DNA of 48,188 nucleotides, taken from positions 1 through 48,188 of the forward strand of contig NZ_JAFUAG010000032.1 of the NCBI RefSeq assembly GCF_017464355.1, read 5' to 3'. This document shows, one piece after another, positions 1 through 48,188 of this stretch. Both the position numbers and the translations under genes were made by a program. This stretch comes from Ruminococcus sp. GTDB taxonomy: Bacteria > Bacillota > Clostridia > Oscillospirales > Ruminococcaceae. Position 1 is the stretch's first letter; each line of letters opens with the position of its first letter. Under the pieces are notes generated by a model. That model was not told the DNA's origin and ran no database searches. It saw only the letters and a list, made by a program, of their open reading frames with translations.

Positions 1-31
1 GAAACCGTGCTTCTTGTGCTATACTATTCAT
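1..31 (-). CDS. Start of a probable transposase (partial, runs off the left edge)
   Basis: An ATG on the minus strand at 31-29 opens a frame reading MNSIAQEARF before the window ends. This N-terminus resembles the start of helix-turn-helix/integrase-core transposases common in Clostridia, recalled from family knowledge and not searched. Upstream on the same strand is an extended -10 (TG-A-TATAAT, plus positions 79-84). Only ten residues are visible, so the call rests mainly on the resemblance and on the transposase end at the other edge. It could be any short-leader gene. Confidence 0.35.
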   Translation of the reverse strand, partial: MNSIAQEARF

Positions 32-33
32 GG

Positions 34-101
34 AACAACTCTCTTTTCATGATATTTTTGTTTTTGTTAGCACTTAACATTATATCATATTGAGAGTTGT
101 T
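34..101. repeat. 10-bp inverted repeat flanking the leftward promoter
   Basis: AACAACTCTC at 34-43 and GAGAGTTGTT at 92-101 form a perfect 10-bp inverted repeat with a 48-nt spacer. One arm lies between the -35 and -10 regions of the minus-strand promoter and the other lies just before the start codon at 31. The pair may be an operator or a leader hairpin that limits expression of the leftward gene. Function is inferred. Confidence 0.4.
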
Positions 102-172
102 TTTCTATTTTTGGTGTCTATGATCTATTGTAACATAACACTGAGGCTTTTTTTTCAGAAAAGCCGCATATC

Positions 173-201
173 TTGACCAAAAGGCGCCGATGTGGTATAA
201 T
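173..201 (+). promoter_or_regulatory. Promoter for the first gene cluster
   Basis: TTGACC (173-178), a 17-bp spacer and TATAAT (196-201), with TGG directly before the -10 as an extended element. Transcription should start near 208. Because the -35 box itself reads TTG, a longer reading frame opening at 173 is not plausible. Confidence 0.75.
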
Positions 202-232
202 AACTGTATGTGGTCTGAAAGAGGTGAGGGCT

Positions 233-814
233 GTGAGGACGTATATCGAATATGCTGCTGCAGGCCTTGGGGCAGGGCTGCTGCTCATGCTGGGCGACAG
301 GGCTGTCGGCGGACAGCTGCTATTCGGCATTGAAAGCAGCACCGCAGGCCTCTGCATAATGGCGGCACTGCTAACGGCCTCGCGGAAAAAAACGCCCCTG
401 CATACATTTGTGTGCAGCATGGCGCTGAATGGTACCATGGGGCTGGTGCTGACACTGTATGCCGTCCGCCCGCAGAGAGTGGGGGAGTGGCTGACTTTTG
501 CAGCGATACTTCTTGCAGGCAGCGGACTGGCTGCGCTGTGCAGCAAATGCCGTGAAAAATACAGGCTGTGGGTGCTTTGCTCACTGGCAGGACTTGCAGT
601 GACAGCTGCCGAGGGTCTGGAGCTTATGACAGCCTATTTTACCATAAACAAAGGGCTCCCTCTTGCAGGGGCCGACCTGGCAGGCGGGTGCGTATGCCTG
701 TGGGTCATGCTTGGCAGGAAGAAAAAAGCCGGGCCCGAAGAAGAGCAGCAGGAATATCCCACCGATGAGGAGGGCAACAGGCTCCCCGACGGTGATGAGC
801 AGTGGCTGCTCTGA
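233..814 (+). CDS. Multi-pass membrane protein of unknown function
   Basis: A 193-residue protein. I place the start at GTG 233, five bases after GAGGTGA, because the upstream in-frame codons lie in the promoter. About five hydrophobic segments fill residues 5-165: the first is Gly/Leu-rich, the rest are separated by short basic loops such as ASRKK and CREKYR. The tail from about residue 165 is charged and hydrophilic (AGPEEEQQEYPTDEEG) and probably cytoplasmic. No catalytic motif is visible and I do not recognise the family. It is followed after 17 nt by a small acidic protein in the same operon. Confidence 0.7.
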   Translation: MRTYIEYAAAGLGAGLLLMLGDRAVGGQLLFGIESSTAGLCIMAALLTASRKKTPLHTFVCSMALNGTMGLVLTLYAVRPQRVGEWLTFAAILLAGSGLAALCSKCREKYRLWVLCSLAGLAVTAAEGLELMTAYFTINKGLPLAGADLAGGCVCLWVMLGRKKKAGPEEEQQEYPTDEEGNRLPDGDEQWLL

Positions 815-831
815 TAAGAAAGGAGAATACT

Positions 832-1194
832 ATGTACGAGGATTTCGCAGCGTGGCTGGACGAAAAACTGGAAAACGGTCTGCCCGATACCACGGCGGCT
901 GTAAATTTCAATATATATGAGGAGGAGAATAACGGCTGGACGGTACAGCTCATAGCCTCCGACAGATTTGACGCAGGTGACGATGAGTGGGCTTGCTTTG
1001 AGGTGTATTCCTCGGGGGAAGACCTCTATTATCGGGAAAAGGAATGCGGCTGGGAAGAGATACACGAGGACGTCCGCGAAATGGTGCAGACCTACCTGGA
1101 AAAGGGCAGGTTCGCAGATATGCTCAAAAGCTTCCGTGCAGTGGGCTTCGGCTTTGTGGACGGCGACCTTGAACTGGCTTATGTGAGGGAATAG
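832..1194 (+). CDS. Small acidic cytoplasmic protein, unknown function
   Basis: A 120-residue, strongly acidic protein starting at ATG 832 after AAAGGAG (819-825). It has no signal peptide or membrane segment and is rich in Trp, Glu and Asp, with alternating beta-like stretches (TAAVNFNIYEEE, WTVQLIASDRF) and a helical region near DVREMVQTYLEKGRFADML. The composition and single-domain build recall small immunity-type or binding proteins, but no family can be assigned. It sits between two membrane-protein genes, 3 nt before the next start, so it is probably co-translated with them. Confidence 0.7.
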   Translation: MYEDFAAWLDEKLENGLPDTTAAVNFNIYEEENNGWTVQLIASDRFDAGDDEWACFEVYSSGEDLYYREKECGWEEIHEDVREMVQTYLEKGRFADMLKSFRAVGFGFVDGDLELAYVRE

Positions 1195-1197
1195 ATC

Positions 1198-1695
1198 ATG
1201 GATACTATCGACAAGATAATGACGGCAGTGCTGGCAGTGGGCGCGGCCGCAGAGATATATCTGGACATAAAGCTGTACCTGCTCATGAGGAAGACTGAGG
1301 AGCTGGCAGTGACCGTAGGGCTGTATGAGCTGCTGTGGGTGCTGTTCCTGACTCTGGGCGTGACTTTCAGCTATCTGGGCGGGAACATCTCGCTGGTGCT
1401 GCTGATAGTGTTCTATCTGGTGGCTGTGTTCTGCCTGCCCATACAGTGCGATATCTTCACCCCCGAGGGTCTGCTGAGGGTGGGGCTGAAAAACAGAAGC
1501 GGCATCGACCCCGCGAACAAGTACAGCTACAAGTATGTGCAGGGCAAGGTGATAAAAGAGTCGCTGCTGCTTTACCGTGAGGGCGCCGAAAAGCCCCACA
1601 TGGATGTTATAGGCGTGAAGAACCCGAAGCTCATATCCATGCTGAATGCAAACTATAAAAAGCACGGCTATGAGAATCCCATGCTCAAGGAGTGA
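1198..1695 (+). CDS. Small membrane protein, unknown function
   Basis: A 165-residue protein with an N-terminal hydrophobic segment (about residues 7-27), then two or three further membrane helices between residues 38 and 85 (LYELLWVLFLTLGV, ISLVLLIVFYLVAVFCL). A soluble basic C-terminal half follows, including FTPEGLLRVGLKNRSG and ending MLKE. It starts 3 nt after the stop of the preceding gene. Its stop overlaps the Shine-Dalgarno of the next gene, indicating tight coupling. No known family is recognised. Confidence 0.7.
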   Translation: MDTIDKIMTAVLAVGAAAEIYLDIKLYLLMRKTEELAVTVGLYELLWVLFLTLGVTFSYLGGNISLVLLIVFYLVAVFCLPIQCDIFTPEGLLRVGLKNRSGIDPANKYSYKYVQGKVIKESLLLYREGAEKPHMDVIGVKNPKLISMLNANYKKHGYENPMLKE

Positions 1696-1700
1696 ATGAT

Positions 1701-2252
1701 ATGGATATGACAAAGCTTCTGCTTATGGCAGAGGAGGAGAAAAATCCCTTTGACGGCCTGTTCAGCGGCGCAGGGAGAGTGGTGGGCATAATACTCATCG
1801 TGACGGGTGTGCTGCTCATCTATCTGGCAGTAAAGGTGGCAAAGGGCTACAGCTTCATGCCTACCCTGGGCACCGAAACTGTCATAGAGGAAGATAACTA
1901 TGTTGAATGCGAAGCCAAGGTGCTGCAAAAGAAAAAGACCACCATGCCCGACCTCAACGGCGGTGAGGACAGGGAGTTCGTTGAGTGGAAGATAGGCTAT
2001 ACCGTGGACGGCGAGAAGTTCACCCAGATGATACCCGATGACGGCTACGAAAAAGGGGATATGCTGAAAATAAAGTATAACCCCGACAAGCCCTCGGAAT
2101 ATTACCTGGTGGACGAAAATGCCGATAATGAAGCCCCCGACGAGGAGGAAGATACATCTGCCGACACAAACAAGAGCCGCAACACAGGCGCTATTATCGC
2201 CGTGCTGGGTGTGCTGGTGATAATAGGCGGCATCGCACTGGTGCTTATGTGA
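1701..2252 (+). CDS. DUF3592-like membrane protein
   Basis: A 183-residue protein. ATG 1701 is chosen because AAGGAG at 1687-1692 gives an 8-nt spacing. It has an N-terminal membrane helix (about residues 26-46) and a soluble beta domain (about 58-140) with the DUF3592 hallmark pattern: a modified-glycine/charge-rich strand, WKIGYTVDGEKF, then GDMLKIKYNPDKPSEYYL. An acidic linker (APDEEEDTSADT) precedes a C-terminal helix ending the protein. DUF3592 proteins are of unknown function, usually envelope-located. A second, shorter relative lies at 25077-25559. It is the last gene of the cluster and is followed by a terminator. Confidence 0.75.
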   Translation: MDMTKLLLMAEEEKNPFDGLFSGAGRVVGIILIVTGVLLIYLAVKVAKGYSFMPTLGTETVIEEDNYVECEAKVLQKKKTTMPDLNGGEDREFVEWKIGYTVDGEKFTQMIPDDGYEKGDMLKIKYNPDKPSEYYLVDENADNEAPDEEEDTSADTNKSRNTGAIIAVLGVLVIIGGIALVLM

Positions 2253-2280
2253 CAGCAATGCTGTGAAAGGTTCAAAAATC

Positions 2281-2318
2281 AAATGCCCGTAAACGTCAAC
2301 AAACGTCTGCGGGCATTT
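2281..2318 (+). terminator. Terminator after the first cluster
   Basis: AAATGCCCG (2281-2289) pairs with CGGGCATTT (2310-2318), and the stem is extended by AAACGT/ACGTCT near the loop. A moderately T/A-rich tail (ATATAT) follows. It is placed 28 nt after the stop of the DUF3592-like gene. Confidence 0.65.
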
Positions 2319-2890
2319 ATATATTGCAGGAGGAAAAAGTCGTAAAATGCGCCGTATGCGGCCTTGCGAAATATACACCTGCCGTTGAAAGAAATGGATA
2401 AAACGGACAGGATAGCCCTCTATATTGGAGATTTTCAACAAGTTAATCAGACTTTTCGTGTGAATATTGACAGATAAAAATTTATTGTGATATTACACAA
2501 AACAAAATGAAAAATAAATGTGAATTAAAAAGATGAAAACGTTACAACTTCCCGTTTTTTGCTATTTTCTTCTGCAAAGTGAACAAAAATCGCCGCACAG
2601 AGTTGTGCAGTGCGACGAAACAGTGAAAATGTACCAAAAATAAGGTCACTTAAACGTTTTAGTTAGCTTGACAAATTGATAGTTAATTGTTATAATAAAT
2701 GATAGCACAGTATGCCCTTTTGGGTATTTTCGATAAAAAATCTAGCAAAATCAACTTTAAACAAATTGATTTTTTGAACATATTGTACAGCAAATTCACG
2801 ATATTGCAAAGCAATATTTAATATATCACAAAATGTGAAAATTGCACAAAGCGTTAATTATTTCACTCCGCAGGAGGGAGGAAGAGCCCC
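2319..2890 (+). other. AT-rich intergenic leader of the 13.5 kb operon
   Basis: This 570-bp stretch has no convincing gene. From about 2441 it is much richer in A+T than its surroundings. It contains a possible weak upstream promoter (TTGACA 2467-2472, TGATATTAC ending 2496) and the consensus promoter at 2668-2696, giving a leader of about 190 nt. Small inverted repeats such as GATATTGCAAAGCAATATT (around 2800-2820) could fold in the leader. A frame at 2347 codes only 13 residues despite an upstream AGGAGG and is not called. Confidence 0.6.
2668..2696 (+). promoter_or_regulatory. Perfect consensus promoter of the 13.5 kb transport-like operon
   Basis: TTGACA (2668-2673), exactly 17 bp, then TATAAT (2691-2696). 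This is a full sigma-A consensus in an AT-rich context and predicts strong transcription starting near 2703. No operator palindrome overlaps it clearly. Confidence 0.85.
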
Positions 2891-3568
2891 ATGGACGTGA
2901 TACTGAGAACAGAGGCGCTCTACCGTGACTTCAAGATAGGTGACGGCAGCGTGGTATCTGCACTGAAAAATGTGAATATCGAGATAGAGAAAGGCAAGCT
3001 GACTATCCTGAGGGGACGCTCGGGCAGCGGCAAGACCACTCTGATAAATATACTGGGCGCGCTGGATAAGCCCACCAAAGGCAAGGTGCTGTTCGACGGA
3101 AAGGATATAACCAAGCTTTCCGAGGGCGCCAGGGATAACCTGCGAAGATACGATATGGCTTTCGTTTTCCAGTCGGTGGCGCTGATGTCGGGCATGACCG
3201 CCTTCGAGAATGTGGGCTTCGGCCTGAGGCTGGCAAAGTACCCTTATGACAAGCGCGATGCCAGGGCGAAGGAATGCCTGGCTGCGGTGGGGCTTGACAA
3301 GCGTATGGGTCACAGGCCCGGCGAGATGTCGGGCGGTGAGCAGCAAAGGGTGGCCATAGCAAGGGCTATCGCCCATGAGCCAAGGCTTATCTTTGCCGAT
3401 GAGCCTACAGCTGAACTGGATACCAACACCGCACTGCATATCGTCAAGCTTTTTAAAGAGCTGGTGGCGAAGCAGAATATGACTATAATCATGACTACCC
3501 ACGACCCCAGTATGATGGACGTGGCGGATAAAGTGTATACTCTTGAGGACGGTGAGATAGTTGGCTGA
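2891..3568 (+). CDS. ABC transporter ATP-binding protein, LolD/MacB type (first ATPase)
   Basis: A 225-residue stand-alone ATPase that would hydrolyse ATP on the cytoplasmic side of an ABC complex. Visible motifs are Walker A GRSGSGKTT (residues 42-50), Q-loop Q94, signature MSGGEQQRVAIARA (146-159), Walker B LIFADEP (166-172) with catalytic Glu171, and H-loop His204. Length and motifs match the LolD/MacB/FtsE-like group, which normally serve FtsX-fold permeases, and there is no C-terminal TOBE extension as in MalK/MsmX sugar ATPases. Start ATG 2891 follows a GGAGGGAGG site. It overlaps the second ATPase gene by 8 nt, suggesting a heterodimer. It is the first gene after the consensus promoter. 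Confidence 0.9.
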   Translation: MDVILRTEALYRDFKIGDGSVVSALKNVNIEIEKGKLTILRGRSGSGKTTLINILGALDKPTKGKVLFDGKDITKLSEGARDNLRRYDMAFVFQSVALMSGMTAFENVGFGLRLAKYPYDKRDARAKECLAAVGLDKRMGHRPGEMSGGEQQRVAIARAIAHEPRLIFADEPTAELDTNTALHIVKLFKELVAKQNMTIIMTTHDPSMMDVADKVYTLEDGEIVG

Positions 3569-4493
3569 TAATGATACTATTGTAACCCGTGCCGATGATG
3601 AATACATGATACGCTGTGAAAACCTCGTGAAGATATACAAAACTTCTGATGTTGAAGCGGTGGCGCTGCAAGGGCTTGACCTTGATGTGAAAAAAGGCGA
3701 GCTCATGGCTATAGTGGGAAATTCGGGCAGCGGTAAATCAACGCTGCTGAATATGCTGGGGGGACTTGACAGACCCTCGGCGGGAAGCTTGACGGTGGAC
3801 GGCAAAAATCTGCTGAAATTCACCGATAAGGACTACATGGAGTACAAGCGGGACACCGTGGGCTTCGTGTGGCAGAACAATGCGAGAAATCTGGTGCCTT
3901 ACCTGACAGCGGTGCAGAATGTTGAGCTGCCCATGCTGCTCAAGGGCAGAAAGGGCAGACGCGCGAGAGCGCTGGAGCTGCTGCGCAAGGTGGGGCTTGA
4001 AAAGAGGAAGAACAGCAGGCTCGACCAGATGTCGGGCGGTGAACAGCAAAGGGTGGCCATAGCGATCGCCATGGCAAATGACCCCAAACTCCTGCTGGCA
4101 GACGAGCCTACGGGCTCGGTGGATACGAAGACCTCTGCGATGATACTTGATATCTTCAAGGAGCTGAACAAGAGCGAGGGCGTGACGGTGGTCATCGTCA
4201 CCCATGACCTTAAGCTGGCTGACCATATCGACAGAGTGGTGGCTATAAGGGACGGCAGGACAAGCTCGGAGATAATCAGGAAAAGGTCTTATGCTGAGGA
4301 ACTCGGTGAGATGGGCGAGGTAATGACCTCGGAGGAAGCGACCCATGAGGAGCTGGCGGTGCTTGACAGGTCCGGCAGACTGCAGCTTCCCAAGGACTAT
4401 ATGCAGAGCCTTGGCATAAAAGGCGGCGGCAAGGTAAGGGTCGAGCTTGATGAGGAAAAGGGCGGCATAATGCTCTATCCCTCGGAGGATTAG
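3561..4493 (+). CDS. ABC ATPase fused to a C-terminal AbrB/SpoVT-like domain (second ATPase)
   Basis: A 310-residue protein starting at TTG 3561, overlapping the first ATPase gene. The ATPase domain (about 16-240) has Walker A GNSGSGKST (53-61), Q105, signature MSGGEQQRVAIAIA (157-170, Ile replacing the usual Arg), Walker B LLLADEP (177-183) and His215. After a linker (241-262), residues 263-307 read like a swapped-hairpin AbrB/MazE/SpoVT domain: LDRSGRLQLPKDYMQSLGI followed by GGKVRVELDEE. That domain family usually dimerises and often binds DNA. Here it could dimerise the ATPase, dock it to a partner, or sense something. No FtsX permease lies nearby; the downstream permeases are MalF/MalG-like. 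Confidence 0.88.
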   Translation: MADNDTIVTRADDEYMIRCENLVKIYKTSDVEAVALQGLDLDVKKGELMAIVGNSGSGKSTLLNMLGGLDRPSAGSLTVDGKNLLKFTDKDYMEYKRDTVGFVWQNNARNLVPYLTAVQNVELPMLLKGRKGRRARALELLRKVGLEKRKNSRLDQMSGGEQQRVAIAIAMANDPKLLLADEPTGSVDTKTSAMILDIFKELNKSEGVTVVIVTHDLKLADHIDRVVAIRDGRTSSEIIRKRSYAEELGEMGEVMTSEEATHEELAVLDRSGRLQLPKDYMQSLGIKGGGKVRVELDEEKGGIMLYPSED

Positions 4494-4626
4494 TTTTGTT
4501 TCTTAGCCTGCGGGCTTTGATAAATTGAGATCTGTTGGTTTTTCAGTGACACATAGGCGGTCGGCAAAAGCAGTGAGGATCTCAGGCTTTTACACAGCAC
4601 TTTATTTAGAAAGGGTGGATTCAATA

Positions 4627-7563
4627 GTGAAAAACACAATGTTTAGGCGTGTTATTTGCTCTGCTGTTGCACTCAGCTTGAGTGTTGGCTGCTTTGTTCC
4701 GACGGCTTTTGCAGATGCAGATGACTCTCTAGGCACCCGGGACGAAGCCGAAGCTGTTACAGGTACCGACAGTATTCGTCAGACTTCTTACAGCAAATAT
4801 CTGGAGAAGTATGAAGACACCGCGAGACCTGATATCGACGAGATAGTCATAAAAGGCTCCGATTACGTACCCGGTTCGGTGAGCGATGATCTTTCTCTCG
4901 GCACCGAGACCAGCTTCGAGGGCGTGGACGATGTCCTGTACTGGGCAAATCAGCAGGGTTCTGTATCGTATGAGGTGGATATACCTCAGGACGGCAGGTA
5001 TAACCTGAAAATGTCCTACTACGCACTGCCCGGCACGACCAACGATATCGAGTTCTCTCTGCTCATAGACGGTGAGAGCCCCTACGGTACCGCACAGCGT
5101 ATCACACTTGACAAGGTGTGGGTCAATGACGGTGATATCGGTGAAGATGCCAAGGGCAACGATATGAGGCCCGGACAGGTAGAGTTCCCCATGTGGCAGA
5201 TGAACAAGCCTGTGGCTGACGTTGACGGTCTTTATAACGAGCCCCTGCAGTTCTATATGACAGAAGGCAAGCACGTTCTGACTCTCGACTCGGACAAGGC
5301 ACAGTTCGTACTGGGTGACATAACTGTATACAATTATAAAGAGCCCAAGGAGTATGATGCGCCTTCATCGAACGACCTGGGCGCTACCAGAAATCAGAAG
5401 ATAATACTGGAGGGCGAGACCGCGACCTACAAGTCATCGAGAACTCTGTATCCTACCTCGGATAAGACCTCTTACATGACTTCAAGCTCAAAGGGCTACA
5501 GCCCCACCAAGACAAGATACAATACCATCGGCGGCGGCAACAACTGGAACCAGTCTACACAGGCTGTTACCTGGGAGTTCAGCGTCCCTGAGTCAGGCTT
5601 CTACAAGATAGGCATCTTCGGAAGACAGGACCAGATGAGAGGTATGTATTCCAACAGAAGGATATCCATAAACGGTGAAGTTCCCAATAAGGAGTCGGAG
5701 CAGGTAAAGTTCTACTACGACACCGACTGGGGCGTAGTTTCACCTTCAAACAAGGCGGGCAACCCCATGTACTACTTCCTGCAGGCAGGCACCAATACCC
5801 TGACTCTTGAAGCAGTCCCCGGTGAGATCGGTGAGATCATGGGCGAGCTGGACGATGTCGTATTCGATATCAACAGCTACTACCGCCAGATCAGACAGAT
5901 CACAGGTCCTTCTCCCGATGAATATAACAACTACATGATAGATGTGGCTATACCTGATATCATCGGTGATTTTGAGTATAACGCAGCACTGCTCAGACAG
6001 GAGAAGGAAAGGATCGAGCAGCTCTCGGGTTCGGGCGGAACAGAGGCCGAGACTCTTGAAAAAATGGCGATCGTACTTGATAAATGTGTTAAGAAGCCTG
6101 ATATAATCCCCGAAATGATGGGACAGATCAAGGATAACGTTACTGCGGTATCGACCTTTATTAATACTTACAGGATGCAGCCCCTCGAGGTGGACAAGAT
6201 CGAGATATGCACGAATGATGTTTCATTCTCGGATTGCAGCACTTCGTTCTTCGGCACTGTGGGACACGGCTTCCAGTCGTTCATAGGTTCGTTCTTTGAG
6301 GATTACAACTCCCTCTCCAACGATGAGGACGCTACAGCTCAGGAGTGCTGGATAACCCTCGGCCGTGATAACGCCGTTGTTATCAAGGAACTCATCGACA
6401 GCGACTATAACGCAAACAGCGACTCCAAGATCAACCTCAAACTGGTACAGGGCGGTATTACCGAGGCTACCTTCTCGGGCAAGGGCCCTGATATGGCGCT
6501 CTTCCTGGGCGGTGACTACCCCATTCAGCTGGCGGTAAGAGATACCCTGGTGGACCTGACACAGTTTGATGACTACGAGGAGATGACCAAGAGGTTCGCT
6601 CCCAATCTCATGACACTGTATACTTACAATGACGGCGTATACGGCCTGCCCTGCACACAGAATTTCCCCATGCTGTTCTACAGATCGGATATTCTTGCAG
6701 AGTATGATATCGACCCCGAATATGACCTGGTATCCTGGGACAGGATAATCAACTGCCTGCCCACTCTCCAGAGAAACTACCTTGAGGTCGGCCTGAGGCT
6801 GCCCGCTACAGCTACTGCGGGCGTTACGATAGTATCTGCCGTTACAGAGAACGGTAATACCTTCGCTATGATGCTGCTGCAGCAGGGTCTGAACTACTAT
6901 ACCGAGGATCAGACAAAGACTACCTTCGATCAGCAGCCTGCTATCAACGCTTTTGATACCTGGACAAAGTTCTATACAACTTACAGCTTCCAGCAGCAGT
7001 ACGATGCATTCACCAGATTCAGACAGGGCGATATGCCTGTGCTGGTAAATGACTACACCTTCTACAACCAGCTGACAGCTGCAGCACCCGAGATCAAGGG
7101 CTGCTGGTCCTTCAGAGCAGTTCCCGGCACCTTCGATGAGAACGGCAACCTGAACCATGCGGCTAACTCCGAGGGTCAGTGCTGCGTTATCTTCAAGAAG
7201 GCTCCCGATCCCGAGGCTGCATGGGACTTCATCAAGTGGTTCACAAGTGCTGATACCCAGATGAAGTACGGCAACAACATCGAATCCGTACTCGGACCTA
7301 TGGGCAGATATGCTACTGCAAACCAGGAAGCACTCAGAGGTCTGTCATGGACTACCAAGGAAGCAGATCTGCTCCTCGACCAGATGAATTCTCAGGTAGA
7401 GATACCGATCATACCCGCTTCCTACGGCGTTACCAGAAACGTCATGAACGCATTCAGAAGCGTCGTAAACGACAACGAGAATGCAAGAGATACCCTGTTC
7501 TGGTACAACAAGGATATCAACGACGAGATCACACGTAAGCGTGAAGACCTCGGCTTAGAATAA
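4627..7563 (+). CDS. Secreted two-lectin-domain solute-binding-like protein
   Basis: A 978-residue exported protein. GTG 4627 is chosen because AAAGGGTGG ends eight bases upstream and the next residues form a signal peptide (VKNTMFRRVICSAVAL, cleaved near AFA-DADD, about residue 32). Residues about 60-270 and 285-430 look like two carbohydrate-binding-type beta-sandwich modules (VSYEVDIPQDGRYNLKMSYY; VTWEFSVPESGFYKIGIFG), each ending in a strand typical of CBM6/35-like folds. A helical linker follows (about 435-560). The C-terminal half (about 575-950) matches MalE-type extracellular solute-binding proteins (GPDMALFLGGDYP, YGLPCTQNFPMLFYRSDIL, PEAAWDFIKWF). Ordinary CUT1 binding proteins are about 420 residues, so this one is more than double. 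Eighteen nt later comes a MalF-like permease. Confidence 0.85.
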   Translation: MKNTMFRRVICSAVALSLSVGCFVPTAFADADDSLGTRDEAEAVTGTDSIRQTSYSKYLEKYEDTARPDIDEIVIKGSDYVPGSVSDDLSLGTETSFEGVDDVLYWANQQGSVSYEVDIPQDGRYNLKMSYYALPGTTNDIEFSLLIDGESPYGTAQRITLDKVWVNDGDIGEDAKGNDMRPGQVEFPMWQMNKPVADVDGLYNEPLQFYMTEGKHVLTLDSDKAQFVLGDITVYNYKEPKEYDAPSSNDLGATRNQKIILEGETATYKSSRTLYPTSDKTSYMTSSSKGYSPTKTRYNTIGGGNNWNQSTQAVTWEFSVPESGFYKIGIFGRQDQMRGMYSNRRISINGEVPNKESEQVKFYYDTDWGVVSPSNKAGNPMYYFLQAGTNTLTLEAVPGEIGEIMGELDDVVFDINSYYRQIRQITGPSPDEYNNYMIDVAIPDIIGDFEYNAALLRQEKERIEQLSGSGGTEAETLEKMAIVLDKCVKKPDIIPEMMGQIKDNVTAVSTFINTYRMQPLEVDKIEICTNDVSFSDCSTSFFGTVGHGFQSFIGSFFEDYNSLSNDEDATAQECWITLGRDNAVVIKELIDSDYNANSDSKINLKLVQGGITEATFSGKGPDMALFLGGDYPIQLAVRDTLVDLTQFDDYEEMTKRFAPNLMTLYTYNDGVYGLPCTQNFPMLFYRSDILAEYDIDPEYDLVSWDRIINCLPTLQRNYLEVGLRLPATATAGVTIVSAVTENGNTFAMMLLQQGLNYYTEDQTKTTFDQQPAINAFDTWTKFYTTYSFQQQYDAFTRFRQGDMPVLVNDYTFYNQLTAAAPEIKGCWSFRAVPGTFDENGNLNHAANSEGQCCVIFKKAPDPEAAWDFIKWFTSADTQMKYGNNIESVLGPMGRYATANQEALRGLSWTTKEADLLLDQMNSQVEIPIIPASYGVTRNVMNAFRSVVNDNENARDTLFWYNKDINDEITRKREDLGLE

Positions 7564-7580
7564 GGAAAGGAGAGTGTTTT

Positions 7581-8516
7581 ATGGCTAAAAGATCAGATGC
7601 CCCTATGAACAAACAGGGCAAATGGGCTTATACCTGGCATATGATGAAGGTCAATAAGGGTTGCTATTTTATGCTCGTTCCTTTCATGATATTCTTCATA
7701 CTCTTTACGGTAGTACCCGTTGTAATGTCCCTGCCTATGGGCTTTACCAACTTTAACATGATACAGATGCCCAAGTGGGTAGGTCTGTCCAACTTCTACA
7801 CACTGTTCGTCAACGACGACGTGTTCCTTATCGCTGTCAGGAACACCCTGATATTCGCGATATTCACAGGTCCGTTCTCCTACGTTCTCAGCTTCCTTAT
7901 CGCGTGGCTGATAAACGAGATGAACGCTTTCCTGAAAACTTTCTTCACATTCGTATTCTACGCACCTTCGATGACTACTTCGGTATACGTTACCTGGCAG
8001 CTGATCCTCTCGGGCGACTCCTACGGTTACCTGAACGCTGTGCTGATGGACCTGGGTATCCTGAAATCTCCTGCACAGTGGATCACTGATACAAGATACA
8101 TACTGACAGTCGTTATCATCGTTCAGCTGTGGATGTCCATGGGTGCAGGCTTCCTTGCTATCCGTGCAGGCTTCCAGAACATCGACAAGTCCATGTACGA
8201 GGCAGGCGCTATCGAAGGTATCAAGAACAGATGGCAGGAACTTTTCAAGATCACTATCCCCTCTATGGGACCCCAGCTGCTGTTCGCTGCTGTTATGCAG
8301 ATATCCACTTCGTTCACAGTTGGTATGGTCGGCCAGAACCTGGTAGGTCTGCCTTCCACCGACTACGCTGCACATACCATAATGAACCACGCTACCGACT
8401 ACGGCTGGATACGTTATGAGATGGGCTATTCGTCTGCGATATGCTTTGTGCTGTTCGCTGCGATGCTTCTTGCCAATAAGGGCGTTAACTGGATCCTTGG
8501 CAAGTATCTTGATTAA
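7581..8516 (+). CDS. MalF-type (CUT1) ABC permease, first pair
   Basis: A 311-residue inner-membrane protein with six predicted helices, starting with a cytoplasmic basic segment and a first helix near FMLVPFMIFFILFTVVPVVM. The EAA loop that docks the ATPase is clear: YEAGAIEGIKNRWQELFKIT followed by IPSMGP (about residues 212-238). Family knowledge places it with sugar or oligosaccharide importers. Start ATG 7581 follows AAGGAGAG. It lies between the solute-binding protein and its MalG-type partner (18-nt gap), so it probably forms the translocation channel with that partner. Confidence 0.9.
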   Translation: MAKRSDAPMNKQGKWAYTWHMMKVNKGCYFMLVPFMIFFILFTVVPVVMSLPMGFTNFNMIQMPKWVGLSNFYTLFVNDDVFLIAVRNTLIFAIFTGPFSYVLSFLIAWLINEMNAFLKTFFTFVFYAPSMTTSVYVTWQLILSGDSYGYLNAVLMDLGILKSPAQWITDTRYILTVVIIVQLWMSMGAGFLAIRAGFQNIDKSMYEAGAIEGIKNRWQELFKITIPSMGPQLLFAAVMQISTSFTVGMVGQNLVGLPSTDYAAHTIMNHATDYGWIRYEMGYSSAICFVLFAAMLLANKGVNWILGKYLD

Positions 8517-8534
8517 AAGGGGGGAATATTACAA

Positions 8535-9437
8535 ATGGCTAGAAGAAAGAAAAAAGTGCAGTCTATCGAAAAGCTCAAGGTTTCCGACAAGAAAAAGCCT
8601 ATCAACGGTTCTCGTGCCGGTGACGTCTGCATTTTTATTTTCCTGGTACTTCTGGGTGCATTCATGGTATTCCCGCTGTACTACTCCGTGATACAGTCGC
8701 TGAAGCCTGTTGAGGAACTGTTCGTGTTCCCTCCCAAGCTTTACGTCATAAATCCCACGGGAAGAAACTTCTCGGATATGTTCAGAGTTGCGGCTAACTC
8801 CTGGCAGGTGCCGCTGTCGAGATATATCTTCAACAGCTTCTTTATTACAATAGTTATCTGTGCTGCGAACCTGTTCGTTTGCTGCTGTGCGGCATTCGTA
8901 CTTTCAAAGTGCAAGTTCCCCGGTGACAAGATCATAAACCAGATCATCGTACTTGCCCTGCTGTTCGCTTCCAACGCTACATGGATCATGCAGTTCATGG
9001 TAATGGCAAAGCTGCACATGATAGATACCTATTGGGCGCTCATACTCCCCAGCATCTCAACCTCCATAGGTCTGTACCTGATGAGACAGTCGATGTCCAC
9101 CATACACGACTCCATGGTCGAGGCTGCAAAGGTGGACGGCGCAGGTCTGTTCAGGATATGCTGGCAGATAGTCGTGCCCAACTCCAAGCCCGCACTGATG
9201 ACCCTGATAATCTTCGCATTCCAGGGCGCATGGAATATGCAGGGCGGCGCACTGACATACTCCGAAGAACTGAAAACACTACCTACAGTCGTACAGCAGA
9301 TCTCAGCGGCAGGTCTTGCCCGTCAGGGTGTTACCTTCGCATCGAGCGTTGTACTGCTCATTCCTCCGCTGCTGGTATTCCTCGTTGCCCAGGGTAACGT
9401 TATGGAGACCATGGCGAACTCCGGTATGAAGGATTGA
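8535..9437 (+). CDS. MalG-type (CUT1) ABC permease, first pair
   Basis: A 300-residue permease. A basic N-terminus (MARRKKKVQS) precedes six predicted helices, the first near VCIFIFLVLLGAFMVFPLYY. The EAA loop reads MVEAAKVDGAGLFRICWQIV with VPNSKP after it (about residues 195-222). Start ATG 8535 follows AAGGGGGG. It is the partner of the preceding MalF-type gene. No MalK-type ATPase is encoded in the window, so the energising subunit is either one of the two LolD-like ATPases at the operon head or a shared ATPase elsewhere. Confidence 0.9.
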   Translation: MARRKKKVQSIEKLKVSDKKKPINGSRAGDVCIFIFLVLLGAFMVFPLYYSVIQSLKPVEELFVFPPKLYVINPTGRNFSDMFRVAANSWQVPLSRYIFNSFFITIVICAANLFVCCCAAFVLSKCKFPGDKIINQIIVLALLFASNATWIMQFMVMAKLHMIDTYWALILPSISTSIGLYLMRQSMSTIHDSMVEAAKVDGAGLFRICWQIVVPNSKPALMTLIIFAFQGAWNMQGGALTYSEELKTLPTVVQQISAAGLARQGVTFASSVVLLIPPLLVFLVAQGNVMETMANSGMKD

Positions 9438-9481
9438 TAAGCATCCGACATCAGATCAGAAAAGGAAAAAGGTGATAAGTA

Positions 9482-11080
9482 GTGTTGAGAATAAAAAATT
9501 CTTTTAAGAAAATTCTCTGCGCAGGTCTGGCAGCTGTCGCTGCAATGTCGATGACGCTGGATGCCTTCGCAGCAGAGCCCTACAGATCCTACATCTACGA
9601 TACCTGGAACGACTCGATACCTTCTCAGAACGCTTACCGTATCGACAAAACAGTTACAGGCTACGAGATGGGCCTCAGCAGACTTTCCGACCCCGCAGAC
9701 TCCCTGTTCCTGGGTGAGAAAGCTTCGGCAAGACTGTCAAATGCCAAGGATATGTATTTTGACCCCGACGAAAAGGAATTCTGGATAGCAGATACGGATA
9801 ACAACCGTATCCTGCGCCTGGACGATGAGCTGAACCTCATCGGCGCTTATAACGAGCTTTCTGACGGCAGCCACTTCGCTGCTCCCTCGGGAATATATGT
9901 AAAGAGAAGTCTTTATGACGACAAGCCCCTTTACATCTACATTGCAGACTATGAGAATTCAAGAGTGATAAAGGCTTCGGTCGAGTCTGAGAATGAACTT
10001 AAGCTGGTGCAGGAATACACCAGACCCGATACCGACCTGTACACGGTCGAGACCTTTAACCCCTCAAAGGTAGTCGCTGACTTCGCTGAGAACGTTTATG
10101 CAGTTTGTACCTCTGTTAACCAGGGTGCGGTGCAGTTCAACAGATCGGGCAAGTTCCAGGGCTACTACGGTGCGAACCGAGTTGAGGTAACGGCTTCCGT
10201 TATCGCCCAGAAGCTCTGGAGAAAGTTCGCATCAAACGAGCAGATCTCAGGTATGACAAGAAACGTACCTGTTGAGTATGCAAACTTCGATATCGATGAG
10301 GGCGGCTTCATCTATACCGTTACCGAGGCGGCAAACACCACCACTGACGCGGTAAAGAAGCTGAACCCCGCAGGCTATAACATCTGGGACAACTCAACGG
10401 GTAATGAGTACAAGTTCGGCGATATCGCCTCTGAGTACGACCCCAGCCAGAACCAGACCTACTCCACCAGACTTACCGATATCTGCGTGTCTGACAATGG
10501 CCTGATAAATGTTCTTGACTTCTCTACAGGACGTGTTTTCCAGTACGACAGAAACGCAAAGCTCCTTTGCATCTTCGGTACAAAGAACTCTACCAACGAC
10601 CAGAGAGGAAGCTTCTCCAACCCCAACGCTGTTGAAGCTTACAACAATAACATCTACGTTATAGACGGTTCAAAGAACGATATCACTATCTATTCCGAAA
10701 CTACCTTCGGCGCACTTATGCACGAAGCAGTTGAGCTTTACGACCAGGGCAGATACTCTGAGGCTAAGCCTATCTGGGAGAACGTTATCGCAAGAGACGG
10801 CGGTTATCCTATGGCTTATGTAGGCCTCGGCAAGGCTGCACTGAATGAGGGCGAGTACAGCAAGGCTCTTGATTATTTCGAGACCGCTTATGACCAGGAC
10901 GACTACGACAGAGCATTCAAGTATGCAAGAGAAGAATTCCTGAAGAAGAACTTCACTGCTATCGTTGTTGTTTTACTGGTGCTGGTAGTGTTCCTGTTCG
11001 TTCTGTCCAAGCTCCATAAGAAGGGCATTTACCTGATAAAGGGCAGGTTCGGCAAGAAAAAAAAGAGGGAGGGAAGATAA
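9482..11080 (+). CDS. Secreted NHL-type beta-propeller protein with TPR and C-terminal TM anchor
   Basis: A 532-residue protein from GTG 9482 (GGTGAT five bases upstream). It has a signal peptide (residues 1-31, ending DAFA). A propeller region follows (about 75-410) with recurring NHL-like blades such as FWIADTDNNRILRLDDELN and IYIADYENSRVIKA. Residues about 415-478 form one or two TPR helical hairpins (ALMHEAVELYDQGRYSEAKP; MAYVGLGKAALNEGEYSKAL). A single membrane helix (about 490-508) and a strongly basic tail (GRFGKKKKREGR) put the C-terminus in the cytoplasm, so the propeller faces outside. NHL propellers bind proteins or polymers, and no enzyme motif is seen. It lies 3 nt before the Yip1-type gene. 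Confidence 0.8.
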   Translation: MLRIKNSFKKILCAGLAAVAAMSMTLDAFAAEPYRSYIYDTWNDSIPSQNAYRIDKTVTGYEMGLSRLSDPADSLFLGEKASARLSNAKDMYFDPDEKEFWIADTDNNRILRLDDELNLIGAYNELSDGSHFAAPSGIYVKRSLYDDKPLYIYIADYENSRVIKASVESENELKLVQEYTRPDTDLYTVETFNPSKVVADFAENVYAVCTSVNQGAVQFNRSGKFQGYYGANRVEVTASVIAQKLWRKFASNEQISGMTRNVPVEYANFDIDEGGFIYTVTEAANTTTDAVKKLNPAGYNIWDNSTGNEYKFGDIASEYDPSQNQTYSTRLTDICVSDNGLINVLDFSTGRVFQYDRNAKLLCIFGTKNSTNDQRGSFSNPNAVEAYNNNIYVIDGSKNDITIYSETTFGALMHEAVELYDQGRYSEAKPIWENVIARDGGYPMAYVGLGKAALNEGEYSKALDYFETAYDQDDYDRAFKYAREEFLKKNFTAIVVVLLVLVVFLFVLSKLHKKGIYLIKGRFGKKKKREGR

Positions 11081-11083
11081 GCT

Positions 11084-11713
11084 ATGTATGAATTTACACC
11101 TGTAGGCTGGCTGAAGCATTGTATCTTCCACCCTGTTGAGGGCTTTGAAGACCTCAGATGGAAGAAGCAGGGTTCCATGAAGATCGCCCTGATAATAGTT
11201 TTCTTCCTGTTCGTCGCAATGGTGGCTGACAGACAGATGACAGGCTTCCAGTTCAATAACAACTATGTCAAGATTTTCAATGTGGTACCGCTGATAGTTC
11301 AGTCGGTGGTATACTACTTTACCTGGTGCGTGGGCAACTGGTCCATATGCACACTCCTCGAGGGTGAGGGTACCTTCAGGAAGATAAGCATATACTCCGC
11401 TTATTCTCTGGTGCCTTACATCGTATGCACAATAATAAAGGTCATCTTCTCGAATTTCCTGGTGCAGGAAGAATCCATCTGGATAACTGCACTGACCTAT
11501 CTGGGCTTTGGCTGGTCCATAGTTCTGATGATACAGGCGATGAGAGCCTGCCACCAGTATTCATTCAGCAAAACGCTGATCTCCATGGTGCTGACACTGG
11601 TAGCCATGCTGCTGATACTGTTCCTGGCAATACTGCTGCTCTCACTGTTCCAGCAGGTTTACGTATTCATCTATCAGATCTACACTGAGATCGCGTATAG
11701 GATCCGAGGCTAA
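11084..11713 (+). CDS. Yip1-family-like membrane protein
   Basis: A 209-residue protein with about five membrane helices between residues 38 and 200 and a short amphipathic N-terminus, PVGWLKHCIFHPVEGFEDLR. The N-terminal Pro-x-x-GFEDL/R pattern followed by hydrophobic segments is typical of bacterial YIP1-family proteins. The pattern AYSLVPYIVCTIIKVIFSN supports this family. Its bacterial function is unknown. It starts 3 nt after the propeller gene and may be the membrane partner of that protein's tail. Confidence 0.75.
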   Translation: MYEFTPVGWLKHCIFHPVEGFEDLRWKKQGSMKIALIIVFFLFVAMVADRQMTGFQFNNNYVKIFNVVPLIVQSVVYYFTWCVGNWSICTLLEGEGTFRKISIYSAYSLVPYIVCTIIKVIFSNFLVQEESIWITALTYLGFGWSIVLMIQAMRACHQYSFSKTLISMVLTLVAMLLILFLAILLLSLFQQVYVFIYQIYTEIAYRIRG

Positions 11714-11733
11714 TTAGAAACGGTGGTGTAAAA

Positions 11734-14112
11734 ATGGCAAACAAAAATTATAAAAAGGCTGTTGTCTTTGGTTTGTGTCTTGCAATGCTGACGCCTCTGG
11801 GTTCTATGGCAGTTACTTCGGCTGATGTCGAAGAGGAAACTGCTGCGGTCGAGGAAACAGTTGAGGAGGTCGCAGAGGACGAGAGCACCTCGGAGGACGA
11901 GGATAAGCTCCCCGATAAGATCTCCAATGAGCAGGCTGCCGCTATGGCGCAGAAGCTCAGCGAGAACGACAACTTCATACTCTACGGAGATGAAGAGAAC
12001 GAAAGACTGGGCCTTTATGTAAAGAGCACAGACAAATACTGGTGGACTTCACCTATTAATGTTTATGCCGATGATATCGTGGTTGACCCCGAAAAGGGCG
12101 ACATGATGAAAACAGCGCTGAGAAAGCAGATCGCTTCCAGCTGCGCTATCAAGGTCGGCGACCTGAGACAGGAGAAGAGGACTGAGTCCGCTGCACCTGT
12201 TTACTCCAACAAGGCAAGAGTTTCCTGGCAGACCAACGACAAGGGCGCGGTCATCACATATGACTACAAGTCCGAGGGCGTTAAGCTGAAGGTACATTAC
12301 GAGCTGTGTGAGGACAGCCTGTATGTATACGTAAACAGCGCTGAGGTCGAGGAGGCTAACATCTCTACTGTTGACGGAAAGATACTTACAAAGCTTCAGC
12401 TTTGTCCCTACTTCGCAGCAACTCCCTCGGTGGACTATGAGGGCAACCCCACACAGGGCTACATGATAATCCCCGACGGCAGCGGCGCAGTTATCAACTA
12501 CAATAACGGCAAGGGCAACTACCCCGACTACGTTCAGCAGGTATACGGCAGAGATTACACCATGGTGCCTCTGACCGCGCCCAGAGTTATCGAGCAGGCT
12601 TACCTGCCCGTACTCAGCACTGTTTACGGTGACGGCGGTATCGTTGCAGTAGTTACCGACGGTGACTCCAATGTGTACACAAGGGCTCAGGTAAGCGGAC
12701 AGAACAAGCAGGTGTACAACAACTGCTACTTCGAGTTCGAGACCCGTTCCTCCGATGCGTTCTTCATGAGCGGCGACTCCGCCAACAAGCTGAACGTCTT
12801 CGAGAAGGACGGCATAAAGACTGAGCGCTTCGGTATACATTACTACCCTGTAGCTTCCAAGGACGGCGGCATGGTAAACTATGCTGACTGCGCTGAGGTA
12901 TACAGAAACTACCTGATAAAGGAAAAAGGCCTGAAACAGCAGGATACCTCCGATAACAAGCTGTATATGGATATGTACGGCGGCGTGCTGAAGAGGACCT
13001 CCATACTGGGTCTGCCCTTTAACCTGAAGACTGAGATAACAGGCTTCGACCAGGCAGGCGAGATAGTAGATGAGCTCAAGGGCAAGGGCGTTGACAGCTT
13101 CGCTGTTAACTACAATGACTGGACTAACTCCGCTATCAAGGGCAATATCTCCACATCGGTGAGCCCCTCGGGCACCCTGGGCGGAAACGGCGATTTCAAG
13201 GATTTCCTGGCTACTGAAAATGTTGACGTTTATCCTTCGATGAACAACTTCACCATGAAGAAGTCCAGCGCAGGCTACTGGACGCTGACAAGCACAGCTA
13301 TCAGAATTTCCAACGCTTATTCAAGACAGTCTTCCTACAGCCTTTCATTCGGTGTTCAGCAGAAGGGCGTCGCACCCGCACTGCTCTCACCCAGCAAGTA
13401 CTCAAAGACCTTTGAGGAAATGATAGAGAGCTACGGCGATGAAAAGGTAGATAAGGCAGGCTTCGGTTACTTCTCCACCAGACTTGTGGGAGATTATACC
13501 AGAAAGGATACCTACTCCAGAAACAAGACCATGAACCTGCTGGTAGATGAGTACAGCAAGGCTCAGAACAGCATAGGCTCCCTGATAGCAGATGAAGCCA
13601 ACGCTTACGTTCTGCCTTATGTATCTACAGTTACAGGCGTGCCTGTTTCCTCCAGCGGATTTGATCTTACTGACTTTGATATCCCGTTCTATCAGATGGT
13701 GCTGCACGGCTATGTGCCCTACGCATCAAACGCTATCAACAAGAGCTCCAATACTGACGAGACCTTTATGCTGGCTCTCGCTTCGGGCTCGCAGATACAC
13801 TACGACTTCACTTATGCTGACAGCGATGTCCTCCAGGATACAGAGTATAACGACCTGTATTATACCAACTACAGAGGCTGGACAGATGCCGCTGCTAACC
13901 AGTTCAAGGCATCTGAGGAGCTGCTCAGCGGTGTTACCGGCTACACTATCAGCAATTACGAAGTAAGCGCTGACGGCAATGAATTCACTACAACATACTC
14001 CAAGGACGGTCAGAAGGACGTTGTAGTTGTTATCAACAAGAAGGACGCTACCGCGTCGGTTGACGGCAAGGCTGTCAGCATTGAAAATTGTATTGAAGGA
14101 GGTTTGAGATAA
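11734..14112 (+). CDS. Large secreted DUF5696-like protein
   Basis: A 792-residue exported protein starting at ATG 11734. A signal peptide (about 1-30) is followed by a very acidic linker (residues 31-60). The rest resembles DUF5696 proteins, recalled as a family without a demonstrated activity: an N-terminal beta-rich region (about 75-330, with GYMIIPDGSGAVINYNNGKG) and a TIM-barrel-like second half (about 400-700, with LKGKGVDSFAVNYNDWTN). The barrel-like half recalls glycoside hydrolases, but I cannot identify paired catalytic acids with confidence. The gene's stop shares a base with the start of the next permease gene (TAATG), so translation is coupled. Confidence 0.78.
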   Translation: MANKNYKKAVVFGLCLAMLTPLGSMAVTSADVEEETAAVEETVEEVAEDESTSEDEDKLPDKISNEQAAAMAQKLSENDNFILYGDEENERLGLYVKSTDKYWWTSPINVYADDIVVDPEKGDMMKTALRKQIASSCAIKVGDLRQEKRTESAAPVYSNKARVSWQTNDKGAVITYDYKSEGVKLKVHYELCEDSLYVYVNSAEVEEANISTVDGKILTKLQLCPYFAATPSVDYEGNPTQGYMIIPDGSGAVINYNNGKGNYPDYVQQVYGRDYTMVPLTAPRVIEQAYLPVLSTVYGDGGIVAVVTDGDSNVYTRAQVSGQNKQVYNNCYFEFETRSSDAFFMSGDSANKLNVFEKDGIKTERFGIHYYPVASKDGGMVNYADCAEVYRNYLIKEKGLKQQDTSDNKLYMDMYGGVLKRTSILGLPFNLKTEITGFDQAGEIVDELKGKGVDSFAVNYNDWTNSAIKGNISTSVSPSGTLGGNGDFKDFLATENVDVYPSMNNFTMKKSSAGYWTLTSTAIRISNAYSRQSSYSLSFGVQQKGVAPALLSPSKYSKTFEEMIESYGDEKVDKAGFGYFSTRLVGDYTRKDTYSRNKTMNLLVDEYSKAQNSIGSLIADEANAYVLPYVSTVTGVPVSSSGFDLTDFDIPFYQMVLHGYVPYASNAINKSSNTDETFMLALASGSQIHYDFTYADSDVLQDTEYNDLYYTNYRGWTDAAANQFKASEELLSGVTGYTISNYEVSADGNEFTTTYSKDGQKDVVVVINKKDATASVDGKAVSIENCIEGGLR

Positions 14113-15065
14113 TGAGCGATAGTAAAAAGACTGCTTCCGTCAATACAGGTGCAAAGGCTGAGAAAAAGCACAGACTTTCATATGAGAAGAGGAAGGGACT
14201 CTACGGCTACGGCTTTATTGCCCTGTGGGCGCTGGGTACCATATACTTCTTCCTGATGCCTCTGGTCGTATCGCTTATCTACTCGTTCAATGAGACCAAG
14301 GTACAGCCCGGCGGCATGGAGATGAAATACATAGGTTTCAAGAACTACGTGAATGCCTTCCGTAAGGACCAGGATTATTCACTGGCGCTGGTGGATATGC
14401 TCAAGAACACCGCCCTGAGAACACCTCTGATAATCATCTTCTCCATATTCATCGCACTGGTACTTAACCAGAAGTTCAAAGGCAGAACTTTCGCAAGAGC
14501 AGTATTCTTCCTGCCTGTTATCATCGCTACAGGTCCTGTAATGGACATCATCAACGGCAACATGAGCACAGGCGGCTACTCAGGCGGTTCTGAACAGTTC
14601 AGCACCATGTTCGAGGCTAACCTCGTTGACCAGCTGCTGAACTTCCTGGGTATCTACAACATCAGTGACAGACTGTCGAGCATTATCAATTCGCTGACTA
14701 CCGACATCTTCAACCTGGTGTGGAACTCGGGTATTCAGATACTCCTGATACTGGCAGCCCTGCAGGGCATCTCGCCTGCTTCCAAGGAGGCAGCGCAGAT
14801 GGAGGGCGCTACATCATGGGAATTCTTCTGGAAGATAACTCTTCCCACTATCAGCCCTATGATACTCGCAAGCGTAGTTTATACAGTAGTTGACTCTTTC
14901 GTAGACCCCGCAAACAAGGTAATGACCATAGTTCTCAACAAGTCTACCAACTGGGATCACGGATATTCAGCGGCAATGGCATGGGCATACTTCCTCATCA
15001 TAGGCGTTTGCCTGGCTATCATAGTTGCCATACTGAACAAGGTCATCTACTACGAAGTAGAGTAA
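14112..15065 (+). CDS. MalF-type (CUT1) ABC permease, second pair
   Basis: A 317-residue permease with a cytoplasmic basic N-terminus, six predicted helices and the EAA loop SKEAAQMEGATSWEFFWKIT followed by LPTISP (about residues 222-247). A larger than usual periplasmic-side loop lies around residues 150-195. Start ATG 14112 overlaps the previous stop, and GGAGG sits ten bases upstream inside the DUF5696-like gene. It differs clearly from the first MalF-type protein, so this is a second transporter and not a recent duplicate. Confidence 0.9.
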   Translation: MSDSKKTASVNTGAKAEKKHRLSYEKRKGLYGYGFIALWALGTIYFFLMPLVVSLIYSFNETKVQPGGMEMKYIGFKNYVNAFRKDQDYSLALVDMLKNTALRTPLIIIFSIFIALVLNQKFKGRTFARAVFFLPVIIATGPVMDIINGNMSTGGYSGGSEQFSTMFEANLVDQLLNFLGIYNISDRLSSIINSLTTDIFNLVWNSGIQILLILAALQGISPASKEAAQMEGATSWEFFWKITLPTISPMILASVVYTVVDSFVDPANKVMTIVLNKSTNWDHGYSAAMAWAYFLIIGVCLAIIVAILNKVIYYEVE

Positions 15066-15078
15066 AGGGGGGATAGAA

Positions 15079-16125
15079 GTGGCGACTAAAAAAGAAGAAA
15101 AGCAGTTTGAAAAAGAACGTAAGGCTGCGATCAAGGCGCGTGAAAAGCGCATGAAGGAGATAGGTCTTGAAAAGTTCCTGACTCCCGAGCAGATAAAGTA
15201 CAACAGAAGACAGAAAGTCATCGGTGCTGTATGGCCCGTGTTCAGATTTCTCATACTCTTCGGCCTGTGCTTCATCATACTCTATCCTCTGATATTCATG
15301 CTCTCAACAGCGTTCAGACCCTCTGAGCAGATGAATGACCCTTCTATCATCTGGATCCCCAAGAACTTTACTCTTGATAACGTTAAGCAGACCTGGGGCG
15401 TAATGAAGTTCGACAAGACCCTTGTCAACACCATTATCCTCAACCTGGTAGCTTCCATACTCCAGGTGGCTACCTGCTCCATAACAGGCTACGGCTTCGC
15501 AAGATTTAAGTTCAAGGGCAAGAACCTCCTGTTCGGCATAGTCATCATGATGATAATCGTGCCTCCCCAGATCACAACTATTCCTCTGTATATGCAGTAT
15601 GCATATCCTCCCAAGTTCCTGGCCAGCCTGCTGACACTGGGCAAGTCCACCTCGCTGATAAACAGCCCCTGGACCATGTATCTGCCCGCACTGTTCGCAA
15701 ACGGCATAAGAGCAGGTCTGTTCATCTTCATCTTCCGTCAGTTCTTCAGAGGACTCCCCAAGGAGCTTGAAGATGCAGCATATCTGGACGGCTGCTCACC
15801 TCTTTACACCTATGTAAAGATAATGATACCTAACGCAAGGCAGTCCTTCCTGACAGTTTTCCTGTTCTCCATCGTATGGTACTGGAACGACTACTATGTA
15901 TCCAGCTCATTCTTCACCAACAACGACACCGTTGCACTGATGCTGAAGAATCTGAATACAAACCTGATACAGCAGCTGTTCGACGGTCAGTCGGTATCTG
16001 TTCGTCAGATAATCGTTTGGCTGGAAGCAGGTTGTCTGCTGTCTATAACACCTATACTGATAATGTATGTATTCCTGCAGAGATACTTCGTTGAAGGTAT
16101 CGAAAAGTCGGGTCTTGCAAACTAA
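15079..16125 (+). CDS. MalG-type (CUT1) ABC permease, second pair
   Basis: A 348-residue permease with an unusually long, Lys/Arg/Glu-rich cytoplasmic N-terminus (about 50 residues, KKEEKQFEKERKAAIKAREK) before the first helix. The EAA loop reads LEDAAYLDGCSPLYTYVKIM followed by IPNARQ (about residues 231-257). Start GTG 15079 follows GGGGGGAT. It is the last gene of the operon and a strong terminator follows. No periplasmic binding protein is encoded next to this second pair, so it may share the 978-residue protein or use the DUF5696-like protein instead. Confidence 0.9.
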   Translation: MATKKEEKQFEKERKAAIKAREKRMKEIGLEKFLTPEQIKYNRRQKVIGAVWPVFRFLILFGLCFIILYPLIFMLSTAFRPSEQMNDPSIIWIPKNFTLDNVKQTWGVMKFDKTLVNTIILNLVASILQVATCSITGYGFARFKFKGKNLLFGIVIMMIIVPPQITTIPLYMQYAYPPKFLASLLTLGKSTSLINSPWTMYLPALFANGIRAGLFIFIFRQFFRGLPKELEDAAYLDGCSPLYTYVKIMIPNARQSFLTVFLFSIVWYWNDYYVSSSFFTNNDTVALMLKNLNTNLIQQLFDGQSVSVRQIIVWLEAGCLLSITPILIMYVFLQRYFVEGIEKSGLAN

Positions 16126-16138
16126 CCTGTATAAGTTC

Positions 16139-16176
16139 AAAGGCACTTCTGTCATCAAGACAGAGGTGCCTTTTTT
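16139..16176 (+). terminator. Terminator of the 13.5 kb operon
   Basis: AAAGGCACTTCTGTC (16139-16153), loop ATCAA, GACAGAGGTGCC (16159-16170), then six T. This is a classic Rho-independent terminator 13 nt after the last permease gene. Confidence 0.9.
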
Positions 16177-16187
16177 CATGTGTATCA

Positions 16188-16217
16188 AAAAAGCCCGAAG
16201 ATATTTCTTCGGGCTTT
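16188..16217 (-). terminator. Terminator of the minus-strand hypothetical gene
   Basis: AAAAGCCCGAAG (16188-16199) pairs with CTTCGGGCTTTT (16206-16217) around a short loop. The A-run on the left gives a U-tract for minus-strand transcripts. It lies just past the stop of the gene ending at 16225. Confidence 0.85.
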
Positions 16218-16224
16218 TGCAAGC

Positions 16225-17874
16225 TTAGTCTTTATCCTCGTCGGAGTCCTTGTCCGCGGGCTTGTCGTTTACGATACCGCCGATGACATCGTTGATATCC
16301 TCCTCGGCCTTTCTCATCATCTCACCGAAGGTGTTGAAGCCCTCGGCTGCATTTTCAAAGGTGCTTCTGAGCATATCCTTGAAGAAGTATCCGCCGCTTT
16401 CCGACTTCGGGGGGATATCCTTCTCGGGCGCAGGCTCGGCCGACTTTTCGGGCGCCTTTTCCTCCTTCGGGGGAGTGAATGTGGTGGAGATGTTGTTGGC
16501 CGATATCTCGCAGCCTCTGCCAAACCTGGAATATATCAGGTCGAGAGCCTGCTTGGGCAGGGTCACATCGTCCATTTCCAGCTTTGCACCGCTGCAGCTG
16601 TCGGTGTTTATCATCATTTCCACACCATCATCGGTGACTTTAACATTTTTCAGCTTTACAGTGCAGCCGTCCCCCACCTTGGCCAGCAGCATGGAAAGGG
16701 CATAGGCTGTCATGCCCACGCTCTGCACCTCAAAATTGCAGGCGGTCGAGGTATTGCCTATCATCATGAAGCTGCGGTCGTCACAGGGGGTTATCACACT
16801 GCCCCTGAGCTTTACGTTGCAGGCACTGCCTATCTGCACCAGTTTGTCAGCAAAGCCGCTTTCGTCCAGGTCAAGGTCAGCGAAGTCCAGCTCCTGTCCG
16901 TTTTTGCCTGTGGTAAAGGTCTTGAAATTGTCCTCCTCACCGTTGTCAACGTAGTCAGGCTTGCTCTCGCTGCCGAAAACGCTGCCGTCAGGGTCGATGC
17001 CCTGCTTTACCTGGTCGATGACTTTCTCAATATCAAAGCCCTGCCTTGCCTTGTCGATTATCTTGTCCACATCGAAGCCCTGCTTGCCCATGTCGATGAG
17101 CTTTTTAAAAGCCCCGCCGCCGATGGTCAGGTCGGGCATTTCAAACCTGAAGCCCGTATCGCGGCTGTCCTTGCCGAACAAGCCCCGTCTTCTGCTGTTC
17201 TCATTCAGCCACTGCTGATAGCTCATGTTCTCCAGCATGGAGTAGGCTGTGGGGTCAAGGGGCGCAAAGAACCGTGCAGGTGCCCTCTCCTGTGTGATTA
17301 TTATGCTCCAGTCCTCAGCATTGGCTGTGTTGAAGGGCAGCTCAAAAACTCTCAGCAGCCCTGTCTTGTCCCGCTTGCTGATGACGGGTTCAAAGCGGCT
17401 CTTCTCCAGTGCAAAGGTCAGCCTGTCGTCCCACCTGTTCTCGGGATAGATGTTCACCTGGGATACCTCGGTGCCGTCCTCATTGTGCCCGCCTGTCATG
17501 GCAAAGCGGAAGGTATAATCGGTATACCGCTGAAGCTTCATCTTGCTGATTATCTGTGTCCTGTGTTTATCGTGGTCGCCTATCTCCCAGACCTCGGTGT
17601 TGCCCAGGGTAGTGGTCATGAAGGCGCGCTGGCCTGCGTTCAGGCGGCAGCTTTTGTCAAAACCGAATTTTCTCGGGTCAAAACTAATTATCTTGCTCAT
17701 TATGTCGTCCTCCGTTTTTATCTCTTCGGTCGGAGCGTGAGCAGTTACCAGACGTATCTCACAGTCGCTGACATACTCTGCCCGACCGTTCTTTACCAGC
17801 CCCTCAGCCCGTTTAGGGTAGGTGCTGCCTATTACGTTCCCGTTTGCGTCTGTTACAATGATGTTTTTTTTCAT
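16225..17874 (-). CDS. 549-residue protein of unknown function with internal repeats
   Basis: Start ATG 17874 follows GGGGAGGA. Visible regions are: 1-45, a small motif (VTDANGNVIGSTYPKRAEGL, then KNGRAEYV) recalling RRXRR-like short modules; about 55-240, a beta-rich globular region; about 255-300, three helical repeats around KQGFDVDKIIDKARQGFDIE; about 345-480, five repeats each with one Cys in a similar setting (SACNVKL, TACNFEV, DGCTVKL, DSCSGAKL, RGCEISA); then a Pro/Glu/Lys linker and an acidic helical tail. There is no signal peptide, so it is cytoplasmic. It is a single-gene unit with its own strong promoter. I do not know its family; Cys-patterned repeats and a charged tail suggest a scaffold or regulatory protein. 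Confidence 0.75.
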   Translation of the reverse strand: MKKNIIVTDANGNVIGSTYPKRAEGLVKNGRAEYVSDCEIRLVTAHAPTEEIKTEDDIMSKIISFDPRKFGFDKSCRLNAGQRAFMTTTLGNTEVWEIGDHDKHRTQIISKMKLQRYTDYTFRFAMTGGHNEDGTEVSQVNIYPENRWDDRLTFALEKSRFEPVISKRDKTGLLRVFELPFNTANAEDWSIIITQERAPARFFAPLDPTAYSMLENMSYQQWLNENSRRRGLFGKDSRDTGFRFEMPDLTIGGGAFKKLIDMGKQGFDVDKIIDKARQGFDIEKVIDQVKQGIDPDGSVFGSESKPDYVDNGEEDNFKTFTTGKNGQELDFADLDLDESGFADKLVQIGSACNVKLRGSVITPCDDRSFMMIGNTSTACNFEVQSVGMTAYALSMLLAKVGDGCTVKLKNVKVTDDGVEMMINTDSCSGAKLEMDDVTLPKQALDLIYSRFGRGCEISANNISTTFTPPKEEKAPEKSAEPAPEKDIPPKSESGGYFFKDMLRSTFENAAEGFNTFGEMMRKAEEDINDVIGGIVNDKPADKDSDEDKD

Positions 17875-17994
17875 GGGTGTCCTCCCCTTGTAACCTCAGA
17901 CTATTCAATTGTTCTCCGCCCTTGTAAGGCGGTGCATTCTGTTGTCACGATGTACTGTTTTTTGTTATGGGTGCCGTCCCCTCATCGTGGGTAC
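17875..17994 (-). other. 5' leader of the 549-residue protein gene
   Basis: About 110 nt between the minus-strand promoter and the start codon. It holds a hairpin with perfect arms CCGCC (17916-17920) and GGCGG (17928-17932). I do not recognise a riboswitch class. The hairpin may affect translation or stability. Confidence 0.4.
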
Positions 17995-18023
17995 ATCATA
18001 CCACATTTTTTACTTTCTGTCAA
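17995..18023 (-). promoter_or_regulatory. Promoter of the 549-residue protein gene
   Basis: On the minus strand: TTGACA (plus 18018-18023), 17 bp, TATGAT (plus 17995-18000), with TGG before the -10. Start of transcription is near 17988. Confidence 0.85.
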
Positions 18024-18115
18024 TAGAAGCGCCCCTGAATAGCCCTGTGCAGGGCGGGAATACTATGCGGGGCAGGGAAGTGGGCTCTGTAATTGTAAAC
18101 AAATTGTAAACTCTC

Positions 18116-18144
18116 TTGACAAGGTGAGGAAAGTATGCTATATT
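18116..18144 (+). promoter_or_regulatory. Promoter of the gpx-ohrR-trxA-trxB operon
   Basis: TTGACA (18116-18121), 17 bp, TATATT (18139-18144) with TGC before the -10. Direct repeats AATTGTAAAC at 18091-18100 and 18102-18111 lie just upstream of the -35. Confidence 0.85.
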
Positions 18145-18190
18145 TAGTTTGTACACAAACGATTTGTATAAAAACTAATCGTACACAAAC
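18144..18190 (+). promoter_or_regulatory. Probable OhrR operator
   Basis: The region directly downstream of the -10 carries nested inverted repeats: GTTTGT-AC-ACAAAC (18147-18160), TTAGTTT (18144-18150) with AAACTAA (18172-18178), CGATT (18160-18164) with AATCG (18177-18181), and a second copy of GTACACAAAC at 18181-18190. AT-rich palindromes at the transcription start are typical of MarR/OhrR operators, so a repressor bound here would block transcription. The binder is inferred from the ohrR gene in the same operon. Confidence 0.65.
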
Positions 18191-18226
18191 AAAACCACGT
18201 TAAAATATCAAAAGGAGGAATACGAT

Positions 18227-18766
18227 ATGTCTATCTACGACTACAAGTTGAAGAAGAGAAAAGAGGGCGAGCTGGATCTTGCAGAGCTTAAGGGCAAGGT
18301 GCTGCTCATCGTGAACACTGCTACGGGCTGCGGCTTCACACCCCAGTATGAGGGCCTTGAAAAGCTGTACGAAGCTTACAACGCTCAGGGTCTTGAAGTG
18401 CTGGATCTCCCCTGCAACCAGTTCGGCAACCAGGCACCCGGCGATGATGCCGAGATACATGAGTTCTGCACGGCAAAGTATAAGACCAGGTTCGACCAGC
18501 TGGCGAAGATAGAAGTAAACGGCGAGAACGAGTCGCCTTTATACACATTCCTCAAAGCGCAGCTGCCCGAGGAAAATGTTGACGGGCTCAAGAATAAGGC
18601 TATCATGAAGAGCATAGAGAAGCTCAGTAAAAGCTGCACCAAGGCTGGGGATATCAGGTGGAACTTCACAAAGTTCCTGGTAGACCGTGAGGGCAATGTG
18701 GTAGGCAGATACGCACCCACCGCCGCACCCAAGGATATCGAGGAGGATATAAAGAAATATCTATGA
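18227..18766 (+). CDS. gpx: Cysteine-type glutathione peroxidase (probably thioredoxin-dependent)
   Basis: A 179-residue cytoplasmic peroxidase reducing hydroperoxides. The active-site motif TATGCGFTPQ carries peroxidatic Cys35 in place of selenocysteine. Gln in LPCNQFGNQ (Q65) and Trp145/Asn146 in RWNF complete the catalytic tetrad. Cys63 and Cys81 match the positions of the extra and resolving cysteines in thioredoxin-dependent homologues, which fits the thioredoxin genes downstream. Start ATG 18227 follows AAAGGAGGA. Its stop overlaps the ohrR start (ATGA). Regulation by OhrR is likely from the operator and the operon. Confidence 0.92.
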   Translation: MSIYDYKLKKRKEGELDLAELKGKVLLIVNTATGCGFTPQYEGLEKLYEAYNAQGLEVLDLPCNQFGNQAPGDDAEIHEFCTAKYKTRFDQLAKIEVNGENESPLYTFLKAQLPEENVDGLKNKAIMKSIEKLSKSCTKAGDIRWNFTKFLVDREGNVVGRYAPTAAPKDIEEDIKKYL

Positions 18767-19212
18767 GCGATAAATATGAGTCCATAAGGCTGAAAAATCA
18801 GCTGTGCTTTCCCCTTTACCTCTGTGCTAAGGAGGTCACCAGGAGATACGGACCCTTTCTTGATGAACTGGACCTTACCTATACCCAGTATGTGGTAATG
18901 ATGTATCTCTGGGAGCAGGAGCATTGCTCGGTAAGAGAAATGGGGGACGCACTTATGCTTGACCCCAGCACCCTGACACCTCTGCTGAAAAAGCTGGAGA
19001 GCAAGGGCTATATCACCAGAACACGCAGCGAGACCGATGAGCGCAGCCTGAATATCGGGCTGACAGAGGCAGGCTCAGCCCTGAAAGACAAGGCGCTGAA
19101 CGTACCTGAGCAGATGAAGTGCTGCATAGGCCTTACCCCCGAAGAGGGTGCCCAGCTGGGCGGACTGATAATGAAAGTGTTGACAAACATAGCAAATTCA
19201 GAAAAGGAGTGA
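18763..19212 (+). CDS. ohrR: OhrR-type MarR-family peroxide-sensing repressor
   Basis: A 149-residue winged-helix regulator. The N-terminus LKNQLCFPLYLCAKEVTRRY is the OhrR signature: Cys15 is the organic-peroxide sensor, and Tyr29 and Tyr40 match the tyrosines that contact it in the Bacillus protein. The wing/recognition region is LTPLLKKLESKGYITRTRSE with DERS after it. Further cysteines at 21, 55, 120 and 121 suggest that oxidised Cys15 could form an intersubunit disulfide as in two-Cys OhrR. It overlaps gpx by 4 nt and precedes trxA by 6 nt. It probably represses its own operon through the palindromes at 18144-18190. Confidence 0.9.
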   Translation: MSDKYESIRLKNQLCFPLYLCAKEVTRRYGPFLDELDLTYTQYVVMMYLWEQEHCSVREMGDALMLDPSTLTPLLKKLESKGYITRTRSETDERSLNIGLTEAGSALKDKALNVPEQMKCCIGLTPEEGAQLGGLIMKVLTNIANSEKE

Positions 19213-19218
19213 CCAAAA

Positions 19219-19527
19219 ATGGCAGTAATAAAGGTAACACAGGAAAATTTTGAGAATGAGGTACTGAAATCCGACAAGCCCGTGCTGGTGGATTTCAATG
19301 CAGACTGGTGCGGCCCCTGCAAAATGCTGGCGCCCACTATGGACGCCATAGCCGATGAACGTGATGACATAAAGGTAGTCAGCATAAACATTGATGACGA
19401 GGACGAGCTTGCCGAGAAATACGAGGTCTTCTCCATACCCTGCGTGGTAGTTTTCAAGAACGGTGAGGAAGTCAACAGGTCGGTAGGTCTTCGCCCCAGA
19501 GCTGATATCGAAGGTCTGCTGAGGTGA
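19219..19527 (+). CDS. trxA: Thioredoxin
   Basis: A 102-residue thioredoxin with the canonical active site WCGPC (Cys31, Cys34), the cis-proline in SIPCVVVF, and normal length. Start ATG 19219 follows AAAGGAG within the end of ohrR. A third Cys directly before the cis-proline region (PC) is less common. It lies 4 nt before the flavoprotein gene, so the two form a redox pair serving the peroxidase at the operon head. Confidence 0.95.
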   Translation: MAVIKVTQENFENEVLKSDKPVLVDFNADWCGPCKMLAPTMDAIADERDDIKVVSINIDDEDELAEKYEVFSIPCVVVFKNGEEVNRSVGLRPRADIEGLLR

Positions 19528-19531
19528 TGAG

Positions 19532-20443
19532 ATGAGATACGATATACTTGTCATAGGCGCAGGCCCTGCGGGCATGACGGCCGCTATCTACGGCAGGCGC
19601 GCCAACAAGACCGTCCTTGTGCTTGAAGCTGCAAGCTACGGCGGACAGATAATCAATGCCCACAAGATAGAGAACTACCCCGTGGCACCCCATATCTCAG
19701 GGTTTGATTTTGCCACAAAGCTTTATGAGCAGGCTAAGGAGCTTGGTGCTGAGTTCGTGTTTGAAAAGGCTGTCTCTATAGAGGACAAGGGCGCTGACAA
19801 GATAGTCGGCACACCCTCGGGCAGCTATGAGGCAGGGGCGGTCATAATCGCTACAGGCTCGGACAAGCGCAAGCTGGGCATTGACCGCGAAGATGAACTG
19901 GTAGGCAGAGGTGTCAGCTACTGCGCCACCTGCGACGGCGCATTCTTCCGCAAAAAGACGGTGGCAGTGGCAGGGGGCACAAGGACAGCCCTTGAAGATG
20001 CCCTGTACCTGGCTGACATCGCAGAGAAGGTCTACCTGATACACCGCCTTGATAAATTCCGCGGAGCAGAGGCTGACCTTGAAAGGCTGAAAGCCAGGGA
20101 TAATGTGGAGCTGCTGCTCAACAGCGAGATAACTAAGCTGAATGCCGATAAAAGGCTGGAGAGCATTGAGGTAAAGGCCAAGGACGGCACCGTGCAGACC
20201 GTAGAGGTCAGCGGGCTGTTCGTGGCAGTGGGCAGAGTCCCCGAGAATCAGAACTTTGCCGCTGTCATAGACCTTGACGACAAAGGCTACGCCAATGCAA
20301 AGGAAGACTGCCTGACCAGGACAGCAGGTATCTTCGTGGCAGGGGACAACCGCGTAAAGGAAGTCCGCCAGCTCGTCACTGCCGCCGCCGACGGCGCAGT
20401 GGCAGCCACAGCCGCAGTAAAATATCTCAACGAAAAAGCATGA
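19532..20443 (+). CDS. trxB: Thioredoxin reductase-like flavoprotein with altered NADPH motifs
   Basis: A 303-residue protein. FAD motif GAGPAG (9-14), redox pair Cys131/Cys134 in SYCATCDGAFF, and C-terminal FAD motif GIFVAGDNRV followed by RQLVTAAADG are all present. The second nucleotide motif, normally GGGxSA, reads AGGTRTA (147-153). The 2'-phosphate motif HRRxxxR reads HRLDKFR (171-177). Electron-donor preference may therefore differ from NADPH; ferredoxin-linked relatives in Clostridia also lose these motifs. Start ATG 19532 follows AGGTGATGAG. Its last codons run into the arm of the large inverted repeat. Confidence 0.88.
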   Translation: MRYDILVIGAGPAGMTAAIYGRRANKTVLVLEAASYGGQIINAHKIENYPVAPHISGFDFATKLYEQAKELGAEFVFEKAVSIEDKGADKIVGTPSGSYEAGAVIIATGSDKRKLGIDREDELVGRGVSYCATCDGAFFRKKTVAVAGGTRTALEDALYLADIAEKVYLIHRLDKFRGAEADLERLKARDNVELLLNSEITKLNADKRLESIEVKAKDGTVQTVEVSGLFVAVGRVPENQNFAAVIDLDDKGYANAKEDCLTRTAGIFVAGDNRVKEVRQLVTAAADGAVAATAAVKYLNEKA

Positions 20444-20744
20444 GCGCTCGTAAGTAGTGCTTAACAAAAAAATCTGCATATTTTATCGGGGGAAACCTTT
20501 CTGAAGAAAGGTTATCCCCCGAACCCCTTTCCAAAGACTTTTATATTTTGGGGCGAAAGGGTGCCATTCTACAGTAGACCATGATTTGCGGACATAAGCC
20601 GCACTACTATAGAACAGCACCCTTTCGCCCCAAAAATGTAAAAAGTTTTAGGAAGGGGGTCTGGGGGATAACCCTTTTTCAAAAGGGTCTCCCCCAGTAG
20701 AACATACAGACTTCTTTGTTAAGCACCCCCTATGGGCGCTCATG
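20439..20744. repeat. REPIN-like long inverted repeat between convergent genes
   Basis: Two arms of about 130 bp are imperfect reverse complements. Outer blocks CATGAGCGC (20439-20447) and GCGCTCATG (20736-20744) are perfect. So are GTGCTTAACAAA (20457-20468) and TTTGTTAAGCAC (20715-20726), and TTTTGGGGCGAAAGGGTGC with its complement nearer the centre. Each arm also holds its own hairpin closed by GGGGG/CCCCC with an AACC-TTTC stem. The centre has a small GCGG/CCGC hairpin. It looks like paired REP-type units, is probably dispersed in the genome, and would act as a bidirectional terminator. The left arm includes the trxB stop codon. Confidence 0.8.
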
Positions 20745-20752
20745 TTTTTTGG

Positions 20753-22213
20753 TTATGATAATTTTTCTCCCGAGTAGTATTTTTGCAGGAGTGCTGCGTA
20801 TTTTTCGGGGAGGTTATGGGCTTTTTTGAGTATCTTTATTTTTTTGCCATCGAGGAAGCGGGTGTAGATATCAAGGCTGTCCTCGTCCTCTTTCGGGTCG
20901 CTGCGCAGTACATCGAGGGCTATGATCGTCCGTTCGAGCAGGCTGAGTTTCGGTTTATCCTTTTGGGGAATGTTTGCGAAGAACCTGTCCACCACCGAAC
21001 GGTCAAAGAGGGTGCAGCCGTTATCTGTCCTTTTAAGCACAAAGGCTTTCAGCAGTGATCGCTTTTGCTCTATATCCAGGCCGCAGTCGGGGATATACTT
21101 GGTGTATCGCCTGCCGCCCTCTACCCAGCTGACTTTTTCAAGGGAATAGCATATTTTGCCGAATATTTCCATAGGCTCATCATCTTCATCAGGGAGTGCG
21201 ACAGCGTTCAGCCGCAGCTCACGCAGAAAAAGGTTGTCTATGCACCTCTCGTTAAGCACCGCCACGGGAAGCGTGGTCTCAATAACAGGCACTCTTGCTT
21301 TGCGCAGGCAGAAAAGCCTTTTATCATAGCGGTTCGTGGTCACATACTCAGGCAGGCGCACAGGTCTGTGACCCTGAGGCAAAAGAATATTTGCGTAAGC
21401 CAGCCATCGCTTATATCCAAAGCTGTGCCTGTCTATCTCAACGTACCTGCATTCTCTCAGGTCAAGGTCAAAAGATATATCTGCGGGAATGGAATTTCTG
21501 CCGAAGACTATTGTTGTCCCCTTTGGAGATCTTATCCTCGGGCAGGAACGGGAAGGGCTGAGCCTTAGTATCCTTATGCAGTTATCGAGCCTGCTTGCGA
21601 TGATGTCGAAGTTGTCCTCCAGTGGGGTGTCCTCAAAGGCAGTGCCGTCCATAAGGTGCGGGCTTACAGGCAGGGTGAAAGAACTGAGCCTTGTGCGGGC
21701 AAAGGCTCTTTCCGATACTGTCAGGCAGAAACGGGGGATATCTATATGGCTGAGGGCAGAGCAGCCCGCAAAGGCCTCCCTGCCTATTGTTTTAAGGGTA
21801 AAGGGCAGTTCTGCCTGCTTAAGGCACCTGCAATCTGCAAAAGCCCTTTCGGGTATGTCTTTTACACCGTTTGCGAAGACTATGCTTTCCAGCCTGCTGT
21901 TTGCAAAGCACCCCGCCCCCAGCTTTTTCACCGTTTCGGGGACAGCTATGCTTTTTACCGAACTTCCCGCAAAGGCCAGGCTGCCTATGTCGTTTACTGC
22001 AAAGCCGCCTATCTCAGCGGGTATGGTAACTTCCTCAGAAGTCCCCGTGTAGCCTGTTATCCTCATGCGTTTTTTGGACTTTCGCCTGTAATGCCAGCCC
22101 TGTTCTGCCGCCTGCCCGCAGCTCAGCCTGTTCAGCCCGACCCTGTGTACTTCTGTATCGGACATAACGGGAATGTATTTTTTCAACCCGTCGAAGTCTG
22201 TGTATTCTCTCAT
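20753..22213 (-). CDS. Leucine-rich repeat (BspA-like, LRR_5) protein
   Basis: A 486-residue protein with start ATG 22213 after GGAGGTGATGAC. Residues about 60-200 carry five to six LRR_5/BspA-type repeats (AVNDIGSLAFAGSSVKSIAV, LKTIGREAFAGCSALSHIDI). The C-terminal part (about 200-486) is not repetitive; it is charged and includes a helical region with many Lys/Asp. No signal peptide is seen, so despite the BspA-like repeats it is probably cytoplasmic. LRR_5 domains bind proteins. It is a single gene that faces the tRNA-like transcription unit and shares its promoter region. Confidence 0.8.
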   Translation of the reverse strand: MREYTDFDGLKKYIPVMSDTEVHRVGLNRLSCGQAAEQGWHYRRKSKKRMRITGYTGTSEEVTIPAEIGGFAVNDIGSLAFAGSSVKSIAVPETVKKLGAGCFANSRLESIVFANGVKDIPERAFADCRCLKQAELPFTLKTIGREAFAGCSALSHIDIPRFCLTVSERAFARTRLSSFTLPVSPHLMDGTAFEDTPLEDNFDIIASRLDNCIRILRLSPSRSCPRIRSPKGTTIVFGRNSIPADISFDLDLRECRYVEIDRHSFGYKRWLAYANILLPQGHRPVRLPEYVTTNRYDKRLFCLRKARVPVIETTLPVAVLNERCIDNLFLRELRLNAVALPDEDDEPMEIFGKICYSLEKVSWVEGGRRYTKYIPDCGLDIEQKRSLLKAFVLKRTDNGCTLFDRSVVDRFFANIPQKDKPKLSLLERTIIALDVLRSDPKEDEDSLDIYTRFLDGKKIKILKKAHNLPEKYAALLQKYYSGEKLS

Positions 22214-22233
22214 GTCATCACCTCCGCTGCGGC

Positions 22234-22262
22234 TTGACTTTGCCTCAGCTGAATGTTATAAT
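22234..22262 (+). promoter_or_regulatory. Strong promoter of the tRNA-like RNA
   Basis: TTGACT (22234-22239), 17 bp, TATAAT (22257-22262) with TGT before the -10. Transcription would start near 22269. Confidence 0.8.
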
Positions 22263-22283
22263 GTGTATGGTAGTTTATATCAA
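22255..22283 (-). promoter_or_regulatory. Overlapping opposite promoter of the LRR gene
   Basis: On the minus strand: TTGATA (plus 22278-22283), 17 bp, TATAAC (plus 22255-22260). The -10 boxes of this promoter and the plus-strand one share six bases, so the two cannot be occupied by polymerase together. Confidence 0.55.
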
Positions 22284-22324
22284 AACACCCGTCCTCCAAG
22301 CGGGAGAAGCTGCCTGCAGCCCGA

Positions 22325-22397
22325 GCCCCGTATAGTTCAAACGGTAAAACACCGCCTCCACACGGCGGAGCAGACGGTCCGACTCCGTCTGCGGGGC
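22325..22397 (+). tRNA. tRNA-like cloverleaf, anticodon position CAC, non-canonical
   Basis: A seven-bp acceptor stem (CCCCGTA with TGCGGGG) is extended by an extra G-C pair. U8, A9, G10-C25, A14, G18G19, A21, anticodon stem CCGCC/GGCGG, a 4-nt variable loop and T-stem GACGG/CCGTC all fit tRNA geometry. The anticodon loop TCCACAC puts CAC (Val) at 34-36 but C at 33 in place of U. The T-loop TCCGACT has C at 55 in place of U, and position 13-22 is C-A. CCA is not encoded. The body resembles tRNA-Gly. It may be a pseudo-tRNA or a specialised non-decoding tRNA; a normal decoding role is doubtful. Confidence 0.5.
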
Positions 22398-22410
22398 AAA
22401 TATACAATAC

Positions 22411-22441
22411 CTGCCCTCGTGTTTGCGAGGGCAGTTTTTTT
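22411..22441. terminator. Bidirectional terminator between the tRNA-like RNA and tsaD
   Basis: CTGCCCTCG (22411-22419), loop TGTTTG, CGAGGGCAG (22426-22434), then seven T. It ends the plus-strand RNA, and its T-run overlaps the tsaD stop codon (TAA on the minus strand at 22442-22440), so it also serves tsaD transcripts. Confidence 0.88.
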
Positions 22442-23456
22442 ATTCCGATATAGCGTCAAGGGAAAGGGTGGCTATGCCGTTGAGGCTCTCATCGGCACGC
22501 TTGCCTGCGAGAAGATCATAGTACCCCTGACAGGAGATCATGGCGCCGTTATCGCCGCAGTATTTAAGCTCGGGCATATATACCTTGTAGCCCCGCTTGG
22601 CGCATTCTTTTTCCAGCAGCTCTCTTACTCCCGAGTTGGCTGAAACACCTCCCGCCAGACCTATGGTCTTGTAGCCCAGATCCTCGGCGGCCAGCATGGT
22701 CTTTTCCACCAGGGTCTTGGCCACTGTCGCCTGGAATGAAGCTGCCATGCCCTCGCGGTCTATCTCTTCGCCTTTCTGCTGTGCGTTGTGGACGAGGTTT
22801 ATCACCGCAGTTTTCAGCCCCGAAAAGCTCAGGTCATACTTGCTGCCCTGCACCCTTGGCTTTGGCAGAGCGTATGCCTTGGGATCCCCGAGCTTTGCGG
22901 CGGCATCGATGAACTTTCCGCCCGGGTATTCATAGCCCAGTGTCCTTGCCACCTTGTCGAAGCATTCGCCTGCGGCATCATCTCTTGTTCTGCCTACCAC
23001 ATGGTAGTGGGTGTAGTCCCTGACTTCCACTATATGGGAATGCCCCCCCGAAGCCACCAGACAGAGGTAAGGCGGTTCAAGGTCGGGGTGGGATATGTAG
23101 TTTGAGGCTATGTGCCCCGCAATGTGGTGTACGGGAACAAGGGGCTTTTTGGCGCTCATGGCCAGACCCTTTGCAAAGCTTACCCCCACCAGCAGCGCCC
23201 CTATCAGCCCGGGGGCATAGGTCACGGCTACAGCGTCTATGTCGTCCATGGTGCAGCCCGCTTCTTCAAGGGCGGCCTTTGCCACCCATGAGATATTCTC
23301 AGCGTGGCGGCGGGAAGCTATCTCAGGCACCACACCGCCGTAAAGTCTGTGTTCATCTATCTGTGAAGCCACGATGTTTGACAGCACCTTTCTTCCGTCC
23401 TCGGTGACGGATATGGCTGTTTCGTCGCAGCTGCTCTCAATTCCAAGTATCTTCAT
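22440..23456 (-). CDS. tsaD: tRNA N6-adenosine threonylcarbamoyltransferase
   Basis: A 338-residue enzyme that transfers threonylcarbamoyl from the adenylate to A37 of ANN-decoding tRNAs (t6A), acting with TsaB and TsaE. The N-terminal KILGIESSCDETA and metal-binding His111 and His115 in VHHIAGHIASN are diagnostic, together with VASGGHSHI, FSFSGLKTA-type and LAGGVSANS motifs. Start ATG 23456 follows GGGAGGAAATC. It is the last gene of a minus-strand operon after trmN6 and a GNAT gene, a cluster with a tRNA-A37 theme. Full length compared with the family. Confidence 0.95.
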   Translation of the reverse strand: MKILGIESSCDETAISVTEDGRKVLSNIVASQIDEHRLYGGVVPEIASRRHAENISWVAKAALEEAGCTMDDIDAVAVTYAPGLIGALLVGVSFAKGLAMSAKKPLVPVHHIAGHIASNYISHPDLEPPYLCLVASGGHSHIVEVRDYTHYHVVGRTRDDAAGECFDKVARTLGYEYPGGKFIDAAAKLGDPKAYALPKPRVQGSKYDLSFSGLKTAVINLVHNAQQKGEEIDREGMAASFQATVAKTLVEKTMLAAEDLGYKTIGLAGGVSANSGVRELLEKECAKRGYKVYMPELKYCGDNGAMISCQGYYDLLAGKRADESLNGIATLSLDAISE

Positions 23457-23475
23457 GATTTCCTCCCTAAGAAAT

Positions 23476-24225
23476 TCAGGCCTTGTGCAGCACAAAGCAT
23501 TCGCCTGTTTTTACGAAGCCCAGCTTTTCTGCCAGCCCCGCCGAGGCCTTGTTGCCCTCGTGGCAGGCCCATACGGGTTTTCTGCCGTGTTCCTTTACGC
23601 AGGCTGCGGTCATGGCAGCGGCAGCGGCGGCCAGCCCCTTTCGGCGGAAGTCCTCTGCGCATTCCACACCTATGTAGGCTTCATGTCCTCCCACAGCCGC
23701 CGTGAATGCCCAGGCACAGGGTCTTCCCCCATACGTCACGCAAAAGCCCACACCTTTGTCCAGGAACTGCCTGTCCTCCTCCCAGGAGAACGCAGGCACT
23801 ATCCGCCCTGTGAGCTGAGGTATCAGCCGGGGCATGAGCAGGCTCATCTCAAAGCCCTCCGGCAGAGGATACTGCGGCACAGGCTTGTCCAAGGGGTACT
23901 CAAAGAACAGCCGCCTTTCGGTGACTAGCCCCTCATATCCGCCGAACAGTGCCGCCTGCTCCTCATCGGCAAACAGCAATAGCCGCCTGTTATCTGTCTT
24001 CATAAGTCGGCATACCTCTTCTGCGAAAGCGCTGTCATATTCCCCCGCCATAAAGGCGAAGCCGCAGTAATGCCAAAAAAGCACTCCCCGTCCGTCGGTG
24101 AAGATGTCGCCTGTCTGGTTCCCCTCCGTCATGGAGAGGGGGTACTGCCGCCCCAGGGGCACAGCCTCCGCCAAAGGGGTGAGGTCGGGGTATTCGCTGA
24201 TATCAGCTTTTCTCAGTTCACCCAT
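23476..24225 (-). CDS. GNAT-family acetyltransferase
   Basis: A 249-residue protein starting at ATG 24225, after AGGTGG within the end of trmN6 (8-nt overlap). The C-terminal half has the GNAT acetyl-CoA signature: IGVECAEDFRRKGLAAAAAA (motif A, Arg/Gly loop, about residues 195-215), then WACHEGNKASAGLAEKLGF (motif B). The N-terminal half (about 1-120) is a second domain seen in GNAT proteins of Firmicutes. Substrate unknown. The gene lies between two tRNA-modification genes and could act in the same process, but that is inference only. Confidence 0.82.
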   Translation of the reverse strand: MGELRKADISEYPDLTPLAEAVPLGRQYPLSMTEGNQTGDIFTDGRGVLFWHYCGFAFMAGEYDSAFAEEVCRLMKTDNRRLLLFADEEQAALFGGYEGLVTERRLFFEYPLDKPVPQYPLPEGFEMSLLMPRLIPQLTGRIVPAFSWEEDRQFLDKGVGFCVTYGGRPCAWAFTAAVGGHEAYIGVECAEDFRRKGLAAAAAAMTAACVKEHGRKPVWACHEGNKASAGLAEKLGFVKTGECFVLHKA

Positions 24226-24952
24226 TCTGTCCACCTGCTTCATCAAGATGATAAATGCGCTCCATCTCCGCCGAAAGCCCGCCGTCTGCCGAACGCACAT
24301 ACAGGGGCTTTTCTATCTGCAAAAAGTTCCTGCCGCCCTTGCGGCCCTCCACCAGTATCAGCCATGGGGGACAGTTCGGGTTCTTGTGGACTGTCCTCAG
24401 CCGCTTGGGCTCAATGCCGTTTTCCCTCATGGCGGTCATGATATCGCAGAGCCTTTCGGGGCGGTTGCACAGACAGAGCCTCCCACCGAATTTCAGGCTG
24501 CGCTTTGCCGCCGCACAAACGTCCTCCACCGTACACATCATCTCGTGTCTGGCAATGGATACCGCTTCGCTTTCATTTTTCTCGCCTGTATTGTTTATCT
24601 TGTAGGGCGGGTTGCAGGTGATGAGGTCAAGCTCCTTCTCCGCCCGCCATTCTTTCAGATCGCCCAATACAGGCACTATGCTGTCTATCTTCGACCTCTC
24701 CAGAGATACCTTCAGCTGCTCGTGAGCCTTCTCCTGTATCTCCAGGGCATAGGTGAGTTTTGGTTTAAAATTTTTATACAGAAGCATAGCTATTATGCCG
24801 CTGCCCGTGCAGAAGTCCGCACACATATCCTTGCGCCTGGCCTGAGAAAAATCCGCCAGCAGGAAAGCGTCCGTGCCGAAACGGTGTTCCTCGGAAATGC
24901 ATATCTCTATGCCGTCCCCCAGCGACTCAAAGGTGAAGTCGGTGTATTCCAT
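24218..24952 (-). CDS. trmN6: tRNA1(Val) A37 N6-methyltransferase
   Basis: A 244-residue SAM-dependent methyltransferase. Motif I is ADFCTGSGIIAMLLY (about residues 45-59) and the catalytic NPPY motif is CNPPYKIN (about 113-120), as in TrmN6/YfiC and other N6-adenine methylases. The N-terminal ISEEHRFGTDAFLLADF segment is the family hallmark. The Escherichia coli enzyme modifies A37 of tRNA-Val; target specificity here is inferred. Start ATG 24952 follows AAAGGA. It is the first gene of the trmN6-GNAT-tsaD operon, with promoter at 24983-25011. Confidence 0.88.
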   Translation of the reverse strand: MEYTDFTFESLGDGIEICISEEHRFGTDAFLLADFSQARRKDMCADFCTGSGIIAMLLYKNFKPKLTYALEIQEKAHEQLKVSLERSKIDSIVPVLGDLKEWRAEKELDLITCNPPYKINNTGEKNESEAVSIARHEMMCTVEDVCAAAKRSLKFGGRLCLCNRPERLCDIMTAMRENGIEPKRLRTVHKNPNCPPWLILVEGRKGGRNFLQIEKPLYVRSADGGLSAEMERIYHLDEAGGQNG

Positions 24953-24982
24953 GATATCGTCCTTTCAAATGGTATCACCTCT

Positions 24983-25011
24983 ATCATACCACGTTTTCGG
25001 GGTGATGTCAA
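24983..25011 (-). promoter_or_regulatory. Promoter of trmN6-GNAT-tsaD
   Basis: On the minus strand: TTGACA (plus 25006-25011), 17 bp, TATGAT (plus 24983-24988) with TGG before the -10. Its -35 lies 7 bp from the -35 of the divergent promoter. Confidence 0.85.
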
Positions 25012-25018
25012 ATAAAGC

Positions 25019-25047
25019 TTGACAAGCCCCGGCGGCGGTGATATACT
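25019..25047 (+). promoter_or_regulatory. Promoter of the DUF3592-like gene at 25077
   Basis: TTGACA (25019-25024), 17 bp, TATACT (25042-25047) with TGA before the -10. It is back to back with the trmN6 promoter. Confidence 0.82.
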
Positions 25048-25076
25048 ATACTCGGAAATGAATGAGGTGACAGAAA

Positions 25077-25559
25077 ATGCCAAGAAAAAAGAAAAGAAAG
25101 ACCGAAGAAAACCATAGCTCGCAGGGGGCGGCATACATACTCCTCGCCATAGAGATGCTTTTGTCCCTGGGGCTTACCATAGGCGGCATACGCATGGCCA
25201 AGACAGACCTTGACCAAAGGTCTTACTGCACTGCCCTGACCGAGGGCGATGTGGTAAGGGTCGAAAAGCGTCCGTCGGGTATCAGCAGACGGAAACGTTC
25301 TTCAAGTCTGAGGACTTATATCGAGGTAAAGGACGAGAACCTGTCTGTCCGCGAGATAGTTCTTGAACAGGGCGGCTTCAGGAAAGGCGAGAGCGTGACC
25401 ATACACTACGACCCCGAAAACGGCTATAACTATTATGTGGAGGGTGCTGCCGCCGACAAGCTGACAGGGGGCATAGGCCTTACGGTCATCGGGGCGGCCA
25501 TGCTGCTGTTCTCGGCGGCGATCGTGATACATATCATCAGAAAGAAAAAGGCTGCATGA
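25077..25559 (+). CDS. DUF3592-like two-helix membrane protein
   Basis: A 160-residue protein starting at ATG 25077 (GAGGTGA six bases upstream). A very basic N-terminus (MPRKKKRKTEE) precedes a membrane helix (about 19-40). A beta domain (about 48-120) follows with IEVKDENLSVREIVLEQGGF and GESVTIHYDPENGYNYYVEG. A second helix (about 130-153) and a Lys-rich tail end the protein. The Y-D-P-E-N strand is the DUF3592 pattern, also seen in the protein at 1701-2252. Function is unknown. It is a single-gene unit convergent with hom. Confidence 0.75.
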   Translation: MPRKKKRKTEENHSSQGAAYILLAIEMLLSLGLTIGGIRMAKTDLDQRSYCTALTEGDVVRVEKRPSGISRRKRSSSLRTYIEVKDENLSVREIVLEQGGFRKGESVTIHYDPENGYNYYVEGAAADKLTGGIGLTVIGAAMLLFSAAIVIHIIRKKKAA

Positions 25560-25563
25560 AAAA

Positions 25564-25590
25564 AGCCGCAGAACACTGAGTTCTGCGGCT
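25564..25590. terminator. Bidirectional terminator between convergent genes
   Basis: AGCCGCAGAAC (25564-25574) pairs with GTTCTGCGGCT (25580-25590). There is an A-run on the left and a T-rich stretch (CATATTATTTTC) on the right, so it can serve both the DUF3592-like gene and hom. Confidence 0.85.
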
Positions 25591-25600
25591 CATATTATTT

Positions 25601-26845
25601 TCAGAACATTCTGATCTTGCTTGCTATCTCAGCGGAGTGTGAGAGTATAGCCAGGTTAGCGTCGATATCGCTCTCCACCATGTTGGGTGTGATGAATGCC
25701 AGCTCATCATCGGGACGGTTAGCACGCTCGATATACATGAGCTTGCCGAACATCTCGGAGATAGAGGGTTTCAGCGCCTGAACATCGTCGCCCTTAAGAC
25801 GAACATACATGGAGCAGTTGATATCCTTGTATCTCACTACGAACTTCTCGTCCTTCTTTGACTCCTCCCAGTGGATCCCCAGGGATCTGCCGTTGTGTCT
25901 GAGGCAGTCGATGATATCGCCTACAACAGCCGAAGCGGTAGGCAGCTTGCCTGCGCCCTGGCCGTAGAACAGTACATCACCCACACCGTCACCTGTAACG
26001 CTTACTGCGTTGTAAACATCGTCAACACTTGCCAGCATATTGGTCTTGGGAACAAGTCTGGGGCAAACGATAGCGCTGAGGCTGTCGTCCTCCAGTCTCT
26101 TCACGGAAGCTATCAGCTTGATGACATAGCCTGCGTTGTCAGCATACTCAACGTCATCGAGAGTTATGCGGGTTATACCCGACTTGTGTACCATTTCGGG
26201 GTAGATGTGCTTGCCGTATACCAGTGAACCCAGTATGCAGATCTTTCTGCAGGCGTCCTCACCCTCAACGTCAGCGGTGGGGTCAGCCTCGGCATAGCCC
26301 AGCTGCTGAGCCAGCTTCAGCGCATCTTCAAAGCTCATCTGATCCTTTATCATCTTGGAGAGGATAAAGTTGGTAGTACCGTTGAGTATACCCGAGATCT
26401 GCTGTATCTCGTTGCCTGCCAGGCACTTGTACAGAGGTCTGATTATAGGTATGCCGCCGCCTACGCTTGCCTCGAACAGGTAGCTGCAGCCGTTATCCTG
26501 TGCCAGCTGCAGAAGCTCAGCGCCGTAAGCTGCTACCAGTGCCTTGTTGGAAGTAACAACGCTCTTCCCCTTGGCCAGCAGCTTCTTGGTGTACTCATAT
26601 GCAAAGGTGGTGCCGCCTACTACCTCAGCGACTACCTCTATCTCGTCATCGTTCAGTATGGTGTCAAAGTCGTGGATTATCCTGTCAGCAAAAGGAGAGT
26701 CGGGGAAATCCCTGAGATCAAGGATATACTTGATATCACATTCCCTGCCTATCTTCTTGTTGATAGAATCCTTGTTCTTCATAAACAGCTCGACAGTACC
26801 CGAGCCTACTACACCGTATCCGATGACAGCTACATTCTTACTCAT
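25601..26845 (-). CDS. hom: Homoserine dehydrogenase
   Basis: A 414-residue enzyme reducing aspartate semialdehyde to homoserine in the threonine/methionine branch. The Rossmann motif is NVAVIGYGVVGSGTVE (residues 3-18), with TSNKALVAAYG, the catalytic-domain strand SGILNGTTNFILSKM and the conserved AQQLGYAEADPTADVEG segment. The C-terminal 80 residues form an ACT domain that usually allows threonine feedback. Start ATG 26845 follows AAGAGGA; a longer frame would begin within the spacer. It follows the ACT-domain gene by 36 nt in one operon. Confidence 0.95.
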   Translation of the reverse strand: MSKNVAVIGYGVVGSGTVELFMKNKDSINKKIGRECDIKYILDLRDFPDSPFADRIIHDFDTILNDDEIEVVAEVVGGTTFAYEYTKKLLAKGKSVVTSNKALVAAYGAELLQLAQDNGCSYLFEASVGGGIPIIRPLYKCLAGNEIQQISGILNGTTNFILSKMIKDQMSFEDALKLAQQLGYAEADPTADVEGEDACRKICILGSLVYGKHIYPEMVHKSGITRITLDDVEYADNAGYVIKLIASVKRLEDDSLSAIVCPRLVPKTNMLASVDDVYNAVSVTGDGVGDVLFYGQGAGKLPTASAVVGDIIDCLRHNGRSLGIHWEESKKDEKFVVRYKDINCSMYVRLKGDDVQALKPSISEMFGKLMYIERANRPDDELAFITPNMVESDIDANLAILSHSAEIASKIRMF

Positions 26846-26881
26846 AAATGATCCTCTTCCCAATTAGTATTTCTTGATATC

Positions 26882-27328
26882 TCATTCACCCGAGATTATC
26901 TTCGCGTCCACCACACCTGCGACCTTTGAAAGCTCTTCCGTCAGCCGCTGGGTGTTCAGTGCATCTCTGTCGAACCGCACCGAAAAAGTCACCGTCGCCA
27001 CCGAGTCCACAGGGATATTCTGATTTATGGTCAGTATATTCGTTCCCAGCTCGTAAAGCTTGGATATTATGGAGGACAGCACGCCCTTTTCGTCCCTGAG
27101 GGTGCAGTAGACCGAAACGATGTTGTTGGTCAGCCGTTCCTCATAATTGAAAACGGAGTCCTTATATTTATAGTAGGCGCTCCTCGAAATGCCCACAGCC
27201 CTGCAGGCCTCAGTTGAGGTAGATACCTCGCCCCTTGCCCGCATACGCTTTGCGGCAAGCACCTTAAGCACTATGTCAGGCAGCACATCAGCGCTGACAA
27301 TGACCAGTCCCGACTCGTTTTCTTCCAC
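26882..27328 (-). CDS. pheB: PheB-like ACT-domain regulatory protein
   Basis: A 148-residue protein. GTG 27328 is chosen because GGAGGTGA lies seven bases upstream; an upstream TTG is less likely. The N-terminal part (about 10-60) looks like a small helix-turn-helix-type region with EACRAVGISRSAYYKYKD. Residues about 68-148 form an ACT domain (YCTLRDEKGVLSSIISKL, TNILTINQNIPVD). COG4492-type proteins of this build precede hom in many Firmicutes and are thought to sense an amino acid. Experimental function is unclear, so the symbol is tentative. Confidence 0.8.
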   Translation of the reverse strand: MEENESGLVIVSADVLPDIVLKVLAAKRMRARGEVSTSTEACRAVGISRSAYYKYKDSVFNYEERLTNNIVSVYCTLRDEKGVLSSIISKLYELGTNILTINQNIPVDSVATVTFSVRFDRDALNTQRLTEELSKVAGVVDAKIISGE

Positions 27329-27372
27329 GAAAAGTTCACCTCCGGCAAACAAGTGTATTCACAACACATACA

Positions 27373-27401
27373 ACTATACCACTTTTTCCCCCGTTTGTCA
27401 A
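27373..27401 (-). promoter_or_regulatory. Promoter of the ACT-hom operon
   Basis: On the minus strand: TTGACA (plus 27396-27401), 17 bp, TATAGT (plus 27373-27378) with TGG before the -10. Confidence 0.82.
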
Positions 27402-27693
27402 GCGCATTTTTTTGAATTTATTATCAATGAAGTCCCGATAACAGGGCGGTATACGCAGTATTGCACTGTTACGGAGGCTTTTGCCGAACGCAGATATGTT
27501 GAATGTGAACGAAATAAATCAATGGTTAACTTTTCTATTGTTAAAATTGCGGAAAAAGGGGGGCGCGCCTTGAATTTTTTTCAAAAAGGTTGTAAAATGA
27601 GTATGTATATCGGGAAAATGACCGAGCGTACAAATATTGGCACTTAAAGGTTTAAGATATGGTGAATTTTAACAGCCGAAAGGAGCGATCGGT
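27402..27693 (+). other. Intergenic region upstream of the V-ATPase operon
   Basis: Divergent spacer between the ACT-hom and V-ATPase operons. Apart from the two promoters I see no structured RNA. A 41-codon frame at 27523-27648 overlaps the promoter and lacks a ribosome site, so it is not called. Confidence 0.5.
27570..27598 (+). promoter_or_regulatory. Promoter of the V-type ATPase operon
   Basis: TTGAAT (27570-27575), 17 bp, TAAAAT (27593-27598). Transcription starts near 27605, giving a leader of about 90 nt. Confidence 0.65.
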
Positions 27694-27993
27694 TTGGATA
27701 TAATCAGCGAGATACTGGAAACAGACAGACTTGCCGAGGAGAAGCTTGAGCAGGCTATGCAGAAGCGCAGCGAGATGCTCGCCGAATGCGAAAAGCAGGC
27801 GGAGGAGATACGCGAGAGCGCCAGGAAAGAGGCGGAGGATTACCGCAGGAAAATGCTGGAGAACGACGGCGCACCTGCTGCCGACAGCGCCCTTAAGGAG
27901 AGCGAGCAGGCACAGCTGAAAGCCCTGGCGGAGGCCTATGAGAATGACCACGAAAAGTGGGAAAACGACATAGTAGCTGCAATAACAGGCTGA
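27694..27993 (+). CDS. V-type ATPase subunit H/G (peripheral stalk)
   Basis: A 99-residue protein, almost wholly a charged coiled coil (residues 8-60, heptads with ERLAEEK-type and RKEAEDYRRKML segments). This is typical of the small stalk subunit (AhaH/NtpF-like) that dimerises with subunit E. The C-terminal part ends with a short helix, NDHEKWENDIVAAITG. Start TTG 27694 is set by AAAGGAG at 27679-27685. As first gene of the V-ATPase operon it fits the usual order; the exact subunit letter differs between nomenclatures. Confidence 0.8.
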   Translation: MDIISEILETDRLAEEKLEQAMQKRSEMLAECEKQAEEIRESARKEAEDYRRKMLENDGAPAADSALKESEQAQLKALAEAYENDHEKWENDIVAAITG

Positions 27994-28024
27994 TGTGCGT
28001 GCATAGCGAAAGGGGGTGTCCGAC

Positions 28025-29059
28025 ATGATGGATAATTTCAGTTCCAATGCCACCACAGCAAAGATAAGGGCTAAATATGCCCAGCTGTTCACCGAGGAGG
28101 ATTACCGCGAGATGGCGGCGCTGAGAACAGTTTCCGAGGCGGCGGAGTTCATTGCAAGGTCGGCACGTTTCAGGGAAGCTTTCACTGAGGTGGATCCGAA
28201 CACTATCCACCGAGGTTATCTTGAAGAACTGCTGTACAGAGAGAATTTTGAGACATACATACGCCTCTGCAAATTCCAGGGGCTGGATAAGGAGCCTTTC
28301 TTCGGGTTCCTCATAAGGCGCAGCGAGATAGAGTGCATACTTTCCATAATAAACCGCATAAACTCATCGCTGGACAGGACATATCTTTCCGACCTGCCCG
28401 GATACCTTATAAAGTACCTGAGCATACCCGTCATGGAGCTGAGCAATTCCCAGACCTATGATGAGCTGGTGGCAGGGCTGAAGGGCACCCGCTACGGTAA
28501 GGTGCTGAAAAAGATACCTGTCCGTGAGGACGGCAATGCGGATTATACCGAGTGTGAGCTGAGGCTGCGCACGGATTATTACGAAGAACTGCTGGAGCAG
28601 GCAGACAAGGAATTCACAGGAGGGGTCTCAGACGAACTGAAGACCATGATACTCCGTGAGATAGACTGCCGCAATATCATAAATGCTTACCGTATGAAAG
28701 CCTACTTCGGGTATGCCCCCGAGGAGATAAAGCGCAGGTCGCTGAAATTCTACGGCATAGGCAAAACGAATATGGAAAGGCTGTATGAGGCCGCTGACGC
28801 CGAGACTATGATGGATATGGTTAACCATACCATCTACGGCAAGAACTCACCCGATACGGATAATATCGAGGTGGAGATAAACAGCGTGAAGATACGCAGG
28901 CTGCGGCATTACCTTACGGGCAGCACCCATGCTCCCGTGGCGCTGTATGCGTTCATACAGCTGTGTGATATAGATGTATCAAATCTGGTCCATATAATAG
29001 AGGGCATCAGATACGGCGTTGAGGCTGCGGCTATAGAAGCTCAGCTCATCACGCTCTGA
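28025..29059 (+). CDS. ntpC: V-type ATPase subunit C (d-like)
   Basis: A 344-residue, mostly helical cytoplasmic subunit that connects the central stalk to the membrane ring. The typical three-fold repeated helical bundle is visible (AEFIARSARFREAFTEVD; LPGYLIKYLSIPVMELSNSQTYDELVAGL; RIINAYRMKAY-type segments with RNIINAYRMKAYFG). ATG 28025 is chosen because GGGGGT ends seven bases upstream. Length matches the family. Confidence 0.88.
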   Translation: MMDNFSSNATTAKIRAKYAQLFTEEDYREMAALRTVSEAAEFIARSARFREAFTEVDPNTIHRGYLEELLYRENFETYIRLCKFQGLDKEPFFGFLIRRSEIECILSIINRINSSLDRTYLSDLPGYLIKYLSIPVMELSNSQTYDELVAGLKGTRYGKVLKKIPVREDGNADYTECELRLRTDYYEELLEQADKEFTGGVSDELKTMILREIDCRNIINAYRMKAYFGYAPEEIKRRSLKFYGIGKTNMERLYEAADAETMMDMVNHTIYGKNSPDTDNIEVEINSVKIRRLRHYLTGSTHAPVALYAFIQLCDIDVSNLVHIIEGIRYGVEAAAIEAQLITL

Positions 29060-29092
29060 TAGCTTTTGCGAAAGGAGAGCGATCACTGGAAT

Positions 29093-31045
29093 ATGGCGAT
29101 TGAAAAAATGGCGCTTGTCAATATCATAGGCAGGTTCGAGGATCTGGACGAGACCCTCATACGCTGCTGCGACAGCGGGTGCTTTCATATCGAGCCTGCT
29201 TTCAAGAACGAAGCAAATTCGACTATAAAGCTGCTCAATGAAAAGAACCCCTTTGGTGTGCCCCTGAAAGAATTTGCCTCGCTGGCTACCGAAATGGGTA
29301 TACAGCTGACGGAAACAAAGGGTACACGCTTCAAGGGCTGGACTGCCGAGCAGTTCAACGAGCTGTCAGATAATATCGACGGCGAGATAGAGGAAAAGAG
29401 CAAGGAAAAACAGCGGCTTGCCGCAGAGGTGTCCGAGCTGGAGGGCGCAGTGCTGCAGGTGGATCACCTGCGGGGCATGAACAGCGATTTCAGCAAGATA
29501 TTCGCCTGCAAGCATACCGCCTGCCGCATAGGGCGTATGCCTGCGGATAATCTGGCGAAGCTGCAATACTACGATCAGACATTCTTCTTCGTGCCCTTTG
29601 AAACTACCAGGGATTTCTGCTGGGGTATGTACTTCTGTGCAGAGGGGGACAAGGAACTGGTGGACAGCATCTTCCGTTCCATGTTCTTTGAGAGGATAAG
29701 GCTGCCCGAGTATGTAACGGGCAACACCGATGAGGCGCTGAAAAAGCTGGACGGTCAGATAACCGAAAAGAAAGCCCAGATAGAGGTGCTGGACAAGGAG
29801 ATAAGTCAGCTGGCCGAAAAGCACGACCAGACCGTGCTGGAAGCCTACACCGCCCTGAAAAAGCGGTATGATATATTTGAGCTGCGCCGCAAGGTCGGGG
29901 CTGTGAAGGAGAAGTTCTATATCAAGGGCTTCGTTCCCAAAAAGCAGGCCGATAAGTTCACGGAGGGGTTCAAGGATATGGACGAGGTGGAGGTAGTGCT
30001 GCTGCCCGCCGATGCGGACGCGAACATCACACCGCCTACCGTGCTTAAAAACGGCTGGTTCACCAGACCCTTCGGTATGCTGGTGGAGATGTACGGCCTG
30101 CCCAAGTACAACGGCTTCAACCCCACAGCCTTCGTGGCTATAACCTATACATTGCTCTTCGGCATAATGTTCGGCGACCTGGGACAGGGCTTCCTGCTGT
30201 TCCTGGGAGGACTGCTGGTCGGCAAAAAGCTGAGCAAGCAGGCAGGGGGCATAGTTACCCGCTGCGGACTTTCAAGTATGGTCTTCGGTACACTGTACGG
30301 CTCGGTATTCGGCTTTGAGGAACTGCTCGACCCCGTGTATGAGAGCCTGGGCATAGATTTCCTGCCCCTTAAGATATTCCACTCCACCAGCTTCATACTG
30401 CTGTCGGCGGTGGCTATCGGTATCACGCTGATAGTTGTGGCTATGCTCATGAATATCTTCATAGGCTTCAAGGAAAAGAATTACGAGAAAGCGGTCTTCG
30501 GCGCCAACGGCATAGCAGGCCTGGTCTTCTACGGCTCACTGGTAACGCTGATAGTATGCAAGTACATAATAAAGGTGGAGCTGGCAAGCGGTGCGGTGTT
30601 CGCATTGCTCATAGCCATACCTGCACTGTGCATATTCTGCAGGGTGCCCTTCTCCATTGCGTTGAAGTACAAAAAGTGGAGGCTGTCTGAGGAAGAAGAG
30701 GATATGACCATAGGCGGCTTCATAGTAGAGAACTTCTTTGAGATGTTCGAGTTCGTGCTGAGCTATGTGTCAAACACCATGTCCTTCCTGAGAGTGGGCG
30801 GCTTCGTGCTTTCCCACGCAGGCATGATGCTGGTGGTAATGACACTGCTGGATATGTCCGCAACAGGCGTCAAGCCCGTTACCCTCATCATAGGCAACCT
30901 GTTCGTTATGGCTATGGAGGGTATGATAGTTGCCATACAGATAATCCGTCTGGAATTCTACGAGATGTTCTCGCGTTTCTATGAGAGTGACGGTAAGGCT
31001 TTTGAACCTGTCAATGTAAGCTTTGACAGCGATATCAATATTTAA
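29093..31045 (+). CDS. ntpI: V-type ATPase subunit I (a-like, membrane stator)
   Basis: A 650-residue stator. The N-terminal cytosolic half (1-320) contains two long coiled coils (residues about 95-130 and 225-275). The C-terminal half has seven to eight membrane helices starting near NPTAFVAITYTLLFGIMFGD. The conserved arginine-bearing helix, IIRLEFYEMFSRFYE, lies near the end and lines the ion path. ATG 29093 starts MAIEKMALVNIIG, which fits the family. The ribosome site AAAGGAG is unusually far (15 nt). Confidence 0.9.
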   Translation: MAIEKMALVNIIGRFEDLDETLIRCCDSGCFHIEPAFKNEANSTIKLLNEKNPFGVPLKEFASLATEMGIQLTETKGTRFKGWTAEQFNELSDNIDGEIEEKSKEKQRLAAEVSELEGAVLQVDHLRGMNSDFSKIFACKHTACRIGRMPADNLAKLQYYDQTFFFVPFETTRDFCWGMYFCAEGDKELVDSIFRSMFFERIRLPEYVTGNTDEALKKLDGQITEKKAQIEVLDKEISQLAEKHDQTVLEAYTALKKRYDIFELRRKVGAVKEKFYIKGFVPKKQADKFTEGFKDMDEVEVVLLPADADANITPPTVLKNGWFTRPFGMLVEMYGLPKYNGFNPTAFVAITYTLLFGIMFGDLGQGFLLFLGGLLVGKKLSKQAGGIVTRCGLSSMVFGTLYGSVFGFEELLDPVYESLGIDFLPLKIFHSTSFILLSAVAIGITLIVVAMLMNIFIGFKEKNYEKAVFGANGIAGLVFYGSLVTLIVCKYIIKVELASGAVFALLIAIPALCIFCRVPFSIALKYKKWRLSEEEEDMTIGGFIVENFFEMFEFVLSYVSNTMSFLRVGGFVLSHAGMMLVVMTLLDMSATGVKPVTLIIGNLFVMAMEGMIVAIQIIRLEFYEMFSRFYESDGKAFEPVNVSFDSDINI

Positions 31046-31063
31046 TTTTTGGAGGTCATCATT

Positions 31064-31510
31064 ATGTTGAAATTATTTTTACTTCCCCTTGCAATAGTAG
31101 CCCTGCTGCTGGTACCCTTTGCTGTTATGGGCAAAAAGATAAAGACAGGCCAGAAGTCTCCCAGGGCTGCATTCATCGCTAACCTCTGCACCTTTGCAGG
31201 CGTTATGCTGGCAGCGCTTATAATACCTTTCGGTCATCTGGTATCCTTCGCAGCTGCTGAGGGCGACACTATCGCACAGGCAGTTTCCACAGGCGCAGGC
31301 ATAGGCTACATCGCAGCAGGCCTGGCAGTTGGTATGGCTTGTATCGGCGGCGGTATCGCAGTTGGTTCGGGCGCACCTGCAGCTATCGGTGCTACCTCCG
31401 AGGATCCCCAGAACTTCGTTAAGGCGCTGATCTTCGTCGTACTGGGTGAAGGTATCGCACTGTACGGTCTGCTGATCGCTATCCTTATCATAAACGCAGT
31501 CGGCGGCTAA
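31064..31510 (+). CDS. ntpK: V-type ATPase subunit K (rotor ring proteolipid)
   Basis: A 148-residue membrane protein with four predicted helices. The last two form a recognisable c-type hairpin: a glycine-rich helix (GIGYIAAGLAVGMACIGGGI), then a loop (ATSEDPQNFVKA) and a helix with the ion-binding glutamate (VVLGEGIALYGLL). The first two helices are degenerate and lack an ion-binding acid, as in other V-type K subunits. ATG 31064 lies seven bases after GGAGGT. Whether H+ or Na+ is carried cannot be decided by eye. Confidence 0.92.
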   Translation: MLKLFLLPLAIVALLLVPFAVMGKKIKTGQKSPRAAFIANLCTFAGVMLAALIIPFGHLVSFAAAEGDTIAQAVSTGAGIGYIAAGLAVGMACIGGGIAVGSGAPAAIGATSEDPQNFVKALIFVVLGEGIALYGLLIAILIINAVGG

Positions 31511-31514
31511 TACT

Positions 31515-31823
31515 ATGAAATTCTATCTGCTAAGCGATAACATAGATACCCTTATGGGTATGAGACTGGCAGGTATCGAGGGCAGGGTGGTACACACTCC
31601 CGAAGAGGTGTCGAAGGCGCTGGACGAAGCCATGGAGCTGGAAAATGTGGGCATAGTACTGATGACAGAGCTGGCCCTCAAGCAGTGCCCCGAAAAGGTC
31701 ACGGATTATAAGCTTAACCGTGCCACGCCCCTTGTAGTTGAGATACCCGACAGACACGCCACGGCAAATATCTCCGATACAATATCGAAGTATCTGGCTG
31801 AGGCCGTAGGCATAAAGCTTTAA
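31515..31823 (+). CDS. V-type ATPase subunit F (central stalk)
   Basis: A 102-residue cytoplasmic protein with the typical F-subunit alternation of strands and helices: KFYLLSDNIDTLMGMRLAGI, VGIVLMTELALKQC and TPLVVEIPDRHATAN. It attaches to subunit D inside the A3B3 head. It starts 4 nt after ntpK and ends 19 nt before the subunit E gene. Confidence 0.88.
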   Translation: MKFYLLSDNIDTLMGMRLAGIEGRVVHTPEEVSKALDEAMELENVGIVLMTELALKQCPEKVTDYKLNRATPLVVEIPDRHATANISDTISKYLAEAVGIKL

Positions 31824-31842
31824 AACCGATCGGAGGACAACG

Positions 31843-32433
31843 ATGACTGATCAGACACAAAAGCTGGAAAAATTCAAGCAGGCGGTCTTTGATGAGGCTG
31901 CCGAGAAGGCTGCTGAGATGATAAAGGAGACCGAGGCACACTGCGCCGAGGTCATAGCCCAGGCGAAGAGCGAGGCTGAAAGACTTGTGAGCAGCAGCAG
32001 GAAAAAGGCAGACAAGCAGCACAGCGAGGCTGCCCGCAGAGCAGAATCCGCAGGCAGGCTGGACAGCCGCAGAAACGTGCTGACTGCCAGAGAAGCCGTT
32101 ATTGACAAGGTGTTCGCAAATGTCCGCGGCAAGCTGAATGAGTTCAGACAGACAGCGGATTATGAGAAGCTGCTGGTAAAGCGGGTGAATGAGTGCGCTG
32201 AGGCCTATCCCGATAAAAAGGGCGAGGTGCGCCTGGCGGCCGCTGATATGAAGTATGCCGATAAACTTACCTGCGGCGGCAGATTTACCGTGGCAGAAAG
32301 CGCAAATATCCTGCTGGGGGGACTTATGGTAGTATTCCCCGAGGATAACCTGGCGCTGGATTGTACCTTTGACAACGAGTACAGCAGACAGAAAAGCGGC
32401 TTTGCAGGCAAGGCAGGGCTCACCATAAAGTAG
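31843..32433 (+). CDS. ntpE: V-type ATPase subunit E (peripheral stalk)
   Basis: A 196-residue protein. The N-terminal long coiled coil (about 5-75, LEKFKQAVFDEAAEKAAEMI) pairs with subunit H/G. A globular C-terminal domain (about 100-196) follows, including LAAADMKYADKLTCGGRF and the strand GGLMVVFPEDNLALDCTFDN that caps the head. Start ATG 31843 follows CGGAGGA. Length is normal. Confidence 0.88.
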   Translation: MTDQTQKLEKFKQAVFDEAAEKAAEMIKETEAHCAEVIAQAKSEAERLVSSSRKKADKQHSEAARRAESAGRLDSRRNVLTAREAVIDKVFANVRGKLNEFRQTADYEKLLVKRVNECAEAYPDKKGEVRLAAADMKYADKLTCGGRFTVAESANILLGGLMVVFPEDNLALDCTFDNEYSRQKSGFAGKAGLTIK

Positions 32434-32545
32434 CGGGCTGAGGGCTTCTGCTGTAAATGAAACACAAACATCTGCGGGGCTGACCCTGCGGTATACCGAA
32501 CGCCCGTCGGGCTTTGGTAGAGTTCACTTAAAGGGCGTGAATAAA
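32434..32545 (+). other. Hairpin-containing spacer inside the V-ATPase operon
   Basis: The only sizeable gap in the operon (about 110 nt). It contains CTGCGGGGCTGACCCTGCGG and a GCCCGTCGGGC stem followed by TTTGG (about 32503-32518). Such structures may attenuate or process the mRNA to raise the stoichiometry of subunits A and B. No gene is seen in it. Confidence 0.45.
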
Positions 32546-34315
32546 ATGAGTACGGAAACAATGGATAAAATATATTCGGTAAACGGACCTGTCGTAACGG
32601 TCCGTGATACCAAAAGCTTTTCCATGCAGGAAATGGTCTTTGTGGGCAACAAAAAGCTGATAGGCGAGGTCATTCGTGTCAGCGCCAAGGAGACCACACT
32701 GCAGGTATACGAGACTACTACAGGCCTTAAGCCCGGTGAACCTGTGTACGGCACAGGTGCGCCTATGGCGGCAACTCTCGGCCCGGGCATACTTGATAAT
32801 ATGTACGACGGTATCGAAAGACCCCTGAAAAGGCTGGAGGAGATAAGCGGTGCGTTCATATCCGAGGGCGCCAATGTACCCTCCCTGGATACCGAGCGCA
32901 AGTTCGAGGTAACGATGACAGTCAAGCGGGGCGATATGCTGCGCCCGGGCGAGATATATGCTACCTGCCCCGAAACAGCACTTATCACCCATAAATGTAT
33001 GCTCTCGCCCCTTTCAAAGGGCGGCGAGGTCATCTGGACGGCGGTGACGGGCAAGTATACCGTAAATGATGTGGTATGCAGGATAAAGGACGAATACGGC
33101 AGGGAAGAGGAGCTTACCCTCTGCCAGAAATGGCCTATCAGAACGCCCCGTCCCTGTGCTGCAAGAATGCCCATGTCAAGGCCGCTGATAACAGGCCAGC
33201 GTATCATTGATACTGTGGTGCCCGTGGCTAAGGGCGGCACAGCGGCTATCCCCGGGGGCTTCGGTACAGGCAAGACCATGAACCAGCACCAGATAGCAAA
33301 GTGGTGCGATGCGGATATAATCGTGTACGTCGGCTGCGGTGAGCGCGGCAACGAGATGACCCAGGTACTGGAGGAATTCTCTGAGCTGATCGACCCCAAG
33401 ACCCAGCGCCCCCTGACAGACAGAACGACCATGATAGCAAATACCTCCAATATGCCTGTGGCAGCGAGAGAGGCTTCTATCTACACAGGTATAACTCTGG
33501 CTGAGTATTACAGGGATATGGGCTACCATATAGCTATTATGGCTGACTCGACCTCCCGCTGGGCTGAGGCTCTGCGTGAGATATCGGGCCGTCTGGAAGA
33601 AATGCCCGCAGAGGAAGGCTTTCCTGCATATCTGCCTTCCCGTATATCCGAGTTCTATGAGAGGGCAGGCTATGTGAAGACTCTCGGCGGCGCTGAGGGA
33701 TCCGTTACTATCATAGGTGCGGTATCTCCCCAGGGCTCTGACTTCTCTGAACCTGTTACACAGAATACCAAGCGTTTCGTAAGATGCTTCTGGGCGCTGG
33801 ATAAGGCACTGGCTTATGCAAGACATTATCCCGCTATAAACTGGAACACCAGCTACTCAGAGTATATCGATGACCTGAGCGCTTATTACAAAAACAACGT
33901 CGCACCCGATTTTATGGAGGTCAGACAGCAGATATCAAATATACTGGTGGAAGAAAACAGCCTTATGGAGATAGTAAAGCTCATGGGTACCGATGTGCTG
34001 CCCGATGACCAGAAGCTGCTCATAGAAGTGGCAAGGGTGGTGCGTGTAGGCTTCCTCCAGCAGAACGCTTATCATAAGGACGATACCTATGTACCGCTTG
34101 AAAAGCAGTACCGCATGATGAAGGCGATACTGAGATTTTACGAGCTTTCCAGGGAGGCTCTGGGCAGAGGTGTCGCAGTGGACGATATCATGAAAAACGG
34201 CTGGGCTGACAAGCTCATCAAGATAAAGTATGATATCCCCAATGACAAGCTGAGTATGTTCGATGATTACGAGCGTGAGATGAACGAGTGGTACAAGAAT
34301 GCGGAGGTGGTCTGA
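32546..34315 (+). CDS. ntpA: V-type ATPase catalytic subunit A
   Basis: A 589-residue catalytic ATPase subunit. The Walker A motif is GGFGTGKTMNQ (about residues 228-238), followed by CGERGNEMTQVLEEF with its conserved Glu-Arg segment and MADSTSRWAEALREISGRL. The family's non-homologous bulge (about 115-190) is present. ATG 32546 is used; AAAGGG lies about ten bases upstream. The protein overlaps nothing, and the next gene begins immediately after its stop. Confidence 0.95.
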   Translation: MSTETMDKIYSVNGPVVTVRDTKSFSMQEMVFVGNKKLIGEVIRVSAKETTLQVYETTTGLKPGEPVYGTGAPMAATLGPGILDNMYDGIERPLKRLEEISGAFISEGANVPSLDTERKFEVTMTVKRGDMLRPGEIYATCPETALITHKCMLSPLSKGGEVIWTAVTGKYTVNDVVCRIKDEYGREEELTLCQKWPIRTPRPCAARMPMSRPLITGQRIIDTVVPVAKGGTAAIPGGFGTGKTMNQHQIAKWCDADIIVYVGCGERGNEMTQVLEEFSELIDPKTQRPLTDRTTMIANTSNMPVAAREASIYTGITLAEYYRDMGYHIAIMADSTSRWAEALREISGRLEEMPAEEGFPAYLPSRISEFYERAGYVKTLGGAEGSVTIIGAVSPQGSDFSEPVTQNTKRFVRCFWALDKALAYARHYPAINWNTSYSEYIDDLSAYYKNNVAPDFMEVRQQISNILVEENSLMEIVKLMGTDVLPDDQKLLIEVARVVRVGFLQQNAYHKDDTYVPLEKQYRMMKAILRFYELSREALGRGVAVDDIMKNGWADKLIKIKYDIPNDKLSMFDDYEREMNEWYKNAEVV

Positions 34316-35713
34316 TTGAATATCAAATATATGGGTTTGAGCGAGATCAACGGACCGCTGGTCGTGCTGGATAAATGCAAGGATATAAGCTACGATGAGA
34401 TAGCCGATATCGAACTGGACAACGGCACCCACCGTCTGGCAAGAGTGGTCGAGGTATATGAGGACAAGGCAGTGCTGCAGGTGTTCGAGGGCACTAAGGG
34501 GCTCTCGCTGAAGAACACTACCACCAGCTTTGAAGGCAGACCTATGGAGCTGCCCCTGTCGGGTGAGATGCTGGGACGTATCTTCAACGGCGCAGGAAAG
34601 CCTATCGACGGCCTGGGCGAGATAGTGGCAGAGGAGAGCCGCGATATCAACGGCAACCCCCTGAACCCCGTTTCCCGTGTGTACCCAAGAAACTATATAA
34701 ATACAGGCATATCTTCCATAGATGCCCTGATGACCCTGATACGCGGCCAGAAGCTGCCCATTTTCTCGGGCTCGGGTCTTTCCCACAACAAGCTGGCTGT
34801 GCAGATAGTTCGTCAGGCCAAGATAGCTGATGAGGCAGGGCAGGATTTCGCAGTCGTCTTCGGCGCCATGGGCGTTACCAATGACGTTGCAGATTACTTC
34901 CGCAGAAGCTTTGAGGAAACAGGCGTTCTCCAGAGAGTTGCCATGTTCCTGAACCTTTCCAACGACCCTATCATCGAGCGTATACTTACCCCCAGGTGCG
35001 CACTGACCTGTGCTGAATACCTGGCCTTTGAAAAGAATATGCATATCCTGGTAATACTTACAGATATGACCTCCTATGCTGAGGCATTGCGTGAGTTCTC
35101 GTCTTCAAAGGGCGAGATACCTGGCAGAAAGGGCTATCCCGGCTACCTGTATTCAGACCTTGCGGCTATCTATGAGAGAGCAGGCATCGTCAAGGGGGCT
35201 GAGGGTTCTGTTACACAGATACCCATACTTACCATGCCCAACGACGATATCACCCACCCTGTCCCCGACCTGACAGGCTATATCACCGAGGGACAGATAG
35301 TGCTTGACCGCAACCTGGACCAGACAGGTGTTTACCCGGGTGTTGCCATACTGCCCAGCCTTTCAAGACTTATGAAGGACGGCATAGGCGAGGGCTACAC
35401 CAGAGAAGACCACCAGATGTGCGCCAACCAGCTGTTCGCCTCCTACGCTAAGGTGCAGGACGCAAGGTCGCTGGCATCGGTCATCGGTGAGGAGGAACTT
35501 ACCGCTATCGACAAGGCTTACCTTAAGTTCGGTGACTTGTTCGAGGCTAATTTCATAGACCAGGGCTTTGAGACCAACCGTTCCATAGAGGAGACCCTTG
35601 ACCTGGGCTGGGCTCTGCTCTCCACTCTGCCGAGGACTGAGCTTGACCGTGTGGACGATGAGCATCTGGATAAGTTCTATCAGCCCGAAAAGGCTGCGGA
35701 GCAGTTTTCGTGA
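34316..35713 (+). CDS. ntpB: V-type ATPase regulatory subunit B
   Basis: A 465-residue non-catalytic partner of subunit A. It lacks a Walker A lysine motif, as expected, but has [18 protein letters not shown] at the equivalent place, [18 protein letters not shown], and the conserved [20 protein letters not shown] 34316 directly follows the ntpA stop, and GGAGGTGG lies six bases upstream. An in-frame ATG at 34331 has no ribosome site. Length is normal. Confidence 0.94.
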
Positions 35714-35758
35714 TAAAGACAATGAAGCCTGACCATACTATGGGAGAGAGGTGAGAAA

Positions 35759-36400
35759 ATGGCAGATCAGCAGGTGTTCCCCACCAAGGGAAACCTTATG
35801 GCGACCAAGAAAAATCTTCAGCTGGCAGCACTGGGCTATGAGCTGCTGGACAGAAAGAGGAACATACTTATCCGTGAGATAATGACACTGGTGGAAAAGG
35901 CCAAGGAGCTGAGAAGCTCTATCGAGGAGACTTATAAGGAAGCCTACGAGATGCTCAAGCTGGCAAATATGTCCATGGGTGTTATAATGCCCTATGCGGA
36001 ATGTATGCCTGTGGAAAACGGCATCGAGCTTTCTTCCAAGAGCGTTATGGGTGTTGAGCTGCCCGAGGTCATTTTCCACGATACCCCCACAGATGTCTGC
36101 TACGGTTTTTCGAGAACAAATTCTCAGCTGGACAGAGCGTTCATAGCCTTTGAAAAGGTAAAGCGCCTGACTGTTACGCTGGCGGAGGTCGAGAACAGCA
36201 TTTACAGACTTTCAGTGGCTATAAAGAAGACCCAGCGCCGTGCCAATGCGCTGCAGAACATTATAATCCCCCGCTATACCGATACCGTCAAGTTCATTTC
36301 CGACTCGCTGGAGGAAAAGGACAGAGAGGAATTCTCGCGAATGAAGGTAATAAAGGCGGTAAAGCTGAGGAAAGAGGAAGAAGCTTCCAAGGAGGGCTGA
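35759..36400 (+). CDS. ntpD: V-type ATPase subunit D (central stalk)
   Basis: A 213-residue rotor shaft protein with long N- and C-terminal helices forming an antiparallel coiled coil. The N-terminal FPTKGNLMATKKNLQLAALG and the C-terminal RRANALQNIIIPRYTDTVKF are family hallmarks. Start ATG 35759 follows AGAGGTGAG. Its stop is 2 nt before the next gene. Confidence 0.94.
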   Translation: MADQQVFPTKGNLMATKKNLQLAALGYELLDRKRNILIREIMTLVEKAKELRSSIEETYKEAYEMLKLANMSMGVIMPYAECMPVENGIELSSKSVMGVELPEVIFHDTPTDVCYGFSRTNSQLDRAFIAFEKVKRLTVTLAEVENSIYRLSVAIKKTQRRANALQNIIIPRYTDTVKFISDSLEEKDREEFSRMKVIKAVKLRKEEEASKEG

Positions 36401-36402
36401 CC

Positions 36403-37008
36403 ATGGAGACCCTGAAAAAAGCAATGCGAAATTACTGGGTGCTTTCGGCATTCTGCGTGGTAATGGGTATCGCACTTATCTACGACCCCCATTTCTTCAC
36501 CCGTGTGGTGGGGCTGATAGTGGGCGGCATAATGGCGGTATACGGTGCCATAGCTCTGATGAGGTACTTTATCGCCCACAAGTCCGACCCTGAAAATGCC
36601 ACAGGGCTGGTCTCGGGGATCATCTTCGTGACTGCAGGTGTGTTCATCATGGTAAGACCCGATTTCATACCAAAGGTCATAGCGCTGATATTCGGCTGCT
36701 ATATGCTCATCAGCGGTGTTGTCAACATACAGGAAGCCTTGTATGTCAAAAGCCGCGGCGAAGCCAAATGGCTCAGGGCATTCCTGCCAGGGGTGCTTAC
36801 GGCGCTGCTGGGTGTGCTTCTGCTGATAAATCCTCTGCTGCTGGCAACTGCCACATTGAGGGTGCTGGGTGTCTGCCTGCTGGCTGCGGGCATACTGAAC
36901 ATCACAGGCAGCTTTTCCATTGGGAGGAGCGTCTTCAAAAGGGTAAAGGACCGTGAGCCCTACACCTGCGAAAACGAAGACAAGACCGAGTTCATTGATA
37001 TCAAATAA
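36403..37008 (+). CDS. HdeD-like DUF308 membrane protein
   Basis: A 201-residue protein with six predicted helices in pairs (AFCVVMGIALIYDPHFF, VVGLIVGGIMAVYGAIALM, GIIFVTAGVFIMVRPDFIP, ALIFGCYMLISGVVNIQ). This repeated pattern is typical of the HdeD/DUF308 family, linked to acid resistance in enterobacteria. Its C-terminus is acidic and cytoplasmic. It starts 2 nt after ntpD, so it is translated with the V-ATPase. A link to pH homeostasis is inferred from that position. Family assignment is firm but function is not. Confidence 0.85.
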   Translation: METLKKAMRNYWVLSAFCVVMGIALIYDPHFFTRVVGLIVGGIMAVYGAIALMRYFIAHKSDPENATGLVSGIIFVTAGVFIMVRPDFIPKVIALIFGCYMLISGVVNIQEALYVKSRGEAKWLRAFLPGVLTALLGVLLLINPLLLATATLRVLGVCLLAAGILNITGSFSIGRSVFKRVKDREPYTCENEDKTEFIDIK

Positions 37009-37026
37009 ATAACCCCCAATTTCGAT

Positions 37027-37105
37027 GTGTATTGCCGATAATACACAACCAAATTTGGATCTTATAATTGTCTGTCCTCTGTTACAGAGGGCAGGCATTT
37101 TTCAT
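37027..37105 (+). terminator. Terminator region of the V-ATPase operon
   Basis: First a hairpin GTGTATT/AATACAC (37027-37046), then the main terminator TGTCTGTCCTCTG (37069-37081) paired with CAGAGGGCAGGCA (37085-37097), with a T-rich tail TTTTTCATTTTC. Confidence 0.8.
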
Positions 37106-37123
37106 TTTCACGGCAAAACAAAA

Positions 37124-37152
37124 AATGCGGAAAGCACTGTGCTTTCCGCATT
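37124..37152 (-). terminator. Terminator of the minus-strand lipoprotein gene
   Basis: AATGCGGAAAGC (37124-37135), loop ACTGT, GCTTTCCGCATT (37141-37152). The A-run to the left supplies the U-tract on the minus strand. Confidence 0.88.
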
Positions 37153-37169
37153 CATATCATACAAAACTA

Positions 37170-38105
37170 TTATGCGTCTTCCTTATCAAGGCCGCTGATA
37201 GTGAAGGTAACTTCCAGGCTCTTAGCGAACATGAGCTTGTCCTTGTCGATGCCGGGATCTTCCTTGGTCTTGCCGTAGTCGTTGTAGATCTCAATTCTGT
37301 AGCAGTTGTTGTTGGACTCGATATTGCCGTAAACGATCTTGTCGGGGTCGAACTCAACTTCTTCGCCGTCAGCCTTGATAGAGTCAAGGGTAACAGTGAT
37401 CTCCTGACCTGTGTACTTGCCTCTGGTCATCTTGTTGGTGCCGTAGTCGTCGCCGTCAGAGAACTTCTTCTGGTCGCCCGATTTGGTAGCCTCACCGTCA
37501 GCAGTGGTGGTGCCGTCGCAGATACCTGTGATATCAACACAGAATACAGCAGGGCCTGTAGCAGGGAATACCACGCCGAAATCTTCATCTACCAGTACGC
37601 CGTTGCCTACGTTGGTAGCGCCTGTAACAGCGTCATCAGCGCACATGGAATCCTTGGTGATAGCAACAGTGTAAGTGCCGTCGCCTGTGATGTCGGCATC
37701 TATACCGTAAGCACCGTCACCCCTCTGGTCCTCGGGATAACCCTGACCTGCCATGTTCCTCCAGAACCACTCGGGGTTGGAAGCGTACATCAGGAACGCG
37801 TCATAGCCCTCGAACTCGGTAACGGGAACGAAATCAGCATCGGGCTCAAAGCACTCAAGACCTGTGATCTCGTCGATGTAAGGCTCATCGCTCAGGTCGG
37901 GAGCCTCTGTCTCGGCAGGTTCCTCGCTCTCAGCGGGAGCTTCGGTCTCCTCAGGGGCCTCTGTCTCAGCAGGAGCCTCAGTTTCAGCTGCCTTTGTGGT
38001 AGTAGTTGTGGTGCTGTCGCCGCCCTCGGAAGTATCACCGCAGGAAGCAAAAACTGCTGTGGTCATGCACAGTGCGCAAGCCATTGCCATTATCTTCTTT
38101 AACAT
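37170..38105 (-). CDS. Surface lipoprotein with acidic Thr/Glu/Ala/Pro linker
   Basis: A 311-residue protein. The signal peptide ends in the lipobox VFASC (Cys22), so it is lipid-anchored. Residues about 33-70 are a poly-Thr stretch and ETEAPA-type repeats, a wall-spanning linker common in Ruminococcus exported proteins. The globular part (about 75-311) contains beta-rich segments GDGTYTVAITKDSMCADDAV and EITVTLDSIKADGEEVEFDP, resembling a module seen in other exported Ruminococcus proteins. Its role is unknown, possibly carbohydrate or protein binding. Start ATG 38105 follows GGAGGG. It is a single-gene unit. Confidence 0.82.
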   Translation of the reverse strand: MLKKIMAMACALCMTTAVFASCGDTSEGGDSTTTTTTKAAETEAPAETEAPEETEAPAESEEPAETEAPDLSDEPYIDEITGLECFEPDADFVPVTEFEGYDAFLMYASNPEWFWRNMAGQGYPEDQRGDGAYGIDADITGDGTYTVAITKDSMCADDAVTGATNVGNGVLVDEDFGVVFPATGPAVFCVDITGICDGTTTADGEATKSGDQKKFSDGDDYGTNKMTRGKYTGQEITVTLDSIKADGEEVEFDPDKIVYGNIESNNNCYRIEIYNDYGKTKEDPGIDKDKLMFAKSLEVTFTISGLDKEDA

Positions 38106-38185
38106 AAATATACCCTCCGTCCTTATTTCCTATAACCGATCGTCCGCCCCTTTATGGGGGCATTTTCTTATTTTCCGTCAATTTG

Positions 38186-38214
38186 ATTGTACATGATTTT
38201 CGCATTTTTTTCAA
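38186..38214 (-). promoter_or_regulatory. Promoter of the lipoprotein gene
   Basis: On the minus strand: TTGAAA (plus 38209-38214), 17 bp, TACAAT (plus 38186-38191). Leader length would be about 75 nt. Confidence 0.65.
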
Positions 38215-38462
38215 GGTGATATTTATACAAATTCCCCATAGTGCCCCCTTGGATAAATCGTAACAATGCACAAAATGCTCTGAAAATATGTTAGTTTTTT
38301 AGCAAGTATAGTCATTTTGTATAAAAGACATCACTATTCTGCCCCGCCGATGATCAGGGCATTTTCGCAAAATTTTCGGCGAAATGTGAAAATATTAACC
38401 CCATTTGGTTATATTGCCCTGTGGGCGGAGGGACGCTTTCGTCAAATTTTACATTCGTTCCC

Positions 38463-38491
38463 TTGACATATGGGGGAAATCGTGGTATACT
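38463..38491 (+). promoter_or_regulatory. Upstream promoter of the NUDIX-hisC operon
   Basis: TTGACA (38463-38468), 17 bp, TATACT (38486-38491) with TGG before the -10. Confidence 0.8.
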
Positions 38492-38506
38492 CTTTTATGT
38501 TGATAG

Positions 38507-38529
38507 CATGGTAATGCTTTACCACGCTA
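38507..38529 (+). promoter_or_regulatory. Inverted repeat between tandem promoters (possible operator)
   Basis: GCATGGTAA and TTTACCACGC form an inverted repeat around TGC. It lies just downstream of the first start point and upstream of the second promoter, so it is well placed for a regulator or as a leader hairpin. Confidence 0.4.
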
Positions 38530-38532
38530 AAT

Positions 38533-38562
38533 TTGACAGAGAGCGTCAAGCTGTGATATAAT
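38533..38562 (+). promoter_or_regulatory. Downstream promoter of the NUDIX-hisC operon
   Basis: TTGACA (38533-38538), 18 bp, TATAAT (38557-38562) with TGA before the -10. It lies about 30 bp before the NUDIX start. Confidence 0.78.
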
Positions 38563-38590
38563 AATTTGGAAAGAAAGGCAGGGGGCGCAT

Positions 38591-39088
38591 ATGACAGAGA
38601 TAGATAATACCGACTGGGGGCGCTCAGTGGCAGGGGTCTGCATAAAGGACGGCAAGGTGCTGCTGGCAAGGCATACCTACGGCAAGGGCAAGGGTATGCT
38701 GATAATCCCCGGAGGATATATAAATAAGGGCGAAATGCCCGAGGAAGCCCTTGCAAGAGAATACCGTGAGGAAACAGGTATAACCGTTAAAGCAGGCAGG
38801 CTCATCGGCATGAGGTTCAATCCTAAGGACTGGTATGCCGTGTTCACCGCCGAGTATGTGGAGGGCGAGCCCCGTTCTGACGGGGAGGAGAACAGTGAGG
38901 TCATCTGGCTGGAAACAGAAAAGGCTCTGGCGGAGGAAACTGTACCTCATCTTACAAAGCTGATGATAGAAAAAGCCCTTTCGTCGGGGGGAATGACCCT
39001 GACACCCTTTGAGAGTAGGACAGCGGGCAGCATACTGTTCACCGCTGAGATGAACGACCGAGATAATAACACCATTTGTATAATGTAA
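38591..39088 (+). CDS. NUDIX hydrolase
   Basis: A 165-residue pyrophosphohydrolase. The NUDIX box is complete: GGYINKGEMPEEALAREYRE followed by ETGI (about residues 41-64), with the two metal-binding glutamates in REYREETG. The N-terminal strand VAGVCIKDGKVLLARH and the region YAVFTAEYVEGEP support the fold. The substrate (nucleotide or sugar nucleotide) cannot be read. Start ATG 38591 follows GGCAGGGGGC. It precedes hisC by 14 nt. Confidence 0.88.
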   Translation: MTEIDNTDWGRSVAGVCIKDGKVLLARHTYGKGKGMLIIPGGYINKGEMPEEALAREYREETGITVKAGRLIGMRFNPKDWYAVFTAEYVEGEPRSDGEENSEVIWLETEKALAEETVPHLTKLMIEKALSSGGMTLTPFESRTAGSILFTAEMNDRDNNTICIM

Positions 39089-39102
39089 GGAGAAGATCTG
39101 TC

Positions 39103-40170
39103 ATGAGTGAAAAACTGTGGAGAAAAAATCTTATAAATATCGAGCCCTATGTGGCAGGTGAGCAGCCAAAGAACGAGAACATAATCAAGCTCAATGCCAA
39201 CGAGAACCCCTATCCTCCCGCCCCTGGGGTGGCTGAGGTGCTGGCGAAGAAGGATATCTTCGACCTGAAAAAATATCCCTCGGCAGATGCGGTGCCTCTC
39301 AAGGCGGCTCTGGCTGAACGCTATGGGCTTGCACCCGAGAACGTCTTCTGCGGCAATGGCTCGGACGATGTGCTGGCTACGGCATTCAGGGCTTTCTTCA
39401 ATTCTGACAAGCCTATACTCTACCCCGATATAACCTACAGCTTTTACCCCGTGTGGTGCGAGCTGCTGAAAATACCCTATGAGACCAGACCCGTGGACGG
39501 CAGTTTCCTTATCAATGTAAAGGACTACTACGCTGAAAACGGCGGCGTGGTCATACCCAACCCCAACGCCCCCACAGCCATAGGTGTGGGCAAGGAATTC
39601 ATAGTTGACCTGCTGGAGCACAACCGCGATGTCATAGTCATCATAGATGAAGCTTATGTGGATTTCGGCAGATACAGCTGCGTTGAACTCATAAAGGAAT
39701 ACGACAACCTCATCGTCACCCAGACTTTTTCAAAGTCAAGGTCGCTGGCAGGTATGCGCATAGGCATGGCTTTCGCCCAGCCTGAGCTGATAAGCTATAT
39801 GCAGGCCGTCAAGGACAGCTACAACAGCTATCCCCTTGACCAGCTGGCTATCGAAACAGCTATTGCCAGCCTGAAAGATGAAGCGTACTTCCGTGAGAAG
39901 GTGGAGCAGATAAAGGCCACCCGTGACCGTTCAGCCGAGGCTTTCCGCGGCATGGGCTTCAATGTCACCGACAGCGAAACGAACTTCCTGTTCGTCAATC
40001 ACCCTGATGTCCCTGCGGAGGAGATATTCAGCTACACCCGCGAAAAGGGCATATTTATCCGTTATTTCAAGAAACCCGTCATCGACAAGTGGCTTCGCAT
40101 AACCATAGGCACCGATGAGGAGATGGACAAACTCATAGGTGCAGTTAAGGAGCTTCTGGAAAGCAGGTGA
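39103..40170 (+). CDS. hisC: Histidinol-phosphate aminotransferase
   Basis: A 355-residue PLP enzyme converting imidazole-acetol phosphate to histidinol phosphate. Visible are LNANENPYPPAPGVAEVL, FCGNGSDDVLATAFRAFF, IIDEAYVDF and the PLP lysine in TQTFSKSRSLAGMRIG, all typical of HisC. ATG 39103 follows AAGGAG; an upstream in-frame ATG lies inside the NUDIX gene. No other histidine gene is in the window, so hisC stands apart from a his operon. HisC-like enzymes can also act on aromatic amino acids. Confidence 0.9.
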   Translation: MSEKLWRKNLINIEPYVAGEQPKNENIIKLNANENPYPPAPGVAEVLAKKDIFDLKKYPSADAVPLKAALAERYGLAPENVFCGNGSDDVLATAFRAFFNSDKPILYPDITYSFYPVWCELLKIPYETRPVDGSFLINVKDYYAENGGVVIPNPNAPTAIGVGKEFIVDLLEHNRDVIVIIDEAYVDFGRYSCVELIKEYDNLIVTQTFSKSRSLAGMRIGMAFAQPELISYMQAVKDSYNSYPLDQLAIETAIASLKDEAYFREKVEQIKATRDRSAEAFRGMGFNVTDSETNFLFVNHPDVPAEEIFSYTREKGIFIRYFKKPVIDKWLRITIGTDEEMDKLIGAVKELLESR

Positions 40171-40174
40171 GCAT

Positions 40175-40705
40175 ATGTTTCGGGAATACGCTAAAAAGCT
40201 GAAAAATGCCTGGAACGGCAAGCAGACCGAGAACGAGAAATATGCGGCGGTAAAGCAGTTCGTGAATGCCCCGAGGCAGGGCAGGCTGCTGGATATAGGC
40301 CTGGGCGGTGATGCCATGCTGCAAAAGCTCAGCGATAAGCGGCTGGCACTTTATGGGGTGGATATATCTTCCGCTGACCGTGAGAGGAGCATTGACGAGA
40401 TAGCCCTAATGGGGCTGACCAAAATAGATGAGCTGCCCTACCACGATGAGTTCTTCGACTGCGTTACCACCGTGGATACCACGACCCTCTGGGAGGACAA
40501 AATGGCTGCCTTTGCCGAGATACTCCGTGTACTTAAAGCAGGCGGGCAGCTGCTGTGCGCCTTTGATTTCGACAGCGACAGCGGCGAGGGCACCCCGCCC
40601 CGCACCCTGCGGGAAAGCGCAAGGCTGGCAGGCTTTGAGAACGTCAGAGTCAAGGTGCTGCGCAGTGAGGGCAGCTATCTGCTCATAGGTGACAAGCCAT
40701 GCTGA
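40175..40705 (+). CDS. Class I SAM-dependent methyltransferase
   Basis: A 176-residue protein. The motif I-like LLDIGLGGDAMLQKL (about 38-52), acidic motif YGVDIS, and motif IV-like FDCVTTVDTTTLWED (about 92-106) with LRVLKAGGQLLCAFDF fit a small Methyltransf_11/25-type enzyme. Substrate unknown. Start ATG 40175 lies 4 nt after the hisC stop. Its stop overlaps the start of rimI by 7 nt, so the genes are translated together. Confidence 0.85.
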   Translation: MFREYAKKLKNAWNGKQTENEKYAAVKQFVNAPRQGRLLDIGLGGDAMLQKLSDKRLALYGVDISSADRERSIDEIALMGLTKIDELPYHDEFFDCVTTVDTTTLWEDKMAAFAEILRVLKAGGQLLCAFDFDSDSGEGTPPRTLRESARLAGFENVRVKVLRSEGSYLLIGDKPC

Positions 40706-41124
40706 AAATAGTCCCCCTGTCCGCAGAAAACACCGCCGCCGCCGCAGAGCTTTCCGCCAAGTGCCTTAAAGAGGCCTGGAGCGAGAGCACCCTGGCGGCG
40801 CAGCTGAAAAATCCCCATGACCATACGGTAATAGCCTATGCCGACGGTGTGGCCGCAGGCTTCCTCAGTGTCTGGTGCGTGGCAGGGGAGGCGGAGATAA
40901 ACAACATCTGCGTGCTGCCCGAATACCGCAGACAGGGCATAGCAAAAACCATGCTCGCCCATGCGGCACAGGAACTCACCGAGGCCGGACGCTGGGTGCT
41001 GGAGGTCCGTGAGTCCAACGCCGCAGCCATAGCCCTCTACGAAAGCCTGGGCTTTCAAAAGGCAGGCCTCAGAAAAAATTTCTACGATTCTCCCACCGAA
41101 AACGCACTGATAATGGCGAAATAA
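40699..41124 (+). CDS. rimI: Ribosomal protein-alanine N-acetyltransferase RimI
   Basis: A 141-residue GNAT enzyme that acetylates the N-terminal alanine of ribosomal protein S18 in other bacteria. Visible are INNICVLPEYRRQGIAKTML (acetyl-CoA loop) and EVRESNAAAIALYESLGF followed by the typical YY/FY segment FYDSPTENALIM. Normal length. RimI is often near tsaD/tsaB; here it is in a different operon about 17 kb away. It closes the NUDIX-hisC operon. Confidence 0.9.
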   Translation: MLKIVPLSAENTAAAAELSAKCLKEAWSESTLAAQLKNPHDHTVIAYADGVAAGFLSVWCVAGEAEINNICVLPEYRRQGIAKTMLAHAAQELTEAGRWVLEVRESNAAAIALYESLGFQKAGLRKNFYDSPTENALIMAK

Positions 41125-41125
41125 T

Positions 41126-41208
41126 AAAGCGCAGACGATCAGGGCGGTTCTTGTAAAGATGATCATGTATTTTATCCTTGCAAGACCTGCCCATGCCGTC
41201 TGCGCTTT
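41126..41208 (+). terminator. Long-stem terminator after rimI
   Basis: AAAGCGCAGACG (41126-41137) pairs with CGTCTGCGCTTT (41197-41208). Inside, GGGCGGTTCTTG pairs imperfectly with CAAGACCTGCCC. A T-rich tail GTTATTTTG follows. The stem is unusually long for a terminator and may be a small mobile palindrome. Confidence 0.75.
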
Positions 41209-41289
41209 GTTATTTTGCACAAACCTGTGCTGCACGGGGTGGGGGTCATGCGCTGAACGCATAAAAATAGATTTTTAACAAAAAAGTGC

Positions 41290-41318
41290 TTTACATTTGG
41301 CTTTTTGGGGTGTATACT
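41290..41318 (+). promoter_or_regulatory. Promoter of the MarR-ABC exporter operon
   Basis: TTTACA (41290-41295), 17 bp, TATACT (41313-41318). Just downstream lies TTAG-CAAA-CTAA (41336-41347), an inverted repeat that may be the operator for the MarR protein encoded next. Confidence 0.7.
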
Positions 41319-41369
41319 ATCATAGTACGCTTATATTTAGCAAACTAACTATAAGGAGGCGAATATTTA

Positions 41370-41819
41370 GTGAGAAAGTCGAAACAGGCTGAGGTCATCA
41401 GGGCATCGAAGTACGCTCACCAGAAAATCGAGTGCATAATAAATGCAAGGCTGGCCGACAAGGACATCACAGCGGCGCAGAGCCATGTGCTGATGTACAT
41501 AATCTACCACCCTGCACCTGTGTACCCCTCGGACATACAGCGGGATATGCATATATCCGCGGCGACGGTATCGGGGCTGGTGAAGAAGCTGAGGTCAAAG
41601 GGCTACCTGACGCTGGAGGGCTGTGATACCGATGAGCGCAGGCGGGGACTTATCGTCACCGAGAAGGCACTTTCTCATAAGGCAGAGATAGAGAGCTGCA
41701 TGAGCAGTATCGAGGATCATGCCTTTAAAGGCTTTACAGAGGAGGAGCTGGAAAATCTCCACGGGCTGCTGATACGTATGGCCGAAAATCTAAAGAACAC
41801 AGGTAAGGAGGAGCAATGA
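41370..41819 (+). CDS. MarR-family transcriptional regulator
   Basis: A 149-residue winged-helix protein. The recognition region is ISAATVSGLVKKLRSKGYLT followed by DTDERRRGLIVTEKA (wing), as in MarR. It differs from OhrR: no sensor Cys near the N-terminus. Start GTG 41370 follows AAGGAGG. It precedes two ABC exporter genes with a 1-nt gap and is very likely their regulator, probably a repressor relieved by the exported compound. The ligand is unknown. Confidence 0.9.
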   Translation: MRKSKQAEVIRASKYAHQKIECIINARLADKDITAAQSHVLMYIIYHPAPVYPSDIQRDMHISAATVSGLVKKLRSKGYLTLEGCDTDERRRGLIVTEKALSHKAEIESCMSSIEDHAFKGFTEEELENLHGLLIRMAENLKNTGKEEQ

Positions 41820-41820
41820 G

Positions 41821-43602
41821 ATGCAGAAAATACTTGCTCAGATAAAGCAGTATAAGAAAGATACCATACTGACCCCTTTCTATGCCATGCTTGAGGTCGT
41901 TATGGAGGTGCTGCTGCCCTACATAATGGCAAGGATAATCGACAAGGGCATAGAAAAAGGTGACATGAAAGCCGTAGGTCTTTACGGCGGACTTATGGCA
42001 GTGGCCGCCATGGTCAGCCTGTTCTCGGGCATAATGTCGGGAATACACGGTGCCAGGGCTTCCACGGGATTTGCCTGCAACCTGCGTGAGGAGATATACC
42101 GCAGGATACAGACATTCTCCTTTGCAAACATAGACAAGTTCTCCACCGCAGGCCTTGTCACAAGAATGACCACAGATGTCACCAACATACAGAACGCTTT
42201 CCAGATGTGCATACGCATAGCTGTGCGTGCGCCTTTCATGCTCATAAGCAGCATGGTCATGAGCTTTATGGTAAGCCCCCGCATGAGCAGTATGTTCCTG
42301 GTGGCGCTGGTGGTACTGGCAGTGGCGCTGGGACTGGTGGTAAGGTTTGCTATGAAGACCTTCAGCGAAGCCTTCCACAAGTACGATGAACTCAATGCCA
42401 GCGTGCAGGAGAATGTTTCGGCTATACGCGTGGTAAAGGCCTATGTCCGTGAAGACTACGAGAAGAAGAAGTTCCGCAGGGCCTCGGGCAACCTGTACAA
42501 TATGTTCGTCAAGGCTGAGAGCATAGTTGCCCTCAACAACCCCGTAATGATGCTGGTGAGCTATTCTGCCATAATCGCCATAAGCTGGCTGGGCGCCCAC
42601 ATGATAGTCGGCGGCAGCCTTTCAACAGGCGAGCTGACCAGTCTGTTCTCCTACATATTCAGCGCATTCATCTCACTGATGATGCTCTCGTTCATCTTTG
42701 TTATGATATCCATGTCCACCGCGAGCATAAAGCGTATCAGCGAGGTGCTGGACGAAGTCCCCGACCTGGCAGACAAGGCTGACCCCATAAAGGAGATGAA
42801 GGACGGCTCCATCGACTTTGACAATGTAAGCTTTGCCTACTTCAAGGGCGAGAACAAGGATGTGCTGCATGATATCGACCTGCACATAAAGTCGGGGGAA
42901 ACTATCGGTATCATCGGCCCCACTGGCTGCGGCAAGACCTCGCTGGTAAATCTTATCAGCAGACTTTACGATGTCACCAAGGGCAGCGTAAAGGTCGGGG
43001 GAGTAGATGTGCGGGACTACGATATGGAATTCCTGAGAGATAACGTATCTGTCGTTTTGCAGAAGAACGTGCTGTTCTCGGGCAGTATAATCGAGAACCT
43101 GCGCTGGGGCAACCCCGAGGCCACTGTGGAAGAATGTATCGAGGCCTGCAAGGCAGCCTGCGCCGATGAGTTCATCGAGCGTATGCCCGATAAGTACGAG
43201 ACCCACATCGAGCGGGGCGGCGCTAACGTTTCAGGCGGCCAGAAGCAGAGGCTCTGTATTGCAAGAGCTTTGATGAAGCGCCCCAGGGTGCTGATACTGG
43301 ACGACTCCACCAGCGCCGTTGACACCGCCACCGACGCCAGGATAAAGGAAGCCTTCGCCGAGAAGATACCCGGCACCACCAAGCTGATAATCGCCCAGCG
43401 TATATCCAGCGTTGAAAAGGCCGACCGCATACTGGTCATCGAGGACGGCAGGATAACAGGCATCGGCACCCATGAGGAGCTGCTGGAAAATAACGAAACT
43501 TATGCAGATATATATACCTCCCAGGCAGGCGGCGGCGGAGATTTCGACCGCCCGGAGAATGCCGAGGGCAAGGCAGTTAAAACAGGAAAGGAGGGAGAGT
43601 AA
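41821..43602 (+). CDS. ABC exporter half-transporter with degenerate ATP site
   Basis: A 593-residue protein with six N-terminal membrane helices (about 15-300) and a C-terminal ATPase domain. Walker A is GPTGCGKTS (366-374) and the signature VSGGQKQRLCIARAL is canonical. Walker B reads RVLILDDSTSAVD, with Asp at the catalytic glutamate position. This is the pattern of the degenerate-site subunit in heterodimeric exporters such as BmrC, LmrC or TM287. It is followed immediately by its partner gene. Substrate unknown, probably a drug or lipid-like compound. Confidence 0.92.
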   Translation: MQKILAQIKQYKKDTILTPFYAMLEVVMEVLLPYIMARIIDKGIEKGDMKAVGLYGGLMAVAAMVSLFSGIMSGIHGARASTGFACNLREEIYRRIQTFSFANIDKFSTAGLVTRMTTDVTNIQNAFQMCIRIAVRAPFMLISSMVMSFMVSPRMSSMFLVALVVLAVALGLVVRFAMKTFSEAFHKYDELNASVQENVSAIRVVKAYVREDYEKKKFRRASGNLYNMFVKAESIVALNNPVMMLVSYSAIIAISWLGAHMIVGGSLSTGELTSLFSYIFSAFISLMMLSFIFVMISMSTASIKRISEVLDEVPDLADKADPIKEMKDGSIDFDNVSFAYFKGENKDVLHDIDLHIKSGETIGIIGPTGCGKTSLVNLISRLYDVTKGSVKVGGVDVRDYDMEFLRDNVSVVLQKNVLFSGSIIENLRWGNPEATVEECIEACKAACADEFIERMPDKYETHIERGGANVSGGQKQRLCIARALMKRPRVLILDDSTSAVDTATDARIKEAFAEKIPGTTKLIIAQRISSVEKADRILVIEDGRITGIGTHEELLENNETYADIYTSQAGGGGDFDRPENAEGKAVKTGKEGE

Positions 43603-45525
43603 ATGCCCCGTATGGATAAGACCGCACCCCGTCCCCAGATGAGCAAGGATACCTTCAGGGTGCTGGGACGAGTGCTGAGATTTATGTTTAAGGATTACCT
43701 GGTGCATTTCATCATAGTGGTGATATGCATAATCGTACAGGCCATAACCACCCTTAAGGGCATGGTGTTCATACAGTCACTGGTGGACGACTACGTTGCC
43801 CCCATGCTCAAGCAGAAGGCTGAGCTTGGCGACGCTTTCTCTCCCGATTACAAACCCCTGGCAGGTGCGCTGGTAAAGCTGGCTGTCATCTATGTGGTGG
43901 GACTTTCCTCGGCCTATGCCTACAACCGTATCATGGTAAACGTAGGCCAGGGCACCCTGAGAAATTTCAGGAACTCCCTTTTCGACAACATGGAGAGCCT
44001 GCCCATAAAATACTTTGACACCCACGCTCACGGCGATATCATGTCGGTGTATACCAACGACGTTGACACTCTCCGTCAGTTCATCGCCCAGAGCATACCT
44101 CAGCTGATAAACTCCACCGTTTCGCTTGTGGTGACACTTTTTTCCATGATAGCCCTCAACGGCTTCCTCACACTGCTTTCTATCTTCATGGCAGTGGTCA
44201 TGATGATAGTCACCGCTAAGATATCAGCCAGCTCGGGCAAGTATTTTGCAGCCCAGCAGAAGGACCTGGGTGAGGTCAACGGCTTCATCGAGGAAATGCT
44301 GGACGGCCAGAAGGTAGTCAAGGTCTTCTGCCACGAGGACAAGGCGCAGGCAGATTTCAGGGAGATAAACGACAAGCTCCGTGACAGCGCCAACAACGCA
44401 AACAAGTTCGCAAACATACTCATGCCCATAAACGGCAACATAGGCAACATCAGCTATGTGCTGTGTGCAGTGCTGGGCGCCGTGCTGATGATAAGGAACA
44501 TCGGCGGCATAACCCTGGGCAAGCTGGTAGCTTTCCTGACACTTAACAAGAACTTCACCATGCCCATCACTCAGATAAGCCAGCAGATGACCTTCATCAT
44601 CATGGCAACGGCAGGTGCGGGCAGAGTTATGGACCTCCTTGACCAGATACCCGAGACCGATGAGGGCTATGTGGAGTTCGTGAATGCAAGGTTCGGCGCA
44701 AATGGCGAACTGGAAGAATGCAGCGAGCGCACAGGCACCTGGGCATGGAAGCACCCTCATAAGGAGGACGGCACTGTCACCTACACACAGATGAAGGGCG
44801 AGATAGTGTTTGACGGTGTAGACTTTGGCTACAACGATGAAAAGATAGTTCTGCATGATGTGAAGCTGTTCGCAAAGCCCGGCCAGAAGATAGCCTTTGT
44901 AGGCTCCACGGGCGCAGGCAAGACCACCATAACCAACCTGATAAACCGTTTCTACGATATACAGGACGGCAAGATAAGGTATGACGGCATAAACATCACC
45001 AAGATCAAAAAGCCCGCCCTCAGAAAGACCCTGGGCATAGTTTTGCAGGATACCCACCTGTTCACAGGTACGGTAATGGACAATATCCGCTACGGCAACC
45101 TTGATGCCACCGATGAGGAATGCATAGCCGCGGCCAAGCTTGCCAACGCCTCGGGCTTTATCGAAAAGCTTGAGCATGGCTACGACACCGTGCTTACAGG
45201 TGACGGCGGAAACCTCAGCCAGGGGCAGCGCCAGCTGCTGGCCATAGCAAGGGCGGCTGTGGCAGACCCTCCCGTGCTTATACTGGACGAAGCTACCTCC
45301 TCCATCGACACCCGCACCGAAAAGCTGGTGCAGGCAGGCATGGACGCTCTCATGCACGGCAGAACGACCTTCGTCATCGCCCACAGATTGTCCACAGTAA
45401 AGAACTCCGACTGTATCATGGTACTTGAACAGGGCAGGATAATCGAACGTGGCACTCACGATGAACTCATCGACAAAAAGGGCAAATACTTCCAGCTTTA
45501 CACAGGAAGCTTTGCTGATTCATAA
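43603..45525 (+). CDS. ABC exporter half-transporter, catalytic partner
   Basis: A 640-residue protein starting directly after the previous stop (AAAGGAGGG upstream). It has six membrane helices (about 25-310) and an ATPase domain from about 400: Walker A FVGSTGAGKTTITNL, Walker B PVLILDEATSSIDTRTE with catalytic Glu, and the variant signature LSQGQRQLLAIARAA. Canonical Walker B with a variant signature is the expected partner of the subunit encoded upstream, so the pair forms one active and one degenerate ATP site. A strong terminator follows. Confidence 0.93.
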   Translation: MPRMDKTAPRPQMSKDTFRVLGRVLRFMFKDYLVHFIIVVICIIVQAITTLKGMVFIQSLVDDYVAPMLKQKAELGDAFSPDYKPLAGALVKLAVIYVVGLSSAYAYNRIMVNVGQGTLRNFRNSLFDNMESLPIKYFDTHAHGDIMSVYTNDVDTLRQFIAQSIPQLINSTVSLVVTLFSMIALNGFLTLLSIFMAVVMMIVTAKISASSGKYFAAQQKDLGEVNGFIEEMLDGQKVVKVFCHEDKAQADFREINDKLRDSANNANKFANILMPINGNIGNISYVLCAVLGAVLMIRNIGGITLGKLVAFLTLNKNFTMPITQISQQMTFIIMATAGAGRVMDLLDQIPETDEGYVEFVNARFGANGELEECSERTGTWAWKHPHKEDGTVTYTQMKGEIVFDGVDFGYNDEKIVLHDVKLFAKPGQKIAFVGSTGAGKTTITNLINRFYDIQDGKIRYDGINITKIKKPALRKTLGIVLQDTHLFTGTVMDNIRYGNLDATDEECIAAAKLANASGFIEKLEHGYDTVLTGDGGNLSQGQRQLLAIARAAVADPPVLILDEATSSIDTRTEKLVQAGMDALMHGRTTFVIAHRLSTVKNSDCIMVLEQGRIIERGTHDELIDKKGKYFQLYTGSFADS

Positions 45526-45566
45526 TTATTGGCAGGCATTATTGCTTTGCTGTTAAAACGTAAAAA

Positions 45567-45606
45567 CGTGCGTTCACGAAAAAATCCGTGAACGCACGCT
45601 TTTTTA
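45567..45606 (+). terminator. Terminator of the ABC exporter operon
   Basis: CGTGCGTTCACG (45567-45578), loop of eight A-rich bases, CGTGAACGCACG (45587-45598), then C and six T. Confidence 0.9.
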
Positions 45607-45608
45607 TT

Positions 45609-45712
45609 TCGGCAGGTGGAGTCAACGCGGCGGGGGCAAGCCCCCGCCCTACAAGAACACAAAACCTGCGCCCCTGTCAACAATTATGAATTATGAATTA
45701 TGAATTGTATTG
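45609..45712. repeat. Dispersed-type repeat with GC-rich hairpin and ATGAATT direct repeats
   Basis: It contains GGCGGGGGCAAGCCCCCGCC, a perfect hairpin, followed by CTACAAG. Near the right side, four AATTATG-type units in tandem (about 45683-45708) are bounded by GTCAA and TTGAC. The combination resembles small non-coding repeats scattered in Ruminococcus genomes (family recollection, not searched). The right end supplies the last codons and stop of the serpin gene. Confidence 0.6.
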
Positions 45713-47049
45713 ACCCCGCCGATGAAAATGGGGGTGCCGTTTTCCATATCGACTATGGCATAGGCAAAGGGGCGGTCCAGATAGACACGCTTTGGTTCTT
45801 CTATCTCAATAGCGCCTTCAGTGAACATTTCAACGGCGGTGGCGGCGGCGGCTCTGGTGCCCTCGCGGTCTAACTCGATGTGGGTCTTGTGCAGCACACG
45901 GCCTATCTTCAGCTGACCCTCGGCAGCTTTGCCCATATCCGAAAAATCTGCATTGTCAGAGAAAGGCAGACCCATGCCCATGGCGGTAAGCTCGTCTGAA
46001 AGCTCGTTGTCATAGTCAAAGGAAAATTCGGGTATGCACACATCTGCAACTCCACTTGCTGTTTCATAGTACTTTCTCAGCTTGTCGCCGTCAAGAGAAG
46101 CGGCAAAGTCTGCGAGGTCTGTGCCCTCCTCGGGCAGGAGTGCCATAAAGCCGTATTCATACCCCATATACGGCTTGATGAAGCCTGTCACGCCGTCCTC
46201 CGCGATATAGTAGCCCTCCTCGGAGTACATCATGTTCACCTTTTCGATCTCACCCTTTGAATTCGTGAAGTCTGCGTCCTCGACTATCTGCTCGTCGGTA
46301 TAACCCTCGTTCCATTCGCCCTCAAAGGCAATTGCGTTCACCAGATAGATAACAGCCTCAGGGGGTATCTCATCAAGTATCTCGGGTATCATGCCCTTGG
46401 TGTTGTTGCTGACCCAGCCGTTTATGTCGTCAAGGGTGGTATTATCAAAGGGGGCAGTGTAGCTCTCTGCATTGTAGAATTCTTTCAGCTTGTCGCAGAA
46501 CTCCTGCTGCATGGTCACTCTGTTTTCATTTGCCCAGAGAGAGTTCGCCACGTTGAAACTGACACTTTCGCAGTGGTTGAAGCGGGTCATGCGGTACTGC
46601 AAAGCATTATTCAGCTTGTCGATGGGAGTGCCGCCCAGGGCAGCTTCCATAGATGAAAGGGTTTCGCCCTTAGCACCATTTGCTGTCATGCCCAGCGCCA
46701 TCATGACGCTTTCGGGGGATATCAGCACGTTCTTGCCCTCTTTGAGTTCCTCAGTGCAGCTTGCCTTGAAAAGCTCTGCCGCATAATTGCAGTAGTTTTC
46801 GTTGAAGTCATCATCAGGCTCGTTTTCGTTCTCTGTCATCACCACGTTTGAAAGGGGCTTCACGCTGATATCCACAGGCTCGGGGATATCTTTTGCGGGC
46901 TTTTCGGCCGTCTGTGATGACGCAGTGCTGTTTGCAGTATTGCCCGTGTCGGAAGTATCGCTGCCTTTCACCTCGCCGCAGGCGGTAAGTGTCAGCATGA
47001 GCCCTGCCAGTGCAGTGCATATGGTCCTTTTCAGATTTTTGTTTTTCAT
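45691..47049 (-). CDS. Serpin lipoprotein (serine protease inhibitor)
   Basis: A 452-residue secreted serpin. The signal peptide ends in lipobox LTAC (Cys24), then a Ser/Thr-rich linker (25-70). The serpin core follows with the shutter motif NVLISPESVMMALGMTANGA, FNVANSLWAN, and the breach/C-terminal DRPFAYAIVDMENGTPIFIG. The hinge EGTRAAAATAVEM has the small residues needed for loop insertion, so it is probably inhibitory. Counting from the hinge puts P1 near the Glu of MFTEGA, or the neighbouring Phe/Thr. The last residues (NTIHNS) come from the repeat. Its start overlaps the stop of the upstream gene (ATGA). Confidence 0.92.
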   Translation of the reverse strand: MKNKNLKRTICTALAGLMLTLTACGEVKGSDTSDTGNTANSTASSQTAEKPAKDIPEPVDISVKPLSNVVMTENENEPDDDFNENYCNYAAELFKASCTEELKEGKNVLISPESVMMALGMTANGAKGETLSSMEAALGGTPIDKLNNALQYRMTRFNHCESVSFNVANSLWANENRVTMQQEFCDKLKEFYNAESYTAPFDNTTLDDINGWVSNNTKGMIPEILDEIPPEAVIYLVNAIAFEGEWNEGYTDEQIVEDADFTNSKGEIEKVNMMYSEEGYYIAEDGVTGFIKPYMGYEYGFMALLPEEGTDLADFAASLDGDKLRKYYETASGVADVCIPEFSFDYDNELSDELTAMGMGLPFSDNADFSDMGKAAEGQLKIGRVLHKTHIELDREGTRAAAATAVEMFTEGAIEIEEPKRVYLDRPFAYAIVDMENGTPIFIGGVNTIHNS

Positions 47050-47885
47050 GTTGTTTTCTCCCTGTATTTTGTGAATATATCGTTCAGCTTGCCGTGAAGC
47101 TGATAGACATAGTTTTCTGAACTGAGTGTTGTGCCGTCCTCAAAGAACAGCTGTGTAGCAAAGCATACCTCATCATAGGCGAAAAGGCGCTTTTGGGGCT
47201 TTTGCAGCTCTGCATAAAGGTCTTCTCCCAGCAGGAAGTAATAGTCCTCACGGCTTATCTCGTATTCGCCCTTGCCGTGCTGCCTGCCGTCTTCTTTTGA
47301 AAGGCTGAAGCGCTCGCCTTCGTTTTTGAGTACCCAGCTTATCTTCCTGCCGTCCTCGCCTCCCGTTTCACTGATACGGACTTCTGTGGGGGCGCCATGC
47401 TCGCTTTTCGCCCAGACCTCTTGGCTCTTCTGAGTTATGTAGTCCTCGCTGCTGAGGCTCTCGCAGGTGTAGGTGATGTTCAGCTCATCGTCCACCACGG
47501 CATGGTATCTGTCGAAAACGCCGCCCGAGCCGTACCGCACGAAAATGTCCGTTTCGCCCGCAGCCTTTGCCTCATACACCCGCCCGAAGACCTCGGTGCT
47601 GGTGCCTGTATACATACTGAGCTCCTCCGATTTGGTGAGTATGCCGTCATCAATAAGCACAAATTCGTTGGAGGGATCGGGGCTGCCCTCCCGCAGTAAC
47701 GCTATCACCAGCCTGCCGTCCTCGCGGACTCCTGTCTTGTAATCATGCTCGGCCTTGTGGTTGTTGTATGCCATTTTCCCCAGTATGATGACCACTGTGG
47801 CCACCACCGGAAATACCAGCGCCGCAGCCACGGTCAGCACCGCTTTCAGGAAGCCTTTGGCGGCATTTGCTCCTCGTCCTCTCAT
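47046..47885 (-). CDS. Membrane-anchored extracellular protein, unknown function
   Basis: A 279-residue protein. Of two adjacent ATG codons I prefer the one at 47885, five bases after AAGGAG. An N-terminal basic segment and one membrane helix (about 14-40, AVLTVAAALVFPVVATVVII) anchor an extracellular domain (about 45-279) rich in charged beta strands, such as IFVRYGSGGVFDRYHAVVDD. No known motif. It overlaps the serpin start by 4 nt, so it may support, tether or be protected by the serpin. Confidence 0.78.
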   Translation of the reverse strand: MRGRGANAAKGFLKAVLTVAAALVFPVVATVVIILGKMAYNNHKAEHDYKTGVREDGRLVIALLREGSPDPSNEFVLIDDGILTKSEELSMYTGTSTEVFGRVYEAKAAGETDIFVRYGSGGVFDRYHAVVDDELNITYTCESLSSEDYITQKSQEVWAKSEHGAPTEVRISETGGEDGRKISWVLKNEGERFSLSKEDGRQHGKGEYEISREDYYFLLGEDLYAELQKPQKRLFAYDEVCFATQLFFEDGTTLSSENYVYQLHGKLNDIFTKYREKTT

Positions 47886-47888
47886 CAT

Positions 47889-48104
47889 ATCTCCTTGTGT
47901 TCCTTTTTATAGTACATAGTTCTTTGTTTCCCGCAGCTTGTCAGCGTTTTCTGTATTATATACGTTTCTGACACGGAATTTTTATGGGGTGATACTGCAC
48001 AAACTTCCCACAGATATCTTGTCAGTATTAAACAAAAAGCACGGCCGAAGTGACCCGCCCCACATTGTGCGTACAGCACAAAAAAGCCCCTATGGTAAAT
48101 TAAA
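47889..48104. other. Intergenic region and probable IS end
   Basis: It holds the upstream region of the minus-strand membrane protein/serpin pair; a clear promoter is not visible, the best -10 being TATAAA-like near 47910. The right part (about 48050-48104), with TGACCCGCCCCACATTGTGC, probably is the terminal inverted repeat and non-coding end of the IS element whose transposase ends at 48105. Confidence 0.5.
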
Positions 48105-48188
48105 TCAAGCTACGAACTGGCTTCGCAATTCAAGCGGAGTCAGTTTTGTTTTGAGTTGAATTCGCTGGTGATTGTAAAAGTAGATGTA
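48105..48188 (-). CDS. IS3-family transposase C-terminus (partial, enters from the right edge)
   Basis: The minus strand reads 27 codons YIYFYNHQRIQLKTK... ending in LRSQFVA and a stop at 48107-48105. The pattern Y-N-x-x-R-I-Q-x-K-x-K-L-T-P-x-E-x-R is the C-terminal end of IS3/IS150-type DDE transposases (OrfB, rve core). The rest lies beyond the window. It may be the same kind of element as the partial gene on the left edge. Confidence 0.85.
   Translation of the reverse strand, partial: YIYFYNHQRIQLKTKLTPLELRSQFVA

Follow-up and report, generated by a model that had tools for sequence, protein, structure and literature searches.

A conserved Ruminococcus gene cluster with two MalF/MalG-type permease pairs: a putative scaffolded oligosaccharide importer joined to the ATPases of a probable MacB-like transporter

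Little is known about the import of large plant glycans by the Gram-positive fibre degraders of gut and soil. The alginate importer of Sphingomonas, AlgM1M2-AlgS-AlgQ, has one permease pair and its own ATPase, and it is not known to have genes of the scaffold families considered here. Systems of the MacAB/LolCDE type (type VII), such as YknWXYZ of B. subtilis, combine a LolD-class ATPase with an HlyD-like adaptor and an FtsX-domain permease. In Anaerocellum bescii, Athe_0595-0598 is reported to be a CUT1 oligosaccharide importer that uses a shared MsmX/MsmK ATPase (PMC12838199, PMC8579813).

We analyzed a window of 48,188 nucleotides from Ruminococcus sp. (positions 1 to 48,188 of contig NZ_JAFUAG010000032.1), in which ten open reading frames, all on the + strand (2891-16125), form a putative operon. 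The source bacterium is a rumen fibre degrader. A sigma-70-type promoter (2668..2696, + strand; TTGACA and TATAAT separated by 17 nt, with TG before the -10 hexamer) matches the consensus at 12 of 12 positions, and when the window is aligned with eight relatives, neither hexamer varies. A strong intrinsic terminator (16139..16173, + strand) has a 15-pair stem and a T-run. An earlier note on this DNA had claimed that a promoter and a terminator enclose nine genes; the signals and the gene families hold up, but there are ten genes, and the note's own list names ten. The intergenic spacings, in gene order, are -8, 133, 17, 18, 44, 3, 20, -1, and 13 nt. The 133-nt gap, which lies 5' of SBP1, is the sole place in which a second start or processing would be plausible; a scan of this gap for promoters matching at least 9 of 12 positions found none. 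At Rfam's gathering thresholds, the 5' region has no leader, and the only match in the whole window is one tRNA. Judging from sequence, the locus is most likely two things joined: an eight-gene sugar core (SBP1-MalF1-MalG1-NHL/TPR-YIP1-DUF5696-MalF2-MalG2) and, ahead of it, two ATPases (ATP1 and ATP2) of a separate transporter.

To compare gene order, we chose loci by their DUF5696 gene, so the counts describe how often the neighbors accompany DUF5696 and not how frequent the set is. Strong DUF5696 matches gave 40 loci from a family search and 20 from a phylum search, and 78 named loci came from the best 80 by similarity; nine of these 138 loci repeat another locus by DUF5696 sequence. Among the 129 distinct loci, 111 keep the order of the core; at 12 others the contig or the locus ends too early to show it, and the remaining six have a rearranged or incomplete set. 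By set, the order is kept in 39/40 family loci, 66/78 named loci, and 14/20 phylum loci, and the exceptions in the family set (one) and the named set (12) are all cut by contig or locus ends. The conserved order extends to several families of the phylum, and the set is present in R. albus and R. flavefaciens, both of the rumen. Given this conservation, we rejected chance clustering. Conserved gene order in relatives was also the check that had been set beforehand for the earlier proposal of a multi-part set, with two permease pairs and secreted or anchored accessory proteins, and the proposal passes it. We found no paper on the operon or the core set in the open-licence PMC literature, and we use "undescribed" in this sense.

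The four permeases form two MalF/MalG-type pairs, as had been noted. MalF1 (7581..8516, + strand) matches PF00528 with E = 2.4e-7, and MalG1 (8535..9437, + strand) matches PF00528 (7e-8) and UgpE (1.2e-27). In the other pair, MalF2 (14112..15065, + strand) matches UgpA (8.3e-13) and scores under the cut-off for PF00528 (22.7 bits), and MalG2 (15079..16125, + strand) matches PF00528 (1.2e-17). An EAA loop is found in all four proteins. The operon thus has the permease pair of a CUT1 importer twice over, with MalF2 the one member under the PF00528 cut-off.

SBP1 (4627..7563, + strand) is a secreted solute-binding protein with a CBM-like N-terminal half and a C-terminal SBP_bac domain; its noted length of 978 residues is reproduced with a GTG start at 4627. 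The Pfam matches (SBP_bac_8, 2.1e-22; SBP_bac_1, 1.9e-15) identify it as a family 1 solute-binding protein, as found in CUT1 systems, and the best PDB profile for the C-terminal part is Lin1841 (5ysb, 7.2e-30). Two lectin-like modules had also been claimed, but the corresponding matches in the N-terminal half (CBM_35, 1.6e-4; Golvesin_C, 3.4e-4) are below the curated Pfam cut-offs. A scan with a simple in-house pattern, of the kind used here for all lipobox and transmembrane calls, found no lipobox in SBP1. By Pfam, at least 11 of the 20 phylum loci have a gene for a second solute-binding protein adjoining the core, and SBP1 is about twice as long as such second proteins; in the window, there is none next to the core.

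The next two genes encode what had been described as a secreted NHL propeller with TPR and a membrane anchor and as a Yip1-type protein, and the Pfam matches and hydrophobic segments agree. The NHL/TPR protein (9482..11080, + strand; NHL, 3.8e-10; TPR_16, 1.3e-9) has an N-terminal signal-like segment and a C-terminal transmembrane anchor (hydrophobic at residues 11-29 and 491-509 by the simple pattern). The polytopic membrane protein (11084..11713, + strand) belongs to the YIP1 family (4.3e-16). In 9 of 20 phylum-level loci, the two genes are fused.

The DUF5696 protein (11734..14112, + strand) matches PF18952 with E = 3.7e-155 over profile positions 4-609 of 612 and has an N-terminal signal-like segment, which bears out its description as a DUF5696-like secreted protein. 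Because a lipobox-like pattern (again a simple one) is present in DUF5696 of 15/60 loci, not every copy would require a scaffold to be retained at the membrane. Over its N-terminal part and a barrel part, the protein is weakly and collinearly similar to GH129 and GH129-like enzymes (NagBb, 5WZN; 3,6-anhydro-D-galactosidase, 5OPQ). The match to these PDB profiles has E = 1.5e-5 for the whole sequence and 0.16 and 2.5 for the single stretches, and in the same list a designed PPR protein, which is spurious, scores 4.9e-5. Residue 330 of the NagBb chain, which we take to be the catalytic nucleophile, aligns (weakly) with a position that is not acidic (K in the window) and that varies among 38 sequences. 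Conserved carboxylates are scarce in these sequences, and no two of them form an invariant pair. Possibly, DUF5696 has a distant GH129-like fold that lacks a conserved nucleophile.

The operon begins with two ABC ATPases of the LolD/MacB class. ATP1 (2891..3568, + strand; ABC_tran, 4e-34) has intact Walker A, signature, Walker B, and H-loop motifs. ATP2 (3561..4493, + strand; ABC_tran, 4.5e-34) ends in an AbrB/MazE-type domain (residues 269-308; MazE_antitoxin, 9.7e-6), which is kept in 13 aligned ATP2 proteins and, by eye, in 12 stand-alone ones, and is missing from one operon copy (L251). The description of both as LolD-like is right as to ABC class and best NCBIfam model, but their scores of 210.9 and 227.5 bits fall short of the curated LolD cut-off of 307.75; as this equivalog cut-off is not reached, we rejected lipoprotein release of the LolD type (LolCDE). 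Pfam finds no OB_MalK domain in either protein, so the operon lacks the MalK/MsmX-type ATPase of a CUT1 system.

Where do these ATPases belong? FtsX occurs in 15 genomes that have no strong match to DUF5696 (three of them, G030, G097, and G179, have weak partial matches), and we took loci from 13, leaving out G070 and G159. All 13 of these loci, from genomes without the sugar operon, have a stand-alone MFP-FtsX-ATP1 cluster and no core genes; ATP2 comes next in 12 of them, and in the 13th the contig ends. FtsX and MFP are both found in 16/16 genomes whose operon includes ATP1/ATP2 (in G071, just part of ATP2 is present, where a contig ends) versus 0/14 without (a genome without these ATPases, G108, has a weak FtsX match of 8.5e-7), although this co-occurrence represents few independent events because the loci with these ATPases are nearly one clade. 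Inside that clade, two genomes lack the ATPases as well as FtsX and MFP while the core persists, and one of them retains a broken FtsX relic. The window's genome encodes an HlyD-like adaptor and a double-FtsX permease on another contig (G000:C32:3904-7923), and the L101 proteins match Pfam's FtsX in two stretches (3.3e-20) and HlyD_D23 (5.9e-10). By genetic linkage, then, the partners of ATP1 and ATP2 are an FtsX permease and an HlyD-like adaptor, as in MacB-like type VII systems, and the two proteins are most likely the ATPases of such an MFP-FtsX transporter.

The sugar channels are most likely energized by the genome's shared MsmX/MalK-type ATPase. The window's genome has four PF17912 (MalK-type ATPase) matches outside the operon, as in shared-ATPase systems, and upstream of one core (L054) there is a MalK-type ATPase gene, with one gene intervening. 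PF17912 matches are present in 59/62 genomes with a strong DUF5696 match versus 97/135 others (Fisher p = 1.1e-4), which is weak evidence because this ATPase is common in the family anyway; the three genomes without a match are G194 (93% complete), G034 (70%), and G049 (75%). We had initially expected ATP1/ATP2 and MalK-type ATPases to be anti-correlated, but PF17912 matches are found in both groups.

The earlier note's idea that the LolD-like ATPases power the sugar channels is not supported by these comparisons. In a midpoint-rooted FastTree tree of 125 loci, which include eight duplicate pairs, ATP1/ATP2 head the operon at 52 loci (47/117 without duplicates) and the core occurs without them at 62 (60/117). 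From these core loci and the stand-alone MFP-FtsX loci, we rejected the possibility that ATP1 and ATP2 alone drive the channels. They could still have been recruited as dedicated MalFG ATPases, as a heterodimer or one per pair, which would make a chimaeric LolD-driven sugar importer. Their place at the head of the operon and their intact motifs would fit, but we think this unlikely: their stand-alone homologs adjoin MFP-FtsX away from any core, they are lost together with FtsX while the core stays, half or so of the tree (the 62 loci) manages without them, and nearly all core-bearing genomes have a MalK-type ATPase. A different proposal, which we consider doubtful, is that MFP-FtsX-ATP1-ATP2 and the double importer are one integrated surface machine acting on one glycan; for example, and with similar doubt, the type VII part might move or release a glycan-binding protein or a lipoprotein at the surface, from which the importer would be supplied. 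This would account for the common operon, for the covariation of the two systems in the family, and for at least 11 loci in which MFP-FtsX also lies 3' of MalG2 within a few ORFs (one verified by Pfam), ten of them with a GH26 lipoprotein homolog in between. However, shared regulation would be expected to give the same pattern, and each system also occurs alone (the core at the 62 tree loci and type VII at the 13 stand-alone loci).

The core might instead be a signalling or sensing complex, with the permeases and the propeller reporting extracellular glycans and importing nothing. The large surface proteins without a recognised catalytic domain, a DUF5696 without a conserved nucleophile, and the LacI-like regulators that (by eye) adjoin the cores of L051, L154, L155, L165, and L167 would be in keeping with this. 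Yet there are two complete permease sets with EAA loops and solute-binding genes of importer families, and clustering and inspection by eye show that most cores have no adjoining sensor or regulator, so we view sensing as very improbable.

A machine for a polymer or complex glycan had also been proposed, and two kinds of evidence favor a link to plant glycans. Single core loci have glycan-degrading neighbors (GH26, GH95, GH106, GH10, GH28, GH30, GH35, GH38, and pectate lyase). Also, Rumal_3184-3187 of Ruminococcus albus 7 are reported to be up about fourfold on cellulose versus cellobiose (PMC4300822), and the operon in this strain probably includes these genes (with the tag count off by one gene), which would make this a probable cellulose response. 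Rumal_1426-1429 had been another candidate for the counterpart and was dropped, as no PF00528 permease lies near the expected ~1.64 Mb (with trpA as the yardstick); among the matches listed, the nearest are at 0.69 and 2.08 Mb.

Our preferred reading, to which we give a probability of about 60%, is that the core imports complex plant-cell-wall oligosaccharides as a double CUT1 system, with a scaffold anchored in the membrane, and that ATP1 and ATP2 belong to a separate MacB-like transporter that is probably co-made. SBP1, with its CBM-like half and apparently without a lipid anchor, would capture the glycan at the cell surface, and the membrane-anchored NHL/TPR protein, with YIP1 as its partner, would retain SBP1 and DUF5696 at the membrane beside the channels. 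Import would run through both MalFG pairs, which would have a binding protein apiece at loci where a second such gene adjoins the core, and both would draw on the shared MsmX/MalK-type ATPase encoded elsewhere. DUF5696 would handle carbohydrate, possibly with a GH129-like fold that lacks the usual nucleophile. ATP1 and ATP2 would serve the type VII transporter, whose adaptor and double-FtsX permease are encoded elsewhere in the genome, and because their genes head the sugar operon in the Ruminococcus lineage, both systems are probably made together.

A bolder version, which is rather doubtful, is a previously undescribed Gram-positive glycan-uptake machine, in which a single membrane-anchored propeller/TPR-YIP1 scaffold would serve two CUT1 channels, along with a giant binding protein that bears CBMs and a hydrolase-like receptor that is silent in catalysis. 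Glycans that are long or branched might in this way be held and either threaded or passed from one channel to the other, and in Ruminococcus the machine would be coupled to a MacB-like mechanotransmission pump working on the surface side. If true, this would be a Firmicute counterpart of the SusCD system of Bacteroidetes. The analysis yields a testable parts list for a scaffolded double importer, makes another pump the likelier place for the LolD-like ATPases, and should improve the annotation of YIP1, NHL/TPR, and DUF5696 proteins.

Set against the known systems, the core resembles the Athe_0595-0598 type of CUT1 importer in its family 1 binding protein, its MalF/MalG-type permeases, the lack of a MalK-type ATPase in the operon, and the link to growth on cellulose. 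It differs in having two permease pairs per operon, the NHL/TPR anchor, YIP1, and DUF5696, and in a binding protein that has no lipobox and is roughly double the size, in length, of the second binding proteins near other cores. With AlgM1M2-AlgS-AlgQ it shares a MalFG-type channel that is proposed to handle very long glycans; unlike that importer, it has two permease pairs, scaffold genes, and no dedicated MalK-type ATPase gene. The putative type VII transporter has the LolD-class ATPase, HlyD-like adaptor, and FtsX-domain permease of the YknWXYZ type, but its two ATPases are not alike, an AbrB/MazE-type tail being present on one of them, each permease chain has two FtsX stretches, and the ATPase genes are detached into a sugar operon.

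Gene calling and Pfam searches place ten genes on the + strand of the window (2891-16125): ATP1 and ATP2, two ABC ATPases of the LolD/MacB class, and an eight-gene core (SBP1, MalF1, MalG1, NHL/TPR, YIP1, DUF5696, MalF2, and MalG2). An earlier note on this DNA had counted nine, although its own list held ten. The genes overlap or are separated by 3-44 nt, except for 133 nt ahead of SBP1. The promoter (2668-2696, +) matches the consensus at 12 of 12 positions, with a TG ahead of the -10 box, and both boxes (TTGACA and TATAAT) are invariant when this upstream region is aligned with those of eight relatives. The terminator (16139-16173, +) has a 15-pair stem. Around the promoter and leader (2491-2891), the word TTGTRCA/TGCACAA is repeated in both orientations and is partly kept in relatives (judged by eye), and there is an inverted repeat with 7-bp arms and a 3-nt spacer at 2801-2817; these words and the repeat are a possible operator. 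Directly behind the terminator is a 549-amino-acid open reading frame with no Pfam match (16225-17874, -), where Ruminococcus albus 7 has a CapA gene. It is followed by consecutive genes for a glutathione peroxidase, a MarR regulator, and a thioredoxin-reductase-like protein (18227-20443), a BspA-type leucine-rich repeat protein (20753-22213, -; LRR_5, 2.5e-25), and a tRNA gene (22326-22397, +), which is the sole Rfam match across the window at gathering thresholds.

The window's genome comprises 3.48 Mb in 49 contigs. Among the matches listed, the nearest named relatives of its DUF5696 protein come from R. albus or its vicinity: R. albus 8 (89%), Ruminococcus sp. RUG10798 (88%), and R. albus AR67 (82%). 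Of 197 genomes from the same family as the window's, 81 have a DUF5696 match at E <= 1e-3, and in 62 of these E lies below 1e-100; among 398 genomes sampled across the phylum, 46 have a match. Two genomes of the genus each hold a second, distant copy (26% identity; G605:C3:138017-139741 and G618:C1:17061-18782). We fetched 40 family loci, 78 named loci (from the best 80 by DUF5696 similarity), and 20 phylum loci. The complete order SBP1-MalF1-MalG1-NHL-YIP1-DUF5696-MalF2-MalG2 is present in 39, 66, and 14 of these, respectively, or 119 of 138 loci overall. With nine repeats removed, 111 of 129 distinct loci keep the eight-gene core in order; conserved gene order in relatives, which the earlier note had proposed as a check, was found for this core. 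Thirteen of the 138 loci are interrupted by contig or locus ends, three are reduced to NHL-YIP1-DUF5696-MalF2-MalG2, and three have SBP1 downstream of MalG2 (in two of these, MalF1 is also there). NHL and YIP1 are a single protein in 9 of the 20 phylum loci, and we therefore predict that they are in contact. A second solute-binding protein of ordinary size adjoins the core in at least 11 of the 20 phylum loci (L150-L153, L155-L158, and L165-L167, by Pfam; a candidate in L168 had no Pfam match), which suggests that the ancestral state was two full importers. No second binding protein adjoins the window's core.

The earlier note had counted ATP1 and ATP2 with the sugar channels. We searched 31 genomes for the genes of a type VII transporter, an HlyD-like adaptor (MFP) and a double-FtsX permease (FtsX). 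Sixteen of these have ATP1/ATP2 in the operon (including G071, where only a partial ATP2 is visible at a contig end), 14 do not, and one (G035) is cut at that point. Both partners were found in all 17 genomes of the first and last kinds and in none of the 14, where the sole exception was a weak FtsX match (8.5e-7, G108); ignoring kinship, the co-occurrence (16/0 versus 0/14) gives a Fisher P of 6.9e-9. In the window's genome the pair is at C32:3904-7923. At 16 of 17 fetched MFP-FtsX loci, no ATP1/ATP2-like gene was found at E 1e-6 within the stretch fetched; in L223, one (159 bits) is the third gene downstream of the pair. FtsX is present in 36 of the 197 family genomes, and 15 of these lack a strong DUF5696 match. 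Loci fetched from 13 of the 15 all contain MFP-FtsX-ATP1 and none of the core genes; ATP2 comes next in 12, and the contig stops in the thirteenth. Given these stand-alone loci and the co-occurrence, we assign ATP1 and ATP2 to the type VII transporter; in DUF5696-bearing lineages, their genes head the sugar operon. In nine of the named loci listed (L101-L103, L105, L107-L109, L115, and L116) and in L032 and L070, the sugar operon continues with genes for an adaptor and a large permease; it was these loci that pointed to the partners of ATP1 and ATP2. In L101, Pfam identifies the two proteins as HlyD_D23 and FtsX (two stretches) and the preceding gene as GH26, which has homologs in the same position in L070 and the eight remaining named loci. 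The C-terminus of ATP2 (4365-4484) is an AbrB/MazE-type domain fused to the ABC ATPase and retained in the stand-alone operons; it could serve in ATPase dimerization or regulation. In R. albus 7, the type VII MFP gene and the sugar operon are separated by only some 22 kb (G604:C5, around 3545 kb; L256:1-879).

In a tree of 125 loci built from the eight core proteins, ATP1/ATP2 are present in 52 loci, absent from 62, and undecidable in 11. The bearers form one 54-locus clade (support 1.0) that includes two exceptions (L076 and L090) and the undecidable L046; a further bearer, L041, sits basal in a 102-locus clade. The L076 genome has no FtsX match at 1e-6, the L090 genome has only a 42-residue FtsX remnant whose frame is broken by an in-frame stop (G594:C37:16125-16250), and neither has an ATP2 ortholog; provided that these genomes are complete, they look like two co-losses of FtsX and ATP1/ATP2. 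Neither FtsX nor ATP2 was found in four further genomes, whose loci belong to the R. flavefaciens group (L121, L139, L142, and L144). A divergently oriented ABC ATPase gene lies upstream of SBP1 in L069, L121, L129, L134, L136, L138, L139, L142, L144, L146, and L148; these match ATP1 at only 70-86 bits, and three, by eye, resemble ABC-2 export ATPases.

Ordinary Gram-positive solute-binding proteins typically have a lipobox. By a simple pattern, SBP1 lacks one in 51 of 56 scanned loci, so it must be retained by some other component. The natural candidate is the NHL/TPR protein, which has a transmembrane segment at its C-terminal end (simple hydrophobicity pattern and alignment). A lipobox-like pattern occurs in DUF5696 in 15 of 60 loci (simple pattern). 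The C-terminal part of SBP1 has Lin1841 as its best profile match. DUF5696 has weak collinear profile matches to a GH129-like 3,6-anhydro-D-galactosidase (1.5e-5 over the whole sequence) and to NagBb (0.028), in a list that also holds a spurious designed protein (4.9e-5); single Pfam scans of 38 members gave no other convincing family. Opposite NagBb residue 330, which we take to be the nucleophile, the weak alignment places a lysine in the window and generally non-acidic residues elsewhere, and conserved carboxylates are few among the 38 aligned sequences. The GH129/GH101 fold is described in PMC8106489.

Of the 40 family loci, 7 have a GH95 homolog downstream of the core, as do 7 of the 78 listed named loci (confirmed by Pfam in L082). 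Single loci have, beside the core, GH26, GH106 and pectate lyase, GH10, GH28, GH30, GH35 and a putative glucoamylase, or GH38; among the neighbors of the window's core that were scanned with Pfam, no glycan-degrading gene was found. The enzymes beside the core differ between loci, and the core therefore resembles a general architecture that serves different plant glycans.

On what we take to be the R. albus 7 chromosome (G604:C5, 3,685,408 bases), the operon lies at 3,568,499-3,581,837, adjoining a PGA_cap (CapA) gene. PMC4300822 reports higher expression on cellulose than on cellobiose for CapA (Rumal_3179, 4.68-fold), two permeases (Rumal_3184, 4.16-fold; Rumal_3185, 4.12-fold), and a family 1 solute-binding protein (Rumal_3186, 4.18-fold), and describes Rumal_3184-3187 as an ABC transporter operon with transcription 4-fold or higher. 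This is probably the sugar operon: past 2.99 Mb on the chromosome, no PF00528 genes were found other than those of the sugar operon. Scaled from trpA (Rumal_1712, 1.97 Mb), tag 3184 should fall near 3.66 Mb, and the operon's position would correspond to tag 3107. Against the mapping, five genes separate CapA from MalG1 where the tags allow four, and the published table gives CapA no signal peptide while the CapA at the locus starts like a lipoprotein. The remaining core genes are missing from the >4-fold table.

The locus combines a double-importer architecture, widely conserved and made up of parts from known families, with ATPases that go with another transporter; we found no description of this architecture in the open-licence PMC papers searched. 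The most likely role of the core is that of a scaffolded CUT1 importer that takes up complex plant oligosaccharides. EAA loops are present in all four permeases. The MalK-type OB domain (PF17912) has four matches in the window's genome and is present in 59 of the 62 genomes with strong DUF5696 matches, versus 97 of 135 other family genomes; in L054, a MalK-type ATPase gene lies upstream of the core with one gene in between. By analogy, we infer that the window's sugar channels would be energized by a shared ATPase encoded elsewhere, as PMC12838199 describes for importers of Anaerocellum bescii.
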